Below are positions 1-64,000 of a DNA stretch of 64,000 nucleotides, in pieces. How positions within the stretch are numbered: position 1 is the first letter of the stretch; each line of letters starts with the position of its first letter. This DNA is from Streptomyces kanamyceticus. GTDB taxonomy: Bacteria; Actinomycetota; Actinomycetes; Streptomycetales; Streptomycetaceae. The notes under the pieces are model-generated. The model worked only from the letters and a program-made list of their open reading frames with translations. It was not told the origin of the DNA and made no database searches. The DNA lies in assembly GCF_008704495.1 (NCBI RefSeq), contig NZ_CP023699.1, positions 1,674,001 through 1,738,000 on the forward strand. The letters are read 5' to 3'. The position numbers and the translations under genes were made by a program.

Positions 1-134
1 GCCTTCGCCGCCGTCCGGTTCCACACGGTCGTGGGGTGTCCCGCGCCCAGGAACGCCCCGGCGAGGGCCTGGCCCATGAGGCCGAGGCCGATGACCGTCA
101 CAGGGGTGTGCTCTGCCTGCTGGTTCCGCATCAT
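1..134 (-). CDS. NAD(P)-dependent oxidoreductase, N-terminal fragment
   Basis: The window edge cuts this gene and only about 44 N-terminal residues are visible. Two consecutive ATG codons (134 and 131) open the frame. Residues about 12-24 read VTVIGLGLMGQAL, a Rossmann GxGxxG nucleotide-binding loop, and VWNRT follows at the end of the second strand, where the Arg suggests NADP preference. This is typical of the 6-phosphogluconate-dehydrogenase-like NAD_binding_2 family, which includes 3-hydroxyisobutyrate dehydrogenases and imine reductases. The gene is divergent from a MerR regulator and carries a MerR-type promoter just upstream, so it is probably that regulator's target. The exact substrate cannot be told from the fragment. 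Confidence 0.75.
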   Translation of the reverse strand, partial: MMRNQQAEHTPVTVIGLGLMGQALAGAFLGAGHPTTVWNRTAAK

Positions 135-170
135 GCGCCCTTTCGTAGAGGGGTTGTCGGGCATGGCAGA

Positions 171-202
171 ATCGTCAACCTTCACACCGGTATGAAGGTC
201 AA
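171..202 (-). promoter_or_regulatory. MerR-type promoter/operator between the oxidoreductase and merR
   Basis: An inverted repeat ACCTTCA (178-184) / TGAAGGT (193-199) with an 8-bp spacer lies between the divergent genes. Read on the minus strand, TTGACC (202-197) and GACGAT (176-171) form a -35/-10 pair separated by about 20 bp with the dyad filling the spacer. An over-long spacer holding the operator is the hallmark of MerR-activated promoters. It faces the oxidoreductase gene, about 37 bp from its start. Confidence 0.65.
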
Positions 203-214
203 GGGGGAAGTGGC

Positions 215-574
215 GTGCTGATCGGAGAACTGAGCGGACGGACCGGCGTGCACACGCACCAACTGCGGTACTACGAGGCCCAGGGCCTGCTCACACCCGA
301 CCGCGGCAGCAACGGCTACCGCGACTACGGCGAGGACGCCGTGCTGACCGTGCGGCAGATCAGGAGCCTGCTCGAAGCCGGTCTCTCGACGCAGGAGATC
401 GCGTACATGCTGCCCTGCGCCGTGGGCACAGGACCCGACTTCTACTTCTGCCCCGATCTCCTGGACGTGCTGCGGGGGCGCCTGCGCGGCCTCGACGACA
501 ACATCGACACGCTCACGCGCTCGCGCGACGTGCTCCACGACTTCATCGACGCGACCGAGCGGCGGGCGGCGTAG
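215..574 (+). CDS. MerR family transcriptional regulator
   Basis: A 119-residue protein with the MerR winged helix-turn-helix at residues about 1-70: L-I-G-E-L-S-G-R-T-G-V at the N-terminus, then the LRYYEAQGLL signature and the YRDYGEDAV wing. A C-terminal dimerisation helix follows. The GTG start at 215 is preceded by a purine-rich AGGGGGAAG site. Two cysteines (PCAVG and FYFCPD) lie in the region where MerR proteins bind effector, but no classic metal-binding CxC motif is seen, so the inducer is unknown. The gene is divergent from the NAD(P)-dependent oxidoreductase gene and shares with it a MerR-type operator, so it probably controls that gene and itself. Confidence 0.9.
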   Translation: MLIGELSGRTGVHTHQLRYYEAQGLLTPDRGSNGYRDYGEDAVLTVRQIRSLLEAGLSTQEIAYMLPCAVGTGPDFYFCPDLLDVLRGRLRGLDDNIDTLTRSRDVLHDFIDATERRAA

Positions 575-608
575 CCCCGTACGGCCGAGATCGCGCCCGC
601 GCGGGCGT

Positions 609-641
609 GGCCAGATCCTTGCGGACCATGTCCATCTGGCC
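609..641. promoter_or_regulatory. Nested inverted repeat upstream of quinone reductase
   Basis: GGCCAGAT (609-616) and ATCTGGCC (634-641) form a perfect 8-bp inverted repeat with a 17-bp centre, and the centre itself holds GGAC-CAT-GTCC. It lies 39-71 bp before the quinone reductase start, where an operator would sit. The binding protein is unknown. A transcriptional hairpin after merR is the alternative. Confidence 0.4.
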
Positions 642-679
642 GGTCGTCGCCGTGCGGGCGCCCCGCGCAGGATCGGGGC

Positions 680-1465
680 ATGAAGATTCTCTGGATATCC
701 GCCCACCCCGAACAGCGCTCCCTGAACGGCCGCCTGATGACCGAGGGACTGCGCGTGCTGACCGAGCTCGGGCACGAGCGCCGCGTCAGCGATCTGTACG
801 CCATGGACTGGAAGCCGATCGTGGACGCCGGTGACTTCGGGGGCGCGTCGCGCGAGCGGCTCTTCATCGGGCGCGAGCAGGAACGCGCGTACGGCAGCGG
901 GGAGTTGAGCGAGGACATCCGCGCCGAGCAGGAGAAGCTCGCCTGGGCGGACGTGGTCGTCTTCCAGTTCCCGCTCTGGTGGCTCGGACCGCCCGCGATC
1001 CTCAAGGGCTGGTTCGACCGCGTCCTGGTCCAGGGCTTCGGATTCGGCATCAAGGATCCCGAAGGGCAGGCGCTGCGGTACGGCGACGGGGGCCTGGCAG
1101 GGAAGCGCGCCCTGGTCGTCACGTCCATCGGTGCCCGGGAGTCCAGCTTCGGCCCGCGCGGCATCCACGGACCCCTTGAGGAGGTCCTGTTCCCGCTGCT
1201 GCACGGCACGTTCTGGTACACCGGCATGGCCGCGCTCCCGCCGTTCGCGGTGTACGGCGCCGACCGGCTCACGGCGGCGGGCTTCTCGCGCGCCACGGCG
1301 GACCTGCGCGAACGCCTGCGCACCCTGGACACCACGGAGCCCCTGCCCTTCCGGCACGAGAACGGCGGGGAGTACGACGAGGATCTGACACTGCGGCCGG
1401 ACGTCGCGGCGGGGCTCACGGGCGTCGGAGTGCACCGCGCGCAGGACGGCCGCGCACACCGCTGA
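680..1465 (+). CDS. Flavodoxin-fold NAD(P)H quinone oxidoreductase
   Basis: A 261-residue protein of the NQO1/MdaB flavodoxin-like family, which transfers two electrons from NAD(P)H to quinones through FMN or FAD. The N-terminus MKILWISAHPEQRSLNGRL is the phosphate-binding first strand and loop. VVVFQFPLWWLGPPAILKGW at about residues 91-110 is the signature second flavin loop of this family, followed by FDRVLVQGFGF. Length fits the NQO1-like group (about 240-275). The ATG at 680 follows a GATCGGGGC stretch. It lies codirectional with and about 100 bp after merR, with its own inverted repeat, so it may be separately regulated. It converges on the kinase gene with one base between the two stops. 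Confidence 0.85.
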   Translation: MKILWISAHPEQRSLNGRLMTEGLRVLTELGHERRVSDLYAMDWKPIVDAGDFGGASRERLFIGREQERAYGSGELSEDIRAEQEKLAWADVVVFQFPLWWLGPPAILKGWFDRVLVQGFGFGIKDPEGQALRYGDGGLAGKRALVVTSIGARESSFGPRGIHGPLEEVLFPLLHGTFWYTGMAALPPFAVYGADRLTAAGFSRATADLRERLRTLDTTEPLPFRHENGGEYDEDLTLRPDVAAGLTGVGVHRAQDGRAHR

Positions 1466-1466
1466 G

Positions 1467-2438
1467 TCACGAACCCGGACCGCCCCCGGTGCGAAAGCTC
1501 AGGGTCCGGTAGACCTGCACGCCCCCGCCGCCGCACCCACCGCCCGTCAGTTCCTCGCACGCCTGGGCCGCCGCCGTGACGCGTCGCGTGTACGAGGGGT
1601 CCGTGGCGTCGAGCAGTACGCCCAGTGTCGTACCGCTGTGTCCGACCGCTACGCCCAGGCCGCCGACCTCGCGGCAGATCGCCCGCATCGGCTCCAACGA
1701 GCGCTTGTGCCTGAGGCGTTGGTTCAGCAGGGCGCTGCGGGTCGCGATCCTGCCGACCTCCGCGAGGTCGTGCGTGCGCACCGCGTCGGTGAGCCGTGCG
1801 AGCAGCTCCGCGTAGGCGCGCCGGTCGGCGGGCGTGAACGGCTTGGGGATGCGGTTGAAGTCCACCGTGTCGACCGACCCGCCCTCGTCGATGCCGACCA
1901 CGGCCATGGCGGGCAGCGCGCCGAGGACCGCGCGAAGGCGGACGGCGCGGTGGTGGAAGGCGACGATCGCGGGGTAGAGCACGCCGTCGGTGGGTTCTAT
2001 CCGGGACAGCAGGCGCTCGATCCTGGCGGGCGGCATGGGCACGTCGAGGGCGCGGCCGACCGCCCGCGCGGTGGCGACGAGGTCGGCGGAGGAGCTGGCG
2101 AGCCCCTTGCCCTCAGGGATCACGCTGCTCACCGTGAGCACGCCGCCCCGTGCGGTCCGCGCCCCCGCCGGTGCCGCTTCGGCGATCATCCGGGCGAGGC
2201 GCAGCGCCTTGGCCTTGTGGCGCGGGCGGACCTCGATGTCGCCGGACGCGGAGCCCGGCCGGAAGGTCGCCATGGTCCAGCGGGCGACGGGCAGGGTCAC
2301 GAGGAAGTCCCCGTCCTCCTCGGGCAGTTGGCCCTGGAGCAGTTCGCCGAAGGTGCCGAACGCGGTGCCCACGCCCGTTCGCCCGGGCCCTCGGCCCGAC
2401 GGGCGGGGCCCGGCCGGGGCCTCCTGGTACAGCTTCAC
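1467..2438 (-). CDS. GHMP kinase, L-threonine kinase-like (PduX family)
   Basis: A 323-residue GHMP-superfamily kinase. FGTFGELLQGQ at 27-37 matches the N-terminal motif of PduX-type L-threonine kinases. PEGKGLASSSADL at 108-120 is the ATP-binding glycine/serine loop, and GVAVGHSGTTLGVLLD at 262-277 is motif 3. PduX phosphorylates L-threonine to O-phospho-L-threonine for cobalamin assembly. Here there are no cobalamin genes; the gene is divergent from a PLP synthase and metal-uptake operon and shares with it a Zur-like operator. I infer that it supplies an O-phosphorylated hydroxy-amino acid (phosphothreonine or phosphoserine) to that PLP enzyme. GTG start at 2438 with GGAGG eight bases upstream. 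Confidence 0.85.
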   Translation of the reverse strand: MKLYQEAPAGPRPSGRGPGRTGVGTAFGTFGELLQGQLPEEDGDFLVTLPVARWTMATFRPGSASGDIEVRPRHKAKALRLARMIAEAAPAGARTARGGVLTVSSVIPEGKGLASSSADLVATARAVGRALDVPMPPARIERLLSRIEPTDGVLYPAIVAFHHRAVRLRAVLGALPAMAVVGIDEGGSVDTVDFNRIPKPFTPADRRAYAELLARLTDAVRTHDLAEVGRIATRSALLNQRLRHKRSLEPMRAICREVGGLGVAVGHSGTTLGVLLDATDPSYTRRVTAAAQACEELTGGGCGGGGVQVYRTLSFRTGGGPGS

Positions 2439-2506
2439 GCGATTCCTCCCTCGTACAGCGGCGACGCGCAGATCTCGTACAGCGTTGCGCCGACCTTACA
2501 CGGTCT

Positions 2507-2521
2507 TGACAATCATTTTCA
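2507..2521. promoter_or_regulatory. Zur-like operator in a divergent promoter
   Basis: TGACAATCATTTTCA is a 7-1-7 inverted repeat (TGACAAT / ATTTTCA, six of seven positions paired) and matches the actinobacterial Zur box pattern TGAnAATnATTTTCA. It overlaps a TTGACA (2506-2511) and precedes TAGTGT (2524-2529), so bound repressor would block the rightward promoter. Leftward promoter elements would also overlap it. Zur is the zinc-dependent Fur-family repressor, so the kinase and the rightward operon are predicted to be induced by zinc starvation. Confidence 0.7.
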
Positions 2522-2622
2522 TCTAGTGTGATGCTCTCGGCGTCCCGGGGAGCGGCACACGGAGCCACGCCCTCCCCCAGGCACCTCCTGCCCTCACCAC
2601 GTCCCTCTGGGGGATCTCCGTC

Positions 2623-3615
2623 ATGCACGCGCACATCGCCGAAGCGGTGAAGAAACCCGACCTCATATCCCTCGCGCCGGACCTGGCCTGCCTCCGGTTC
2701 GAGACCATGAAGATCTACTCGGCCCTCGGCGCCGTCCGGCAGCTGCTCGCATCGGGCGCCGTCGAACCGGGCGACACCCTCATCGACAGCTCCAGCGGCA
2801 TCTACGCGCAGGCCCTGGCCCTGGCCTGCCACCGCTACGGAATGAAGTGCCACATCGTGGGCTCCACGACCGTGGACCGCTCCACGCGGGTCCAGCTGGA
2901 GATACTCGGCGCCACCCTCGAACAGGTCCCGCCGTCCCGGAACCTCCGCCTGGACCAGGAACTGAGGGTGCGCAGGATCGCCGAGATCCTGGCCGCCAAC
3001 CCCTCGTACCACTGGATGCGCCAGTACCACGACGACATCCACTACAGCGGCTACCGCGAGGTCGCCGAGGCCATCGGCAAGGACCTGCCCACAGGACCGC
3101 TCGCGCTGGTCGGCGGCGTGGGGTCGGGGGCGTCGACCGGCGCCATCGCCTCGTATCTGCGCGCGGCGGGCCGCGACGTCTCACTCGTCGGCGTGCAGCC
3201 CTTCGGCAGCGTCACCTTCGGCTCCGAGCACGTCGCCGACCCCGACATGATCATCGCCGGGATCGGCAGCGCCATCGAGTTCGAGAACGTCCGGCACGAG
3301 CTGTACGACCGGGTGCACTGGGTCAACTTCGAGTGCGCCGTGTCCGGCGCGGTCGCGCTCCTGCGCACCAGCGGCATCTTCGCCGGGCTCTCGGCGGGCG
3401 CCGCCTACCTCGGCGCGCTGTGGGAGCGGCGCAGGGACGACTCGCGCACCTACGTCTTCATCGCGGCCGACACCGGTCACCGCTACGTCGAGAGCGCCTA
3501 CGCCCGGCACGAACAGGCCCTGGACATCGAGACGTTGAAGCCGCACGAGATCACCTCGCTCGACCAGCTGCGCCACCCCTGGTCCACCGCGCCGTGGCCC
3601 GCCACCACCTCCTGA
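2623..3615 (+). CDS. PLP-dependent cysteine synthase-family enzyme, SbnA-related
   Basis: A 330-residue fold-type II PLP enzyme. K30 in ETMKIYSA is the likely Schiff-base lysine. SSSGIYAQALA (56-66) is the substrate carboxylate loop and GGVGSGASTG (164-173) the glycine-rich PLP-phosphate loop. The closest functional relatives I can name are SbnA and the EDDS (ethylenediamine-disuccinate) enzymes, which replace the phosphate of O-phosphoserine with an amino acid. It is unusual: the normally conserved Asn of the SSGN loop is Ile, and the segment before the lysine is shortened. It is the first gene of the rightward operon behind the Zur-like box, and a kinase that could make its phosphorylated substrate is divergent. 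No SbnB-like dehydrogenase is present, so the condensation product itself may be the ligand. Fold certain, reaction inferred. Confidence 0.8.
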   Translation: MHAHIAEAVKKPDLISLAPDLACLRFETMKIYSALGAVRQLLASGAVEPGDTLIDSSSGIYAQALALACHRYGMKCHIVGSTTVDRSTRVQLEILGATLEQVPPSRNLRLDQELRVRRIAEILAANPSYHWMRQYHDDIHYSGYREVAEAIGKDLPTGPLALVGGVGSGASTGAIASYLRAAGRDVSLVGVQPFGSVTFGSEHVADPDMIIAGIGSAIEFENVRHELYDRVHWVNFECAVSGAVALLRTSGIFAGLSAGAAYLGALWERRRDDSRTYVFIAADTGHRYVESAYARHEQALDIETLKPHEITSLDQLRHPWSTAPWPATTS

Positions 3616-3651
3616 CCCGCCGAACCGCCCGCCCCTCGAGAGAGCACCCAC

Positions 3652-4491
3652 ATGTCACACCCCACACCCCGGACCGTCGCCGAACTCACCGACGCCGTCC
3701 TCGCGGGCGCCCACGGACCCGACCCCAGGGACCTGACGGTCACCAGCGCCTTCTGGCTGTACAACACGACCCGCCTGGCAGGCGGCGACGTCACGTACCA
3801 CAACCACTACTTGCTGCTCCGCGTCGGCGACGCGTTCGGCGCCTGCTCCTTCGAAGCCGGTGAACTCTCCCCGGAGTTCTGCGAGAACGCCTCAGGGCAC
3901 TCCCTGGACAAGCTCCTGCGTCACGAGTGCGCGCCCGTGCGGACCGCCGCGCTCGACGCCTATCTGGCCCGGGCCCGGCCGCACCGCGACACCGACGACG
4001 CCGAGCGCGTGCTCCTGCCCGCCGGTACGCCCGAGGTCAGGGCCGAGGCCCGCGACGCCGCGATCGCCGGTCTGCTCGACATCGCGCCCGGCGCGCGGGT
4101 CGCCCTGATCGGCGTCGTCAACCCGCTGGTGGCCGCGATACGGGAGCGGGGCGGCGTCTGCCTGCCCTGCGACCTGAACCTGCGCACCACCGCGTGGGGC
4201 GAGCCCGTCAGCGACGACATGACCGAGGTGCTCGCGAGCGCCGACGCGGTGGTCGCCACCGGCATGACGCTCAGCAACGGCACCTTCGACCTGATCCTCG
4301 CGCACTGCGTCGAGCACGCGGTGCCGCTGGTCGTCTACGCCCAGAGCGGCAGCGCCGTGGCCCGCGCCTTCCTCGGCGCGGGGGTCACCGGACTCAACGC
4401 GGAGCCGTTCACGTTCTCCCAGTTCAGCGCCGACCCCACACCCATGTACCGGTACCGCGCCGGCCTCGCGTCGAACGGAGCGGGTGCGTGA
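3652..4491 (+). CDS. DUF4213/DUF364 putative heavy-metal chelation protein
   Basis: A 279-residue protein with an enolase-N-like DUF4213 region (about 10-90) and a Rossmann-like DUF364 domain (about 110-270). The stretch ADAVVATGMTLSNGTFDLIL around residue 200 matches the diagnostic (V/I)xTGTTLxNGTxDxIL of DUF364, the Pfam family called putative heavy-metal chelation. The biochemical role of the family is unknown. It lies 36 bp after the PLP enzyme and overlaps the exporter start by four bases (GTGA), so the three are co-translated. In this operon it could complete, load or unload the metal ligand; this is inference. No signal peptide is seen, so it is cytoplasmic. Confidence 0.8.
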   Translation: MSHPTPRTVAELTDAVLAGAHGPDPRDLTVTSAFWLYNTTRLAGGDVTYHNHYLLLRVGDAFGACSFEAGELSPEFCENASGHSLDKLLRHECAPVRTAALDAYLARARPHRDTDDAERVLLPAGTPEVRAEARDAAIAGLLDIAPGARVALIGVVNPLVAAIRERGGVCLPCDLNLRTTAWGEPVSDDMTEVLASADAVVATGMTLSNGTFDLILAHCVEHAVPLVVYAQSGSAVARAFLGAGVTGLNAEPFTFSQFSADPTPMYRYRAGLASNGAGA

Positions 4492-5756
4492 GCGTCGACG
4501 CCGTCAAGAACTCCGCGGCAAACGAAGCCGAGGAGCCGATACCCGGCGATCTGCGCATGGCACGGACACTGTGGCCCGTGCTCCTCGCCTCCGCCGTGGG
4601 CCTGCTGCCGTTCACCGTCTTCAGTACGTATCTGGTGCCCATCGCCGACGAGGCGGGCAGCAGCGTCGCCGCGATGGGCGGACTGCGCGGACTCGGCGGT
4701 CTGGCCGCCCTGTTGGTGGGCACCGCGCTCGCGCCGCTCATCGACCGGGTGCCGAGGCGGTGGGCGGCGGCGGGCGGGCTCGCCGCGCTCGGGCTCTCCG
4801 CGGCGCTCGGCGCGAGCGGCGACTTCGTGCTGCTCGCCGTGTTCTGTCTGCTCGTCGGCGCCAGTACGTCCGTGCTGAACCCGGCGCTCACCGCCGCGGC
4901 CGCCGACCGCTTCGGCACCGGCAGGGCGGCGGGCCGTGCGGCGACCCTGGTGACCGCCACCCAGTCGATGACGGCGATGCTCGCGGCGCCGGTGATCGCG
5001 CTGCCCGCGCTGTTCTGGGGCTGGCGGGGCGACCTGTTCGCGGTGACCGCGCTCTCGCTGCTGCTCGCGGTGGTGTTCGTGGTGCGCCGCGAGGACACCG
5101 AGGACGCGGGTGATGCCGCCTCTGGCGGTCAACGCCTGGGCTACGTCGCCTCGTTCAAGGCCCTGGGCGCCGTGCGCGGCGTCGTGCCGCTGCTGCTCAT
5201 CGCGCTCCTGCGCACCGCCGTGTTCATGGGATACCTGTCGTACCTGGCGGCGTTCTACGAGGAGCGGTTCGACCTGGACGCCGGACTCTTCGCGTTCGTC
5301 TGGACGCTGAGCGGCGCGTCGTTCTTCGTCAGCAACCTCCTCACCGGGCGGCTCACCAACGCGGCCGAGCCGCGCATCCGCACCGAACGGCTGTTGTTCA
5401 TCGGCCTGTTGGCGGCGCTCGTCTCCGTCATGGGCTTCTACTTCACACACTGGCTGCCGCTCGCGCTCGCGCTGACCTCGCTGCACGCGGCGAGCCACGC
5501 CGTCGTCGCGGCCTGCGCGGTCAGCCTCATCGTGCGGCGCTGCGGGCCAGGACTGCGCGGTGCGGCGCTCGGGATCAACGCCGCCGGGATGAGCCTCGGC
5601 GTCTTCGTCGGCGCCGCGCTCGGTGGCGCGGGGCTCGGCATCGCCGGATATCCGGGCGTGGCCGTCGTGTTCGGCGTGCTCGTCGTCGTCGCCGTCGGCG
5701 CCGCGGTGCTCGTCCTGCGCGCACGGCCCGTGCGGGAGGGGGCGGACTCCGTATGA
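4488..5756 (+). CDS. MFS transporter, probable metallophore exporter
   Basis: About 422 residues with some twelve hydrophobic segments starting near residue 25 (LWPVLLASAVGLLPFTVF), of the 12-TM major facilitator type. GTG at 4488 was chosen because it overlaps the previous stop by four bases; the frame is open further upstream but that stretch lies over the DUF364 gene. Siderophore and EDDS clusters usually pair biosynthesis with an MFS exporter and an ABC importer, so export of the apo-ligand is the likely job. It ends in ATGA with the FecCD permease, which indicates translational coupling. Substrate not proved. Confidence 0.85.
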   Translation: MSVDAVKNSAANEAEEPIPGDLRMARTLWPVLLASAVGLLPFTVFSTYLVPIADEAGSSVAAMGGLRGLGGLAALLVGTALAPLIDRVPRRWAAAGGLAALGLSAALGASGDFVLLAVFCLLVGASTSVLNPALTAAAADRFGTGRAAGRAATLVTATQSMTAMLAAPVIALPALFWGWRGDLFAVTALSLLLAVVFVVRREDTEDAGDAASGGQRLGYVASFKALGAVRGVVPLLLIALLRTAVFMGYLSYLAAFYEERFDLDAGLFAFVWTLSGASFFVSNLLTGRLTNAAEPRIRTERLLFIGLLAALVSVMGFYFTHWLPLALALTSLHAASHAVVAACAVSLIVRRCGPGLRGAALGINAAGMSLGVFVGAALGGAGLGIAGYPGVAVVFGVLVVVAVGAAVLVLRARPVREGADSV

Positions 5757-6862
5757 CCGCGACCGCCGAAGCGCCAACGCGCCCCGCCGAAGGGGCGGCG
5801 CCCGCTGGTGTGAGGGGCCGCCTCACCTCCCCCAGGGCGCTGGTCCTGACCTGCGCCGCCCTCTTCCTGGTCCTGCTCGCCTCCGTCGTGGTGGCGATCG
5901 GGCTCGGTGCCGCGGTGGTCACGCCGGGCGACACCGCCCGCTATCTGTGGGCCGCGCTCACCGGCGGCCGCATCGGCGCCGACGAGACGACGACGTACCA
6001 GATCATCTGGCAGATCCGGACGCCGCGCGTGCTCCTCGCCGCCCTTGTCGGGGCCGGTCTGAGCGCGGTCGGCGTGGCCATCCAGGCGATGGTCCGCAAC
6101 GCGCTCGCCGACCCCTTCGTGCTCGGTGTCTCCTCGGGGGCTTCGGTGGGCGCCGTCGGGGTCACCGTCACCGGGGGTCTCGCCGCGCTCGGCGTCTACG
6201 CGGTGTCGGCGGGCGCGTTCATCGGCGCGCTCGTCGCCTCCTTCCTGGTGTATGCCGCCTCGTCGAGCAGGGGCGCACTCTCCCCGCTGCGTCTGGTGCT
6301 CACGGGTGTGGCGATGTCGCTGGGCTTCCAGGCCCTGATGAGCGTGATCATCTACTTCGCGCCGGACAGCGAGGCGACCGGCATGGTCCTGTACTGGACG
6401 ATGGGCGGCTTCGGCGCGGCCAGTTGGGGCGCGCTGCCCGTCGTGTCCGCGGTGGTCCTGCTCGGGCTCGCCGTGCTGTACCGGCACGCCCGCTCCCTGG
6501 ACGTCCTCTCGCTCGGCGACGAGACCGCCGCGAGCCTCGGTGTCAGCCCCGACCGGCAGCGTACGTCGCTGCTCGTCCTGGTGTCGCTGATCACCGGCGT
6601 GATGGTCGCCGTCAGCGGCGCCATCAGCTTCGTGGGGCTCGTCATGCCGCACCTGGTGCGGATGGTGGTCGGCGCCACGCACGCGCGGGTCCTCGCCGTC
6701 GCCCCGCTGGTCGGCGCGGTCTTCATGGTCTGGGTCGATCTGCTTTCCCGGACGGTGGTCGCGCCGCGCGAACTGCCGCTGGGCGTCATCACCGCACTCG
6801 TCGGGGTGCCGGTGTTCATCACGCTCATGCGCCGCAAGGGCCATGTCTTCGGGGGGCGTTGA
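5753..6862 (+). CDS. FecCD-type metal-chelate ABC transporter permease
   Basis: A 369-residue member of the FecCD/BtuC family with about ten membrane segments. RTPRVLLAALVGAGLSAVGV (about 90-109) and NALADPFVLGVSSGASVGAV (about 117-136) are family signatures, and GAISFVGLVMPHLVRMVVG around residue 285 is the typical loop and coupling region. Only one permease gene is present, so a homodimer is expected, as in BtuCD. The ATG overlaps the exporter stop by four bases. An N-terminal tail of about 35 residues precedes the first helix. The operon context indicates import of a metal-ligand complex. Confidence 0.93.
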   Translation: MTATAEAPTRPAEGAAPAGVRGRLTSPRALVLTCAALFLVLLASVVVAIGLGAAVVTPGDTARYLWAALTGGRIGADETTTYQIIWQIRTPRVLLAALVGAGLSAVGVAIQAMVRNALADPFVLGVSSGASVGAVGVTVTGGLAALGVYAVSAGAFIGALVASFLVYAASSSRGALSPLRLVLTGVAMSLGFQALMSVIIYFAPDSEATGMVLYWTMGGFGAASWGALPVVSAVVLLGLAVLYRHARSLDVLSLGDETAASLGVSPDRQRTSLLVLVSLITGVMVAVSGAISFVGLVMPHLVRMVVGATHARVLAVAPLVGAVFMVWVDLLSRTVVAPRELPLGVITALVGVPVFITLMRRKGHVFGGR

Positions 6863-6863
6863 G

Positions 6864-7637
6864 ATGGAACTGCGCATCGAAGGGCTCGGCGTCGACATCG
6901 ACGGCAGGAGCCTGGTGCACGACCTGTCGCTCGACGTGCGCGGCGGCGAGGTGGTGGGCCTCGTAGGACCGAACGGCAGCGGCAAGTCCACCGCGCTGCG
7001 CTGCGTGTACCGCGCGCTGCGCCAGGACCGCGGCACCGTCCGGGTCGGCGCCGACGACATCGGCCGTCTGCCGATGCGCCGCAGCGCGCAGCTCGTCGCC
7101 GCCATGACGCAGGACGGCGCCGTCGACCTGGACTTCACCGTCGAGGAGGTCGTCGCGCTCGGCCGTGCGCCGCACCAGCGGGGCAACCAGGCGCTCGGCG
7201 AGCGTGAACGGGCCCTGTGCGCACGGGCGATGGAGCGGCTCGGCATCCACCACCTGGCGGGGCGCGGCGTCCTCACCCTGTCCGGCGGGGAGCGCCAGCG
7301 CGTGCTGCTCGCCCGCGCCCTCGTCCAGGAGCCGGAGATCCTGGTGCTCGACGAGCCGACCAACCACCTCGACGTACGCCACCAGGTCGAGGTCCTCTCC
7401 CACCTGCGCGGCGCGGGACCCACCGTCCTGGTCGTGCTGCACGACCTGAACCTCGCGGCGGCCGCCTGCGACCGGCTCTGCGTGCTGTCCCAGGGCCGTC
7501 TGGTCGCGTCGGGGACGCCCTCGGAGGTCCTCACCGAGGAGCTGGTGGCCGAGGTGTTCGGCGTCCGCGCCACCGTCGTCCCGCACCCGCTGACGGGCGA
7601 CCCGCAGCTTCTGTACTCACTGCACCACACCCCCTGA
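6864..7637 (+). CDS. ABC transporter ATP-binding protein (metal-chelate uptake)
   Basis: About 257 residues. Walker A GPNGSGKST near residue 38, signature LSGGERQRV near 137 and Walker B ILVLDEPTNHLD near 157 define a FepC/BtuD-type ATPase. ATG 6864 is preferred: it follows the permease stop by one base, has a run of G at 6851-6856 as ribosome site, and gives the family-typical start MELRIEGL. An in-frame ATG at 6843 would overlap the permease end. It energises the FecCD permease. Confidence 0.93.
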   Translation: MELRIEGLGVDIDGRSLVHDLSLDVRGGEVVGLVGPNGSGKSTALRCVYRALRQDRGTVRVGADDIGRLPMRRSAQLVAAMTQDGAVDLDFTVEEVVALGRAPHQRGNQALGERERALCARAMERLGIHHLAGRGVLTLSGGERQRVLLARALVQEPEILVLDEPTNHLDVRHQVEVLSHLRGAGPTVLVVLHDLNLAAAACDRLCVLSQGRLVASGTPSEVLTEELVAEVFGVRATVVPHPLTGDPQLLYSLHHTP

Positions 7638-7652
7638 AAGGCACCAACTCCC

Positions 7653-8651
7653 ATGTCCCACACCCGATCCATCGCCCTGGGATCCGCGCTCGCGGCCGCC
7701 TTGGTCCTGAGCGGCTGCGGCGCCGACGTCGCGTCCGACGCCGACGCCAAGGGCGCGAAGAAGACCACCGTGAAGCGCTGCGGCGAGGACGTCACTTACA
7801 AGGTCCCTCGGCGCGCGGTGGCGTACGAGGGCGGCAGCGCCGACAAACTGTTCAGCCTGGGCCTGACCAAGCACGTGCACGGGTACGTGATGCCGCCCGC
7901 CAACCCGCCCGTGAGCGAGTCCCCTTGGGCGTCCGAGTACGCCAAGGTGAAGATGCTCGGCGACGACCTCCTCAACAAGGAACTCGTCGTCCAGGCCAAG
8001 TCCGACTTCGTCGTCGCGGGCTGGAACTCCGGCTTCAGCGACCAGCGCGGCATCACCCCGAAGATCCTCGACAAGCTCGGCATCCAGAGCTTCATGCACA
8101 CGGAGAGCTGCTTCAACTACCCGGGGTTTCCGCAGAAGGTCACCCCGTTCAACGCGCTCTACAGCGACCTGGAGCGGCTCGGGAAGATCTTCCAGGTCGA
8201 GAAGAAGGCGGACCGGGTCGTCGGCGATCTCAAGAAGCGCGTGGCCGCGGTGGCGGCGAAGGCGCCCAAGGGCGGCAGCCCCGTGCCGGTCTTCCTCTAC
8301 GACTCCGGCACGGACAAGCCGTTCACGGCGGGCAGCCAGGTGCCGCCCAACGACATCATCAAGACGGCTGGCGGCAGGAACATCTTCGACGGACTCGACG
8401 AGCGCTGGACGCAGGTGAGTTGGGAGTCCGTGACCAAGGCCGAGCCCGAGGTCGTCATCATCTTCGACTACGGCGACAAGCCCGCGAAGGAGAAGATCGA
8501 CTTCCTGAAGAACTCCCCGCACACCAAGGAGCTGCCCGCCGTCAAGAAGAACAACTTCTTCGTACTCGACTACAACGAAGGCATCAGCGGGCCGCGGAAC
8601 GTCGACGGTCTGGAGAAGTTCGGGAAGTACCTCGCAGGGCTCAAGGGCTGA
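7653..8651 (+). CDS. Metal-chelate-binding lipoprotein (ABC substrate-binding protein)
   Basis: A 332-residue substrate-binding protein of the FepB/BtuF class. The signal peptide of about 20 residues ends in the lipobox LSGC, so the mature protein is anchored outside the membrane. RRAVAYEGGSADKLFSLGL and the later IIFDYGDKPAKEKIDFLKN follow the two-lobe helical-backbone pattern of siderophore and B12 binders. It is the last gene of the operon, 15 bp after the ATPase. No histidine-rich loop like that of ZnuA is present, so it probably binds a chelate rather than free zinc. Its stop lies one base from the stop of the convergent lactonase gene. Confidence 0.9.
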   Translation: MSHTRSIALGSALAAALVLSGCGADVASDADAKGAKKTTVKRCGEDVTYKVPRRAVAYEGGSADKLFSLGLTKHVHGYVMPPANPPVSESPWASEYAKVKMLGDDLLNKELVVQAKSDFVVAGWNSGFSDQRGITPKILDKLGIQSFMHTESCFNYPGFPQKVTPFNALYSDLERLGKIFQVEKKADRVVGDLKKRVAAVAAKAPKGGSPVPVFLYDSGTDKPFTAGSQVPPNDIIKTAGGRNIFDGLDERWTQVSWESVTKAEPEVVIIFDYGDKPAKEKIDFLKNSPHTKELPAVKKNNFFVLDYNEGISGPRNVDGLEKFGKYLAGLKG

Positions 8652-8652
8652 G

Positions 8653-9507
8653 CTAGCCCGCGAAGGCGACGCCCGGCAGGCCACGGCCCGCGTCCGGCAC
8701 GACCAGGACCGAGCCCGACAAGGGGTGCGGGCGGACGAGCCCGGTGCGGGCCGTGGTGACGTAGAGGTCCCGCAGGTCAGGGCCGCCGAAGGCGCAGGCG
8801 GTGGGGCGGCGCACCGGGAGTTCGACGGTCCGGTCGAGCCGCCCGTCGGGCGTGTAGCGGCGGATCGCCGCGCCGTCCCAGAGCGCCACCCAGACGCATC
8901 CCTCGGCGTCGACGGTGAGCCCGTCGGGGAATCCCGCGCCCGCCTCGATGTGCGCGAACGGCCTTCGGTTCAGGGCATGTTGACCCTCGTAGTCGAAGAC
9001 GTCGATGCGGCGCGTGGGGCTGTCCACGTAGTACATGAGCCGTCCGTCCGGGCTCCAGCCCGTGCCGTTGCTGACGGACACCTCGCCGGACTGTTCGGTG
9101 ACGGTGCCGTCGGGGGCGACGCGGGCGAGGCTGCCGCCGCCCGGAGCCTCGTCGTAGCGCATCGTGCCCGCCCAGAGCGCGCCGTCGGGGGCGACGGCCG
9201 CGTCGTTGCCGCGCCTGCCGGGCACCGGGTCGCGCACCAGCCAGCCGAAGGACGACCCTCCGGGGCCGTACAGGCCGACGCCGTCCCTGAGGTTGACCAC
9301 GAGGCCGCCGCCCGCGCGCGGCTTGGCGGCGCCGACGTGCTGCTCCGTGGCCATGACCGTGCGCCGGCCGCTCGCGGGGGCATACGTGTGGATCCGGGAG
9401 GCGAGGATGTCGACCCAGATGAGGTGTTCGGCGGCGGGGTCCCAGGTGGGGCCTTCGCCGAGTGCGGCCTGCTCGCGCACCGCCACCTCGTACGCGCGGC
9501 CCATCAC
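8653..9507 (-). CDS. SMP-30/gluconolactonase family protein
   Basis: A 284-residue six-bladed beta-propeller of the SMP-30 (regucalcin, sugar lactonase) family. ALGEGPTWDPAAEHLIWVDI near the N-terminus holds the metal-binding Glu, and NDAAVAPDGALWAGTM, SVSNGTGWSPDG and FPDGLTVDAEG supply the other Asn/Asp metal ligands seen in these Ca/Zn-dependent lactonases. It opens a sugar lactone to the acid. The start (GTG 9507 or ATG 9504) overlaps the IclR stop, so both are one transcript. Position opposite a dehydratase and sugar dehydrogenase suggests an oxidative sugar pathway. Confidence 0.88.
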   Translation of the reverse strand: MMGRAYEVAVREQAALGEGPTWDPAAEHLIWVDILASRIHTYAPASGRRTVMATEQHVGAAKPRAGGGLVVNLRDGVGLYGPGGSSFGWLVRDPVPGRRGNDAAVAPDGALWAGTMRYDEAPGGGSLARVAPDGTVTEQSGEVSVSNGTGWSPDGRLMYYVDSPTRRIDVFDYEGQHALNRRPFAHIEAGAGFPDGLTVDAEGCVWVALWDGAAIRRYTPDGRLDRTVELPVRRPTACAFGGPDLRDLYVTTARTGLVRPHPLSGSVLVVPDAGRGLPGVAFAG

Positions 9508-10271
9508 GCGCCCCGGTGGCCGAGGCGGACGGACAGATCAGCGGCGCCCTTGGCGGCGAGCCCGGCCAGTTCGCCCTCGCGCTCCTCGCTCCAGCGGATC
9601 ATCGGTACGGAGATGGAGAGCGCCGCGACGACCCGGCCCGAGCGGTCCCGCACCGGCGCGGCCACACAGCTGACGTCCGGGTTGGACTCCTGGTGCTCGA
9701 CCGCCACACCGCGCTCCCTGATCCCGGCGAGCGCGGCGAGCAGCTCCGTCGGATCGGTGATGCTGGCCGGGGTCATCGCGGTGAACTCCCGACCCCGGAG
9801 GCGGGATTCGAGCTGGTCCTCGGGCAGCGAGGCGAGCAGCATCTTGCCGACGGACGTGCAGTGCGCGGGCAGCCTGCGGCCCGCCGCGGAGACCATGCGC
9901 ACGGCGTGCGTGGAGTCGACCTTGGCGATGTAGATGACGTCGGTGTCCTCCAGGATGGCGACGTGGACGGTCTCGTCGCAGGTCTCTGCGACCTCGCGGG
10001 CCACCTGCTGCCCCTCGGCCGCGAGGTCGAGCTGCTCCGCGTACCTGCTGCCGAGCTGGTAGGTGCGCACGCCCAGGCGGTAGCGGCCCGGCTGGTCGGG
10101 GAGCTGGACGAGATACGAGCGGGCGGCCAGGGTGGTGAGCAACTCGTGCACCGTGGTGCGCGGCAGCTGGAGCTTGCGGGTGACCTCGGGTGCGGAGAGC
10201 GTGCCCTCGCCCTCAAGGAACAGTTCGAGTATGTCCAGCGACCTGGTCACCGCGGGCACCAGTCGTCCCAT
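9504..10271 (-). CDS. IclR family transcriptional regulator
   Basis: About 255 residues: an N-terminal winged HTH (AVTRSLDILELFLEGEGTLSAPEVTRKLQLPRTTVHELL, written here in two motifs: SLDILELF and RKLQLPRTTVHELL) and a C-terminal GAF-like effector domain containing GKMLLASLPEDQLE and CVAAPVRDRSGRVVAALSIS. ATG 10271 is preferred because GGGAGAGG precedes it; an in-frame GTG at 10289 is possible. It is divergent from the dehydratase gene and upstream of the lactonase gene, and probably represses both until the sugar acid or lactone appears. Confidence 0.92.
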   Translation of the reverse strand: MGRLVPAVTRSLDILELFLEGEGTLSAPEVTRKLQLPRTTVHELLTTLAARSYLVQLPDQPGRYRLGVRTYQLGSRYAEQLDLAAEGQQVAREVAETCDETVHVAILEDTDVIYIAKVDSTHAVRMVSAAGRRLPAHCTSVGKMLLASLPEDQLESRLRGREFTAMTPASITDPTELLAALAGIRERGVAVEHQESNPDVSCVAAPVRDRSGRVVAALSISVPMIRWSEEREGELAGLAAKGAADLSVRLGHRGA

Positions 10272-10298
10272 GAGTTCGGCCTCTCCCACCCTGCGCGT

Positions 10299-10310
10299 CC
10301 GACATGTCGG
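10299..10310. promoter_or_regulatory. Perfect 12-bp palindrome before IclR gene
   Basis: CCGACATGTCGG is a perfect 12-bp palindrome 28 bp upstream of the IclR start. It is a candidate autoregulatory operator. No protein is known to me for this site. Confidence 0.3.
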
Positions 10311-10413
10311 CCACTGATCGGTATGACGAACACAGGGTAGGCACGCGGCAGTTCACGGCGCAATGGCCGCCGACGGTCATCGATGGCTCCTTCTGGACGT
10401 TCCGCGCGACCCA

Positions 10414-10473
10414 TTGACACCTTCCGGCCGCCGTGAATACCGTCACGCCACCATTTCGAACGTGTGACGAAAT
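10414..10473 (+). promoter_or_regulatory. Promoter and candidate IclR operator of the dehydratase operon
   Basis: TTGACA (10414-10419) and TACCGT (10438-10443) are separated by 18 bp, a good vegetative promoter. Just downstream ATTTCG (10453-10458) and CGAAAT (10468-10473) form a perfect 6-bp inverted repeat with 9 bp between, placed to block initiation. The adjacent IclR-family gene is the natural candidate to bind it. Confidence 0.5.
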
Positions 10474-10499
10474 ACCGAACAAGTCAAGGGGCAACTGCC

Positions 10500-11705
10500 T
10501 TGCGCATTACGGGAATCAGCACGCACGTGGTCGGCACGCCCTGGCGCAATCTCACCTACGTCCAGGTGCACACCGACGAGGGCCTGACCGGCATCGGCGA
10601 GACCCGCATGCTCGGCCGCACCGACGCGCTCATCGGGTATCTCCGCGAGGCGGAGGCCAACCACATCGCCGGGTCCGATCCGTTCGCGATCGAGGACCTG
10701 GTGCGCAGGATGAAGTACGGCGACTACGGCAGGGCGGGCGAGATCGTCATGTCGGGCATCGCCGTCGTCGAGATGGCCTGCTGGGACATCAAGGGCAAGG
10801 CGCTCGGCGTGCCCGTCTGGCAGCTGCTCGGCGGCAAGGTCACCGACCGCGTGAAGGCGTACGCGAACGGCTGGTACACCACGGAGCGCACCCCGGAGGC
10901 GTACCACGAGGCCGCCCGCGGGGTCATGGAGCGCGGCTACCGGGCGCTGAAGATCGACCCCTTCGGGACGGGCCACTTCGAGCTCGACCACGAACAGACC
11001 CGGTACGCCGTGTCGTTGATCGAGGCGGTGCGCGACGCGATCGGGCCCGACGCCGAGCTGATGCTGGAGATGCACGGCAGGTTCTCGCCCGCCACGGCGA
11101 TCCGGCTCGCCCGCGACCTCGCGCCGTTCCGGCCCGCGTGGCTGGAGGAACCGGTGCCGCCGGAGAACCTCAAGGCCCTGGCGAAGGTCGCGGCGCGGGT
11201 GGACATGCCGGTGGCGACGGGCGAGCGGATCCACGACCGGATCGAGTTCCGCGAGCTGTTCGAGAGCCAGGCGGCCGACGTCCTGCAGCCCGACGTGGGC
11301 CACATCGGCGGCATCTGGGAGACCCGGAAGCTCGCGGCCACCGCCGAGACGCACTACATGCTGGTCGCCCCGCACAACGTCGGCGGCCCGGTGCTCACCG
11401 CCGCATCGCTCCAAGTCGGCTTCACCACGCCGAACTTCAAGATCCTGGAGCACTTCAACGACTTCGCGGACGCCGACATCAAGAAGGTCGTCAAGGGCGC
11501 CCCGCGGGTCGACCCGGCGACGGGCTGCTTCGAGCTGTCGCACGCGCCCGGCCTCGGCGTCGAGCTCGACGTCGACGCGGCGGCGGAGTTCCCGCAGCAG
11601 CAGGCGCGGTTCGACCTGTGGGCCGAGGGCTGGGAGAAGCGTTCACCAAGCGCGGCGGCGGGCGGGGCGGCGGGCGGCGCCCCGGGCCCGGGGAGTGCGG
11701 AGTGA
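10500..11705 (+). CDS. Mandelate racemase/enolase-superfamily sugar acid dehydratase
   Basis: About 401 residues from the TTG at 10500, which has AAGGGG upstream; a longer frame from GTG 10464 would add 12 residues and overlap the candidate operator. Enolase-superfamily N-terminal domain, then a TIM barrel. ALKIDPFG supplies the second-strand Lys; LMLEMHGRF, WLEEP and ATGERI carry the three metal-binding acids, with the HG after the first as in D-galactonate dehydratase-like members; VAPHNVGGP carries the acid/base His. It probably dehydrates an aldonic acid to a 2-keto-3-deoxy acid. It overlaps the next gene by four bases. Exact sugar unknown. Confidence 0.88.
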   Translation: MRITGISTHVVGTPWRNLTYVQVHTDEGLTGIGETRMLGRTDALIGYLREAEANHIAGSDPFAIEDLVRRMKYGDYGRAGEIVMSGIAVVEMACWDIKGKALGVPVWQLLGGKVTDRVKAYANGWYTTERTPEAYHEAARGVMERGYRALKIDPFGTGHFELDHEQTRYAVSLIEAVRDAIGPDAELMLEMHGRFSPATAIRLARDLAPFRPAWLEEPVPPENLKALAKVAARVDMPVATGERIHDRIEFRELFESQAADVLQPDVGHIGGIWETRKLAATAETHYMLVAPHNVGGPVLTAASLQVGFTTPNFKILEHFNDFADADIKKVVKGAPRVDPATGCFELSHAPGLGVELDVDAAAEFPQQQARFDLWAEGWEKRSPSAAAGGAAGGAPGPGSAE

Positions 11706-12715
11706 GCAGCCGCGCGATCGTCGTCGAGCGGCCCGGCGCACACCGCCTGGTCACCCGGGGCACCCCCACCCCCGGCCCCGGCGAGGTCCTCGTCCGCGTG
11801 GCCGCCGCGGGCATCTGCGGGAGCGACCGCGAGGTGTACGACGGACACCGCGACGCCGCGTACGTGCGCTACCCCGTGATCCCCGGCCACGAGTGGTCGG
11901 GGACCGTCGCTGCGGTCGGCGAGGGCGTCGACCCCGGGCTGCTCGGGCGCAGGACCGTCGCCGAGGGGTTCCGGGCGTGCGGTGTCTGCGAGCGGTGCCG
12001 GTGCGCGGAGACGAACCTGTGCACCGGCGGGTACGCGGAGACCGGGTTCACCGAGCCCGGCGCCTTCGCCGACCATCTGACCGTGCCCGCACGGCTGTTG
12101 CACCTCCTGCGCGACGACGCCGACCTGCGGGCCGCGGCGCTCCTGGAACCGGCCGCGGTGGTCGCGGCGGCGGTGCGGGCGGGCGGCCTCCGGCCGGGTG
12201 AGCGCGTCGCGGTGGTCGGGGCGGGGACGCTCGGGCTGCTCGCGGTGCAGTTGCTCGCGGCTTCCGGCCCCGGTGAGCTGGTGGTGGTCGATCCGCGCGG
12301 GGCGCGGGGTGCGCGGGCCCGGGAGTGCGGGGCGACCTCGGCGCTCTCCCCCGTCGCGGCCGAATCCGTACGCGGTTCGTTCGACCTCGTCGTGGAGACC
12401 GCGGGGGCGCCGACCACCGCCGCCTCGTCGTGTCTGCTCGCCCGGCGCGGCGGGCGGGTCGTGCTCACCGGGATGTTCACGGAGGGGGCCGTGGGGATCG
12501 ACCCCGTGCATCTCTCCCTCAGTCAGCTGGAGGTGCGGTCCGTCTTCGGGGCGTCGTCCGCGGCGTGGGGCGATGCGGTGCGGGCGTTCGGGCTCGGGCT
12601 GATCGACCCCGCGGCGCTGATCACGCACGAGTTTCCTCTGGAGCGGTTCGGAGAGGCGGTTTCTCTCGTCGGTGGGGGTGACCCCAAGACCGGGAAGGTG
12701 CTTTTGCGTCCTTGA
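11702..12715 (+). CDS. Zn-dependent alcohol/polyol dehydrogenase (MDR family)
   Basis: About 337 residues. Catalytic-zinc Cys in AGICGSDREV, GHEWSG with the His ligand, and structural-zinc cysteines in RACGVCERCRCAETNLC. The Rossmann loop is VVGAGTLGLLAVQ near residue 170. It resembles sorbitol or L-threonine dehydrogenase-like MDR enzymes. GTG at 11702 overlaps the dehydratase stop (GTGA), so the two are coupled. In this operon it probably oxidises the imported sugar or a sugar alcohol, feeding the lactonase and dehydratase; inference from context. Confidence 0.88.
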   Translation: MSSRAIVVERPGAHRLVTRGTPTPGPGEVLVRVAAAGICGSDREVYDGHRDAAYVRYPVIPGHEWSGTVAAVGEGVDPGLLGRRTVAEGFRACGVCERCRCAETNLCTGGYAETGFTEPGAFADHLTVPARLLHLLRDDADLRAAALLEPAAVVAAAVRAGGLRPGERVAVVGAGTLGLLAVQLLAASGPGELVVVDPRGARGARARECGATSALSPVAAESVRGSFDLVVETAGAPTTAASSCLLARRGGRVVLTGMFTEGAVGIDPVHLSLSQLEVRSVFGASSAAWGDAVRAFGLGLIDPAALITHEFPLERFGEAVSLVGGGDPKTGKVLLRP

Positions 12716-12757
12716 GCTTTGGCTGCGGGCCGGTTGTGGCTGAGCGCGCAGTTCCCC

Positions 12758-12775
12758 GCGCCCCTTACGGGGCGC
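12758..12775. repeat. Streptomyces intergenic hairpin repeat
   Basis: GCGCCCC-TTAC-GGGGCGC, a perfect 7-bp stem with 4-base loop, inside the sequence gcgcagttccccgcgcccct (20 bases) that recurs between genes of many Streptomyces genomes. It sits 43 bp after the dehydrogenase stop and may attenuate transcription into the next gene. Confidence 0.65.
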
Positions 12776-12832
12776 CACCCCATGCCCTGTAAGTCGAACC
12801 TCGTTCGGCATTTCGGACACGAAGGACCGTCT

Positions 12833-13807
12833 GTGATCGACACTTCTTCCGTACGTCCCCGTCGCCCCGGCGAACCCGCCCTCGCCCTCGTCGGGCTCGG
12901 CGCGCCCCGCCCCGACCCCGGCGACGCCTCGCCCCACGCCTTCCCCGACGGTGGCACCTGGCGCACCGAGATCCCCTCGGTGGAGGGGCCCGAGGCGCTC
13001 GCCGTCGTGCTCAAGGAGAGTGCGCGCCTCGACGTGCCCGTGCACCGGGTCAGCCAGGGCAGCGGCGTCTGGATGCTCACCGACGCCGAGATCACCGAGA
13101 TGACGGAGTCCTGCGCCGAGCGGGACATCGAGCTCTGTCTGTTCACCGGGCCGCGCGGCACCTGGGACATCGGGGGCTCCACGCGCACCGAATCCGGCGG
13201 TGCCGGGCTCCGCGCCCGGGGCCACGACGCGCTCGCGGGGTGCGTCGAAGACGCTCTGCGCGCGGCCGAGTTGGGCGTGCGGTGCCTGCTCGTCGCCGAT
13301 GAGGGCGTGCTGTGGACCCTGCACCGGCTGCGCGCCGTGGGCGCGCTGCCCGCCGACACCACGTTCAAGCTGTCCGCCCTGTCGGGGCCGGTCAATCCCG
13401 CCTCGTACGCGGTGTACGAGCGGCTCGGCGCCGACTCCCTGAACGTGCCGTCCGACCTGACGGCGGACCACCTCACCGAGATCCGCCGGGTCAGCCGAGC
13501 CCCCATGGACCTGTACGTCGAGGCGCCCGACGACCTCGGCGGCTACATCCGGATGTACGAGGTCGCCGAGCTGATCAGGCGCGGCGCCCCGCTGTACGTG
13601 AAGTTCGGCCTCAGCAAGTCGCCCGGCATCTATCCCTACGGTGCCCAGCTGCGCGAGCACACCCTCGCCACCGCCCGCGAGCGCGTGCGCCGCGGCCGCC
13701 TCGTCCTCGATCTGCTCGCCCGGCACGGCGCGGACGGCGGCATGTCGCCGCTCGGCTCGCGGCTCCCCGGCGAGCTGCGCCGATTCCCCACCCCGGAAGG
13801 GGACTGA
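12833..13807 (+). CDS. U32-peptidase-like TIM-barrel protein of unknown function
   Basis: About 324 residues from GTG 12833, with GAAGGA seven bases upstream; the upstream in-frame codons run through a repeat and are not used. The fold looks like a TIM barrel: LCLFTGPRGTWDIGG, GVRCLLVADEGVLWTL, FKLSALSGPVNPASYAVYE and LGADSLNVPSDLTAD are strand-loop units as seen in U32-family proteins, but I do not see the cysteines typical of U32 peptidases or hydroxylases. It lies between the dehydratase/dehydrogenase pair and the sugar ABC genes, so a catabolic role such as lyase or epimerase in the same pathway is possible. I do not recognise its function. Confidence 0.6.
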   Translation: MIDTSSVRPRRPGEPALALVGLGAPRPDPGDASPHAFPDGGTWRTEIPSVEGPEALAVVLKESARLDVPVHRVSQGSGVWMLTDAEITEMTESCAERDIELCLFTGPRGTWDIGGSTRTESGGAGLRARGHDALAGCVEDALRAAELGVRCLLVADEGVLWTLHRLRAVGALPADTTFKLSALSGPVNPASYAVYERLGADSLNVPSDLTADHLTEIRRVSRAPMDLYVEAPDDLGGYIRMYEVAELIRRGAPLYVKFGLSKSPGIYPYGAQLREHTLATARERVRRGRLVLDLLARHGADGGMSPLGSRLPGELRRFPTPEGD

Positions 13808-13811
13808 ACCC

Positions 13812-14921
13812 ATGCGCATCCGCACGCTCGCCCTCGCCACGACCGCCGCGGCACTCGCCCTGTCGCTCAGCGCCTGCGGCCAGGAGGCCAAGGGCGGCAG
13901 CCGCTACCGCCCTGACGACGGCAAGGGCGGCACCATCGGTCTCGCGATGCCCACCAAGGCGTCCGAGCGGTGGATAGCCGACGGCAGGAACATGGCTTCG
14001 CAGTTCAAGAAGGCCGGTTACGACACCGATCTCCAGTACGGCGACGACAAGGTGGAGAACCAGGTCGCCCAGCTCGAGAACATGATCACCAAGGGGCACC
14101 GGCTCCTGGTGGTCGCCGCGATCGACGGCTCCGCGCTCACCGACGTACTGGCTCGGGCGCACGACGCGGGCATCCCCGTGATCTCGTACGACCGTCTCAT
14201 CCTGGGCACCGAGAACGTCGACTACTACGCGTCGTTCGACAACGAACGCGTGGGCAGGCTGCAGGGGCGGTACCTCGTCGACAAGCTGGGGCTCGGCAAG
14301 CCGGACAGGGACTCCGGGGACACCTACTCCGTCGAGCTGTTCGCGGGCTCCCCCGACGACAACAACACCAAGTACTTCTGGAACGGCGCCATGAAGGTGC
14401 TGAAGCCGTACCTGGACAGCGGGCAGCTCGTCGTACGCAGCAAGCAGACGCGGATGAACCAGGCGACCACGCTGCGCTGGGACGGCGGCACCGCGCAGAA
14501 GCGCATGGACGACCTGATCAGCAAGAGCTACGGCGAGCGGCGCGTGGACGCCGTCCTCTCGCCGTACGACGGGATCTCCATCGGCGTCATCTCGGCGCTC
14601 AAGAGCGCCGGTTACGGGACGAGGAGCGAGCCGCTGCCGGTCATCACCGGACAGGACGCCGAGCTGGCGTCGGTGAAGTCGATCATCCGGGGCGAGCAGA
14701 CGCAGACCGTCTTCAAGGACACCCGCAAGCTCGCCGCGCAGACGGTGAGGATGGGCGACGCGGTCCTGACCGGCAAGAAGGTCGAGGTCAACAACACCAC
14801 GGACTACGACAACGGCGAGAAGACCGTGCCGTCCTTCCTCCTGAAACCGGTCAGCGTCGACAAGACGAACACCCAACTCCTGGTCGACGAGGGCTACTTC
14901 AGCGCGGGGCAGCTCTCGTGA
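13812..14921 (+). CDS. Sugar ABC transporter substrate-binding lipoprotein (XylF/ChvE type)
   Basis: A 369-residue protein. Signal peptide with lipobox LSAC at about residue 21, then the periplasmic-binding protein type I fold: [48 protein letters not shown] and [19 protein letters not shown] match the xylose/multiple-monosaccharide binders XylF and ChvE. ATG 13812 is four bases after the previous stop. It delivers a monosaccharide to the following ATPase and permease. Confidence 0.92.
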
Positions 14922-16483
14922 GCGCACCGATCCTGGAGATGCGCGCCATCACCAAGACGTTCCCCGGCGTCACGGCGCTCTCCGACGTGAACCTGACGGT
15001 GCGCCCCGGGGAGATCCACGCGATCTGCGGGGAGAACGGCGCGGGCAAGTCGACGCTGATGAAGGTCCTCAGCGGCGTCCATCCGCACGGGAGTTACGAC
15101 GGGGAGATCCTCTTCGAGGGCGAGCCGATGGCCTTCAAGGACATCCGGGCCAGCGAGCGCCGGGGCATCGTGATCATCCATCAGGAGCTGGCACTCGTCC
15201 CCCACTTGTCGATCGCGGAGAACATCTTCCTCGGCAACGAGCAGGCGCGCGGCGGCTTCGTCGACTGGAACGGCACCCTGCGCAGGGCGGGCGCACTCCT
15301 GAAGCGGGTCGGTCTGCGCGAGAAGCCGCAGACGCCGGTCGCCGACATCGGCGTGGGCAAACAGCAGCTCGTGGAGATCGCCAAGGCCCTGTCGAAGGAG
15401 GTGCGGCTGCTCATCCTGGACGAGCCGACAGCCGCGCTCAACGACGACGACAGCGCGAAGCTGCTCGGCCTCATCGGGGAACTGCGCGAGCAGGGCATCG
15501 CCTGCATCATCATCTCGCACAAGCTGAACGAGATCCGGGCCGTCACCGACGCGGTGACCATCCTGCGCGACGGGCGCACCGTCGAAACCCTGACGGTCCG
15601 TGAGACTCCGGACGCCGAGGCCGAGTTGTCGGAGGACCGCATCATCCGCGGCATGGTCGGCCGCGACCTCGACCACCGCTTCCCCGACCGTACGCCCTAT
15701 GCGGGCGAGGACGCGGGCACGCTCGCGCTGTCCGTCGCGGGATGGACCGTGCGGCACCCGGTCGACCAGCAGCGCACGGTCGTCGACGACGTGTCGCTGA
15801 CCGTGCGGCGCGGCGAGATCGTCGGCATCGCGGGCCTGATGGGCGCGGGCCGCACCGAACTCGCGATGTCCGTCTTCGGGCGCTCGTACGGCGTCTACGT
15901 CGCCGGGGACGTGGCGGTGAACGGCCGCCCGGTGGTGACGCGGACCGTCCCCGCCGCGGTCGACGCGGGCATCGCGTACGTCACTGAGGACCGCAAGCGG
16001 TACGGCCTCAACCTCATCGACGACATCAACCGCAACGTCTCCCTGGCCTCGCTGCCCGGCATGCGGCGCCGGGGCGTCGTGGACGAGCACCACGAGCGCT
16101 CGGTCGCCGAGCGCTACCGCAAGGCCATGAACATCAAGGCGCCCACCGTCTTCGAGGAGGTGGGCAGGCTCTCCGGCGGCAATCAGCAGAAAGTCGTCCT
16201 GAGCAAGTGGATCCACGCCGACCCCGAGGTGCTGATCCTCGACGAGCCGACGCGCGGCATCGACGTGGGCGCCAAGTACGAGATCTACACGGTCATCGAC
16301 GAGCTCGCCGCGCAGGGCAAGGCCGTCCTGTTCATCTCCTCCGAACTCCCCGAGCTGCTCGGGATGTGCGACCGGATCTACACGATGGCCGAGGGCCGCC
16401 TGACCGGTGAGGTCACGCGCGCGGAGGCCACCCAGGAAGTCCTGATGCGCCACATGACCCAGACCAGAAGCCCCAAGAGCTGA
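14918..16483 (+). CDS. Sugar ABC transporter ATP-binding protein (XylG/MmsA type)
   Basis: About 521 residues with two fused ABC domains. The first has GENGAGKST near residue 40 and [13 protein letters not shown]; the second has the degenerate [10 protein letters not shown] loop near 310, LSGGNQQKV and [15 protein letters not shown]. This double-ATPase layout is typical of carbohydrate uptake 2 (CUT2) transporters for pentoses and galactose. GTG 14918 overlaps the binding-protein stop by four bases. Confidence 0.94.
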
Positions 16484-16491
16484 GGCCCGCC

Positions 16492-17733
16492 ATGACGACC
16501 ACGACCACTCCCCCGGGCTCCTCCCGGGACGCGTCCGACGCCCCGCCACCCGCGCGGTGGCCGGCGGGCGCGCTGCTGCTGCGAAGCGTGCGCTCCAACA
16601 CGCGCCAGTACGGCATGCTCATCGCCCTGGCGTTCCTCGTCGTGCTGTTCCAGATCTGGACCGACGGGACGCTGCTGCTCCCGAACAACGTCTCCAACCT
16701 GATCCAGCAGAACGGCTACATCCTCATCCTGGCCATCGGCATGATGATCGTCATCATCGCGGGCCACATCGACCTCTCCGTGGGCTCGTTGGTCGCCTTC
16801 GTCGGCGCCATGTCGGCGGTCATGATGGTCAAGCACGACATGCCCTGGGTGCTCGCCCTGGTCCTCTCGCTCCTGATCGGCGCGGTCGCGGGGGCCTGGC
16901 AGGGCTTCTTCATCGCGTACGTCGGCATCCCCTCGTTCATCGTGACGCTGGCCGGGATGCTGCTCTTCCGCGGACTCACCCAGATCGTCCTTGAGGGCCA
17001 GTCGCTCGCGCCGTTCCCCGACGGGTTCCAGAACATCGCCAAGGGCTTCATCCCGGAGATGGGCCCCTACACCCAGTACCACAACCCGACGCTCGTCCTC
17101 GGCCTGCTCGCCGTCGCGTTGCTGCTCCTGCGTGAACGGCGCGCTCGCAAGCGCCAGTTGGCGTACGAGCTCGATGTCCTGCCGACCGGTCTGTGGGCGG
17201 CCAAGTGCGTGGCGATGACCGCGGCCGTGGTGGCGTTCACCCTCACCCTCGCCAGCTTCCACGGCGTGCCCGTCGTCATGCTCATCATGTGCGGCCTGCT
17301 CATCGCGCTGGGCTATGTCATGCGCAACGCCGTCATCGGCCGCCATGTGTACGCCCTCGGCGGCAACAAGGCCGCGGCGAAGCTGTCGGGCGTCAAGGAC
17401 AAGCGGGTCACCCTCCTGGTCTTCGTGAACATGGGCGTCCTCGCGGCGCTCGCGGGCTGCGTGTACGCGGCGCGCCTGAACGCGGGCACCCCGCAGGCCG
17501 GGCTCAACTTCGAACTGGAGGCGATCGCCGCCTCGTTCATCGGCGGCGCGTCGATGAGCGGCGGCGTCGGCACGGTCCTTGGCGCGGTCATCGGCGGCCT
17601 CGTCCTCGGCGTCCTGAACAACGGCATGTCCCTGGTCGGCATCGGCACGGACTACCAGCAGGTCATCAAGGGGCTCGTACTGCTCGCCGCGGTCGGCTTC
17701 GACGTCTGGAACAAGCGCAAGGCGGGCCGCTAG
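16492..17733 (+). CDS. Sugar ABC transporter permease (XylH/MmsB type)
   Basis: A 413-residue CUT2 permease with about ten membrane segments. GHIDLSVGSLVAFVGAMSAV near residue 90 and GIPSFIVTLAGMLLFRGL around 143 are signatures of the XylH/RbsC family. The C-terminal segment ends LAAVGFDVWNKRKAGR. The stop codon TAG (17731-17733) is part of a CTAG that flanks a MITE-like palindrome, so the present C-terminus may have been set by insertion. The operon appears to end here. Confidence 0.94.
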   Translation: MTTTTTPPGSSRDASDAPPPARWPAGALLLRSVRSNTRQYGMLIALAFLVVLFQIWTDGTLLLPNNVSNLIQQNGYILILAIGMMIVIIAGHIDLSVGSLVAFVGAMSAVMMVKHDMPWVLALVLSLLIGAVAGAWQGFFIAYVGIPSFIVTLAGMLLFRGLTQIVLEGQSLAPFPDGFQNIAKGFIPEMGPYTQYHNPTLVLGLLAVALLLLRERRARKRQLAYELDVLPTGLWAAKCVAMTAAVVAFTLTLASFHGVPVVMLIMCGLLIALGYVMRNAVIGRHVYALGGNKAAAKLSGVKDKRVTLLVFVNMGVLAALAGCVYAARLNAGTPQAGLNFELEAIAASFIGGASMSGGVGTVLGAVIGGLVLGVLNNGMSLVGIGTDYQQVIKGLVLLAAVGFDVWNKRKAGR

Positions 17734-17894
17734 GGCCCTTCTGGCGGATCTCCGTGGGAGAAGGAGCGGCGTTCGGTGCGTGCCCTCGGCGTGCGGTGTG
17801 AAGGGTCATGTGGCGGAGCCACCTGTCCCTTCGCGCCGTGCGGCGAGGGTGCGTGCCGGGCGTCGCGACGCCGCGGAGATCCGCCAGAAGGGCC
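17734..17894. mobile_element. MITE-like 161-bp palindromic element flanked by CTAG
   Basis: The ends are perfect inverted repeats: 17731-17754 is the exact reverse complement of 17874-17897. The interior continues as an imperfect hairpin to a small loop near 17822 (GTGGC-gga-GCCAC), with many positions that would pair as G-U in RNA. CTAG flanks both sides (17730-17733 and 17895-17898), which fits the 4-bp YTAR target duplication of the IS5 family. No transposase is encoded, so it would be a non-autonomous MITE. It lies on the permease stop codon and is followed by a separate terminator. Alternative: a very large terminator or regulatory hairpin. Confidence 0.65.
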
Positions 17895-17903
17895 CTAGGG
17901 CCC

Positions 17904-17941
17904 GGCGCAGGTGGTGGCGGCACGCCGTCACCACCTGCGCC
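17904..17941. terminator. Bidirectional terminator between permease and methyltransferase
   Basis: GGCGCAGGTGGTG (17904-17916) pairs perfectly with CACCACCTGCGCC (17929-17941), with an inner CGG/CCG extension. It lies 11 bases beyond the stop of the convergent methyltransferase gene and after the MITE-like element, so it can end both transcripts. Confidence 0.75.
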
Positions 17942-17952
17942 CCGCCCTCCCG

Positions 17953-19026
17953 TCAGGCGGCCGCCACCTCGATCATCGAGAGCGGGTTCGGCGCCCCCAT
18001 CGGCGTCACGGACACGATGGAGAGCCCGGCCCTGCCGCAGAGCTCGTCGAAATCGGCCCGGGTGCGTTCCCTGCCGCCCAGGTTCACGAGCATGTTCAGA
18101 TCGCTCAGATACGCGAACCCCGGGGCCGCCGGGTCGACGGCCTCGGGCAGGACGTGCTCCAGGATCAGCACCCGGCCCTCGGGCGGCAGCACCGCGCGAC
18201 AGTGGCTCAGGATGGTCACCGCCCGCTCGTCCGGCCAGTCGTGCAGGATGCTCTTCAGGAGGTAGAGGTCGGCGCCCTTGGGGGCCGACTGGAAGAAGTC
18301 ACCGGCCACCGACGAGCACCGCTCGGTGAGCCCGTGCCGCTCCAGCGTCGCGGGTGCCTGGGCCAGGCCCTCCGCCGTGTCGTAGATGATGCCCGTGAGG
18401 CCCGTGTGCTCCTTCAGTACGGCGGAGAGCAGCGTGCCGTCGCCGCCGCCGACGTCGGCGACGGTGGCGAACCTGGTGAAGTCGAAGGCGCGGGGCAGCG
18501 TGGCGGCCGCCGCCCCGGTGCTCTGACTCATCGCCTCGTTGAACCGGGCGGACTCCTCGGGATGCTCCCTGAGGTGGCCGAAGAAGTCCGTGCCGAACAC
18601 CGTGTCGAAGGCGGGCTCACCCGTCCGTACGACCTCGTCGAGGTGTTCCCAGCCGCGCAGCATCGTCGGGTCGGACATCATGAGCACCAGGGACGCGACG
18701 TTGCCGGGTCGTCGCGAGTCGAGCAGGGCGCCCGTGGGCGTCACCGCGAAGACGCCCGGCGTCCGCTCCGCCACCACGCCGATGCCCGCGAGCGCGCGCA
18801 GCAGCCGGATCATGCCCTCGGGGCGGGCCCCGGCCTCTGCGGCGACCTCGGCGGCGGTCCGCTCCTTGTCGCCGATCAGCTCGACCACCCGCATCCGGGC
18901 GGCCGCGCGCAGCGTCTGCGCCGCCATGCTCCCGAAGACGAGCTGGACCAGTTGCCTGGGGTCCGCCCCGTCCCCCGCCCCCGTTACGCCCCCGGCATCC
19001 GCCGCTCCGGTTCCACCGTTCGCCAC
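17953..19026 (-). CDS. SAM-dependent O-methyltransferase (plant-type OMT family)
   Basis: About 357 residues: an N-terminal dimerisation winged helix (FGSMAAQTLRAAARMRVVEL and TAAEVAAEAGARPEGMIRLL) and a C-terminal Methyltransf_2 domain. VADVGGGDGTLLSAVL near residue 190 is the SAM-binding motif; LKSILHDWPDERAVTIL holds the catalytic His-Asp pair of this family. GTG 19026 is chosen for its GGAAGGGGA upstream; the longer open frame is GC-rich and lacks a ribosome site. It is a natural-product-type enzyme like carminomycin 4-O-methyltransferase, but no polyketide genes are adjacent, so the substrate is unknown. Confidence 0.88.
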   Translation of the reverse strand: MANGGTGAADAGGVTGAGDGADPRQLVQLVFGSMAAQTLRAAARMRVVELIGDKERTAAEVAAEAGARPEGMIRLLRALAGIGVVAERTPGVFAVTPTGALLDSRRPGNVASLVLMMSDPTMLRGWEHLDEVVRTGEPAFDTVFGTDFFGHLREHPEESARFNEAMSQSTGAAAATLPRAFDFTRFATVADVGGGDGTLLSAVLKEHTGLTGIIYDTAEGLAQAPATLERHGLTERCSSVAGDFFQSAPKGADLYLLKSILHDWPDERAVTILSHCRAVLPPEGRVLILEHVLPEAVDPAAPGFAYLSDLNMLVNLGGRERTRADFDELCGRAGLSIVSVTPMGAPNPLSMIEVAAA

Positions 19027-19252
19027 AGTCGTTCCCCTTCCGCTCCGGACGGTGCCCGGCGGCCGACACGGACCGCCGTGCGAGGTAGGGAAGCCTAGCT
19101 CTCCCCGCGGTCCTCGCGGGGTCGCAATCGGCCCTGATCCGCCCGGCCGGGGAGCCGCTCCCGCGGGCCGCATAGAGTCGTGGTGCGAGACCCGCCGCCC
19201 CTTCACCGGCGGGCCCCGCGTTCACCACCACGACCGACCACGAGGAGCAGCC

Positions 19253-20089
19253 GTGACCGACCCGGCGTCCACCGCACTGCAGCAGGAGATCGCCCGGGAT
19301 CTCCAGGTGTCCGCGAGCTTCGACCCGGCGCGCGAGATCGAGCGCCGCGTCGCCTTCCTCACCGAGCGGCTGACCTCGACGGGGCTGCGCTCGCTGGTGC
19401 TCGGCATCAGCGGAGGGGTGGACTCCACGACCGCGGGACGGCTGTGCCAGCTCGCCGTCGAGCGGGCCCGCACCGCCGGGCACGAGGCGACCTTCTACGC
19501 CATGCGCCTGCCCTACGGCGTCCAGGCCGACGAGAAGGACGCGCAGCTCGCACTGGGCTTCATCGCCGCCGACCAGGTCCTGACCGTGGACGTGAAGGCC
19601 GCGAGCGACGCCGCGCTGGAGGCCGCGCTCACCGGCGGGGTCGTCTTCAGGGACGAGCGCCACCAGGACTTCGTGCAGGGCAACATCAAGGCCCGGCAGC
19701 GGATGATCGCCCAGTACGCGGTCGCGGGCGCGCGGGACGGTCTGGTGGTCGGCACCGACCACGCGGCCGAGGCGGTCTCCGGGTTCTTCACCAAGTTCGG
19801 CGACGGCGCGGCCGACGTCGTGCCGCTGACCGGTCTGACCAAGCGCCGGGTGCGGGCGGTCGCCGACGCGCTCGGCGCCCCTGCCGAGCTGGTGTGGAAG
19901 GTCCCGACGGCGGACCTGGAGACGCTCGACCCCGGCAAGCCGGACGAGGACGCGCTCGGCGTGACGTACGACGAGATCGACGACTTCCTGGAGGGGAAGC
20001 CGGTGTCCGACGCGTCGTTCCGGTCGATCGTCGGCCGCTACCGCCTCACGGACCACAAGCGCAGGCTGCCGATCGCGCCGACGGCCTGA
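19253..20089 (+). CDS. nadE: NH3-dependent NAD+ synthetase
   Basis: A 278-residue enzyme making NAD+ from deamido-NAD+, ATP and ammonia. The ATP-pyrophosphatase P-loop SGGVDST is at residues 53-59. RLPYGVQADEKDAQLAL, VQGNIKARQRMIAQYA, GTDHAAEAVSGFFTKFGDG and LTKRRVRAVADALGAP are strongly conserved NadE segments. It has no nitrilase glutaminase domain, so it is the short E. coli-like form (about 275 residues). GTG 19253 follows GAGGAG. Divergent from the methyltransferase. Confidence 0.95.
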   Translation: MTDPASTALQQEIARDLQVSASFDPAREIERRVAFLTERLTSTGLRSLVLGISGGVDSTTAGRLCQLAVERARTAGHEATFYAMRLPYGVQADEKDAQLALGFIAADQVLTVDVKAASDAALEAALTGGVVFRDERHQDFVQGNIKARQRMIAQYAVAGARDGLVVGTDHAAEAVSGFFTKFGDGAADVVPLTGLTKRRVRAVADALGAPAELVWKVPTADLETLDPGKPDEDALGVTYDEIDDFLEGKPVSDASFRSIVGRYRLTDHKRRLPIAPTA

Positions 20090-20095
20090 GCGTCG

Positions 20096-20151
20096 GCCCT
20101 CGCGAGGGCGGGTGGGCGGCGCCACCCCCGTGGGGGCCGCCCCCGCCCACC
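20096..20151. terminator. Double hairpin terminator after nadE
   Basis: GCCCTCGCGAGGGC (20096-20109) is a perfect palindrome, followed by GGTGGGCGG (20111-20119) pairing with CCGCCCACC (20143-20151) around an inner CCCCC/GGGGG pair. It lies between the convergent nadE and SnoaL-like genes. Confidence 0.7.
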
Positions 20152-20154
20152 GCC

Positions 20155-20583
20155 TCACGCCTGGGGCGGCATCCAGGCCTGCAGCGTCGCCGGGTCGATC
20201 GGCAGCGAGATGTGCTCGTGCGTGATCAGCCACGTGCCGCTCACCCGCCGACAGCACACGGTCGACCGCACCAGCATCGCGCTCTGCATCCCGTTCGTAC
20301 GGGTTCCGGAATCCAGGTGCAGCATGTGGGCGAACGCGACGTCGTCCCCGACCGCGACGGTGAGCTCCCGCGTCTCCAGCGTGATGGGCCCCTCATAGCC
20401 CTCGAACCACCGCACGAAGTTCTTGCGCACTTCGCCGTGCCCCGCGAACCGCATCGGCGGCACGACGTCGAAGTAGACGACGTCCGGCGCGAAAAGCGGC
20501 ATGAGCCGGTCGATGTCCTTCGCCTGCGCGGCGTCGGCACGGCTCTCCAACAACGCCCTGACCTCGATCTCGTCTCTGGTCAT
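20155..20583 (-). CDS. SnoaL/NTF2-like nuclear transport factor 2 family protein
   Basis: About 142 residues of the NTF2-like alpha+beta cone fold: an N-terminal helix pair, then DIDRLMPLFAPDVVYFDVVP, FAGHGEVRKNFVRWFEGYEG and a C-terminal sheet ending GTWLITHEHISLPID. This matches SnoaL_3/DUF4440-type proteins. ATG 20583 is chosen because GGAGG lies six bases upstream; an in-frame ATG at 20595 overlaps that site. These small proteins act as isomerases, hydratases or binders; no specific substrate can be inferred. Confidence 0.8.
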   Translation of the reverse strand: MTRDEIEVRALLESRADAAQAKDIDRLMPLFAPDVVYFDVVPPMRFAGHGEVRKNFVRWFEGYEGPITLETRELTVAVGDDVAFAHMLHLDSGTRTNGMQSAMLVRSTVCCRRVSGTWLITHEHISLPIDPATLQAWMPPQA

Positions 20584-20690
20584 AGCGGCCTCCATTCCTG
20601 AGTTCCGGCCGCCGCGACCTCATCTGGCGGCAGCCCCTGTGGTGGGTCCCAGTGATCCGACGAGACAGGAGGCCGGAATGTCAGGCCCGC

Positions 20691-21413
20691 TCAGTCCAGG
20701 CCGAGGACCTGCCACCACGACGGCAGTTCGATCCGCGTGCCATCGGGCCTGAACTCGGTGGTGGTCAGCGGGAGTTCCCCCTCGGCAAGGACCGCGAGGC
20801 CCGCGGCCGCGACGTACTCCCGCACCGCCTCGTCGACGACCTCGGCCGGTGCGAGGCCGTGCGCGAAGACCGGCGCCAGCTTCGGCGGCGGGCCCGTGGG
20901 GCTCTGCGCCAGGCCGAGCAGGACGGGCTTGGCGGCCTCGGACAGTTCGACGACGAAGGCTCTGCCGCGCTCCCCCACCAGGCGCGCGATGTTGTCGAGC
21001 AGCGGCTGCCTGTCGTCGGGATCGCACTGGTGGAGCACGCCGCGCATGTAGACGTTCACATCGCCGAGTTCCGCGTGCAGCTGCTCGGCGACGCTCCACT
21101 CGGCGATGTCGAGCTGCCGGAAGTCGGCCTGTCCCGCCGGGTCCGCCCGCCGGGCGTGATCGAGCGCGGCGGCGGAGATGTCGACGCCGAGGACGCGCGG
21201 ATAGCGGTCGGCGAGGAACCGCGTCTGGGTGCCGTTGCCACAGCCCAGATCGATGATGGGCAGCCCCGCGGCGGCCAGGTGCGGCTCGAAGAGGGCGAGG
21301 TGGAGTCCCGCGGTCAGAGCGGGTTCGGCGTCCCAGAACACGGCGCCCTGTTCGTCGGGCGCGTCGCTCCAGAACGACTCCCAGGCGGCCCGGTACTTAC
21401 TCGTGACGCTCAT
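20691..21413 (-). CDS. Class I SAM-dependent methyltransferase
   Basis: About 240 residues. LPIIDLGCGNGTQTRFLADR around residue 55-74 is the SAM-binding motif I, LGVDISAAALDHAR holds the acidic motif II and DVNVYMRGVLHQCDPDDRQ is the post-II region. The start at ATG 21413 is preceded by GGGGAGCTGGTC. It resembles small Methyltransf_25-type enzymes, substrate unknown. It lies upstream of and codirectional with the SnoaL-like gene, with a 107-bp gap. Confidence 0.83.
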   Translation of the reverse strand: MSVTSKYRAAWESFWSDAPDEQGAVFWDAEPALTAGLHLALFEPHLAAAGLPIIDLGCGNGTQTRFLADRYPRVLGVDISAAALDHARRADPAGQADFRQLDIAEWSVAEQLHAELGDVNVYMRGVLHQCDPDDRQPLLDNIARLVGERGRAFVVELSEAAKPVLLGLAQSPTGPPPKLAPVFAHGLAPAEVVDEAVREYVAAAGLAVLAEGELPLTTTEFRPDGTRIELPSWWQVLGLD

Positions 21414-21607
21414 GACCAGCTCCCCAGGGTGTGACAAGGGCCGCCGAACCCGACGGCGAGATCGGTGTACCGCGCCCCGGGGCGCGCGGACAAGTCACCC
21501 GCGCGATCCTTCACGGCTCGTTCGACAGACGCCGCCGGACACGCGCCGGTCGTGCCGGGCGCACGCCGCTCCCGGCCGGGGACGCTCCGCGCGCCCGGCC
21601 CCGCGCG

Positions 21608-24106
21608 CTACCGCCGGGGCAGCGCCAGTTCGAACCAGACGGTCTTCCCCGCGTTCGTACGGCTCGTGCCCCACTCCTTGGCGAGCGCGCTCACGACCCG
21701 CAGGCCACGCCCGAACTCGTCGTCGCCGCCCGCGCTCCGGAGCGTCGGCAGCGTGTGGTCGTCGTCCTCGACCTCGCACATCAGCACGGCGGAACGGACC
21801 AGGCGCAGTTCGAGCCGCTCGCTGCGGGAGTGGCGTACGACATTGGTGACGAGCTCGCTGACGAGCAGCTCCGCGGTGTCGGCGAGCGCGCCGAGGGACC
21901 ACTCCCGCAGCTGCGCGCGGACCAGCTCGCGGGCCCTGCTCACCTCGCCTGGCCCGGTCTCGAACCGCCAGTGCGCGACGTCGTCGGCGGCGATGCCGTT
22001 GAGCCTGGCCATCAGGAGCGCCACGTCGTCCTTGCGGCCGCCGCGGGTGTTGAGCGCCCGGATGATCGTGTCGCAGGCGTCGTCCATGGAGGCGGCGGGG
22101 TGCGCGGCGGACTCGGTGAGCGTGGCGAGGCCGACGCCGATGTCCTCGCCACGGACCTCGACGAGACCGTCGGTGCACATCAGCAGCCGGTCGCCGGGCG
22201 CGACCCTGATGCGTACGGATTCGAAGGGCACGCCGCCGACACCGATGGGCGCACCCGTCGGCAGGTCGAGGAGTTCGCTGCGGCCGTCCGCCGCGCGCAC
22301 CAGGACGGGCGGGATGTGCCCGGCGTTGGCGAGGCTCAGCTCGCTCGCGATGGGGTCGTAGACCGCGTAGAGACACGTCGCCAGATAGTGCTCGCCGAGG
22401 CGCTGTGCGAGGTCGTCGAGGTTGCGCAGGAGCTGCTCGGGCGGCAGGTCGAGGGCGGCCATCGTCTGCACCGCGGTGCGCAACTGGCCCATCATCGCCG
22501 CCGAGTTCAGGCCGTGGCCCATCACGTCGCCGACGACGAGCGCGGTCCGCGACCCCGGGAGCTTCACGGAGTCGAACCAGTCGCCGCCGACCCGGCCGAG
22601 CAGTGTGCCCGGCAGATAGCGGGTGGCGATGTCGCCGCCGGGCATGCGGGGGTCGATGTGCGGCAGCATGCTGTCCTGGAGGGTGTCGGCGACGCTCTCC
22701 TGGTAGGTGTACATGCGGGCGTTGTCGAGCACGAGGCCCGCGCGGGCGGCCAGTTCGGAGCCGGTGACGCGGTCCATGTCGTTGAAGACGGGGCGCTCGC
22801 GGTGGCGGAGCAGGATCATGAAGCCGAGCACCACATTGCGCGCCTTGAGCGGTACGACGAGCATCGAGCGGTGGTTGATCAGCGGGCGGATGTCGCGCTT
22901 CTCGAACTGGGAGGCGATGGCGTTGCCCATCTCCTCGGTGATGCGCGGCACGAGCACCGGGTCTCCGGAGGTCATGCACTGGAAGAACGGGGTGTGCACC
23001 GGGAACGGCATGGACTCGCCGACCGGCACCACGTCGTCCCAGCGGCCCGGTTCGTCCGTGTGTTCAAGGGCGACCCGGTGCCACATCGTGGTCTCGTCCG
23101 GCACCCCCTCGGGGAACCCCTCGCCCGCGACGACCTGTTCCCGCAGGTAGGTGCCCGCGACGTCCGTGAAGCGCGGCACGACCGCCTTGCTGACCTCCAC
23201 GATCGTCTGCGCCAGATCGAGCGAGGAACCGATGCGCCCGCTGACCTCGTTCAGGAATTCGAGGTGCTCGCGCACGGCTGCGTACTCGAGGTCGTCGCCC
23301 TCGTCGTCGGCCGTGACCGCGGCGGGCAGGCCGTGCGCGGCGGCCCGCGCGGCGCGCTGCCTGCGTTCCTTGCGCTCGGCGCGCCGGGCCACGCCCCAGT
23401 CGGGGGTGACGGGCACCCGGTCGTGCTGGCTGAACTCGAGTACCGGATAGCCCAGTTCGAGCACCTGCGCGACGATGCGGGAGCTCTCGCCGACGCTCAT
23501 GCTGGGCAGGATCTCGGGCAGTCCGTCCGCGAGCCGGTCCGCACCGGGGAAGTCCGTGTGCAGGGCGAACCCGGGGGCGATGCTGCCCCAGTGCCTGAAC
23601 GACGTGGCCCCCTGAGCCCGGTCGTCCCGCTCTCCCAGCTCCGCTTGCTCACCCTGCTCGTCCCGGTCCTCCGCGCGGCCGGCGTCGGTCAGCGCGGCGG
23701 CGTCGGCGGCGAGCACGAGCAGCCGCTCGGGTCCTGGGCCGACCAGCGGATACGCCCACCACAGCACGTCGAGACGGCGGGCGGGGTCGCTGCCCGGCTC
23801 GTCGAGGCGGGCGCGCCCTGCCGCCGGGTAGGAGATGCGGCCGTCGAGGGAGGTCTCCAGGTCGGGGCCGAGTCCGTCGTACTCCCCGTAGGGCCCGGCG
23901 GCGTCGGGTATCGCGCCGTGCACCGGGAGCAGGTCGCCCACGGGGCGCCCCACGGCGTCCTCCTTGGCGTACCCGAAGAGGCGTCGCGCGCCGGTGCTCC
24001 AGTGGGAGACGAGACCGCTGCCGTCGACGACGACCACGGCCAACGGGATGCGTCCGGCCATGGCACGCTGCGCCACAGGCCCGCTGCCCGGAGTGCCTTG
24101 TTCCAT
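21608..24106 (-). CDS. SpoIIE-type PP2C phosphatase with PAS, GAF and ATPase domains
   Basis: About 832 residues. Domains in order: PAS (about 15-110, PLAVVVVDGSGLVSHWSTGA), a less conserved acidic linker, a GAF domain (about 290-430), the SpoIIE PP2C phosphatase (about 470-690, with GDWFDSVKLPGSRTALVVGD and LLMCTDGLVEVRG carrying the metal-binding Asp), and an RsbW-like HATPase_c domain (about 700-825, ELLVSELVTNVVRHSRS and EFGRGLRVVSALAKEWGT). Such proteins act in partner-switching control of alternative sigma factors, dephosphorylating and phosphorylating anti-anti-sigma partners, and are abundant in Streptomyces. ATG 24106 has a purine-rich site upstream; a longer frame exists but lacks one. 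Confidence 0.92.
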   Translation of the reverse strand: MEQGTPGSGPVAQRAMAGRIPLAVVVVDGSGLVSHWSTGARRLFGYAKEDAVGRPVGDLLPVHGAIPDAAGPYGEYDGLGPDLETSLDGRISYPAAGRARLDEPGSDPARRLDVLWWAYPLVGPGPERLLVLAADAAALTDAGRAEDRDEQGEQAELGERDDRAQGATSFRHWGSIAPGFALHTDFPGADRLADGLPEILPSMSVGESSRIVAQVLELGYPVLEFSQHDRVPVTPDWGVARRAERKERRQRAARAAAHGLPAAVTADDEGDDLEYAAVREHLEFLNEVSGRIGSSLDLAQTIVEVSKAVVPRFTDVAGTYLREQVVAGEGFPEGVPDETTMWHRVALEHTDEPGRWDDVVPVGESMPFPVHTPFFQCMTSGDPVLVPRITEEMGNAIASQFEKRDIRPLINHRSMLVVPLKARNVVLGFMILLRHRERPVFNDMDRVTGSELAARAGLVLDNARMYTYQESVADTLQDSMLPHIDPRMPGGDIATRYLPGTLLGRVGGDWFDSVKLPGSRTALVVGDVMGHGLNSAAMMGQLRTAVQTMAALDLPPEQLLRNLDDLAQRLGEHYLATCLYAVYDPIASELSLANAGHIPPVLVRAADGRSELLDLPTGAPIGVGGVPFESVRIRVAPGDRLLMCTDGLVEVRGEDIGVGLATLTESAAHPAASMDDACDTIIRALNTRGGRKDDVALLMARLNGIAADDVAHWRFETGPGEVSRARELVRAQLREWSLGALADTAELLVSELVTNVVRHSRSERLELRLVRSAVLMCEVEDDDHTLPTLRSAGGDDEFGRGLRVVSALAKEWGTSRTNAGKTVWFELALPRR

Positions 24107-24247
24107 GGCCCTTGCCCCTTCCCGCGGCAGCGCAAGATCTGAGCCGCCACCAACCACCGTACGACCGGGGCAGGTTGCCGTGCGGCGCAATACGGGAATT
24201 GGCCGCGGGCCGGACCTCCGGCGCACGCCCGCGCGTCCTGTCCGCTC

Positions 24248-26683
24248 TCAGTCCTCGTGCCCCAGCTGGAGGTCACGCTCGGTGCGGCCGCCGCCCGCGA
24301 CCTGCAACACCGTGGCGACCGGCGGGTAGCCCGCCGCGATGACGGTGTACTCGCCGGACGACAGGTCGATGAAGCGGAACGTGCCGTCCGCTCCCGTGGT
24401 CAGGGTGTCGACGACGTTGCCCGCGGCGTCGAGCAGCGTCACGCGCGCGTCCTCCACGGGCCGCCCGCCGCTGGCCCGCACGGTACCCCGCAGCACGGCG
24501 CCGCCCGCGAGTTCCACGTCCTGCCGGGTCTCCCTGGAGGCCTGCACGGAGACGGGCAGCGCGGCGGGCCGGAAGGCGGGGGCGCTGGCCGCGAGCGTGT
24601 ACTCGCCCGCCACCAACTCCGTGATCACGTAGCTGCCCTCGCGGCCGCTGCGGGTGGTGGCGACGACCTCGCCGCGGACGTCGGTGAGGGTGACCGCGGC
24701 GTCCCTGACGGGCGTCCCGTCGGCGGTGACGACGGTCCCCGCGAGGCGGCCCGCGCCGCCCAGGACCACGTCGAGGTCGACGGGGCGCTCGCCGACGGTG
24801 ACGGTGACGGCCTGCGGCTGGTGACCGCCCGCGGCCGCGATGAGCACGAACGAGCCCGATCCCGGCGTGGACAGGGCGTACCGGCCGTCCTCGCCGCTGG
24901 CGCCGCGGCCGATCTGCTGCCCGGCGACGTCGATGAGGGTCAGGGCCGCGCGGGGCACCACGGTGCCGTCGGGGTGCTGCACGGTGCCGCACACCGGGAC
25001 CCCCGCGGTGTACGTCGACGTACGGGCCTGGGGGACGGGCGCGGGCTCGGCGGCGGGTGCGTTCTGGGAAGCTGCGCTGGACAACAGGGGGGTCTCCTTG
25101 AGGAAGAAGGCGATCAGCATGCCGAGGACGAGCACCGGCACCAGGTAGAGGAAGATCCGCGGCATCGCGTCGGCGTAGGCCTCGATGTAGCCGTCGCGCA
25201 GCGCCGGGGGCAGCGCGTGGACGAGCTGCGGGGTGATGGACTCGGCGTCGGGCAGGGCCGCCCCCGCGTCCGCCGGGATGCGGTCGGCCAGCGCGTCGGC
25301 GAGCCGGTTGGCGAAGAGCGTGCCGAAGATGGCGGCCCCGACGCTGCCGCCGATCTGCCGGAAGTAGTTGTTGGCGCTGGTGGCGGTGCCGAGGTCCGCG
25401 GGCCGCACCGCGTTCTGCACGGCGAGGACCAGGACCGGCATGACCATGCCGATACCGGCGCCGAGCACGGCCATCCAGATGCTGTACTGCAGCCGGGGCG
25501 TGTCGACTTCGAGGCGCGAGAGCAGCCACATGCCCACTACGGAGAGGGCGCCGCCGAGCACCGGATAGATCTTGTAGCGGCCGGTGTGGCTGATCAGTTG
25601 GCCGGAGATGACCGAGGCGCCGACGATGCCGCCCATCATCGGCAGCATCAGGAGGCCGGACTCGGTGGCGCTGGCGCCGTCGACCATCTGCAGGAAGGTC
25701 GGCAGATAACTGGCCGCTCCGAAGAGGGCGATTCCGACGACCATGCCCACAAGACCGGTGATGTTGAAGACCGGATCACGGAACAGGCGCAGCGGGATGA
25801 TCGGTTCTGCCGCGAAGTGCTCGGCGACGAGGAAGAGCAGCGCCGATGCGACGGCTCCCGCGCCGAGCCCCAGGATGACGCGGTCGCCCCAGGCGTACTC
25901 GGTCCCGCCCCAGCTGGTGAGCAGCACCAGGCAGGTGGAGGCGGCGGCGAGCAGCAGCGCGCCGAGGACGTCGAGTCTGCCCCGCGACGCGGGCTTGGGC
26001 AGCTTCAGGACCAGGCTGACGACGAGGAGCGTGACCAGGCCGAAGGGCACGTTGAAGTAGAAGCACCAGCGCCAGGAGGCGTGGTCGGTGAAGAAGCCGC
26101 CGAGCAGCGGTCCCGCCACCGAGGCGAGGCCGAAGGAGGCGCCGATCAGGCCCATGTAGCGGCCGCGCTGCCGGGGCGGCACGATGTCGGCGATGATCGC
26201 CTGTACGCCGATCATGAGACCGCCCGCACCGACGCCCTGGATGGCGCGGAACGCGATGAGCTCGTCCATGGTCCGCGACCAGCCGGCCAGGGCCGAGCCG
26301 ATGACGAAGATGACGATCGCGAACTGGAAGACGCCCTTGCGGCCGAAGAGGTCGCCGAGCTTGCCGTAGATGGGCAGTCCGACCGTCGAGGTCAGCAGAT
26401 AGGCCGTGATCGCCCAGGACATCTTGTCCAGGCCGTGCAGCTCACCGACGATCTTCGGGAGCGCGGTGGCGACGATCATCTGCTCCAGGGCGGCGAGCAG
26501 CAGGGCGAGCATCAGCCCGACGAAGACCATCCGGACCCGGCGGGGGCTGAGCCCGTGCGCCGTGGCCCCCGGAGCGGGGGGCGGCGGGGCCTGTGCCGCG
26601 CCCCGCTCGGGGGGTGCGTCGGCCGCCTCGACGGCCTCCGTGCCGTCCCGCTCGACGGCCTTCACCAGCGTCGTCCCGCCCAC
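24248..26683 (-). CDS. DHA2-family MFS exporter with C-terminal carboxypeptidase-regulatory-like repeats
   Basis: An 811-residue fusion. Residues about 45-540 form a 14-TM EmrB/QacA transporter: [20 protein letters not shown] with the motif D1-like region, [14 protein letters not shown] (motif A) and [19 protein letters not shown] (motif C). Residues about 570-810 contain three or more beta-sandwich repeats of the carboxypeptidase regulatory-like type, each with G-x-V-x(n)-DAxVTL(L/T)D and a later DGxYxxxxLxxGxYTL/VxA pattern. GTG 26683 follows GGGGAG. The transporter part probably exports drugs or metabolites; the tail would sit at the last TM end and its side of the membrane is not determined. 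Confidence 0.9.
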
Positions 26684-26886
26684 GTACTGCTCCCCTCGTC
26701 GCGCCTGCGCCGCCCATTTCTCGCATTACGCGACAACTGTGAGCAAGCGCGACGAGTCGCCCTCTAACCGGGCCGCACGGGCGTTAGTGCCGGTCGGAGC
26801 CCTACGGCGTACAACGGAGCCGGGACGAAAACCACTCGAAACGGTGAGCGTGAGAACAACCCTGATGGGTTACGCGGGAGTTGGGG

Positions 26887-27330
26887 CTACTTCTCGACCT
26901 CGGCGGCGAGCTTGCCGAGCACGGCGTCGTAGATCCGCCCGAGGCCCTTCGGCGCGAACGTCTTCTCGAAGAAGCCGCCGATGCCGCCCGCGCCGTTCCA
27001 CACGGTGGAGACGACTACGCGGGACTTGCCCTCGCCCGCCGGGGTCACGGTCCAGGTGGTGACCATCGAGGAGTTGCGGTCCTTCTCGACCAGTTCGCCG
27101 TCGTTCGGCTCGCCGACCTCGAGCAGGCAGTCCCTGATGCGCTTGCTGGTGGCCTGCAGCTTCCAGTGGACGAGGGTGCCCTCGCCGTCGCCGCCCTCGC
27201 GCACCTCGTACTCGCTGAAGTGGTCGGAAAGGATCTTCTCGCGCGTGCCGTTGTAGTCGGCCAGTGCGTCGAAGACATCGTCAGGCTGTGCCGCGATGAT
27301 CCGCTCCGTGGTCGCCTCGACCTGCGCCAT
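26887..27330 (-). CDS. SRPBCC (START-like) family protein
   Basis: A 147-residue polyketide-cyclase/START-like helix-grip protein: VEATTERIIAAQPDDVFDAL at the N-terminus, central strands ending in LVHWKLQATSK and SMVTTWTVTPAG, and a long C-terminal helix GFFEKTFAPKGLGRIYDAVL. ATG 27330 follows GGAGGAAG. These proteins bind lipids or other hydrophobic ligands; no catalytic residues can be assigned. A 203-bp gap with only the exporter promoter separates it from the exporter gene. Confidence 0.83.
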   Translation of the reverse strand: MAQVEATTERIIAAQPDDVFDALADYNGTREKILSDHFSEYEVREGGDGEGTLVHWKLQATSKRIRDCLLEVGEPNDGELVEKDRNSSMVTTWTVTPAGEGKSRVVVSTVWNGAGGIGGFFEKTFAPKGLGRIYDAVLGKLAAEVEK

Positions 27331-27451
27331 TGCACTTCCTCCAGCACTTGGTTTTTCGGGGAGTTCACGGAGAGCCAACCACCCTGCGTACCGGCCTCCC
27401 AAATCGGGTCCGTGATCAGGTGCGTGATCAGGCCCGTGAGCCAAGCCGTGC

Positions 27452-28699
27452 TCACACCGGCAGCAGCCGCAGGGACACCCAGAGCGCGAGGGTCGACAGG
27501 ACGAGGGCCGCGGGCGTGGTGAGGAGACCGAGGCGGGTGAACTCCCTGAGGTCGACGTCGTGTTCGTGCTGATGTGCGATGCGCCGCCACAGGAGCGTGG
27601 CGAGGGAGCCCGCGTAGGTGAGGTTGGGTCCGATGTTCACGCCGATCAGCACGGCGAGGACGGCGCCTGGCCCGGACGGCGCGGCCAGCGGGACCAGGGC
27701 GAGGACCGCGGGCAGGTTGTTGATCAGGTTGGCGAGCAGCCCGGCGACGGCCGCGGTGCCGAGCAGCGCGGGCAGCGAGGCGCCGTCCGGCAGGACGTGG
27801 CCGAGCGCGTCGCCGAGTCCGTTGTCGACGACGGCCCTGACGACGACGCCGAGCGCCAGGACGAAGGCCAGGAACGGCAGGGAGGCCGAGCGCAGGATCG
27901 CCACCGGGGTCGTACGACCGCGCAGCAGGGCCCGTACGCCGAGGACGAGCGCCCCGGCCGCCGCGGCCCAGGCCGGATCGATGCCGACGGCCGAGGCGAC
28001 GGCGAACCCGGCGAGCGTGGCGACGACGGTCACCAGGGCGAACAGCGGCATCTCGGGCGGCTCCGCCGTATCGCCGCCGTCGACGGGTGCGTCGAGTTCG
28101 GCGGCGAAGAACCGCTGGAACACGGCGTATTCGACGGCGATGGCGACCAGCCAGGGGAGCGTCATGAGCAGCGCGAAGCGCGTGAAGCTCAGCCCCGTCG
28201 CGGTGAACGCGAGCAGGTTCGTCAGGTTCGACACGGGCAGCAGGAGCGAGGCGGTGTTGGACAGATGGGCACTCGCATAGACGTGTGGTTTGGGCGGGGC
28301 GCCCATGCGCGCCGCCGTGGCGAAGACCACCGGGGTCAGCAGGACCACGGTGGCGTCCAGGCTCAGCGCCGCGGTGATCACGGAGGCGAGCCCGAAGACG
28401 GCGGTCAGGAGCCGTCGCGGGCGTCGCGCGGCCCAGCGTGCCATCCAGGTCCCGCAGGCGTGGAAGAGCCCCTCGTCGGCGCAGAGTTTCGCCAGTACGA
28501 GGACGCCCGCGAGGAAGCCGATCACCGGGCCGAGCCGCGCGGCCTCCTCGCGCACGTCGTCGAGCGGGATCGCGCCGCTCAGGACCACGACCCCGGCGGC
28601 CGGTACGGCGAAGGCCGCCTCCGGCCAGCGGAACGGCCGGACGACGGCGCAGACCAGGACCACGACAAGGGCGGCGACGGACAGGAACTCTACGAGCAT
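27452..28699 (-). CDS. ArsB/SLC13-type membrane transporter
   Basis: About 415 residues with ten to twelve hydrophobic segments, of the ArsB / ion transporter superfamily. FLAGVLVLAKLCADEGLF, LSLDATVVLLTPVVFATA and HLSNTASLLLPVSNLTNLLA are the first half signatures, and AGLLANLINNLPAVLALVPLA followed by GVNIGPNLTYAGSLATLLW is the mirrored second half, which is very close to the arsenite permease pattern. No arsR, arsC or acr genes are adjacent, so arsenite specificity is unproved. Start at ATG 28699 or 28714; neither has a strong ribosome site. Confidence 0.83.
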   Translation of the reverse strand: MLVEFLSVAALVVVLVCAVVRPFRWPEAAFAVPAAGVVVLSGAIPLDDVREEAARLGPVIGFLAGVLVLAKLCADEGLFHACGTWMARWAARRPRRLLTAVFGLASVITAALSLDATVVLLTPVVFATAARMGAPPKPHVYASAHLSNTASLLLPVSNLTNLLAFTATGLSFTRFALLMTLPWLVAIAVEYAVFQRFFAAELDAPVDGGDTAEPPEMPLFALVTVVATLAGFAVASAVGIDPAWAAAAGALVLGVRALLRGRTTPVAILRSASLPFLAFVLALGVVVRAVVDNGLGDALGHVLPDGASLPALLGTAAVAGLLANLINNLPAVLALVPLAAPSGPGAVLAVLIGVNIGPNLTYAGSLATLLWRRIAHQHEHDVDLREFTRLGLLTTPAALVLSTLALWVSLRLLPV

Positions 28700-28764
28700 G
28701 ATCCGATCATGCATCGCGTGGTGTCTTCGCCGCCGCCCCCGGTGGCCGTACTAGAGGCCGCGCG

Positions 28765-28959
28765 TCACGACTGGGGCGGCTGGTCCTGGCCCTGGTCTCC
28801 GCCCAGTTGTTCCTTGAGCTTGTCCTGGGCCGTGTCGACCTGAGAGCTGTATTTGCCCTGGGTCTTGTCGTCGACGAAGTCGCCTGCCTTGTCGATACCC
28901 TTCCCCGCCTGGTCCTCATGCCCCTTGAGCATCTGCTTGAGCTTGTCCATCACGGACAT
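28765..28959 (-). CDS. MT0933-family antitoxin-like small protein
   Basis: A 64-residue hydrophilic, helical protein: DKLKQMLKGHEDQAGKGIDK and AGDFVDDKTQGKYSSQVDTA match the MT0933/Rv0909 antitoxin family (PF14013). AAGGAGG six bases upstream fixes the ATG at 28959. In mycobacteria the partner is a SRPBCC-fold toxin (Rv0910). Here no adjacent toxin gene is seen, although a SRPBCC gene lies 1.4 kb downstream. Most Streptomyces copies are solitary, so a toxin-antitoxin function is uncertain. Confidence 0.75.
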   Translation of the reverse strand: MSVMDKLKQMLKGHEDQAGKGIDKAGDFVDDKTQGKYSSQVDTAQDKLKEQLGGDQGQDQPPQS

Positions 28960-29051
28960 CGTCGGCCTCCTTGGTTCGAGCCGTCACCTTCAGCATGCGG
29001 GCACATCGGAGCTGCTGCATCCGCAGGCGCGGGCTCGGGCACAATGCAGGA

Positions 29052-29525
29052 GTGGAACTGAACGGTGAGAAAGTGCTGCTGCGGCCCGTGCTCGACAGCG
29101 ATGTGAAGAAGCTCGACAAGATCGTCAGAGAACCCGAGGTGGCCGCTTGGTGGTCGACCCCCGATGACTACGAGGAGATGCTCGCCATCACCCTCGACGG
29201 CGAGGTCATCGGGGCAGTGCAGTACGAGGAGGAGGAAGACCCCGAGTTCCGCCACGCGGGCATCGACATCTTCCTCACGGCGAGTCGGCACGGCCTCGGC
29301 CTCGGCACGGACACCGTCCGCACCGTGGCACGTTGGCTGATCGACGAGCGGGGACACCACCGGATCACCATCGACCCGGCGGTGGCGAACGCGGGCGCGA
29401 TCCGCAGCTACAGCAAGGTGGGCTTCAAGCCGGTCGGCGTCATGCGGTCATACGCCCGTGACCACACGAGCGGCGTGTGGCAGGACGCCCTGCTGATGGA
29501 CCTGCTGGCCGAAGAGCTGGTCTGA
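29052..29525 (+). CDS. GNAT acetyltransferase, AAC(6')-like
   Basis: About 157 residues of the GNAT fold. KVLLRPVLDSDVKKLDKIV, VAAWWS, GVIGAVQY-type strand (EVIGAVQYEEEED), the acetyl-CoA loop SRHGLGLGTDTVRTVARWL and RITIDPAVANAGAIRSYSKV follow aminoglycoside 6'-N-acetyltransferases of the AAC(6') group, in particular the WW and the DP-x-x-x-N-x-x-A-I-R-x-Y motifs. Related chromosomal genes occur in many streptomycetes. It lies 2.8 kb before the aminoglycoside cluster, so a role in self-resistance is possible but not shown. GTG 29052 has only CAGG directly before it, so the start or a leaderless transcript is uncertain. Confidence 0.8.
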   Translation: MELNGEKVLLRPVLDSDVKKLDKIVREPEVAAWWSTPDDYEEMLAITLDGEVIGAVQYEEEEDPEFRHAGIDIFLTASRHGLGLGTDTVRTVARWLIDERGHHRITIDPAVANAGAIRSYSKVGFKPVGVMRSYARDHTSGVWQDALLMDLLAEELV

Positions 29526-29558
29526 CGGGTCGGCCCGTCCGACCCCGGCCGCCTGTGC

Positions 29559-29588
29559 GCCCCTGCCGCCCGCCGGGCGCGCAGGGGC
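29559..29588. terminator. Bidirectional terminator hairpin
   Basis: GCCCCTGC (29559-29566) pairs with GCAGGGGC (29581-29588), with an inner CGCCCG/CGGGCG stem. It lies exactly between the convergent GNAT and MAB_1171c-like genes. Confidence 0.7.
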
Positions 29589-29590
29589 CC

Positions 29591-30769
29591 TCACCCGTCG
29601 CCGACCTCGGTGAGGCCGCCCGTCCGGCCGCCGAGCTGACCGGCGAGCGAGCGGGCGACCGGCGTGCGGAAGGCGCGTGCGAGTTCCAGAAGAAACGATT
29701 CTTCACCAGAGATGTTCACGCTGTCCCAGCCGTGGGAGAGGGAGGCGTCGAAGTCCTTGGCCGCCCCCGTCCGCCTGGCCCGCAGGGCCACGTGCAGGAG
29801 ACAGGCCAGCGTCATCGCGTCGGCGGAGCGCCCGTGCAGACCCAGCTGTTCCACCCGGCTCTTCACGGCTCCCGGCAGCGCGGGATGGACGTAGCCGTGC
29901 AGGGAGAGGATCGCGTCCCGTATCTCGATCATCCTGCGGTAGACGGCCAGTCGGCGCGGCGCGCGCGGCCACACCACCTCGACGATCCGGGAGCGCCGCC
30001 GGTGGAGCGCCACGTGCGGCACCGCCTGCACCAGGGTTCGCCACAGGGGCCACAGCACCCACAGGGTCCTGATCTGTGACGGCTGGGAGCGCATCGAGCC
30101 CCACAGGGGCACCAGCAGGGCGGCCGCCCGCAGGAAGCCGTGCAGGCTCATCAGCAGGGACAGGTTCCGCAGGGGCGGCTCACCGATGATCAGCCGTCCA
30201 AGGGCCACGCACCAATAGATCCCGACCAGAGCCGTGCCCGCCCCGAAGATCCACAGGCTGAGGCGGAGAGAAGGGGCCGAGGCCCGGCAGCCCTGCCACA
30301 GACACACGTGGACGCAGACCGTGTTGGCCACGATGTGACTGCCCATCAGGATGGCCCAGTACGCGCTGAGCGACGAAGGACCGCCCGGGTTGTCGTGCTG
30401 TTCCCGCACCTGGTCGAGCAGGACCAGGGCGAGGACGACCAGCGCCACCGACGTGACGAGTCCCCAGCGCCACCAGCGGTGCTGGGCCGCCGCCGTGACG
30501 AAGTACAGCACGCACCCCGCCGACAACACCCCGAAGAGGTTCCTGGCCAGACCCACCTCGTGCACGCTGCCCGTGAGGTCGAGGGCGGCCCTGATGACGA
30601 CCGGCAGTTGCAGCGCCATGGCGACCGCGGCCGTCGCGACGGCCAGCCACAGGCCGCGCTGGGCCGGACTCCGGGCGGCGGCGGGGGCGCGCAACAGGAC
30701 CACCGCCCCCATGGCGGCGGCACTGACGTACTGGGCCACGGTCGCCGTATGGGCCAAGTCAGCCCCCAC
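29591..30769 (-). CDS. MAB_1171c (DUF6545) family membrane protein
   Basis: About 392 residues. Seven or so N-terminal membrane segments (for example AAAMGAVVLLRAPAAARSPA start, GLVTSVALVVLALVLLDQV, WAILMGSHIVANTVCVHVCL) are followed by a cytoplasmic domain of about 150 residues (LWPLWRTLVQAVPHVALHRR, RRMIEIRDAILSLHGYVHP) typical of the MAB_1171c-like family. In Streptomyces this family occurs directly after XRE and ImmA/IrrE genes, as here. Function unknown. GTG 30769 overlaps the end of the ImmA/IrrE gene by 11 bases, implying coupling. Confidence 0.82.
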   Translation of the reverse strand: MGADLAHTATVAQYVSAAAMGAVVLLRAPAAARSPAQRGLWLAVATAAVAMALQLPVVIRAALDLTGSVHEVGLARNLFGVLSAGCVLYFVTAAAQHRWWRWGLVTSVALVVLALVLLDQVREQHDNPGGPSSLSAYWAILMGSHIVANTVCVHVCLWQGCRASAPSLRLSLWIFGAGTALVGIYWCVALGRLIIGEPPLRNLSLLMSLHGFLRAAALLVPLWGSMRSQPSQIRTLWVLWPLWRTLVQAVPHVALHRRRSRIVEVVWPRAPRRLAVYRRMIEIRDAILSLHGYVHPALPGAVKSRVEQLGLHGRSADAMTLACLLHVALRARRTGAAKDFDASLSHGWDSVNISGEESFLLELARAFRTPVARSLAGQLGGRTGGLTEVGDG

Positions 30770-31286
30770 GGGTCGCTCCCACGCCGAGTGCCTCGCCGAG
30801 GTAGTGAAGCACGTCGTCCGCGTGCCGTTCACCGGCGGGCTGTTCGCCCCTGGTGCGGATCAGGCTGGCCAGCATCTCGGCCTCCTGCTCCCGCCGGGTG
30901 GTGTAGTCGGTGCGGGCGAGCAGCCGTTGGATCAGCTGCGGGCTGAGGTCCCCGAAGAGCTGGGGCGCATCGCCCCAGCCCTCGCCCAGTTCGAGCGATT
31001 GATGACCGAAGAGCATGTGGCCGATCTCGTGCAGGATGATGTGGTCCTGATGCACGCGGGCCGTGCGCTGCTCGAAGAAGATGTGGTCGTCGATGTCCGT
31101 GGCCAGCCACAATCCGCACGCGCCCGCCTGGGCCGCCTGCCGCGGCAAGGCGTGCAGATGAAGGGGCCGCTGACGCTGGGCCGCGAGGCGCGTACAGAAG
31201 GATTCGACGGTGAAGGGGTGCGGCAGGCTGAGTCCGTCCACGATCGCCTGGCAACGCTGTCGGAGTTTCACATATATATAAGACAT
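30759..31286 (-). CDS. ImmA/IrrE family metallo-endopeptidase-like protein
   Basis: A 175-residue protein with the zinc protease motif HEIGH at residues 86-90 and a downstream REQEAEMLASLI, where the second Glu would be the third zinc ligand. ImmA and IrrE cleave or inactivate XRE-family repressors, and the gene lies 117 bp downstream of an XRE regulator gene in the same orientation. ATG 31286 is chosen over the longer frame because GGAAAGAG stands before it. I infer that it controls the neighbouring XRE protein. Confidence 0.87.
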   Translation of the reverse strand: MSYIYVKLRQRCQAIVDGLSLPHPFTVESFCTRLAAQRQRPLHLHALPRQAAQAGACGLWLATDIDDHIFFEQRTARVHQDHIILHEIGHMLFGHQSLELGEGWGDAPQLFGDLSPQLIQRLLARTDYTTRREQEAEMLASLIRTRGEQPAGERHADDVLHYLGEALGVGATRGG

Positions 31287-31403
31287 ATGCTCTTTCCGTA
31301 GGCCTTGAGCGGGGCATCGGTAGTAGGCGGTCCTGCGGACATGCATTGACCCTCCCGATCGCGAGGACAGGGTGCTGCGGGGTGCCCGTGGGATGCGCTC
31401 GAT

Positions 31404-31886
31404 TCACTCCGTGTGCTGGGGACCGCGCCCGTCTTCGTCAGCCGGTGGGGACAGGTTCTGGATCTTCCGGGCCTCGTTCACCATGACCAGCAACGCGTCC
31501 AAGGTGGAGGGCGAAAGGCCTTCCGCCCGAAGCGCGAGATTGCGAATCCGGTTGTCCCTGAGGGCCGTTGCCAGTGCGAGTTGAGCGTTTACCCGTTCGG
31601 ACACCTCGTCATTGAGGAAGTACTCAGGCGGTACCCCGAAATAGTCTGCCAGGACACCGAGTTGTTCCAGCGTGACGTTTCGTTTCTTGCCGGTGGCCAA
31701 TTCCCATAGGTACGTTCCCGAGATGGTCCCGCCGGTGGTTTCTCTTATGTCCTGCGCGAGCCGCGCATAACCGGGCCGGGTGCCCTTGTCCGGATAGATG
31801 GCGCAAATGAGATCTTTGATGCGCTGGTCGAGTTTATCCAGCAGCAGCCTGCCGCTTTCGGAACGCTCCGCCGCGCCGTCCCTCAT
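31404..31886 (-). CDS. XRE family transcriptional regulator
   Basis: About 160 residues. A helix-turn-helix spans about residues 35-85: PGYARLAQDIRETTGGTISG, TYLWELATGKKRN and TLEQLGVLADYFGVPPEYFL, the usual five-helix Cro/CI-type arrangement. ATG 31886 follows GGGAGAGGG; the longer frame lacks a site. It leads the XRE / ImmA-IrrE / MAB_1171c set and is divergent from the StrR-like activator gene. A palindrome 136 bp upstream is a candidate binding site. Confidence 0.88.
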   Translation of the reverse strand: MRDGAAERSESGRLLLDKLDQRIKDLICAIYPDKGTRPGYARLAQDIRETTGGTISGTYLWELATGKKRNVTLEQLGVLADYFGVPPEYFLNDEVSERVNAQLALATALRDNRIRNLALRAEGLSPSTLDALLVMVNEARKIQNLSPPADEDGRGPQHTE

Positions 31887-32021
31887 GCGCCACCCTCTCC
31901 CTGCCCGGAACGAAGGATGAGACCCTCGCCGTAGTGGACGGCTGTCACCGTACGCCGTCGCCCAGCACGTGACCATGGCGCCCGTGATATTCCGGCCACG
32001 CTGTGACCAGCACTGTCCAAC

Positions 32022-32039
32022 TGTTCGCTATAGCGGACA
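32022..32039. promoter_or_regulatory. 18-bp palindromic operator, candidate XRE site
   Basis: TGTTCGCTATAGCGGACA is palindromic at 16 of 18 positions and ends two bases before the -35 of the rightward promoter. It stands between the divergent XRE and StrR-like genes, so it could control either. The binding protein is an inference. Confidence 0.55.
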
Positions 32040-32041
32040 CG

Positions 32042-32070
32042 TTGACGGTCTTTCATCAGCTGGCTACTGT
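32042..32070 (+). promoter_or_regulatory. Promoter of the StrR-like activator gene
   Basis: TTGACG (32042-32047), 17-bp spacer, TACTGT (32065-32070), a strong vegetative-type pair. The nearest downstream gene is the activator at 32314, implying a leader of about 240 bases. Confidence 0.6.
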
Positions 32071-32313
32071 CGTCACCGGTTGAACGCCCGGGTCCGCCCG
32101 GCGCGGCGCACGGCGGGTACCGCCGTGATGGCCCGCGTGACGCGTTCGGCCGTTAGCAGCGCGCCAGACGAGAACCTGATCCCCCGCCGTGCCGACCGGC
32201 CCGGACCAGCAGGCTCCGTCCTCCCCCGCTCCCTATCGCTTCGGCGTCACTTCACCGTCCATTCGTGCCGCCTTCGGCTGCGCCGATAAGGCCGCCCGCA
32301 GCGCACCGCCACA

Positions 32314-33423
32314 ATGGATTTTCGGCTCCTCACAGAGAAGGGCCCAGCCTTGGCACAGCAGGTTCACGGTAGCGCGCCCGCCACGGTGCGCGAGAGTGAT
32401 ATCCAGGCCGCCTCGCTTCCCCCGGAAAGCAAGTCCGAGCTATTCCAGCGGAGTTCGGTGCGCGTTCCGCTCGACCTGCTCCTGCCCGCGGTGTCCCCCC
32501 GCATCGCAGGCGTGGACGAACGGCACGTCCGGTCGCTCGCCGGGATCGAGGCCCCGCTGCCGCCCATCGTGGTGCACCGCGCCACGCTGCGGGTGATCGA
32601 CGGGACGCACCGGCTGCTCGCCGCCCGCGCCCGGGGGGAGACGGACGTGGAGGTGCAGTTCTTCGACGGCGGTGAGGCCGATGCCTTCGTCCTCGCCGTC
32701 GCCCTCAACAACGCCCAGGGGCTGGCGCTCTCCCCGGCCGATCGCAGTACGGCGGCGGCGCGCATCATCGCCTCCCATCCGCACTGGTCGGACCGCCGCA
32801 TCGCCCGCGTCACCGGCCTGGCCGCCAGCACAGTGGGCGGTGTCCGCAGGCGTTCGACCGCTCGAACCGCACAGCCGAACGCGCGCCTCGGCATGGACGG
32901 CCGCATCCGCCCGCAGGACATCGCCCAACGGCGCAGGCTGGCCGGGCAGTTCCTCGCCGAGCAGCCGGGGGCCTCCCTGCGGACCGTGGCGAAGGCCGCC
33001 GGGATCTCCTTGAGCACGGCCCACGACGTACGGACGCGACTGCGGGCGGGCGACGATCCGCTGCCCCCCGCGCTGTCCAGGCCGACGCGGCCGCCCGCCG
33101 CGCCGGACAGCGCGGCCGACGCCGCGGACCGGCCCGCCAAGCCGTCCTCCGCACGCTCCCCGCGAAGCCCCGGGCGCGCCCCCGTCGCCGCCGATCTCCT
33201 GGACCGGCTGCGCAAGGACCCCTCGCTGAGGTTCACGGAGGACGGCCGGATCCTTCTTCACTGGCTCGGCGCCGCCGTGCTCCGCGAACACGGCGCCGCA
33301 CGGTTCGCCCGCTGCGTACCGCCGCACAGGACCGCCGCCATGGCGGCCCTCGCCCGCAGCTGTGCGGAGGGCTGGCTCCGTCTCGCCGAATCCCTCGACC
33401 AGCGCGGCAGGTCCGACGCGTGA
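32314..33423 (+). CDS. StrR-like ParB/HTH pathway-specific activator of the aminoglycoside cluster
   Basis: A 369-residue regulator. Residues about 45-130 form a ParB N-domain-like fold ([40 protein letters not shown]), and two helix-turn-helix segments follow ([19 protein letters not shown] near 160 and [20 protein letters not shown] near 225). A disordered Pro/Ala linker and a C-terminal helical region end the protein. This matches StrR-type activators of aminoglycoside clusters, which bind inverted repeats with GTTCGActG arms. It stands first in the cluster with its own promoter. It has no TTA codon, unlike two of its likely targets. Confidence 0.88.
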
Positions 33424-33517
33424 CCCGGCGGGAGCAGGCCGGGTCCTTCCCCCGATCACCCCTCGTGCTCCGCCCACTCCGGAGCACCCGTGCACAGCGT
33501 TCAAAGGAGCAGACACC

Positions 33518-34549
33518 GTGAAGGCACTCGTGTTCCACAGCCCCGAGAAGGCGACCTTCGAACAGCGCGACGTCCCCACTCCCCGGCCGGGCGAAGCCCT
33601 CGTCCACATCGCGTACAACTCCATCTGCGGCAGCGACCTCTCGCTCTACCGCGGTGTCTGGCACGGCTTCGGCTACCCCGTCGTGCCCGGACACGAGTGG
33701 AGCGGCACCGTGGTCGAGATCAACGGCGCCAACGGACACGACCAGTCGCTGGTCGGCAAGAACGTGGTGGGCGATCTGACCTGCGCGTGCGGGAACTGCG
33801 CGGCCTGCGGGCGCGGGACCCCGGTGCTCTGCGAGAACCTCCAGGAACTCGGCTTCACCAAGGACGGCGCCTGCGCCGAGTACATGACCATCCCGGTCGA
33901 CAACCTCCGCCCGCTGCCGGACGCGCTGTCGCTGCGTAGCGCCTGCCAGGTCGAACCGCTCGCGGTGGCGCTCAACGCGGTCAGCATCGCGGGCGTCGCT
34001 CCCGGTGACCGGGTCGCCGTCATGGGGGCCGGGGGCATCGGCCTCATGCTGATGCAGGTCGCGAGGCATCTCGGCGGTGAGGTGACGGTCGTGTCCGAAC
34101 CGGTCGCCGAACGGCGCGCGGTCGCCGGGCAGTTGGGCGCCACCGAGCTGTGCTCCGCCGAGCCGGGGCAGCTGGCCGAACTCGTCGCCCGGCGCCCCGA
34201 GCTCACGCCCGACGTGGTCCTGGAGGCATCCGGCTATCCGGCTGCGCTCCAGGAGGCCATCGAGGTGGTCAGGCCGGGCGGCCGCATCGGCCTGATCGGC
34301 TACCGGGTGGAGGAGACGGGACCGATGTCCCCGCAGCACATCGCGGTCAAGGCGCTGACCCTGCGCGGCTCGCTGGGCCCCGGCGGCCGCTTCGACGACG
34401 CCGTCGAACTGCTCGCGAAGGGCGACGACATCGCGGTCGAGCCGCTGCTCAGCCACGAGTTCGGCCTCGCCGACTACGCCACCGCGCTCGACCTGGCGCT
34501 GTCCCGCACGAACGGCAACGTGCGCTCCTTCTTCAACCTGCGCGACTAG
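33518..34549 (+). CDS. Zn-dependent dehydrogenase, probable 2-deoxy-scyllo-inosamine dehydrogenase
   Basis: A 343-residue MDR enzyme. [14 protein letters not shown] has the catalytic Cys, [12 protein letters not shown] the His, and [17 protein letters not shown] the structural zinc cysteines; the Rossmann loop is [13 protein letters not shown]. It resembles NeoA/BtrE-type enzymes that oxidise 2-deoxy-scyllo-inosamine at C-1 to the amino ketone, the third enzyme of 2-deoxystreptamine synthesis. GTG 33518 has AAGGAG eight bases upstream. It is the only Zn dehydrogenase of the cluster, which supports the assignment. The kanamycin literature uses conflicting names for this gene, so no symbol is given. 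Confidence 0.82.
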
Positions 34550-34647
34550 GGCCTGTCCGGCACCACGACGCACCACAACGCACCGCGCCACACCGCACGC
34601 ACCGCTCCGCCTTCACCGTCGTCGCACCGTTCGTGAGGAGACCAGGG

Positions 34648-35889
34648 ATGAGCGTGTCACGGGGCCAACGTGCCAACGCGACGGCCATACGTCTGTGGAC
34701 GTTCATGGGGTTGATGGAGCTCGTTCCGCTCTTCCCGCTCTATCCCCTGCTCTTCTCCGACCACGGATTGTCGGGATCGGCGATCTCCTCGCTGCTCGTC
34801 CTGTGGTCGATGACCACGTTCGTCCTGGAGATCCCCTCGGGCGCGCTCGGCGACCTGCTGTCCCGCAGGCTGCTGCTCGCGTTCAGCGTGCTGCTGCGGG
34901 CGGGCGGGTTCAGCCTCTGGTTCATCGCACCCGGCTACTGGTCCTTCGCCGTCGGATTCCTGTGCTGGGGAGTCTGTGACGCCCTGACCTCCGGCACCCT
35001 GGAGTCCCTCGTCTACGACGAACTCCAGGACCGCGGCGAAGGACATGCCTACGGCCCCGTCATGGGCACCGGGCGGGCCATCTCGCTGCTCGCCACGCTC
35101 ACCGCACTGCTCCTGGCCGGGCCGCTCTTCGTCCTCGGCGGGTACGGTCTGGTCGGCGCGGTCAGCGTCGGTGCGGGCGTGGCGGCCACCATCACCGCAC
35201 TGACCTTCCCCAATCCACCGCGCCACGAGATCGAATCCGAACGCGGCGGCTTCCACCGCTATCTCGCCACCTTCAAAGCCGGGTTCGGGGAGGTCCGCAG
35301 GGAACGGGCCGTCATGCGGCTGGTGTTGATCGCCGCGATCCTGCAGAGCATGACGGCCATCGACGAGTACTTTCCGCTGCTCGCCCACGAGAACGGCGCG
35401 GCCAAGAGCCTCATCCCGGTCCTGGTGGCGATCCCCGTGCTGTGCGCCTCGGTGGGCAGCTGGATCGCGGGCCGCTCCACCGGCGTCTCGCGCAGGACCG
35501 CGTTCCTCACCGTGGCGGCGACCGGGCCGCTGCTGCTCCTCGGCGCCCAGAGCCACCACCAGTGGGGGATGCTCTCGATCGCCGTGGCCTTCGGCATCAT
35601 CCAGTGGGGCATCGTGGTGTCCGGGCTCTGGCTCCAGGACGCCATCGTCGGATCGGCCCGCGCGACCATCACCTCCGTCGCGGGATTCGGCGCCGAGGTC
35701 TCCTCGGTCGGCTGGTACCTGGCCGCGGCCACCGCCCTCACGGTCACCGACGTCTCCGGCCTCACGTCGTGGTTCAGCCTCCCCTGCCTCCTGATCGCGG
35801 GCCTCACCTGGTTCTGGTTCCCGGAGCGACCGGCATCCGAGCCGACCGAACCGACCGAACCGCAGCCCACCACCTACTCGAAGAGGTAA
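34648..35889 (+). CDS. MFS transporter, probable aminoglycoside exporter
   Basis: A 413-residue 12-TM major facilitator protein (LWTFMGLMELVPLFPLYPLL first helix, SALGDLLSRR-type motif A in PSGALGDLLSRRLLLAFSVL). ATG 34648 follows GAGGAG. It lies inside the cluster between the dehydrogenase and the 6'-aminotransferase, so export of product is likely. The preceding 98-bp gap is low in structure and begins with a CTAGGGCC stretch. Confidence 0.83.
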   Translation: MSVSRGQRANATAIRLWTFMGLMELVPLFPLYPLLFSDHGLSGSAISSLLVLWSMTTFVLEIPSGALGDLLSRRLLLAFSVLLRAGGFSLWFIAPGYWSFAVGFLCWGVCDALTSGTLESLVYDELQDRGEGHAYGPVMGTGRAISLLATLTALLLAGPLFVLGGYGLVGAVSVGAGVAATITALTFPNPPRHEIESERGGFHRYLATFKAGFGEVRRERAVMRLVLIAAILQSMTAIDEYFPLLAHENGAAKSLIPVLVAIPVLCASVGSWIAGRSTGVSRRTAFLTVAATGPLLLLGAQSHHQWGMLSIAVAFGIIQWGIVVSGLWLQDAIVGSARATITSVAGFGAEVSSVGWYLAAATALTVTDVSGLTSWFSLPCLLIAGLTWFWFPERPASEPTEPTEPQPTTYSKR

Positions 35890-35894
35890 TCACT

Positions 35895-37073
35895 GTGTCC
35901 ACGCACCCCGTCCTGGACTGGAGCCGATCCGCCGAACACCTGCGCCGCTCCCACGGCGTCACCACCGACCCCCGCCCCGACGAGGACGGCCACTACCCCT
36001 GCGTACTGACCCGGGGCAGCGGCACTCGCGTGTACGACCTGGACGGCAACGCCTACCTCGATCTCACCGGATCCTTCGGCTCGGTGCTCATCGGGCACGC
36101 GGAACCGGCCGTCGTACGGGCGGTGACCGACGTCCTGAGCGAAGGCAATCTCTTCTACACCGGCGCGAGCCCGCGCCGACTGGCCCTCGCGGAGCGGCTC
36201 CTTGACTGGTTCCCCTGGTCCGAGCAGGCCATCTTCTACCGCACGGGGTCCTGCGCGGTGTCCGCGGCGGCCCGGCTCGCCCAGCACGCGACCGGCCGCA
36301 ACCGGGTGCTGAGTTCCGGCTACCACGGCTGGCACGACTGGCACCTGGAGGCGGTGCCCGAGGCCAAGCCCAAGACCTTCGAGTCGTACGCCACCGAGTT
36401 CCACAACGACCTGGCGCTCTACCGCTCCTGGCTCGACCGGCACGGCGAGGAGATCGCGGCGGTCGTGGTGACGCCCGAGCCGCACCGCTTCGACCACGCC
36501 TACTACCAGGAGCTGCGCGAGGTGGCCAAGGAGCACGGCTGCCTGTTCGTCGTGGACGAGGTCAAGACCGGCTTCCGGGCCGGGGCGGGCGGGTTCAGCG
36601 CCCTGGCCGGGATCGAGCCGGACGCCGTGACCGTCTCCAAGGGCATGGCCAACGGACACAGCATCTCCGCCGTGGTGGGCCAGCGACAGCTCACCCAGGA
36701 GCTGAGCGAGGCGCACGTCTGGTCCACCTACCAGAACGAACAGGTGGGGTTCGCCGCCGCGTTGGCGTCCCTGGACTTCCTGGAGCGGCACGACGTGGCG
36801 GCCGTGACGCGCCGCACGGGTGAGGCGGTCCGGCAGGGCGTGCTCCAGCTCTTCGCCGAACACGGCCTGCCCGTCGGGGCGCCGGGCTGGGGACCGATGT
36901 TCGAGCTGGACTTCGACGCCGCCGACGAGGGTCTCGCCGAGCGGCTCGAAGCGGCGCTGCTGCGCCACGGGATCTTCTGCGACACGGGCGACGACTTCAA
37001 CATGATGTTCCATACCGCGGAGCACACCGACGAGCTCCTCGAGCGGTTCGCCGCCGCGCTCGGCGACCTCTGA
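35895..37073 (+). CDS. kacL: Class III (glutamate-1-semialdehyde-like) aminotransferase, 6'-amination
   Basis: A 392-residue PLP enzyme. RVYDLDGNAYLDLTGSFGS opens the fold, VDEVKTGFR carries the PLP-binding Asp, and K249 in TVSKGMANGH is the Schiff-base lysine. The family is that of BtrB/Neo6 and the kanamycin 6'-aminotransferase, which convert the 6'-oxo sugar of paromamine to neamine. GTG 35895 lies five bases after the exporter stop and is followed at seven bases by a GMC oxidase, the enzyme that makes the 6'-aldehyde. Symbol follows the kanA-kanF/kacA/kacL nomenclature (kanB in the alternative one). Confidence 0.85.
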   Translation: MSTHPVLDWSRSAEHLRRSHGVTTDPRPDEDGHYPCVLTRGSGTRVYDLDGNAYLDLTGSFGSVLIGHAEPAVVRAVTDVLSEGNLFYTGASPRRLALAERLLDWFPWSEQAIFYRTGSCAVSAAARLAQHATGRNRVLSSGYHGWHDWHLEAVPEAKPKTFESYATEFHNDLALYRSWLDRHGEEIAAVVVTPEPHRFDHAYYQELREVAKEHGCLFVVDEVKTGFRAGAGGFSALAGIEPDAVTVSKGMANGHSISAVVGQRQLTQELSEAHVWSTYQNEQVGFAAALASLDFLERHDVAAVTRRTGEAVRQGVLQLFAEHGLPVGAPGWGPMFELDFDAADEGLAERLEAALLRHGIFCDTGDDFNMMFHTAEHTDELLERFAAALGDL

Positions 37074-37080
37074 GGCCGCG

Positions 37081-40009
<2,929 letters not shown>

Positions 40010-40050
40010 GCCGAAGCCGTCACACACGCCTTCAGGATTGGGGACAGACC

Positions 40051-41223
40051 ATGCAGGTCACCACCATCACGATGGATGACGTCCAGTATCCCTACCGATT
40101 AGGCACGGACTGCCTCGACGGCATCGTCACGCGCCTCGGCGAACTCGGCGCCAGCCGCTACCTGATCGTCAGCGACCCCAGGGTCGCCGAGCTGTACGGG
40201 CAGGGGCTGCGCGAACGGCTCGCGGAGCAGGCGGGACCCGCCGAGCTGATCACCCATGCCTCGGGAGAACAGAACAAGGGCCTGCCCGCACTGCACGACC
40301 TGGCCGAGGAGGCGCTGCGGCGCGGCGCCGACCGGCAGAGCATCGTCGTAGCACTCGGCGGCGGTGTCACCGGGAACATCGCGGGGCTGCTGGCCGCGCT
40401 GCTCTTCCGCGGCATCCGTCTGGTGCACGTGCCCACCACCGTGGTGGCCATGCTGGATTCGGTGCTCTCGCTCAAGCAGGCCGTGAACGCGGGAGTCGGC
40501 AAGAACCTGGTCGGCACCTTCTACCAGCCCGTCGAAGTGCTCGCCGACACCGCGATGCTGCGCACCCTGCCGGTCCGCGAGGTCAGGTCGGGGATGTGCG
40601 AGGTGGTGAAGAACTCGCTCGCCATCCGCCCCAGCATGATCGACCAGCTGTCGGCCGGGCTGCGCCCCGACGGCCGCTATCCCGACGACACGATGCACTG
40701 GATCATCTACGAGAGCCTGGCCGCCAAGGCCCAGGTCACGGCGTACGACAAGTACGAGCGCGGCGAGGGACTCATCCTGGAGTACGGGCACACCGTCGGG
40801 CACGCCGTGGAGCACTCCTCGCAGGGAGCCGTGCCGCACGGCGCCGCCGTCGCGCTCGGCATGATCGCCGCCGCCCAGGTCTCCCACCGGGCGGGCTGGG
40901 CCTCGGCCGAACTCGTCGACCTGCACCGGGAGCTCGTCGCCAAGACCGGGGTCGCGCGGCGCATCCCGTCCGACATACCGCTCTCCGCCGTCAGGCACCG
41001 CCTCTCCTTCGACAACAAGCGGGGCTACCTCCCGGCCTCCGCCGACACCTATCCGATGGTGCTGCTCGAATCCCCCGGCAAGGTGCTGCGCAGCGAGGGC
41101 ACCGTCCTGACGGCGGCGCCACGGGACCTGGTCGACGCGGTGGTCGACGAACTCGCGGAACCCCCACGGCCCGCGGCCGCGAGGACCGACGACGCCGCCA
41201 CCGTCCTCGGCGGTGCCGGGTGA
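40051..41223 (+). CDS. kanA: 2-Deoxy-scyllo-inosose synthase
   Basis: A 390-residue sugar-phosphate cyclase, related to dehydroquinate synthase, that turns glucose 6-phosphate into 2-deoxy-scyllo-inosose, the first committed step to 2-deoxystreptamine. ALGGGVTGNIAGLLAALLFR is the NAD-binding loop and EYGHTVGHAVEH supplies metal-ligand histidines, both as in BtrC/NeoC. Codon 17 is TTA (40099-40101), rare in Streptomyces and read by the bldA tRNA, so translation of this key enzyme may be developmentally timed. ATG 40051 has GGGGACAGACC upstream. It overlaps the next gene by four bases. Alternative name kanC. Confidence 0.95.
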   Translation: MQVTTITMDDVQYPYRLGTDCLDGIVTRLGELGASRYLIVSDPRVAELYGQGLRERLAEQAGPAELITHASGEQNKGLPALHDLAEEALRRGADRQSIVVALGGGVTGNIAGLLAALLFRGIRLVHVPTTVVAMLDSVLSLKQAVNAGVGKNLVGTFYQPVEVLADTAMLRTLPVREVRSGMCEVVKNSLAIRPSMIDQLSAGLRPDGRYPDDTMHWIIYESLAAKAQVTAYDKYERGEGLILEYGHTVGHAVEHSSQGAVPHGAAVALGMIAAAQVSHRAGWASAELVDLHRELVAKTGVARRIPSDIPLSAVRHRLSFDNKRGYLPASADTYPMVLLESPGKVLRSEGTVLTAAPRDLVDAVVDELAEPPRPAAARTDDAATVLGGAG

Positions 41224-42341
41224 GCGCCCCCGTGCGCGTCGGCGTCGTCGGTGCGGGGTTCATGGGCGGGGTGCACGCCGAGGTGGTGGCGGCTCATCCC
41301 GGCGCCCGGCTCGAAGCGGTGCACGACCTCGACCCCGCCGCCGCCAGGGACCTGGCCGAGCGGTTCCGCGCCGAGCGGGCCGAGCCCTCCTGGGCGGACC
41401 TGCTCGCCGACCCCGCGATCGACCTGCTCATCATCACCACGCCCAACGGGCTGCACCACCGGCAGGCGGCCGAGGCGCTGCGGGCGGGCAAGCACGTACT
41501 GGTGGAGAAGCCGCTCGGTGTCACGCCGGAGCAGGTGGCCGAGCTCGTCGAACTCGCCGGACGGCACGACCGGGTCCTTGCCCACGGAAGCAACTTCGTG
41601 CACAGCCCGAAGTTCGTCCGGGCCCGTCAACTGGTCGCGGACACCGAGGCGTTCGGACGGCCGCACCTGGTCCGGGTCGTCTTCCGCAACTCGGGCCCCG
41701 AGGCCGCCTGGGCCGCGTCCAAGGACCTCGCGGGCGGCGGAGCCCTCCTGGACCTGGGCTGTCACGCGGTGGAGCTGTGCCGGTGGCTGCTCGACGGCGC
41801 CGACGTCGAGTCGGTCAGCGCCCGACTGCAGCGGGTGCGGCCGCCCCACGACGCCGAAGCGGACCGCGCGTCCGGCACCGCGGGAACCGCGCGGGTCGCG
41901 CTGGAGGACCAGGCGCTGCTGGTCATGGAGTTCGCCGACGGCGCGGTCGGGCAGTGCGACGTCTCCTGGGTCACCCAGGGCGGTGAGCAGGTCACCGCGG
42001 AGATCATCGGCACCAAGGGCAGGGTCGAGGTCGACCTGTGGACCGGCATGGGGCTGCGCGCCTACTCGGACAAGGGCTATCAGGACGTCTGGGATCCCGA
42101 GCAGGGCTGGGTGCATCCGGAATGGGAGTGGATCCGGGCGAGCGGCTACTACCACCAGGACGGCACCGTGATCGAGGCGGTGGGCCAGGGCATCCCCCTC
42201 ACCCACGGCCCCGCGGAAGCGCTCGCCTCGGCCCGTGTCCTGGCCACCGGTTACCGCAGTCACGCGGAGGGGCGGGTACTGCGGCTGTCCGGCGCGCCGG
42301 TCGGCCCTGGCGCGTCGACGACGGCGGCGGGCTCGGAATGA
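41220..42341 (+). CDS. kanD: Gfo/Idh/MocA-family dehydrogenase, probable UDP-kanosamine pathway
   Basis: A 373-residue NAD(P)-dependent oxidoreductase: VGVVGAGFMGGVHAEVVAAH is the Rossmann loop and VLVEKPLGVTPEQVAELVEL carries the conserved EKP lysine. GGGALLDLGCHAVELCRWLL and the DVSWVTQGG strand complete the catalytic domain, with the DLGCH-type motif holding the second active-site residue. In kanamycin and tobramycin clusters this gene with a DegT aminotransferase (here 44489-45748) makes UDP-kanosamine by oxidising C-3 of UDP-glucose. GTG 41220 overlaps the DOI synthase stop. Alternative name kanD2. Confidence 0.8.
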   Translation: MSAPVRVGVVGAGFMGGVHAEVVAAHPGARLEAVHDLDPAAARDLAERFRAERAEPSWADLLADPAIDLLIITTPNGLHHRQAAEALRAGKHVLVEKPLGVTPEQVAELVELAGRHDRVLAHGSNFVHSPKFVRARQLVADTEAFGRPHLVRVVFRNSGPEAAWAASKDLAGGGALLDLGCHAVELCRWLLDGADVESVSARLQRVRPPHDAEADRASGTAGTARVALEDQALLVMEFADGAVGQCDVSWVTQGGEQVTAEIIGTKGRVEVDLWTGMGLRAYSDKGYQDVWDPEQGWVHPEWEWIRASGYYHQDGTVIEAVGQGIPLTHGPAEALASARVLATGYRSHAEGRVLRLSGAPVGPGASTTAAGSE

Positions 42342-42493
42342 CCGCCACCGAGCTCGGGGCGACCGCCGACACCGCCGGGCTCCGGAAGACCGCCGACGCC
42401 ACCGGGCTCGGGATGACCGCCCGGGGCCGCGGCCGACCCGCCGCGGTGCCTCGTCCGTACCTCGTCCGCACCTCACCGATGGAGGGACCATGA
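42338..42493 (+). CDS. Possible small coupled ORF between kanD and kanF
   Basis: A 51-residue frame that starts with ATG overlapping the previous stop (ATGA, 42338-42341) and ends with TGA overlapping the next start (ATGA, 42490-42493). The predicted peptide is low in complexity, with near repeats GATADTAG and KTADATGLGMTA, and I see no domain. The double coupling may be real, keeping ribosomes moving into the glycosyltransferase, or a by-product of high GC. The glycosyltransferase has its own GGAGGGA site, so coupling is not essential. Confidence 0.35.
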   Translation: MTATELGATADTAGLRKTADATGLGMTARGRGRPAAVPRPYLVRTSPMEGP

Positions 42494-43746
42494 CCGAGCC
42501 TGCCAAGGGTGTGCTCGCGCTGACTCCGTTCTTTCTGTACTCGGAGTACCAGGACCACTGGGATCCCAAGTTCGACCCCATGGGCGGCATGCACCTGCTG
42601 GTGCGGGCCCTGGTCGAGGAGATGGCGGGCCGCGGCGTCCCGCACCGGGTCCTGACGATGTCACCGCCCAAGGTGCCCAAGGACATCAGGATCGGGCAGC
42701 GGATCAAGGTGCACGCCCGGCGGCTGCCCGTGCTGCCCATCCCCTCCGACCTGGAGGGGTACTTCGGACTCGTCGGCGCCTGGGCCAAGGGCAGCCTGTT
42801 GTGGGTGCTGCGCAACCGCAAGCGGCTGCGCCGGGAGATCGGCGCGGTGCACGCGCACTGCGACGGCTCGGGCGCCGCGGCCTTCTACCCGTATCTGATG
42901 TCCCGGATCCTCGGCGTGCCGCTGGTGGTCCAGATCCACTCCAGCCGCTATCTGAGCCAGCACCCCACCACGCTCTTCGAGCGGGTGACCGACCCGATCG
43001 CCAAGTGGGCGGAGCGGCACGCCGTCCGCAAGGCCGCCGCGGTCCTGATGCTCACCGACCGGGCCCGCGACGAGATGCGGCGCAAGGCCCAGCTGCCCGC
43101 GGAGCGCGTGCACCGGCTCGCGTACCTGGCCAGCGACCAGTTCAAGGACGCCGACACCGAGGCGAGGCGGGCGGAACTGCGGGAGCGCTACGGCCTCGAC
43201 GACCGCCCGATCGTGCTCTACGTGGGGCGGATCGCCGCCGAGAAGGGCGTGGAGTACTACATCGAGGCCGCGGCCGAACTGACCCGCAGGGGCCGGGACT
43301 GCCAGTTCGTCATCGCCGGGGACGGTCCCGCCCGGCCGGACCTCGAAAAGCTGATCGGCGCCCGCGGGCTGCGCGACCGGGTGACCATCACGGGCTTCAT
43401 GTCCCACGAGTTCATCCCATCCATGATCTCCCTGGGCGAACTCGTGGTGCTGCCGTCCCGGTACGAGGAGCTGGGCATCGTCATCCTGGAGTGCATGACC
43501 ATGCGCAGGCCGCTGGTCGCGCACGACGTGAACGGCGTCAACAAGCTCATCGAGGACGGCACCACCGGAATCGTCGTACCCCCGTTCAGGACCCCGGAGA
43601 TGGCCGACGCCGTCGAGCGGCTCCTCGACGATCCGGAGCTGCGCGAGCGGATGGCGGAGAACGCCGCCCCGCTGCCCGCCGCCAAGTACTCGCTCTCCGC
43701 GGCGGGCGACCAACTGGCGGGCATCTACCGGGAGATCGGGCTGTGA
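42490..43746 (+). CDS. kanF: GT4 glycosyltransferase attaching the first sugar to 2-deoxystreptamine
   Basis: A 418-residue GT-B enzyme. GGMHLLVRALVEEMAGRGV is the acceptor-side glycine loop, VLYVGRIAAEKGVEYYIEAA and FVIAGDGP are donor-domain motifs, and SRYEELGIVILECM carries the EX7E signature of family GT4. It matches NeoM/BtrM and KanF, which add N-acetylglucosamine (or glucose in the kanamycin route) to 2-deoxystreptamine at O-4. ATG 42490 has GGAGGGA upstream. The next gene, the deacetylase, overlaps by four bases. Alternative name kanM1. Confidence 0.9.
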   Translation: MTEPAKGVLALTPFFLYSEYQDHWDPKFDPMGGMHLLVRALVEEMAGRGVPHRVLTMSPPKVPKDIRIGQRIKVHARRLPVLPIPSDLEGYFGLVGAWAKGSLLWVLRNRKRLRREIGAVHAHCDGSGAAAFYPYLMSRILGVPLVVQIHSSRYLSQHPTTLFERVTDPIAKWAERHAVRKAAAVLMLTDRARDEMRRKAQLPAERVHRLAYLASDQFKDADTEARRAELRERYGLDDRPIVLYVGRIAAEKGVEYYIEAAAELTRRGRDCQFVIAGDGPARPDLEKLIGARGLRDRVTITGFMSHEFIPSMISLGELVVLPSRYEELGIVILECMTMRRPLVAHDVNGVNKLIEDGTTGIVVPPFRTPEMADAVERLLDDPELRERMAENAAPLPAAKYSLSAAGDQLAGIYREIGL

Positions 43747-44492
43747 GGGTCCTCCTCGTCTCCCCCCACCCCGACGACATCGCGCTGTCCTTCGGCGGCT
43801 GGGTCGCGGCCCACGCCCGCGGGCTCGCGGCCAAGGGCTGGCGGTTCGACCTGCTGACCGTCTTCGGCACGACCCTGTACGCGCCCCACAGCCCGCGCGC
43901 CGTCACCAAGGAGGCCATCAGCACGCTCCGGGAGCGCGAGGACCGCGACTACGCGCGCCGTCACGGGCTGCGGCTGACCTCTCTCCGGCAGGAGGACTGC
44001 TCCTGCCTGGGCATGGACGACGAGGAGGAGCTCATCGCCCCCGAGGCGACCGATCCTCGCCGGGCCGCCGTGCGGCAGCTGATCGCGGCGGCGCTCGCCG
44101 GGGCCGACCTGGTCGTCGCGCCGCTGGCTGTCGGCGGCCACGTGGATCACCGCATCGTCCGCACCGCGGTGCGGCAGTCGCTCGGCGCCACCCCCTGCCT
44201 CTGGTACGAGGACCTGCCGTACGCGTTGGAGAGCCCCGTCGAGGTGCCCTCCGACCACCGGCCCTGGCTGGTCGACATCAGGGGGCACGAGGCGGCCAAG
44301 CGCGCCGATCTCGCGCTGTACCGCTCGCAGATGACCGCCGCCGACACCTCCGAGGTCCTCTCGTACCGGCCGGACGGCGCGTCCGTCCCGTGCGAGCGGC
44401 TCTGGAGTTCGGCGGGCTTCCCCCAGGACCTGGCCGAGCGGATGGCACTGGCCACGCTGGCCGCCGTGACACCCGACAAGGAGTCGCTATGA
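43743..44492 (+). CDS. kacA: PIG-L family N-acetylglucosaminyl deacetylase
   Basis: A 249-residue zinc hydrolase of the PIG-L/LmbE family. HPDD at residues 9-12 and HVDH in the GGHVDHRIVR segment are the zinc-binding and catalytic motifs. It removes the acetyl group from 2'-N-acetylparomamine, giving paromamine, as done by NeoD/BtrD and KacA. GTG 43743 overlaps the glycosyltransferase stop and its own stop overlaps the next start, so three genes are translationally linked. Alternative name kanN. Confidence 0.9.
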   Translation: MRVLLVSPHPDDIALSFGGWVAAHARGLAAKGWRFDLLTVFGTTLYAPHSPRAVTKEAISTLREREDRDYARRHGLRLTSLRQEDCSCLGMDDEEELIAPEATDPRRAAVRQLIAAALAGADLVVAPLAVGGHVDHRIVRTAVRQSLGATPCLWYEDLPYALESPVEVPSDHRPWLVDIRGHEAAKRADLALYRSQMTAADTSEVLSYRPDGASVPCERLWSSAGFPQDLAERMALATLAAVTPDKESL

Positions 44493-45748
44493 GCAAGAAG
44501 CTGGCGCTGTTCGGCGGAACTCCCGTACGGAACGAGGAGTTCTACGACGGCCCGCACATCGGGCCGCACGATCTCGACCGCCTCAAATCCGTCCTCGACT
44601 CGGGGAACTTCGGCGGCATCCCCTTCCCCAACACCCACCACACCGCCTTCGCCGACCTGTTCACCGGCAAGCTCGGCGCCCCGTACGGCCTGATGGTCTC
44701 CAACGGCACCATCAGTCTCTCCATCGCGCTGCGCGCCCTGGGCGTGCGTGCCGGGGACGAGGTGATCACCACCGGCTACACCTGGATGGGCACGGCCGCG
44801 GCGATCGTGCACATCAACGCCGTCCCCGTCCTGGTGGACATCGACCCCACGACCTGGTGCATCGACCCGGCGGCGGTGGAGGCGGCGATCACCCCGCGCA
44901 CCAAGGTGATCGTCCCGGTCCATCTGGGCAATCAGATCGCCGACCTCGACGCGCTGCGGGCGATCGCCGACAAGCACGGACTCGCGATCCTGGAGGACAC
45001 CGCGCACGGGCACTTCGCCGAGTGGCGGGGGCAGTGCGTGGGCACCCACGGGGACGCGGGCAGCTTCAGCTTCGAGAGCAGCAAGATCATGACTGCCGGT
45101 GAGGGCGGCTTCCTGGTGGCCAGGGACGAGGACGTGTACCAGCGGATGATGTCGCTGGCCAACTGCGGCCGCAAGGAGCCGGGTTACGACGGTTTCGCGG
45201 GCCGCACCCTGGGCTGGAACGCCCGCGCGAGCGAACTGCAGGCCGCCTTCATGATCGGGCAGGTCGAGCAGCACGACGCGCTGCACGCCAAGCGGGCGGC
45301 GAGCGCGGCGAAGCTCACCGCGGGGCTCGCCGAGATCGGCGGCTTCACTCCCGTGGGGAACGACGACCCGAGGATCACCCGGCGCCAGTACTACGAGGTC
45401 ATCTACCGCTTCGACCCCGCCGCCTGGGAGGGGCTGCACCGGGACGAGGTCCTCTCGGCGATCCTTGCCGAGGGCATCGAGCTGGAGGGCGACGCCTTCT
45501 ACCCGCCCGTACACAAGAGCGAACTGTTCGCGGTGGACGCCGTCCACTGGCCCATGATCGCCGAGAGGTACGGCGATCGGATCGGCCCGGACAGCGTCGA
45601 CCTGCCCGTCGCCGACCGCGCCGCCGCCGACGAGTCCGTGTGGGTGCACCACGCGCTGCTCACCGGCGACGACAAGGACCTCGGCGACATCCTCGAAGCC
45701 GTCGCCAAGGTCCGCGACAACCTGCGAGAACTGCACGACGCGAGCTGA
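44489..45748 (+). CDS. kanC: DegT/DnrJ-family aminotransferase, probable UDP-kanosamine synthesis
   Basis: A 419-residue PLP enzyme, a second member of the StrS/DegT family in the cluster. K199 in ESSKIMTAGEGGFL is the PLP lysine; GYTWMGTAAAIVHINAVPV and LEDTAHGHFAEW are conserved segments, with the Asp binding the PLP nitrogen. It differs from kanB in length and N-terminus (SKKLALFGGTPVRNEEFYD). With the Gfo/Idh dehydrogenase it would make UDP-kanosamine, the donor for the second glycosyl transfer. ATG 44489 overlaps the deacetylase stop by four bases. Alternative name kanS2. Confidence 0.85.
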   Translation: MSKKLALFGGTPVRNEEFYDGPHIGPHDLDRLKSVLDSGNFGGIPFPNTHHTAFADLFTGKLGAPYGLMVSNGTISLSIALRALGVRAGDEVITTGYTWMGTAAAIVHINAVPVLVDIDPTTWCIDPAAVEAAITPRTKVIVPVHLGNQIADLDALRAIADKHGLAILEDTAHGHFAEWRGQCVGTHGDAGSFSFESSKIMTAGEGGFLVARDEDVYQRMMSLANCGRKEPGYDGFAGRTLGWNARASELQAAFMIGQVEQHDALHAKRAASAAKLTAGLAEIGGFTPVGNDDPRITRRQYYEVIYRFDPAAWEGLHRDEVLSAILAEGIELEGDAFYPPVHKSELFAVDAVHWPMIAERYGDRIGPDSVDLPVADRAAADESVWVHHALLTGDDKDLGDILEAVAKVRDNLRELHDAS

Positions 45749-45753
45749 CCTGA

Positions 45754-46764
<1,011 letters not shown>

Positions 46765-46858
46765 CGACGACGGCGGCCGACGGCGCGCCGTGAGCAGTCA
46801 ACTCGCTCTGCGGGGGCCCGAGTTATCGGCCAATCTTTGCAAACCTGAGGAGGACACT

Positions 46859-47848
46859 TTGCGGGTTCTTGTCACCGGAGGCTCCGGCAACGTCGGTGTG
46901 GGTGTCGTCAGGGCACTCAACGCCGCCCGCCATCACGTCGTGGTGGCCAGCCGCGGCTACAGCCCCGCGCTCCTGCCCGAAGGCGTACGCGCCGTACGCC
47001 TGGAGCGCACCGAGCCCGACGCCTACACCAGGCTGGTCGCCGCCGAAAAGCCCGACGCCGTGATCGATCTGACCTGCCACGACGCCGCGGACGCGGCGGT
47101 CACCCTGCGGGCCTGCGCCGGGGTCGACCGCGTCGTGGTCGTCTCCTCGGTGACGGCCGCCGGGCCCGCCACCACCACTCCGGTCACCGAGGCGACAGCG
47201 GCACCGCCGCTCTCCGAGTACGGCATCGACAAGCTGGCCGTCGAGGAGACGGTGCGCGCCGCCTGGGCGGACGGCACCTCCCAGGCCCTGCTCGTGCGCC
47301 TGGGCGCGGTCTACCGGCTCGGCGCGGATCTGGACGGCCAACTCGCCGAGGACGGCTGCTGGCTGGCGCACGCGGCGGCCGGAGCGCCTGCCGTGCTCGC
47401 CGACGACGGCGCGGCGCGGTGGAACCTGCTGCACGCCGACGACGCGGGCGCCGCACTCGCCGAACTGCTGGCCAACGACCGCGCTCGCGGCGTCCTGGTC
47501 CACCTGGCCTCCCGGCATCCGCTGCCCTGGCGCGAGCTGTACGAGCGGGTCCACCACGCGCTCGGACGCCCCTTCAACCCGGTTTCCGTACCCGCGGAGT
47601 GGGCCGCCGAGCAGCTGGAGGACGCCGAGTTCCTCGCCGAGACCTCCCGCTGGGACCAGGTCTTCGACCTCGGCCTGCTCGACCGGCTCGCGCCGTCCTA
47701 CCAGGAGCGCGGCGGACCGTCGCGCGTCACCGAGGTCGCCCTGTGGCTGATCCGCCAGGGGCGCGTCGGGGACGCGGAACTCGGCGCGGAGATACAGGAG
47801 TTGCCCGCGCGCCTCGCGGCCGTGCGCACCGCGCCAGGGCTGGTGTGA
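46859..47848 (+). CDS. kanK: NAD(P)-dependent reductase of the extended SDR type, probable 2'-oxokanamycin reductase
   Basis: A 329-residue extended short-chain dehydrogenase. LRVLVTGGSGNVGVGVVRAL is the nucleotide loop; VVVVSSVTAAGP and EYGIDKLAVEE contain the Ser and YxxxK catalytic pattern. TTG 46859 was chosen because GAGGAGG stands nine bases upstream. KanK reduces the ketone made by KanJ, and this gene lies 94 bp after kanJ, which is the reason for the symbol. The name kanK was also used in another scheme for a 2-deoxystreptamine dehydrogenase. Confidence 0.75.
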   Translation: MRVLVTGGSGNVGVGVVRALNAARHHVVVASRGYSPALLPEGVRAVRLERTEPDAYTRLVAAEKPDAVIDLTCHDAADAAVTLRACAGVDRVVVVSSVTAAGPATTTPVTEATAAPPLSEYGIDKLAVEETVRAAWADGTSQALLVRLGAVYRLGADLDGQLAEDGCWLAHAAAGAPAVLADDGAARWNLLHADDAGAALAELLANDRARGVLVHLASRHPLPWRELYERVHHALGRPFNPVSVPAEWAAEQLEDAEFLAETSRWDQVFDLGLLDRLAPSYQERGGPSRVTEVALWLIRQGRVGDAELGAEIQELPARLAAVRTAPGLV

Positions 47849-47973
47849 TTTCGGCCGATGTGATCGTTCCGCATGATCCCGGCTTCCGAAGATCAGTTAC
47901 GTTCCTCGTCACGGGAGGGGCGGGCTCACCGTCCGCCCCGACCGGCGCGTTCACCCCATGGAGAGGATGGCCC

Positions 47974-48807
47974 ATGTCGCAGTCCGCGTCCGACGAGGAC
48001 CCCAAGTTAACGCGAGTCGTGGAGGCGGTCCGGGGCGGCAGGCGGTATCGGAGCGTGACCGACCAGGCCGTTCGCCGACTGGCCAGAGCGGCACTCGCTG
48101 TGGAGGGCGGCGACGTCACCAGGGCCACCAAGCGGACCAAGCGCGGACTCCACGAGGTCTTCGGCGCCTTCATGCCGATGACGCCCAAGTACGAGGCGCT
48201 GCTGCGCGATGTGCGGGAGGCCGTCGAGCTCGATGACCCGGAGGCGATCCGCACCGCCCTGAAACCCGCCCTCGGCGCCCACTCCTCCACCAGGGAGCGG
48301 CTCCCCATCCTCACGGAAATGTACGCCGAGGTCTTCGACCGCCTCGACACCGCCCCCGCCACCGTGCGCGACCTGGCCTGCGGGATGAACCCGCTGACCG
48401 TCCCCTGGATGCCGCTGCCCGCCGGGACGACCTACCTCGCCTCCGACATCGACCACCGTCTGATGGACTTCGCGGGAACGGTGCTCACCGCTCTCGGAGT
48501 CCCCAACCGGGTAGAGGTGCGGGACCTGTTGACGGACCCGGATCCCGAACCGGCCGACGTCACCTTCCTGTTCAAGGCCGTCCCCTGCCTTGAGGCACAG
48601 GGCAAGGGCCTCGGCTGGAAGCTGCTCGACCAGATCAATTCCCCCGTCCTGGTGGTGAGTTTCCCCACCAAGACCCTGGGCCGCCGCTCCAGGGGCATGT
48701 ACCAGACCCATTCCGCGGAATTCGCCCGGCGCGTCGCCGAACGGCCCTGGAAGTGCGACGAGATCGAGTTCGGCGACGAACTCGTCTACGTGGTCACGAA
48801 GGGCTGA
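47974..48807 (+). CDS. kmr: 16S rRNA m7G1405-type methyltransferase, self-resistance
   Basis: A 277-residue enzyme of the FmrO/KgmB/GrmA (Arm) family. RTALKPALGAHSSTRERLPI is a family-specific segment, VRDLACGMNPLTVPWM is the SAM-binding motif, and TFLFKAVPCLEAQGKG with VSFPTKTLGRRSRGM form the RNA-binding/catalytic part. It methylates N7 of G1405 in 16S rRNA, giving high resistance to 4,6-disubstituted aminoglycosides such as kanamycin and gentamicin. This independently points to a 4,6-disubstituted product. Codon 12 is TTA (48007-48009), so translation may depend on bldA. ATG 47974 follows GGAGAGGATGG. Confidence 0.92.
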   Translation: MSQSASDEDPKLTRVVEAVRGGRRYRSVTDQAVRRLARAALAVEGGDVTRATKRTKRGLHEVFGAFMPMTPKYEALLRDVREAVELDDPEAIRTALKPALGAHSSTRERLPILTEMYAEVFDRLDTAPATVRDLACGMNPLTVPWMPLPAGTTYLASDIDHRLMDFAGTVLTALGVPNRVEVRDLLTDPDPEPADVTFLFKAVPCLEAQGKGLGWKLLDQINSPVLVVSFPTKTLGRRSRGMYQTHSAEFARRVAERPWKCDEIEFGDELVYVVTKG

Positions 48808-48889
48808 CGACGGGCAGGAGCCGTTCCCACGAGGCGAGGGCGCCGGACCAGAACCCATTGGGCTGAACTAGGCAAGATGGAGGTACAGC

Positions 48890-50134
48890 GTGCGCGTACT
48901 CCGGCTCACCCCGTTCTACCACCACGACTGTGTGGACAGCTGGCCCGCCGAGTTCGACGCGGTGGGCGGCATGCAGGTACAGATCCTGCGGATGTCCCGC
49001 GCCCTGGCCGAGTTGGGGGTGCGCCAGCAGGTGCTCACCGTCGGCTTCCCCGGTCTGCCCAGAGTGCGGCGCGACTCCGAGAACCTGGTGGTGCGGATCA
49101 CCAGGGCCCCGCTGCCCAGGCTGCGCTCCAGGATCACCGGCCTGGTCGGCCTCAACCAGGCGTGGCTGGCCGCCGCGCTCACCGAATGCGTGAAACTGCG
49201 GCGCCGCTGGCCCGCCGACCTGATCCAGGTCCATCTGGACGGCCAGCTCTGGGCGTTGCTCGCGGGACCGGTCGCCGCCCGCCTGGTGGGCGTGCCGTAC
49301 ACGGTCACCGTGCACTGCTCGCGGCTGGCGGTGTATCAGCCCATGTCCACCGTCGACCGCATCCAGCACCCCTTGGTGACCGCCGTCGAGCGCTGGGCGC
49401 TGCGCCGTGCGGCCGGGATCACCACGCTGACCGAGCGGACCGCCACGGTGCTCGCCGCCGAACTGGGCGCGGCCCAGAGGGTGATCGACGTGGTGCCCGA
49501 CGCGGTCGACCCCGATCGGGCCGAGGCCGCGCCCGCCGAGGTCGAGCGGCTGAAGAAGCGTTTCGGCCTGCCGCAGGAGGGCGGTCCCGTCATCGGATTC
49601 GTCGGCCGGATCGCCCACGAGAAGGGCTGGCGCCACGCCGTCCAGGCGGTGGCCGAACTCGCGGACGCGGGCCGGGACTTCACCTTCCTCGTCGTCGGAG
49701 ACGGACCGCAGCGGGCCGACATGGAGGCGGCGGTGGCCGAGGCCGGTCTCACCGACCGGTTCGTCTTCACCGGGTTCCTGCCCAACGACGAGATCCCCGC
49801 CGTGATGACCGCCCTGGACGTCCTCCTGATGCCGTCCGTGCACGAGGAGTTGGGCGGCAGCGCCGTCGAGGCCATGCTCGCGGGAACGCCGGTGGCCGCC
49901 TACGGGGTCGGCGGCCTGTGCGACACCGTGGGCAAGGTGACCCCGTCCTTGCTGGCCGCGCCCGGCCAGGTGGCCGAACTCGCGCGGACGGTCAAGCGGG
50001 TACTCGACGATCCCGCGCCGGTCCTGGCCGAATTGCGTGCCGGACGGGAGTGGCTCGCGGACGAGTTCGGTGTCCACCACGCGGCCGGTCTCGCGTTGGC
50101 CCACTATGAGCGGGTACTCGGCAAAGAACGGTAG
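48890..50134 (+). CDS. kanE: GT4 glycosyltransferase attaching the second sugar (kanosaminyltransferase)
   Basis: A 414-residue GT-B enzyme of family GT4: [56 protein letters not shown] and [19 protein letters not shown] (EX7E). In the kanamycin route this enzyme transfers kanosamine from UDP-kanosamine to O-6 of the 2-deoxystreptamine pseudodisaccharide. A second GT in a 2-deoxystreptamine cluster without ribosyl-transfer genes also argues for a 4,6-disubstituted product. GTG 48890 follows GATGGAGG. Alternative name kanM2. Confidence 0.88.
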
Positions 50135-50192
50135 CCGTACGACACCCGACGTCCTGTTCGACTTGTTCTACGACAGCTGATCTGGAGTATGC

Positions 50193-51200
50193 GTGAGGCA
50201 GGACTGGCAGCACTTGGACGAGTCCGACGTACGGGTCCGACCGGGACGGCGTAGTTCCCGCCCGCGCAGCAAGAACCGCCCCGAGCACGCCGACGCCCGG
50301 TCCGCCATGGTGGTCGGGGTCGATCGCGGCCGGTGGACCTGCGTCCTGGACTCCGACCCCGAGAGCCGGATCACCGCGATGCGCGCCCGCGAACTGGGCC
50401 GCAAGTCGGCGGTGATAGGCGACCGCGTCGACGTGATCGGCGACCTGTCCGGCAAGCCGGGCACCCTGGCCCGCATGGTCCGGGTCGCCCGGCGCGACAG
50501 CGTCCTGCGGCGCACCGCCGACGACACGGACCCCTACGAGCGGGTGGTGGTCGCCAACGCGGAACAGCTGGTGATCGTCTGCGCGTTGGCGGCGCCGCAG
50601 CCGCGCGCCGGTTTCATCGACCGTGCCCTGGTGGCGGCCTACGCGGGCGGTCTGCGGCCGGTGCTCTGCCTGACCAAGGCGGACCTGAAGGGCCCCGAGG
50701 ACGTGGTGAGCACCTACGCCCATCTGGATCTGCCGATCGTGGTCACGCGCTCCGACCGCGCCCCGGACGCCCTGCGCGAGCAGCTGGCCGGGCGCGTCTC
50801 GGCCCTGGTCGGACACTCCGGAGTCGGCAAGTCCACGCTGATCAACATCCTGATCCCGCAGGCCCGGCGGGTCACCGGTGAAGTGAGCGCGATCGGGAAG
50901 GGCCGCCACACGTCCACCTCGGCCGTCGCCCTGCCGCTGCCGGACGGCGGCTGGGCCGTGGACACCCCCGGCATCCGCTCCTTCGGGCTTGCCCACGTCA
51001 CGTCCGACGACGTCCTCGACGCCTTCCCCGACCTGAGCGACGGCGCGGAGGACTGCCCGTCCGGCTGCCGTCATCTGGGCGCCCCGCACGACTCGGGATG
51101 CGGCCTGGAGCGCCTGAGCGAAGCCGATCCGGCCAGGGCGCGGCGGCTGGAGTCGCTGCGCCGCCTGCTGCGCTCGCACGCGGGCATCGAAGAGGAGTGA
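50193..51200 (+). CDS. rsgA: Ribosome small-subunit GTPase A (RsgA), cluster-associated
   Basis: A 335-residue circularly permuted GTPase. An OB-fold comes first (about 35-105), then the permuted G motifs: TKAD (G4) near 165, GHSGVGKST (G1) near 208 and DTPG (G3) near 255. A C-terminal zinc site CPSGCRHLGAPHDSGC is intact. RsgA checks and releases maturation factors from the 30S subunit at the decoding centre, where aminoglycosides bind, and its GTPase is sensitive to aminoglycosides. GTG 50193 follows CTGGAG. It lies directly behind the glycosyltransferase and 58 bp separates them, so it may be co-transcribed with the cluster. Whether a second housekeeping copy exists cannot be seen here. 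Confidence 0.9.
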   Translation: MRQDWQHLDESDVRVRPGRRSSRPRSKNRPEHADARSAMVVGVDRGRWTCVLDSDPESRITAMRARELGRKSAVIGDRVDVIGDLSGKPGTLARMVRVARRDSVLRRTADDTDPYERVVVANAEQLVIVCALAAPQPRAGFIDRALVAAYAGGLRPVLCLTKADLKGPEDVVSTYAHLDLPIVVTRSDRAPDALREQLAGRVSALVGHSGVGKSTLINILIPQARRVTGEVSAIGKGRHTSTSAVALPLPDGGWAVDTPGIRSFGLAHVTSDDVLDAFPDLSDGAEDCPSGCRHLGAPHDSGCGLERLSEADPARARRLESLRRLLRSHAGIEEE

Positions 51201-51234
51201 CCACCGTGACCACCTCGTGGTCCACCATGGGGAC

Positions 51235-51633
51235 ATGAGCCGACTGACCCACATCAGCGCCCCCGAGGGCGTCGCCCCCGCCACCGCCTACACCCACGTC
51301 GTGATGGGCACGGGCCGATTCGTCGCGATATCCGGCCAGTTGGCCCTGGACGAGGACGGCAAGCTGGTCGGCGAGGGCGACGCGGCGGCGCAGGCCCACC
51401 AGGTCTTCGAGAACCTGCGGCGCTGCCTGACCGCGGCGGGCGCGACGTTCGACGACGTCGTGAAGCTGACGTACTTCGTGACGGACATGGCGCACATGCG
51501 GGCGATCCGCGGCGCGCGGGACGCCTTCCTTGACCCCGAGCGGCTGCCCGCTTCCTCGGCGGTGCAGGTGGGCGCGCTGGTCGCGCCCGAGTATCTGATG
51601 GAGATCGAGGCGTTCGCGGTGGTGGCCGAGTAG
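51235..51633 (+). CDS. RidA/YjgF family protein
   Basis: A 132-residue member of the RidA family, trimeric proteins that hydrolyse reactive enamines and imines from PLP enzymes. FVAISGQLALDEDGKLVGEG, VFENLRRCLTAAGATFDDVV and ASSAVQVGALVAPEYLMEIE are the core pattern; the Arg of the canonical LPAR near residue 107 appears as LPASSAVQV, so the substrate-binding Arg seen in archetypal RidA may be missing. ATG 51235 is chosen because GGGGAC precedes it. Just outside the cluster, it could belong to general metabolism. Confidence 0.83.
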   Translation: MSRLTHISAPEGVAPATAYTHVVMGTGRFVAISGQLALDEDGKLVGEGDAAAQAHQVFENLRRCLTAAGATFDDVVKLTYFVTDMAHMRAIRGARDAFLDPERLPASSAVQVGALVAPEYLMEIEAFAVVAE

Positions 51634-51656
51634 GCGCGCGCCGACCGCCCCCGACC

Positions 51657-52226
51657 TCACTCCGGCAGCCGCGCCAGGGCCGCCGAGGCCGCCGCCGCGA
51701 GGCGGGGATGGGCCCGCGCCGCGGTCAGCACCGGTCTCGCCCGGGGGTCCCCGAGCGCGCCCAGGCCCTCCACACAGGCGAGCGCGATCTTGCCGAACGG
51801 GTCGTGCGGGGCGAGGCGCCGCCGCAGCGTCGTGATCAGCGCGGGCGCCGACTCCGGGGCGCGCAGCTCCGTCAGGAGGCGCACCGGGTGCAGGGCGTAG
51901 GCGACGCGGAGTTCGTTCGTCGCCAGGGCGGCCGCCGCGCGCGCGGTGCGGGGGTCGCCGAGCCTGGCCAGGGCGTACGCCGCCGCCGCGCAGCGCGGCG
52001 CGTCCCGGTGGTTGAGGAGCAGGACGAGCGATTCGAAGGCCCGGCGGTCCCCGGCGACGCCGAGCAGGACCGCCGCCAACTCCCTTGTCCACAAGGGCTG
52101 TCCCGGCGAGACGAGCACCTCGGCGAGCTCCTCGAGGTCACCGGTCGCGACCAGCCGCTCGTACTCCTTCGAGCCCCCCGCCTCGGCGCGTAAACGTTCC
52201 GTCACCGTCCGCAACTCCTCATCCAT
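51657..52226 (-). CDS. HEAT-repeat protein
   Basis: About 189 residues of alpha-helical repeats: RELAAVLLGVAGDRRAFESL, RCAAAAYALARLGDPRTARA and LACVEGLGALGDPRARPVLT follow the helix-turn-helix HEAT/PBS-lyase repeat pattern, each with the G-D turn. ATG 52226 is chosen as the likely start; the upstream frame is less conserved. It probably mediates protein contacts; no specific role is known to me. It converges on the RidA gene with 23 bp between the stops. Confidence 0.75.
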   Translation of the reverse strand: MDEELRTVTERLRAEAGGSKEYERLVATGDLEELAEVLVSPGQPLWTRELAAVLLGVAGDRRAFESLVLLLNHRDAPRCAAAAYALARLGDPRTARAAAALATNELRVAYALHPVRLLTELRAPESAPALITTLRRRLAPHDPFGKIALACVEGLGALGDPRARPVLTAARAHPRLAAAASAALARLPE

Positions 52227-52580
52227 GGCCGCGAGCCTAACCGCCGATCCCTCCCGGCGACGTAGATCACAAACACTGAGGGCTGGCGCGCTCGTTACTC
52301 GCCGGTTAATCTCATGTGAGCGGGGCACACTCCCCGTAGCACCTCCCTTTCCCGCGGTGGCCTGGTGACGCAGCCACTGTGGGCAGCTTGTCGGTTCGGT
52401 ACTTCAGGTACCGCTGCACCACCTCGTACGACGTGGCTCCGGGACAGAGCCCGTCGGCTTCTCACCGGGCGTGCCCTTCGCGCCGCCCGGACACGACACG
52501 CACCACTTTCCGCACGCCGTACGGCAGTTGCCGCCTGCGCGTGCGCCCCTCAGTCGTCACTCTCTTCCTGGAGTCCACGC
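52227..52580. other. 354-bp region upstream of the 3-hydroxyacyl-CoA dehydrogenase
   Basis: No gene is evident. It contains TTACTCGCCGGTTAA at 52295-52309, a palindrome-like TetR-type operator, a GGGG-CACACT-CCCC hairpin near 52321, and the hairpin CGGTAC-TTCAG-GTACCG (52397-52413). The downstream part is probably a long leader. I see no known riboswitch. Confidence 0.6.
52295..52309. promoter_or_regulatory. Candidate TetR-family operator
   Basis: TTACTCGCCGGTTAA pairs at ten of fourteen positions around the centre and has the TTA...TAA ends common to operators of acyl-CoA-responsive TetR regulators. It lies 272 bp before the dehydrogenase gene, between it and the divergent HEAT-repeat gene. 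The TetR gene at 54475 is a candidate binder. Confidence 0.4.
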
Positions 52581-54362
52581 ATGGACGCTCCCTTGAACAC
52601 CGTCGCCGTCATCGGTCTGGGCACGATGGGCACCGGCATCGCCGAGGTCCTGGCCCGCGCGGGCCGCGAGGTCATCGGCATCGACATCAGCCAGGCGGCG
52701 GCCACCCGGGCGGTGACGGCCCTGGAGACCTCCACGGCCCGCGCGGTGCGGCGCGAGCGCCTCACCGATGAGGAGCGGCGCGGCATCCTGGCCCGCTTCC
52801 GCACCTTCACCGATCTGCAGGCCGCGGCCGACGTCGACCTGGTGATCGAGGTCGTCCCCGAGTCGTACGAGATCAAGCAGCGGATCGTGCGTGAACTCGA
52901 CGCCGTGGTCCGCCCCGAGACGATCATCGCGACCGGCACCAACGCGCTGTCCGTCACCCGGCTCGCCGCCGAGTCGGCGCGCCCCGAGCGCGTGCTCGGC
53001 CTGCACTTCTTCAACCCCGCGCCCGCGATGAAGCTCGTCGAGATCGTCTCGTCCGTGCTCACCGCGCCCGCCGCCGTCGCCGCGGTCACCGAGCTCGCGT
53101 ACGCCCTGGGCAAGGAGCCCGTCGCGGTCGGCGACCGGCCCGGCTTCGTCGCCGACGGGCTGCTCTTCGGCTACCTCAACCAGGCCGCCGCGATGTACGA
53201 GGCGAAGTACGCCTCCCGCGAGGACATCGACGCCGCGATGAAGCTGGGCTGCGGCCTGCCGATGGGCCCGCTCGCGCTGCTCGACCTGATCGGCGTGGAC
53301 ACCGCCCGCACGGTCCTCGACGCCATGTACGCCGAGTCCCACGACCGCCTGCACGCCCCCGCGCCGGTCCTCAAGCAGCTCAGCGAGGCGGGCCTGACCG
53401 GGCGCAAGTCGGGGCGCGGCTTCTACACGTACGCCGAGCCGGGCAGCACGGAGGTGGTGCGCGACGCGCTGACCCCGCCGGAGGGCGAGCGGAGCGTCCC
53501 GAGCCGTGCCGTGCGCGCGGTCGGTGTGGCGGGCTCCGGCACGATGGCGTCCGGCATCGCCGAGGTCTTCGCCAAGGCGGGCTACGACGTGGTGCTCGCC
53601 GCACGCAGCGAGGAGAAGGCGCAGCTCGCCAGGGCCCGTATCGGCAAGTCCCTCGCGCGCTCGGTGGAGAAGGGGCGGATCACCGCCGAGTCGGCGGCGG
53701 AGACCCTGGAGCGGATCACCCCGGCCGGTTCGTACGAGGCGTTCGCCGATGTCGATCTGGCCCTGGAGGCCATCGCGGAGGACCTGGACGTCAAGCAGCA
53801 GCTGTTCGCGACGCTCGACAAGGTCTGCAAGCCCGGCGCGATCCTGGCGACCACGACGTCCTCGCTGCCGGTCGTCGCCTGCGCCCGCGCCACCTCGCGC
53901 CCGCGTGACGTGATCGGCATGCACTTCTTCAACCCGGCCCCGGCGATGAAGCTGGTCGAGGTGGTGCGCACCGTGCTGACCTCGGACGAGGTGCACGCCA
54001 CCGTCCGTGAGGTCTGCGCGGCGATCCGCAAGCACCCGGTGGACTGCGGCGACCGCGCGGGCTTCATCGTGAACGCGCTGCTCTTCCCGTACCTGAACAA
54101 CGCGATCAAGATGGTCCAGGAGCACTACGCCACGCTGGACGACATCGACGCCGCGATGAAGCTGGGCGGCGGCTACCCCATGGGGCCCTTCGAGCTCCTC
54201 GACGTGGTCGGCCTCGATGTCTCGCTCGCCATCGAGAAGGTCCTGCACCGCGAGTTCCGCGACCCGGGCCTGGCCCCGGCGCCGCTGCTCGAACACCTGG
54301 TGGCCGCGGGCTGCCTCGGCCGCAAGACGGGGCGTGGCTTCCGCGAATATGCCCGGCGCTGA
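52581..54362 (+). CDS. Tandem-domain 3-hydroxyacyl-CoA (3-hydroxybutyryl-CoA) dehydrogenase
   Basis: A 593-residue protein with two complete 3-hydroxyacyl-CoA dehydrogenase units in a row. Each has a Rossmann loop (GLGTMGTGIAEVL near residue 10 and GSGTMASGIAEVF near 317), a catalytic block HFFNPAPAMKLVE, and a C-terminal dimerisation helix bundle (GLPMGPLALLDLIG and GYPMGPFELLDVVG). Most bacterial enzymes of this kind are single units of about 285 residues; this duplication is known in actinomycetes. It would supply crotonyl-CoA precursors or process 3-hydroxybutyryl-CoA for the ethylmalonyl-CoA pathway. ATG 52581 follows CTGGAG. Confidence 0.92.
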   Translation: MDAPLNTVAVIGLGTMGTGIAEVLARAGREVIGIDISQAAATRAVTALETSTARAVRRERLTDEERRGILARFRTFTDLQAAADVDLVIEVVPESYEIKQRIVRELDAVVRPETIIATGTNALSVTRLAAESARPERVLGLHFFNPAPAMKLVEIVSSVLTAPAAVAAVTELAYALGKEPVAVGDRPGFVADGLLFGYLNQAAAMYEAKYASREDIDAAMKLGCGLPMGPLALLDLIGVDTARTVLDAMYAESHDRLHAPAPVLKQLSEAGLTGRKSGRGFYTYAEPGSTEVVRDALTPPEGERSVPSRAVRAVGVAGSGTMASGIAEVFAKAGYDVVLAARSEEKAQLARARIGKSLARSVEKGRITAESAAETLERITPAGSYEAFADVDLALEAIAEDLDVKQQLFATLDKVCKPGAILATTTSSLPVVACARATSRPRDVIGMHFFNPAPAMKLVEVVRTVLTSDEVHATVREVCAAIRKHPVDCGDRAGFIVNALLFPYLNNAIKMVQEHYATLDDIDAAMKLGGGYPMGPFELLDVVGLDVSLAIEKVLHREFRDPGLAPAPLLEHLVAAGCLGRKTGRGFREYARR

Positions 54363-54474
54363 GCCGGCCGAGGACCGCCTGGACTCCGCGACGGACTGGG
54401 GCGGGCTGCTCGAACCCTCGGGCGGCCCTCTCCCACACGAGCACCGTGCTGCGCATATGCAGTACGTTCGTGGC

Positions 54475-55284
54475 ATGTCCAAGGCCGCCAAGTCCTCACG
54501 CAACGCCAGCCCCGACGCTCCGGAGAGCGCCGCGGGCAGCCGTGCCGCCGCCCAACGCCTCAAGATGCGCAGGGAGCTGGCTGCGGCGGCCATGGAGCTC
54601 TTCGCGACCAAGGGGTACGAGGCGACGACGGTCGACGAGATCGCCGCCGCCGCGGGCGTCGCCCGCCGGACCTTCTTCCGGCACTTCCGCTCCAAGGAAG
54701 AGGCGATCTTCCCCGACCACGACGACACCCTGGTCCGCGCGGAGGAGGTGCTGAACGCCGCACCGGCGCACGAGCACCCGCTCGACACGGTGTGCCGCGG
54801 CATCAAGGAAGTCATGAAGATGTACGCGGCCTCGCCCGCGGTCTCCGTGGAGCGCTACCGGCTGACCCGTGAGGTGCCCACGCTGCGCGAGCGCGAGATC
54901 GCCTCCGTGGCCCGCTACGAACGGCTGTTCACGCGGTATCTGCTCGGCCACTTCGATGAGCAGGCGCACCACGACGGCAACGACGACCCGCTGCTCGCCG
55001 AGGTCGCCGCCTCCGCGGTGGTCACCGCCCACAACCACGTCCTGCGCCGCTGGCTGCGGGCGGGCGGCCAGGGCGACCTGGAGGCCCACCTGAACCACGC
55101 GTTCGGCATCGTCCGGCTCACCTTCGGCACCGGGATCGGCGCGGGCCGCTCCTCGGCACCGGCCACCGCCCCCGCCACGGTCTCCGCGCAGGGCGAGGTC
55201 CTGGTCACCGTGGCCCGTACGGACGCGCCGCTCGACGAGGTCATGCGGACGATCGAGAAAGCCCTCCGCGAGCGGGCCTCATAG
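54475..55284 (+). CDS. TetR family transcriptional regulator
   Basis: About 269 residues. HTH region at about 25-75: KMRRELAAAAMELFATKGYE, ATTVDEIAAAAGVARRTFFR and HFRSKEEAIFPDHDDTL. A helical effector domain follows, ending in a charged tail. No good ribosome site precedes ATG 54475 or the alternative ATG 54457; the transcript may start close to the gene. It stands between the dehydrogenase and ccr, so it probably regulates the ethylmalonyl-CoA pathway in response to an acyl-CoA. A perfect terminator lies just after it. Confidence 0.88.
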   Translation: MSKAAKSSRNASPDAPESAAGSRAAAQRLKMRRELAAAAMELFATKGYEATTVDEIAAAAGVARRTFFRHFRSKEEAIFPDHDDTLVRAEEVLNAAPAHEHPLDTVCRGIKEVMKMYAASPAVSVERYRLTREVPTLREREIASVARYERLFTRYLLGHFDEQAHHDGNDDPLLAEVAASAVVTAHNHVLRRWLRAGGQGDLEAHLNHAFGIVRLTFGTGIGAGRSSAPATAPATVSAQGEVLVTVARTDAPLDEVMRTIEKALRERAS

Positions 55285-55318
55285 TCCGCTTTTCGACCGA
55301 TTCGTCCTTGGCTTTTCA

Positions 55319-55346
55319 GGGGGCGCTACCCGCCGGTAGCGCCCCC
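55319..55346 (+). terminator. Terminator after the TetR gene
   Basis: GGGGGCGCTACC-CGCC-GGTAGCGCCCCC, a perfect 12-bp stem with a 4-base loop, 35 bp after the TetR stop. Confidence 0.85.
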
Positions 55347-55417
55347 TTCGGCATGCCGCTACCCCCTCTGACCTGCACTGATCGATCATCGGTCAAAAAC
55401 TCATGGCACTCAGTGCC

Positions 55418-55446
55418 TTGCCCCTTGGCACCTGGTGTCATACGTT
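55418..55446 (+). promoter_or_regulatory. Promoter of the ccr operon
   Basis: TTGCCC (55418-55423), exactly 17-bp spacer, TACGTT (55441-55446). The next gene downstream is ccr at 55682, implying a long leader. Confidence 0.5.
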
Positions 55447-55681
55447 GATGTTGTCCGGGCGGCCGGCGTGCAGAGATCATCCGTACGTCGGCTGTCCCCT
55501 CAAGCCACGGCTTGTACGCCCGGACGCCTGCGTCACAGGCACCTCTCGCGCCCCACCACGGCGCCGCCGAGCACCACCCTTCGCCGAACCGACGGCACAC
55601 CTCCACCCAGCACCACAAGCACCCCGACGTATCCCTCAAGACAGCGCTCCCGCAGGGCGCTTCTTCGCCGGAGGCATCACC

Positions 55682-57019
55682 GTGAAGGAAATCCTGGACG
55701 CGATTCAGTCGCAGGACGCACAGTCCGCCGACTTCGCCGCTCTCCCCCTGCCCGACTCGTACCGCGCGATCACCGTGCACAAGGACGAGACGGAGATGTT
55801 CGCGGGCCTGGACACCCGCGACAAGGACCCCCGCAAGTCCCTCCACCTGGACGACGTGCCGGTGCCCGAACTCGGCCCCGGTGAAGCCCTGGTGGCCGTG
55901 ATGGCCTCCTCGGTGAACTACAACTCCGTGTGGACCTCGATCTTCGAGCCGCTGTCGACCTTCGGCTTCCTGGAGCGCTACGGCAAGGTCAGCGAGCTCA
56001 CCAAGCGCCACGACCTGCCGTACCACGTCATCGGCTCCGACCTGGCGGGCGTCGTGCTGCGCACCGGGCCCGGCGTGAACTCCTGGAAGCCGGGCGACGA
56101 GGTCGTCGCGCACTGCCTGAGCGTCGAGTTGGAGTCGAGCGACGGCCACAACGACACGATGCTCGACCCCGAGCAGCGCATCTGGGGCTTCGAGACGAAC
56201 TTCGGCGGCCTCGCCGAGATCGCGCTCGTCAAGTCCAACCAGCTCATGCCCAAGCCGGGCCACCTGAGTTGGGAGGAGGCCGCCGCTCCCGGGCTCGTGA
56301 ACTCCACCGCGTACCGCCAGCTCGTCTCGCGCAACGGCGCCGACATGAAGCAGGGCGACAACGTGCTGATCTGGGGCGCGAGCGGCGGACTCGGCTCCTA
56401 CGCCACGCAGTTCGCGCTCGCCGGCGGCGCCAACCCGATCTGTGTGGTCTCCAGCGAGCAGAAGGCCGACATCTGCCGCTCCATGGGCGCCGAGGCGATC
56501 ATCGACCGCAGCGCCGAGGGCTACCGGTTCTGGAAGGACGAGCGCACCCAGGACCCCAAGGAGTGGAAGCGCTTCGGCAAGCGCATCCGCGAGTTCACCG
56601 GCGGCGAGGACATCGACATCGTCTTCGAGCACCCCGGCCGCGAGACCTTCGGCGCCAGCGTCTACGTCACCCGCAAGGGCGGCACCATCACCACCTGCGC
56701 CTCCACCTCGGGCTACATGCACGAGTACGACAACCGCTACCTGTGGATGTCCCTCAAGCGCATCATCGGCTCCCACTTCGCCAACTACCGCGAGGCCTGG
56801 GAGGCCAACCGCCTGATCGCCAAGGGCAAGATCCACCCCACCCTCTCCAAGGTCTACTCCCTCGAAGAGACAGGCCAGGCGGCCCACGACGTCCACCGCA
56901 ACGCCCACCAGGGCAAGGTCGGCGTGCTCGCCCTCGCGCCCAAGGAGGGCCTGGGCGTGCGCGACCCGGAGCTGCGGGCCCAGCACATCGACGCCATCAA
57001 CCGTTTCCGCAACGTCTGA
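55682..57019 (+). CDS. ccr: Crotonyl-CoA carboxylase/reductase
   Basis: A 445-residue MDR-family enzyme that reductively carboxylates crotonyl-CoA to ethylmalonyl-CoA with NADPH and CO2. The features are: HVIGSDLAGVVLRTGPGVNS, QRIWGFETNFGGLAEIALVK, WGASGGLGSYATQFALAGGA (nucleotide site), and the long insert EGYRFWKDERTQDPKEWKRF that marks Ccr. GTG 55682 has GGAGGCATCACC upstream. It is the entry to the ethylmalonyl-CoA pathway and also supplies ethylmalonyl-CoA extender units. The next gene follows at 22 bp. Confidence 0.96.
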   Translation: MKEILDAIQSQDAQSADFAALPLPDSYRAITVHKDETEMFAGLDTRDKDPRKSLHLDDVPVPELGPGEALVAVMASSVNYNSVWTSIFEPLSTFGFLERYGKVSELTKRHDLPYHVIGSDLAGVVLRTGPGVNSWKPGDEVVAHCLSVELESSDGHNDTMLDPEQRIWGFETNFGGLAEIALVKSNQLMPKPGHLSWEEAAAPGLVNSTAYRQLVSRNGADMKQGDNVLIWGASGGLGSYATQFALAGGANPICVVSSEQKADICRSMGAEAIIDRSAEGYRFWKDERTQDPKEWKRFGKRIREFTGGEDIDIVFEHPGRETFGASVYVTRKGGTITTCASTSGYMHEYDNRYLWMSLKRIIGSHFANYREAWEANRLIAKGKIHPTLSKVYSLEETGQAAHDVHRNAHQGKVGVLALAPKEGLGVRDPELRAQHIDAINRFRNV

Positions 57020-57041
57020 ACCGAGCTAGGAGCAGCGGAGC

Positions 57042-59090
57042 ATGACAGAGCGTCAGAAGGACCGGCCGTGGCTCATGCGGACGTACGCCGGTCACTCCAC
57101 GGCGGAGGCGTCCAACGAGCTGTACCGGCGCAACCTCGCCAAGGGGCAGACGGGCCTCTCGGTCGCGTTCGACCTGCCCACGCAGACCGGCTACGACCCC
57201 GACCACATCCTCGCCCGCGGCGAGGTCGGCCGGGTCGGCGTCCCGGTCTCGCACCTGGGTGACATGCGGCGGCTGTTCCAGGACATCCCCCTGGACCGGA
57301 TGAACACCTCGATGACGATCAACGCCACCGCCATGTGGCTTCTGGCGCTCTATCAGGTGGTCGCGGAGGAGCAGGGCGCGGACATCACCCAGCTCCAGGG
57401 GACGACGCAGAACGACATCGTCAAGGAGTACCTCTCGCGCGGGACGCACGTCTTCCCGCCGGGCCCCTCCCTGCGGCTGACCACCGACATGATCACGTAC
57501 ACGGTGGCCCACATCCCCAAGTGGAACCCGATCAACATCTGCAGCTACCACCTCCAGGAGGCGGGGGCCACACCGGTCCAGGAGATCGCGTACGCGATGT
57601 CCACCGCCATCGCGGTCCTCGATGCCGTACGCGACTCCGGGCAGGTCCCCGAGGAGAAGTTCGGGGACGTCGTGGCCCGCATCTCCTTCTTCGTGAACGC
57701 GGGCGTCCGCTTCATCGAGGAGATGTGCAAGATGCGGGCGTTCGGGCGGATCTGGGACCAGATCACGCGCGAGCGGTACGGCATCGAGAACCCGAAGCAG
57801 CGCCGGTTCCGCTACGGCGTGCAGGTCAACTCCCTGGGCCTGACCGAGGCCCAGCCGGAGAACAACGTCCAGCGGATCGTGCTCGAAATGCTGGCCGTCA
57901 CCCTCTCCAAGGACGCACGCGCGCGTGCCGTGCAACTCCCGGCCTGGAACGAGGCGTTGGGACTGCCCCGCCCCTGGGACCAGCAGTGGTCCCTGCGCAT
58001 CCAGCAGGTCCTCGCGCACGAGAGCGACCTCCTGGAGTACGAGGACATCTTCGCGGGCTCGCACGTCATCGAGAAGAAGGTCGACGAGCTGGTCACCGAC
58101 TCGCTCACCGAGATGGACCGGATCCAGGAGATGGGCGGCGCGATGGCCGCCGTCGAGTCCGGCTACCTCAAGTCCCAGCTCGTCTCCTCGCACGCCGAGC
58201 GCAGGGCCAGGATCGAGGCGGGCCACGAGAAGATCGTCGGCGTGAACGTGTACGAGTCGACCGAGACCAACCCTCTCACCGCCGACCTGGACGCCGCGAT
58301 CATGACGGTGGACCACGCCGTCGAGGCGAAGGTCGTGCGGGCCATCGGCGACTGGCGCACCACGCGTCAGGAGTCCTCGGACCGCCAGGGCATGGGCGAC
58401 CCGTTCCACTACCCGACCACGGGGCAGGCCCTGGAGCGCCTCAAGGAGGCGGCCGCGGGTACGGAGAACCTCATGGAGGCCACCCTGGAGTGCGCCCGCG
58501 CCGGGGTCACGACCGGCGAGTGGTCAGGGGCCCTGCGCGAGGTGTTCGGCGAGTTCCGGGCCCCCACCGGAGTCTCGTCGGCGCCGGTCGCGGTGGCCGC
58601 GGAGGAGGGCTCGCCGATGGCCGAGGTCCGCCGCAAGGTCGCCCTGACCGGCGAGGAACTCGGCGGCAAGCTCCGCCTCCTTGTCGGCAAGCCGGGCCTG
58701 GACGGCCACTCCAACGGCGCCGAGCAGATCGCCGTGCGCGCCCGCGACGCCGGGTTCGAGGTGGTCTACCAGGGCATCCGGCTCACCCCGGAACAGATCG
58801 TGTCCGCCGCGCTCGCCGAGGACGTGCACTGCGTCGGCCTGTCGATCCTCTCCGGGTCACACGCCGAGCTGGTGCCCGACGTCCTCGTCCGGATGCGCGA
58901 GGCGGGCGCCACCGACGTCCCCGTGATCGTCGGTGGCATCATCCCCAACGCCGACGCCGAGGACTTGAAGCGTGCGGGTGTGGCCGCCGTGTTCACGCCC
59001 AAGGACTTCGGCATCACGGAGATCATCGGCCGTATCGTCGACGAGATCCGGAAAGCGAACAAGCTCGACCCTCTGGAGGTCCCCGCATGA
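57042..59090 (+). CDS. meaA: Ethylmalonyl-CoA mutase (coenzyme B12-dependent)
   Basis: A 682-residue mutase. The N-terminal catalytic TIM barrel (about 1-520) begins RQKDRPWLMRTYAGHSTAEA, and the C-terminal B12-binding domain carries D554-G-H556-SN-G559 (DxHxxG), where the His coordinates cobalt. It rearranges ethylmalonyl-CoA to methylsuccinyl-CoA and belongs to the MeaA/Ecm group by its position beside ccr. ATG 57042 follows TAGGAG. The following gene overlaps by four bases. Confidence 0.96.
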   Translation: MTERQKDRPWLMRTYAGHSTAEASNELYRRNLAKGQTGLSVAFDLPTQTGYDPDHILARGEVGRVGVPVSHLGDMRRLFQDIPLDRMNTSMTINATAMWLLALYQVVAEEQGADITQLQGTTQNDIVKEYLSRGTHVFPPGPSLRLTTDMITYTVAHIPKWNPINICSYHLQEAGATPVQEIAYAMSTAIAVLDAVRDSGQVPEEKFGDVVARISFFVNAGVRFIEEMCKMRAFGRIWDQITRERYGIENPKQRRFRYGVQVNSLGLTEAQPENNVQRIVLEMLAVTLSKDARARAVQLPAWNEALGLPRPWDQQWSLRIQQVLAHESDLLEYEDIFAGSHVIEKKVDELVTDSLTEMDRIQEMGGAMAAVESGYLKSQLVSSHAERRARIEAGHEKIVGVNVYESTETNPLTADLDAAIMTVDHAVEAKVVRAIGDWRTTRQESSDRQGMGDPFHYPTTGQALERLKEAAAGTENLMEATLECARAGVTTGEWSGALREVFGEFRAPTGVSSAPVAVAAEEGSPMAEVRRKVALTGEELGGKLRLLVGKPGLDGHSNGAEQIAVRARDAGFEVVYQGIRLTPEQIVSAALAEDVHCVGLSILSGSHAELVPDVLVRMREAGATDVPVIVGGIIPNADAEDLKRAGVAAVFTPKDFGITEIIGRIVDEIRKANKLDPLEVPA

Positions 59091-60052
59091 CCGCGCCCAT
59101 CAACCGTCTCCGTCCCCGCCGCTCGTGTCTGGCGGTCCCGGGTTCGAACCCGCGCTTCCTGGAGAAGGCCCAGGGTCTGCCCGCGGACCAGGTCTTCCTG
59201 GACCTGGAGGACGCCTGCGCGCCGCTCGCCAAGCCGGAGGCCCGGCACACCATCGTGAAGTTCCTCAACGAGGGCGACTGGACGGGCAAGACGCGGGTGG
59301 TGCGCGTCAACGACTGGACCACCGAGTGGACGTACCGCGACGTCGTCACGGTCGTCGAGGGCGCGGGCCAGAACCTCGACTGCATCATGCTGCCGAAGGT
59401 GCAGACGGCCGACCAGGTCGTCGCGCTCGACCTGCTCCTGACCCAGATCGAGAAGACCATGGGCTTCGAGGTCGGCAAGATCGGCATCGAGGCGCAGATC
59501 GAGAACGCCCAGGGCCTCAACAACGTCAACGCGATCGCCGAGGCGTCCCAGCGCGTCGAGACGATCATCTTCGGCCCGGCCGACTTCATGGCGTCGATCA
59601 ACATGAAGTCCCTGGTCGTCGGCGAGCAGCCGCCCGGGTACCCGGCCGACGCCTACCACTTCATCCTGATGAAGATCCTGATGGCCGCCCGTGCCAACAA
59701 CCTCCAGGCGATCGACGGCCCCTACCTCCAGATCAAGAACGTCGACGGCTACCGCGAGGTCGCGAACCGCGCCGCGGCGCTCGGCTTCGACGGCAAGTGG
59801 GTCCTGCACCCCGGCCAGGTCGAGGCGGCCAACGAGGTCTTCTCGCCCTCGCAGGAGGACTTCGACCACGCCGAGCTGATCCTGGACGCGTACGAGTACT
59901 ACACGTCCGAGGCGGGCGGAAAGAAGGGCTCGGCGATGCTCGGCGACGAGATGATCGACGAGGCGAGCCGGAAGATGGCGCTCGTCATCTCCGGGAAGGG
60001 CCGTGCGGCGGGTATGCAGCGCACGTCCACGTTCGAGGCCCCGGAGGCGTAA
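59087..60052 (+). CDS. mcl: HpcH/HpaI-family malyl-CoA/beta-methylmalyl-CoA lyase
   Basis: A 321-residue CitE-like TIM-barrel enzyme. RRSCLAVPGSNPRFLEKAQG, PADQVFLDLEDACAPLAKPE and IGIEAQIENAQGLNNVNAIA contain the metal-binding Asp and Glu residues. In this pathway it cleaves beta-methylmalyl-CoA to glyoxylate and propionyl-CoA, and it may also split malyl-CoA. ATG 59087 overlaps the mutase stop, so translation is coupled. Confidence 0.92.
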   Translation: MTAPINRLRPRRSCLAVPGSNPRFLEKAQGLPADQVFLDLEDACAPLAKPEARHTIVKFLNEGDWTGKTRVVRVNDWTTEWTYRDVVTVVEGAGQNLDCIMLPKVQTADQVVALDLLLTQIEKTMGFEVGKIGIEAQIENAQGLNNVNAIAEASQRVETIIFGPADFMASINMKSLVVGEQPPGYPADAYHFILMKILMAARANNLQAIDGPYLQIKNVDGYREVANRAAALGFDGKWVLHPGQVEAANEVFSPSQEDFDHAELILDAYEYYTSEAGGKKGSAMLGDEMIDEASRKMALVISGKGRAAGMQRTSTFEAPEA

Positions 60053-60056
60053 GACC

Positions 60057-60569
60057 ATGCAGTTCGGCCGCACCTACGAAGAGTTCGAAGTCGGCGCCGT
60101 GTACAAGCACTGGCCCGGAAAAACGGTCACCGAGTACGACGACCACCTCTTCTGTCTCCTGACCATGAACCACCACCCCCTCCACATGGACAACAACTAT
60201 GCGGAGAAGACGACGGACTTCGGGAAGAACGTCGTCGTGGGCAATTACATCTACTCGCTGCTGCTCGGCATGTCGGTCCCCGACGTCTCCGGCAAGGCCA
60301 TCGCCAACCTGGAGGTCGAATCGCTCAAGCACGTGGCGCCGACCTTCCACGGCGACACGATCTACGGCGAGACGACGGTCCTCGACAAGACGCCTTCGAA
60401 GTCCAAGAGCGACCGCGGGATCGTCTACGTGGAGACCAAGGGCTACAAGCAGGACGGCACGCTGGTCTGCGTGTTCCGCCGCAAGGTGATGGTGCCCACC
60501 GAGACGTACATCAAGGAGCGCGGCGGCGAGCAGCCCGGCCGCCCGGAGCTCAAGAGCCAGGAGAAGTAG
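60057..60569 (+). CDS. mch: MaoC-like mesaconyl-CoA hydratase
   Basis: A 170-residue hotdog-fold hydratase. VTEYDDHLFCLLTMNHHPLH holds the Asp-His catalytic pair typical of MaoC-like hydratases, and the VNYIYSLLLG-type segment VVGNYIYSLLLGMSVPDVSG follows. It hydrates mesaconyl-CoA to beta-methylmalyl-CoA. ATG 60057 lies four bases after the previous stop. Confidence 0.9.
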   Translation: MQFGRTYEEFEVGAVYKHWPGKTVTEYDDHLFCLLTMNHHPLHMDNNYAEKTTDFGKNVVVGNYIYSLLLGMSVPDVSGKAIANLEVESLKHVAPTFHGDTIYGETTVLDKTPSKSKSDRGIVYVETKGYKQDGTLVCVFRRKVMVPTETYIKERGGEQPGRPELKSQEK

Positions 60570-60571
60570 CC

Positions 60572-61777
60572 ATGAGCCGACTCGCCCAGACCGCGGGGTT
60601 GACGGACATCCAGCAGGAGATCCTGTCCACCGTCCGTGACTTCGTCGACAAGGAGATCATTCCGGTCGCGACGGAACTCGAGCACCGTGACGAGTACCCG
60701 CAGCAGATCGTGGACGGCCTCAAGGAGTTGGGCCTGTTCGGGCTCATGATCCCTGAGGAGTACGGCGGCCTCGGCGAGTCGCTGCTCACCTACGCGCTGT
60801 GCGTCGAGGAGATAGCGCGCGGCTGGATGTCGGTGTCCGGCATCATCAACACCCACTTCATCGTGGCCTACATGCTCAAGCAGCACGGCACGCAGGAGCA
60901 GAAGGAGACGTTCCTGCCTCGCATGGCGGCGGGCGAGGTGCGCGGCGCGTTCTCCATGTCGGAGCCGGGACTCGGCTCAGATGTGTCGGCCATCACGTCG
61001 AAGGGCGTCAAGGACGGGGACGACTACGTCCTCAACGGCCAGAAGATGTGGTTGACGAACGGCGGCACGTCCACTTTGGTGGCCGTCCTGTGCCGAAGTG
61101 ACGAAGGACACCCCGAGGGCACGGCGCCCCACAAGTCGATGACCACGTTCCTTGTCGAGAAGGAGCCCGGTTTCGGAGAGGTCCGGCCGGGCCTCACCAT
61201 CCCCGGCAAGATCGACAAGATGGGTTACAAGGGCGTCGACACCACCGAACTCATCATGGACGGGCTACGCATTCCGGCCAATCGTGTGCTCGGCGGGGCC
61301 ACCGGCCGAGGGTTTTACCAAATGATGGACGGCGTCGAAGTCGGCCGCGTCAATGTGGCGGCGCGTGGTTGCGGCGTCGCACAGCGTGCATTTGAGCTCG
61401 GTGTCTCTTATGCCCAGCAACGCCACACTTTCGGCAAGCCGATCGCCCAGCATCAGGCGATTCAGTTCAAGCTGGCGGAGATGGCTACCAAGGTCGAGGC
61501 CGCCCATGCGATGATGGTCAATGCCGCACGCAAAAAGGACTCCGGGGAGCGAAACGACCTCGAAGCAGGGATGGCGAAGTACCTCGCCTCCGAGTACTGC
61601 AAGGAAGTCGTGGAGGACGCGTTCAGGATTCACGGCGGTTACGGCTTCTCGAAGGAGTACGAGATCGAGCGCCTCTACAGGGAGGCTCCGATGCTGTTGA
61701 TCGGTGAAGGTACCGCCGAGATCCAGAAAATGATCATTGGTCGTCGACTGCTCGAAGAGTATCGATTCCAGGGCTAG
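60572..61777 (+). CDS. mcd: Acyl-CoA dehydrogenase, probable methylsuccinyl-CoA dehydrogenase
   Basis: A 401-residue FAD enzyme: MIPEEYGGLGESLLTYALCV, AFSMSEPGLGSDVSAITSKG (FAD contacts), QRHTFGKPIAQHQAIQFKLA and YGFSKEYEIERLYREAPMLL with ERLYREA bearing the catalytic Glu region. It would oxidise methylsuccinyl-CoA to mesaconyl-CoA. It follows the hydratase by two bases, completing the chain ccr-mutase-dehydrogenase-hydratase-lyase in one operon. Codon use in the last third is less GC-biased than in its neighbours. Confidence 0.9.
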   Translation: MSRLAQTAGLTDIQQEILSTVRDFVDKEIIPVATELEHRDEYPQQIVDGLKELGLFGLMIPEEYGGLGESLLTYALCVEEIARGWMSVSGIINTHFIVAYMLKQHGTQEQKETFLPRMAAGEVRGAFSMSEPGLGSDVSAITSKGVKDGDDYVLNGQKMWLTNGGTSTLVAVLCRSDEGHPEGTAPHKSMTTFLVEKEPGFGEVRPGLTIPGKIDKMGYKGVDTTELIMDGLRIPANRVLGGATGRGFYQMMDGVEVGRVNVAARGCGVAQRAFELGVSYAQQRHTFGKPIAQHQAIQFKLAEMATKVEAAHAMMVNAARKKDSGERNDLEAGMAKYLASEYCKEVVEDAFRIHGGYGFSKEYEIERLYREAPMLLIGEGTAEIQKMIIGRRLLEEYRFQG

Positions 61778-61796
61778 ATGCCCGGTTTGGGGCGTT

Positions 61797-61810
61797 TTCT
61801 TCGCGAAGAA
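61797..61810. repeat. Perfect 14-bp palindrome after the pathway operon
   Basis: TTCTTCGCGAAGAA, 20 bp after the dehydrogenase stop and 137 bp before psd. It may be a protein-binding site or a short hairpin. Confidence 0.4.
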
Positions 61811-61947
61811 GATCACACCCTGTCAACACTCTTCGGCCGTCGACTCGGCTTCCTGGCTTGCCCAGTTGTGGCTCGCAACCGATAGCATCCGGAGAAAGCC
61901 GCCGTCCCCCATTCACTGCGCGGCATCATCCGCTACGAAGGTCATCC

Positions 61948-62604
61948 ATGCCCCACAGCCAAACCTCTGCACCACGCGACGGCATTCTTCAGGGACGCCT
62001 TGCTCGCGGAGCATCGCCGTGGCTCCTGCCGACCGTCGCCACCGCGGCACTCAGCCTCGCCCGCGCGCGCCGCTCCAAGGGCGCCGCGGCCGTCGCCGTG
62101 CCCGCCACCGCGCTGGCGGCGGGCATGCTGTGGTTCTTCCGCGACCCCGAGCGCGAGATCGCCCAGGGCCGGGTCATCTCTCCCGCCGACGGCGTGGTGC
62201 AGAGCATCATGCCGTGGAAGGACGGGCGCACCCGCGTCGCCATCTTCATGAGCCCGCTGAACGTCCACGTCAACCGCGCGCCCCTCGCGGGCACGGTGAC
62301 GTCCGTGGAGCACATCCCCGGCGGGTTCGTCCCGGCGTTCAACAAGGAGAGCGAGAACAACGAGCGCGTTGTCTGGCACTTCGACACCGAGCTCGGCGAC
62401 ATCGAGATGATCCAGATCGCGGGCGCGGTCGCGCGACGCATCGTGCCCTACGTGCCGCAGGGATCGAAGGTGGAGCAGGGCGAGCGGATCGGCCTGATCC
62501 GCTTCGGCTCCCGCGTCGACATCTACCTCCCCGAGGGTGTCGAGGTGGACGTCGAGGTCGGTCAGAAGACCGTGGCTGGGGTGACTCGCATTGACCGTGG
62601 TTGA
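61948..62604 (+). CDS. psd: Phosphatidylserine decarboxylase
   Basis: A 218-residue proenzyme of the short PSD type. A hydrophobic membrane-associating segment lies near residues 45-65, followed by WFFRDPEREI and VISPADGVVQ. The self-cleavage site is G187-S188 in RFGSRVDIYLP, giving a pyruvoyl group on the 31-residue alpha chain. It decarboxylates phosphatidylserine to phosphatidylethanolamine. ATG 61948 is used; its stop overlaps the start of pssA. Confidence 0.93.
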   Translation: MPHSQTSAPRDGILQGRLARGASPWLLPTVATAALSLARARRSKGAAAVAVPATALAAGMLWFFRDPEREIAQGRVISPADGVVQSIMPWKDGRTRVAIFMSPLNVHVNRAPLAGTVTSVEHIPGGFVPAFNKESENNERVVWHFDTELGDIEMIQIAGAVARRIVPYVPQGSKVEQGERIGLIRFGSRVDIYLPEGVEVDVEVGQKTVAGVTRIDRG

Positions 62605-63445
62605 TCCTGAGACACAAGCGGGCTGGGTGCCCGAGGCCGCGGAGGACGAGGCCGACGAGGAGATGCCTCTCTCGCTGCGCCTCTCAATAGCGGACACCCT
62701 CACGCTCGGTAACGCGACGTGCGGGTTCATGGCGGTGTACTTCACCACCACGGGCATCCTCATCCCGCACCTGCAAGGCAGCAACGAGAGCGGCATGGCG
62801 CGGCACTCCGCCGCGACCGCCGTGATCCTGATGCTCTGCGCGGCCGTCTTCGACCTGTTCGACGGGCTCGTGGCGCGCAAGCTGCGGTCCTCGCCGATGG
62901 GCGCCGAGCTCGACAACCTGTCGGACCTGATCAGCTTCGGTCTGGCACCGGCGTACTTCGTCCTCGTCTACGGCATGGTCGCCGACGACGCGCACCAGCG
63001 GGTGGCGGCGGTCGGCGCGATCGTCGTGCTGTTGGCGGTGGTGCTGCGGCTTGCGCGGTTCTCGTGCGTGACCGTGAAGGACGGCACCTTCCAAGGCATG
63101 CCATCGCCCTTCGGCGCGCTCACGGTGGTCTCGATCGTGCTCCTGGAGCTGCCCTTCGTGGCGACGCTCCTGGCGATCATCGGCACGGCCTGGCTCATGG
63201 TCAGCCGCGTCGAGTACCCGAAGCCGCGCGGTCCCCTCGCGGTGGCCATGCTCTCGTGGATCGTCGCGGCCATGGGGCTGCTCGCGGCCTGGGCGTTCGA
63301 CGCTCCCGGCGGGCAGCTGCTCCTGCAGACGGGCTGCGCGCTCCAGGTCGTCCTCGGCGCGGTGATCCCCCTCTTCGCCACGGCTCGACGGTTGAACAAC
63401 TTCCGCGACAATCGGCGCGAGGCGCGTGCGGCGCAGTTGCCTTAG
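62591..63445 (+). CDS. pssA: CDP-diacylglycerol-serine O-phosphatidyltransferase
   Basis: About 284 residues with several membrane segments. The CDP-alcohol phosphotransferase motif DG-x2-AR-x7-G-x3-D-x3-D begins at D91 (FDLFDGLVARKLRSSPMG). TTG 62591 overlaps the psd end by 14 bases; an in-frame GTG at 62597 is also possible. It makes phosphatidylserine, which psd converts to phosphatidylethanolamine, so this pair is a complete PE branch. Confidence 0.93.
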   Translation: MTVVDPETQAGWVPEAAEDEADEEMPLSLRLSIADTLTLGNATCGFMAVYFTTTGILIPHLQGSNESGMARHSAATAVILMLCAAVFDLFDGLVARKLRSSPMGAELDNLSDLISFGLAPAYFVLVYGMVADDAHQRVAAVGAIVVLLAVVLRLARFSCVTVKDGTFQGMPSPFGALTVVSIVLLELPFVATLLAIIGTAWLMVSRVEYPKPRGPLAVAMLSWIVAAMGLLAAWAFDAPGGQLLLQTGCALQVVLGAVIPLFATARRLNNFRDNRREARAAQLP

Positions 63446-63466
63446 CGGCGCTTGAGCAGTGTTTGT

Positions 63467-63494
63467 GGGGCCCGGACCGATTGGTCCGGGCCCC
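63467..63494 (+). terminator. Terminator after pssA
   Basis: GGGGCCCGGACC-GATT-GGTCCGGGCCCC, a perfect 12-bp stem with a 4-base loop followed by CCTTTGCT, 22 bp after the pssA stop. It can also end the convergent dehydrogenase transcript. Confidence 0.88.
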
Positions 63495-63546
63495 CTTTGC
63501 TTGCGTCTGTCGCCCTTCGGGCTCGTCCTCAAACTCCCCCAAGCTC

Positions 63547-64000
63547 TTAAGGAGCAGGGAGGGGCCCCCTCGACGGGCTATTAATCACCAGTACCTTCAC
63601 GTGGTCGTCCGGGTGGGTCAGGGTCTCCATCGCCGCGCCGACCTCCCCGAAGCCCACCTCCGCCGTGATCAGCTCCGCCGCGTCCACCCTGCCGTCCGCG
63701 ATCCGCTCCAGCGTGCGGGCGAATTCCTCCGGCGGGTACTCCATGCACATGGTCACCGTGATGTCCTTGCAGATGCCGACCACGGGGCGGAAGACGTCCT
63801 CCGTCATGCAGGCGCCGATCAGCAGGATCCGGGTGGAGCGCGGGGCGCGGTGCAGGATGGTGTTCAGCATGCCCGGTTTGCCAGAGCACTCGTACACGGT
63901 CAGTGACTGGCCGGATTCGCGCGCCGCGCGCCACACGTCGAAGGGGTCGCGCACCGCCGGGTCCACCACCGTGTGCGCCCCGAAGCGGGCCGCAAGGGCC
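63547..64000 (-). CDS. Zn-dependent alcohol dehydrogenase, C-terminal part
   Basis: Only about 150 C-terminal residues are in the window; the gene continues beyond the right edge. It shows the MDR nucleotide-domain end: FGAHTVVDPAVRDPFDV, VYECSGKPGMLNTILHRAPR, LIGACMTEDVFRPVVGICKD and AAMETLTHPDDHVKVLV. The pattern resembles medium-chain alcohol dehydrogenases, but the catalytic zinc region is not visible, so substrate and exact type stay open. Confidence 0.8.
   Translation of the reverse strand, partial: ALAARFGAHTVVDPAVRDPFDVWRAARESGQSLTVYECSGKPGMLNTILHRAPRSTRILLIGACMTEDVFRPVVGICKDITVTMCMEYPPEEFARTLERIADGRVDAAELITAEVGFGEVGAAMETLTHPDDHVKVLVINSPSRGPLPAP

Follow-up and report, generated by a model that had tools for sequence, protein, structure and literature searches.

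We propose that seven genes at positions 1467-8651 of a 64,000-nucleotide stretch of DNA from Streptomyces kanamyceticus (the window) form a Zur-repressed metallophore, or zincophore, system, a reading to which we assign a probability of roughly 0.7. Its core is probably a beta-substitution enzyme for a phospho-amino acid together with a DUF364 protein, and its product an aminopolycarboxylate. Because a regulatory box is conserved and the genes co-occur in related loci, zinc control and the logic of making, exporting and importing a ligand appear well supported by comparison. Zur would bind at 2507-2521, and zinc would be the cargo.

Organization of the locus

All seven genes are open, and their order and strands were checked against the sequence. 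A gene for a GHMP-family kinase (1467-2438, minus strand; Pfam GHMP_N 41.8 bits and GHMP_C 28.4 bits, both above cut-off) diverges from six genes on the plus strand. These encode a PLP-dependent beta-substitution enzyme with the SbnA/cysteine-synthase fold (2623-3615; PALP), a DUF364 (PF04016) protein (3652-4491; 43.3 bits, cut-off 23), a putative MFS exporter (4488-5756; MFS_1), a FecCD-type ABC permease of inferred cargo (5753-6862; FecCD), the ABC ATPase of the importer (6843-7637; ABC_tran) and a substrate-binding lipoprotein (7653-8651; Peripla_BP_2) with an LSGC lipobox read from the sequence, each above its Pfam cut-off. An in-frame ATG at 6864 is an equally possible start of the ATPase, and the FecCD/ATPase junction is a 20-bp overlap or a 1-bp gap depending on that start. 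The PLP and DUF364 genes are 36 bp apart, and the ATPase and lipoprotein genes 15 bp. Convergent genes bound the unit on both sides, an oxidoreductase (680-1465, plus strand) and a lactonase (8653-9507, minus strand). The sequence-only reading of this DNA had named the same genes in the same order and on the same strands, and these hold throughout; of the 4-base overlaps that it placed between several genes, exactly two exist (DUF364/MFS and MFS/FecCD).

The best NCBIfam match of the binding lipoprotein is a putative F420-0 substrate-binding family, below that family's cut-off. Neither an SbnB-like dehydrogenase nor a lyase was found with Pfam and NCBIfam among the ten proteins scanned between 215 and 9507 of the window, in agreement with the earlier remark that the locus lacks such a dehydrogenase. 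Five other loci (L037, L038, L040-L042) hold all seven genes in the same order at 74-91% identity, a conservation that, as judged from the sequences, is far beyond chance. We infer that the MFS protein exports the ligand, that the lipoprotein is the receptor of the metal-ligand complex, and that the FecCD permease serves re-import. Gene content and comparison thus favour what had been put forward earlier, a compact locus for a metallophore that is exported and then taken back by an ABC importer.

A Zur-type box between the divergent genes

The intergenic region between the kinase gene and the PLP operon contains the palindrome TGACAATCATTTTCA at 2507-2521. It is the sole match in the window to the S. 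coelicolor Zur motif, tGaNNatSatNNtCa, as published in the available text of PMC5472717, and 0 of 100 shuffles yielded a match; a 15-bp motif of this kind in a promoter region is the sequence mark of Zur regulon members in streptomycetes. The TGACA of the box overlaps a -35-like TTGACA hexamer (2506-2511); gATGCT (2530-2535) follows 18 nt later, and ATGCT recurs 17-18 nt away in most of the 21 sites compared by eye, with the rows anchored on the box. A strict sigma-70 scan found no promoter. The palindrome went unmentioned in the sequence-only reading, and is the best support for the interpretation given there.

Elsewhere in the 10.1-Mb genome, a sequence differing from TGAMAATSATTTTCA by no more than one base occurs only at the start of znuA, where a weaker second box lies 22 bp away. 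The operon of znuA (Pfam ZnuA) also encodes an ABC-3 permease and a Fur-family protein (zur), and the site is a built-in positive control for the box search. Across 199 Streptomyces genomes there are 32 exact copies of the box, and none of a reversed-pattern control. Thirteen of the 32 have the PLP gene no more than 10 kb away, against about 0.085% expected if genomes of 8.4 Mb are assumed (naive p about 4e-32, uncorrected for kinship).

Among the named DUF364 loci (best 80 of 315), the published motif is exact in 29, at 35 sites (0 in 10 shuffled sets), and a Zur-like box with at most two mismatches is present in 54 (none in 3 shuffled sets). Eleven of these best 80 have a Fur-family gene no more than 12 kb away, and the five neighbours of this type that were aligned share 41-47% identity with the Zur of the znu operon. 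No Zur box was found in the 22 DUF364-free PLP loci, all of which were scanned, and the presence of DUF364 tracks with the box. Zinc control through Zur, as claimed in the sequence-only reading, is supported at the sequence level by the box at 2507-2521, the znuA site and the conserved boxes.

Iron control was considered and rejected: a DmdR/IdeR-type box, searched by consensus with up to four mismatches, occurs in 0 of the best 80 of 315 DUF364 loci and in 0 of 12 distant ones. Two of the 13 DUF364-free loci scanned (13 of the 22) do have one. Both have a siderophore-interacting-protein-like gene nearby, as seen by eye, which makes the relevance of those boxes doubtful.

The PLP enzyme and the kinase

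The sequence-only reading had called the PLP enzyme a synthase and had set it beside SbnA-type enzymes. Membership of the SbnA family (TIGR03945) is ruled out by a score of 134 bits against a cut-off of 349.95 and by a separate clade with support 100/100. The best Foldseek match is SbnA (5d84). The enzyme is shortened by a deletion before the catalytic lysine K30, and SGIY replaces SGN; K30, R115, Q134 and Y135 are invariant in a 26-row alignment (A1). The available text of PMC12414870 gives R132 and Y152, and also Ser185, as residues of O-phosphoserine selectivity in SbnA. As mapped via six Streptomyces SbnA-family proteins in place of S. aureus SbnA itself, R115 and Y135 align with R132 and Y152, and the equivalent of Ser185 is probably Gly167. 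TIGR03945 members above cut-off occur in 24 of 41 Streptomyces genomes, the genome of the window not being among those listed (best 322.6 bits). We propose that the PLP enzyme builds the ligand backbone, and its substrate would be a phospho-amino acid.

At E 0.01 the GHMP kinase has no match in the genome other than itself, and its NCBIfam matches, to shikimate and homoserine kinase, are both sub-threshold. At least 95% of the 37 aligned kinases keep the GE-LQG and PxGxGxxSSxxD residues. The kinase probably acts on the hydroxyl of an amino acid (Ser or Thr), and would be an accessory supplier of the phospho-amino acid. The kinase-fed first step of the sequence-only reading is not general, because a GHMP gene, present in 51 of the named DUF364 loci (best 80 of 315), is missing by blastp and a family-made profile from the other 29. 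Five of these lie near a contig end (L108, L111, L113, L121, L126) and 24 have ample flanks; we therefore reject the kinase as an obligatory step in general, with the provision that absence refers to the locus and that a kinase may be encoded elsewhere in those genomes.

DUF364 and the related loci

The DUF364 protein scores above the PF04016 gathering threshold and has the two-domain fold. Near DUF364 in the named loci (best 80 of 315), a PLP gene is found in 77, an MFS gene in 76, and an importer of FecCD type in 59 or of Opp type in 10. Methyltransferase (40) and PhyH oxygenase (12) genes are add-ons in the same best 80, and the window has neither. These counts and the five other seven-gene loci bear on the clustered co-occurrence that had been suggested as a check. 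DUF364 had been given no role in the sequence-only reading, though it forms a near-invariant pair with the PLP enzyme. The PLP gene and a close DUF364 gene are adjacent in 32 of 199 Streptomyces genomes, at 33 loci; the set of 34 DUF364 sequences does not include a second piece of gene G119:C57. Related loci also occur in Amycolatopsis (L151, L170, L172, L173) and relatives, and on plasmids. Distant DUF364 loci show about 40-47% identity; two annotated ones contain genes of MFS, methyltransferase and Opp type along with ATP-grasp, cysteine-synthase-like and dipeptide epimerase genes, and neither, when considered as an EDHA cluster, shows an evident arginine hydroxylase.

DUF364 was linked to metal chelation by genome context in a 2010 structure paper, the available text of which leaves both hydrolysis and condensation open (PMC2954201). 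Within a literature search that took in few subscription papers, none of the papers mentioning DUF364 appears to describe such a cluster, and PF04016 is absent from the metallophore-related papers among the matches listed.

In three loci, L164 and L166 (Zur box) and L153 (weaker box), no enzymes are visible other than the PLP enzyme and DUF364. Open reading frames were called there by a simple GC-frame rule with filters, so a gene may have been missed. The scanned neighbours include, in L164, an alpha/beta hydrolase roughly 3 kb downstream; in L166, DUF2637 and an FhuF_C-domain protein some 1.5-2.5 kb upstream; and in L153, DUF4429. Two frames had no match. FhuF-like proteins act on iron siderophores, and the FhuF_C neighbour is therefore a small point against zinc in L166. 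The three loci suggest that two enzymes can suffice, which makes a simple condensation product plausible as ligand; such a ligand would be small and chemically approachable.

Proposed mechanism and alternatives

We hypothesize that in zinc-replete cells Zn-Zur occupies the single box, which lies across the -35 region of the operon and close to the divergent kinase gene, and shuts off both operon and kinase. Upon zinc shortage, the kinase would phosphorylate an amino acid of the serine or threonine type. Elimination of the phosphate by the PLP enzyme would give an aminoacrylate, and addition of the amine of a second amino acid by the same enzyme would yield the amino-polycarboxylate backbone. 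An essential reaction by DUF364 (condensation, cyclisation or decarboxylation) would follow; the MFS protein would send the ligand out, and the lipoprotein and FecCD/ATPase importer would recover the metal complex. Sequence analysis establishes the gene content, the box, the conservation, the co-occurrence and the fold; the chemistry of DUF364 and the ligand structure are predictions, and the compound sent out would be the one taken back.

It is unlikely, though worth some weight, that the product is an aminopolycarboxylate already known (EDDS, EDHA or a closely similar compound), made via the Amycolatopsis japonicum or S. scabiei pathway. According to the available texts, EDDS is a Zur-regulated actinomycete zincophore from a non-NRPS route (PMC4993170, PMC6103462), and EDHA comes from an 11-kb S. 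scabiei cluster missed by antiSMASH (PMC8914351). The related loci in Amycolatopsis point the same way. However, the EDDS structure is not known to need a methyltransferase or a PhyH oxygenase, and the enzymes of these types in many related loci would be superfluous for it.

We consider it improbable that a foreign metal complex is imported and dismantled by the PLP enzyme and DUF364, with the MFS protein expelling the remains. Importer and enzymes do share one operon, and hydrolysis is among the activities considered for DUF364, but the enzymes are constant while the importer type varies (FecCD or Opp), and a biosynthetic role agrees with the presence of a kinase and an SbnA-like fold. The chance is slimmer still that the product is a zinc-controlled diamino-acid antimetabolite or signal. 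Enzymes of the SbnA type supply antibiotic pathways as well, and the DUF364-free PLP loci, which are without a Zur box, can carry an ATP-grasp ligase; against this, the operon includes a binding lipoprotein and an ABC importer, FecCD or Opp genes are near DUF364 in 69 of the best 80 of 315 loci, and Zur control fits metal supply. Cobalamin metabolism with a PduX-type L-threonine kinase and a corrinoid importer, the outcome that the sequence-only reading had itself named as fatal, has next to no chance and is rejected: PduX belongs to the GHMP kinases, and the FecCD, ATPase and binding proteins have sub-threshold similarity to BtuC/D/F models, but positions 1-14000 of the window hold no Rfam match at gathering level, hence no riboswitch, and a Zur box instead, the lipoprotein scores 43.5 bits with BtuF versus 154 with another binding-protein family, the PLP gene occurs in only 66 of 199 Streptomyces genomes, and no role in corrinoid synthesis is known for the PLP enzyme, DUF364 or the MFS protein.

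The zincophore system remains our preferred reading, and the interpretation given in the sequence-only reading is, as a whole, partly supported. We speculate, at about even odds, that the locus represents an undescribed class of zincophore pathway, with a shortened SbnA-like PLP enzyme and DUF364 as irreducible core, DUF364 as a new kind of metallophore biosynthetic enzyme, and methyltransferase, PhyH oxygenase, kinase or ATP-grasp ligase added in related loci. If so, the widespread DUF364 family, which has solved structures but an unproven function, would gain a concrete, testable role, and a zincophore family would be exposed in about a sixth of the sampled Streptomyces.

Comparison with known systems

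The PLP enzyme shares fold type II with SbnA, the staphyloferrin B precursor enzyme, and with OASS/CysM, but differs in its separate clade, its deletion and its SGIY motif, and the cluster offers no SbnB partner. Staphylopine, as is proposed for the present system, needs few genes for its synthesis and leaves the cell through an MFS protein. Clusters for opine-type zincophores (staphylopine CntKLM, pseudopaline) also have FecCD or Opp import in common with the present family; the available texts report FecCD/Opp interchange among them (PMC7438024) and Zur control of pseudopaline (PMC6103462). Assembly by a PLP enzyme and DUF364 would here take the place of the opine route. The opine dehydrogenase domain (Staph_opine_DH, PF10100) is absent from the cluster proteins and has no match in this genome, although control genomes gave none either.

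The EDDS and EDHA clusters are likewise from actinomycetes, and EDDS is described as non-NRPS and Zur-controlled in the available text of PMC4993170; the present family includes methyltransferase and PhyH variants, which, in a comparison with published descriptions, may set it apart. The coelibactin cluster of S. coelicolor is, as proposed here, a Zur-controlled zincophore cluster of an actinomycete (PMC5472717, PMC6103462), but coelibactin is a putative NRPS product (PMC3430247, available text), and the present locus has no NRPS. Dhaf4260 (3l5o) and PH1506 (3npg), both DUF364/PF04016 proteins, are 13-19% identical to the DUF364 protein described here, which is tied to a PLP enzyme and a Zur box.

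Gene cluster and predicted Zur box

All seven genes of the cluster proposed in the sequence-only reading, a GHMP kinase gene on the minus strand and the divergent genes for a PLP enzyme, a DUF364 protein, an MFS exporter, a FecCD permease, an ATPase and a binding lipoprotein, are present and open in the claimed order (ORF reading and Pfam). True 4-base overlaps occur at two junctions (4488-4491 and 5753-5756), and convergent neighbours, a flavodoxin-like oxidoreductase gene ending at 1465 and an SMP-30 lactonase gene ending at 8653, bound the unit. The genes 3' of the cluster (8653-16483: lactonase, IclR-type regulator, enolase-superfamily dehydratase, alcohol dehydrogenase and sugar ABC transporter), identified from translations with a domain scan of the lactonase only, look like a sugar-acid catabolic locus, apparently unconnected with the cluster. 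In this Streptomyces genome (10.13 Mb, one contig), the closest relative of SbnA, at locus L187 (G000:C1:1382888-1383829), lies ~290 kb away and scores 322.6 bits, just below the family cut-off.

The 184-bp gap separating the divergent kinase and PLP genes contains a predicted Zur box, TGACAATCATTTTCA (2507-2521), which agrees at all defined positions with the 15-bp motif tGaNNatSatNNtCa determined by ChIP-chip in S. coelicolor (PMC5472717). It is the sole match in the 64 kb, and none was found in 100 dinucleotide shuffles. With up to two mismatches, TGAMAATSATTTTCA occurs at seven places genome-wide, against a single match for the reversed control. The second-ranked site by score carries one mismatch and sits where znuA begins; 22 bp from it is a second, weaker box. 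The znuA operon encodes ZnuA, an ABC-3 permease and a Fur-family regulator (Pfam); its ATPase, between the Pfam-confirmed genes, was found only as a 35% tblastn match. This predicted site is a positive control within the same genome. At the other four places, with two mismatches each, no evident zinc gene was found among the ORFs listed there.

In 21 box-anchored stretches (the window and 20 of the 29 loci with the exact motif), inspection by eye revealed an ATGCT element 17-18 nt behind TTGACA in most cases, which suggests that the predicted box covers the -35 element. Despite this recurrence, a strict sigma-70 scan found no promoter.

Conservation in related loci

A search of 199 Streptomyces genomes found 32 exact copies of the window site (reversed pattern, 0), and 13 of them (12 genomes, the window's own site included) lie within 10 kb of a match to the window's PLP enzyme. 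The expected share of DNA so close to a PLP gene is ~0.085% (71 PLP places, assuming 8.4-Mb genomes), giving a binomial p of ~4e-32, uncorrected for kinship. Among 199 Streptomyces genomes, a set distinct from the named genomes described next, the PLP gene lies within 2.5 kb of 33 of 34 close DUF364 matches; the exception is a genome (G081) with the two on different contigs.

Related loci were taken as the best 80 of 315 from a DUF364-alignment scan of named genomes, irrespective of neighbours or boxes, and neighbours were named after the Pfam names of the query proteins. Among these 80, PLP (77), MFS (76) and FecCD (59) genes accompany DUF364. In the three loci without a PLP match (L108, L111 and L159), the contig ends <1 kb from DUF364 on the side that matters. 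GHMP kinase occurs in 51 loci, an MTS-like methyltransferase (match below the Pfam cut-off) in 40 and PhyH oxygenase in 12. Opp-type import genes are present in 10 loci and a Fur-family gene in 11; neither FecCD nor Opp importer was detected in 11 at the thresholds used. Five aligned Zur paralogues adjoining or near clusters (L043, 10815-11249; L107, 6335-6955; L137; L143; L145) share 41-47% identity with the znu-linked Zur, and such a paralogue is possibly a cluster-specific zinc sensor. A compact cluster on plasmid 26 of Tsukamurella tyrosinosolvens (L193, 5176-11858) comprises FecCD, ATPase, SBP, DUF364, MFS, GHMP kinase (annotated as hypothetical) and PLP genes, its plasmid location suggesting horizontal spread.

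Exact matches to the published Zur motif total 35, spread over 29 of these best 80 of 315 loci (0 in ten shuffled sets). With up to two mismatches, 54 have a predicted box (0 in three shuffled sets) and 26 have none; an iron box was found in none of the 80. Zur-like boxes are present in five of 12 distant DUF364 loci, and 22 DUF364-free loci whose PLP enzyme is related (46-65% identity) showed no Zur box. The predicted box therefore tracks with DUF364 and not with the PLP enzyme as such.

The DUF364-free loci (L044, L051-L054, L059-L063, L065, L067, L068, L072-L079 and L096) encode, where inspected (Pfam: L051, L060, L063 and L074), an ATP-grasp amino-acid ligase, a methyltransferase and MFS; some also have a kinase or FecCD importer. 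They are possibly a sister family, of metallophores or of peptides, serving a different metal. Annotated members of the distant DUF364 loci (L080-L089; L192, on an S. angustmyceticus plasmid; L196, on a Rhodococcus plasmid) carry ATP-grasp, DUF364, cysteine-synthase-like, dipeptide epimerase, MFS, methyltransferase and Opp-type ABC genes, and L086 and L192 have a Zur-like box ~110-120 bp 5' of the ATP-grasp gene.

Proposed mechanism and comparison with known systems

The best account, drawn from sequence, is a Zur-repressed system in which a ligand would be made, exported and recovered, with zinc as the probable cargo, Zur presumably binding the predicted box and DUF364 putatively catalysing a biosynthetic reaction. 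The ligand may be an aminopolycarboxylate, the type of compound that SbnA-type chemistry would naturally yield in the absence of the releasing dehydrogenase. Aspergillomarasmine, made by a cysteine-synthase-like enzyme, is a fungal precedent.

Zur-controlled zincophores are known, among them EDDS (Amycolatopsis) and coelibactin (PMC6103462, PMC4993170), and aminopolycarboxylates form one of the classes in antiSMASH 7 (PMC10320115). Among the literature matches listed, none unites DUF364 with such a metallophore cluster, bar a context-based proposal from 2010. The proposed system would work like the opine-type zincophore systems, although the assembly enzymes differ. The interchange of FecCD and Opp importers described for opine-type clusters (PMC7438024) is common to them and the DUF364 loci.
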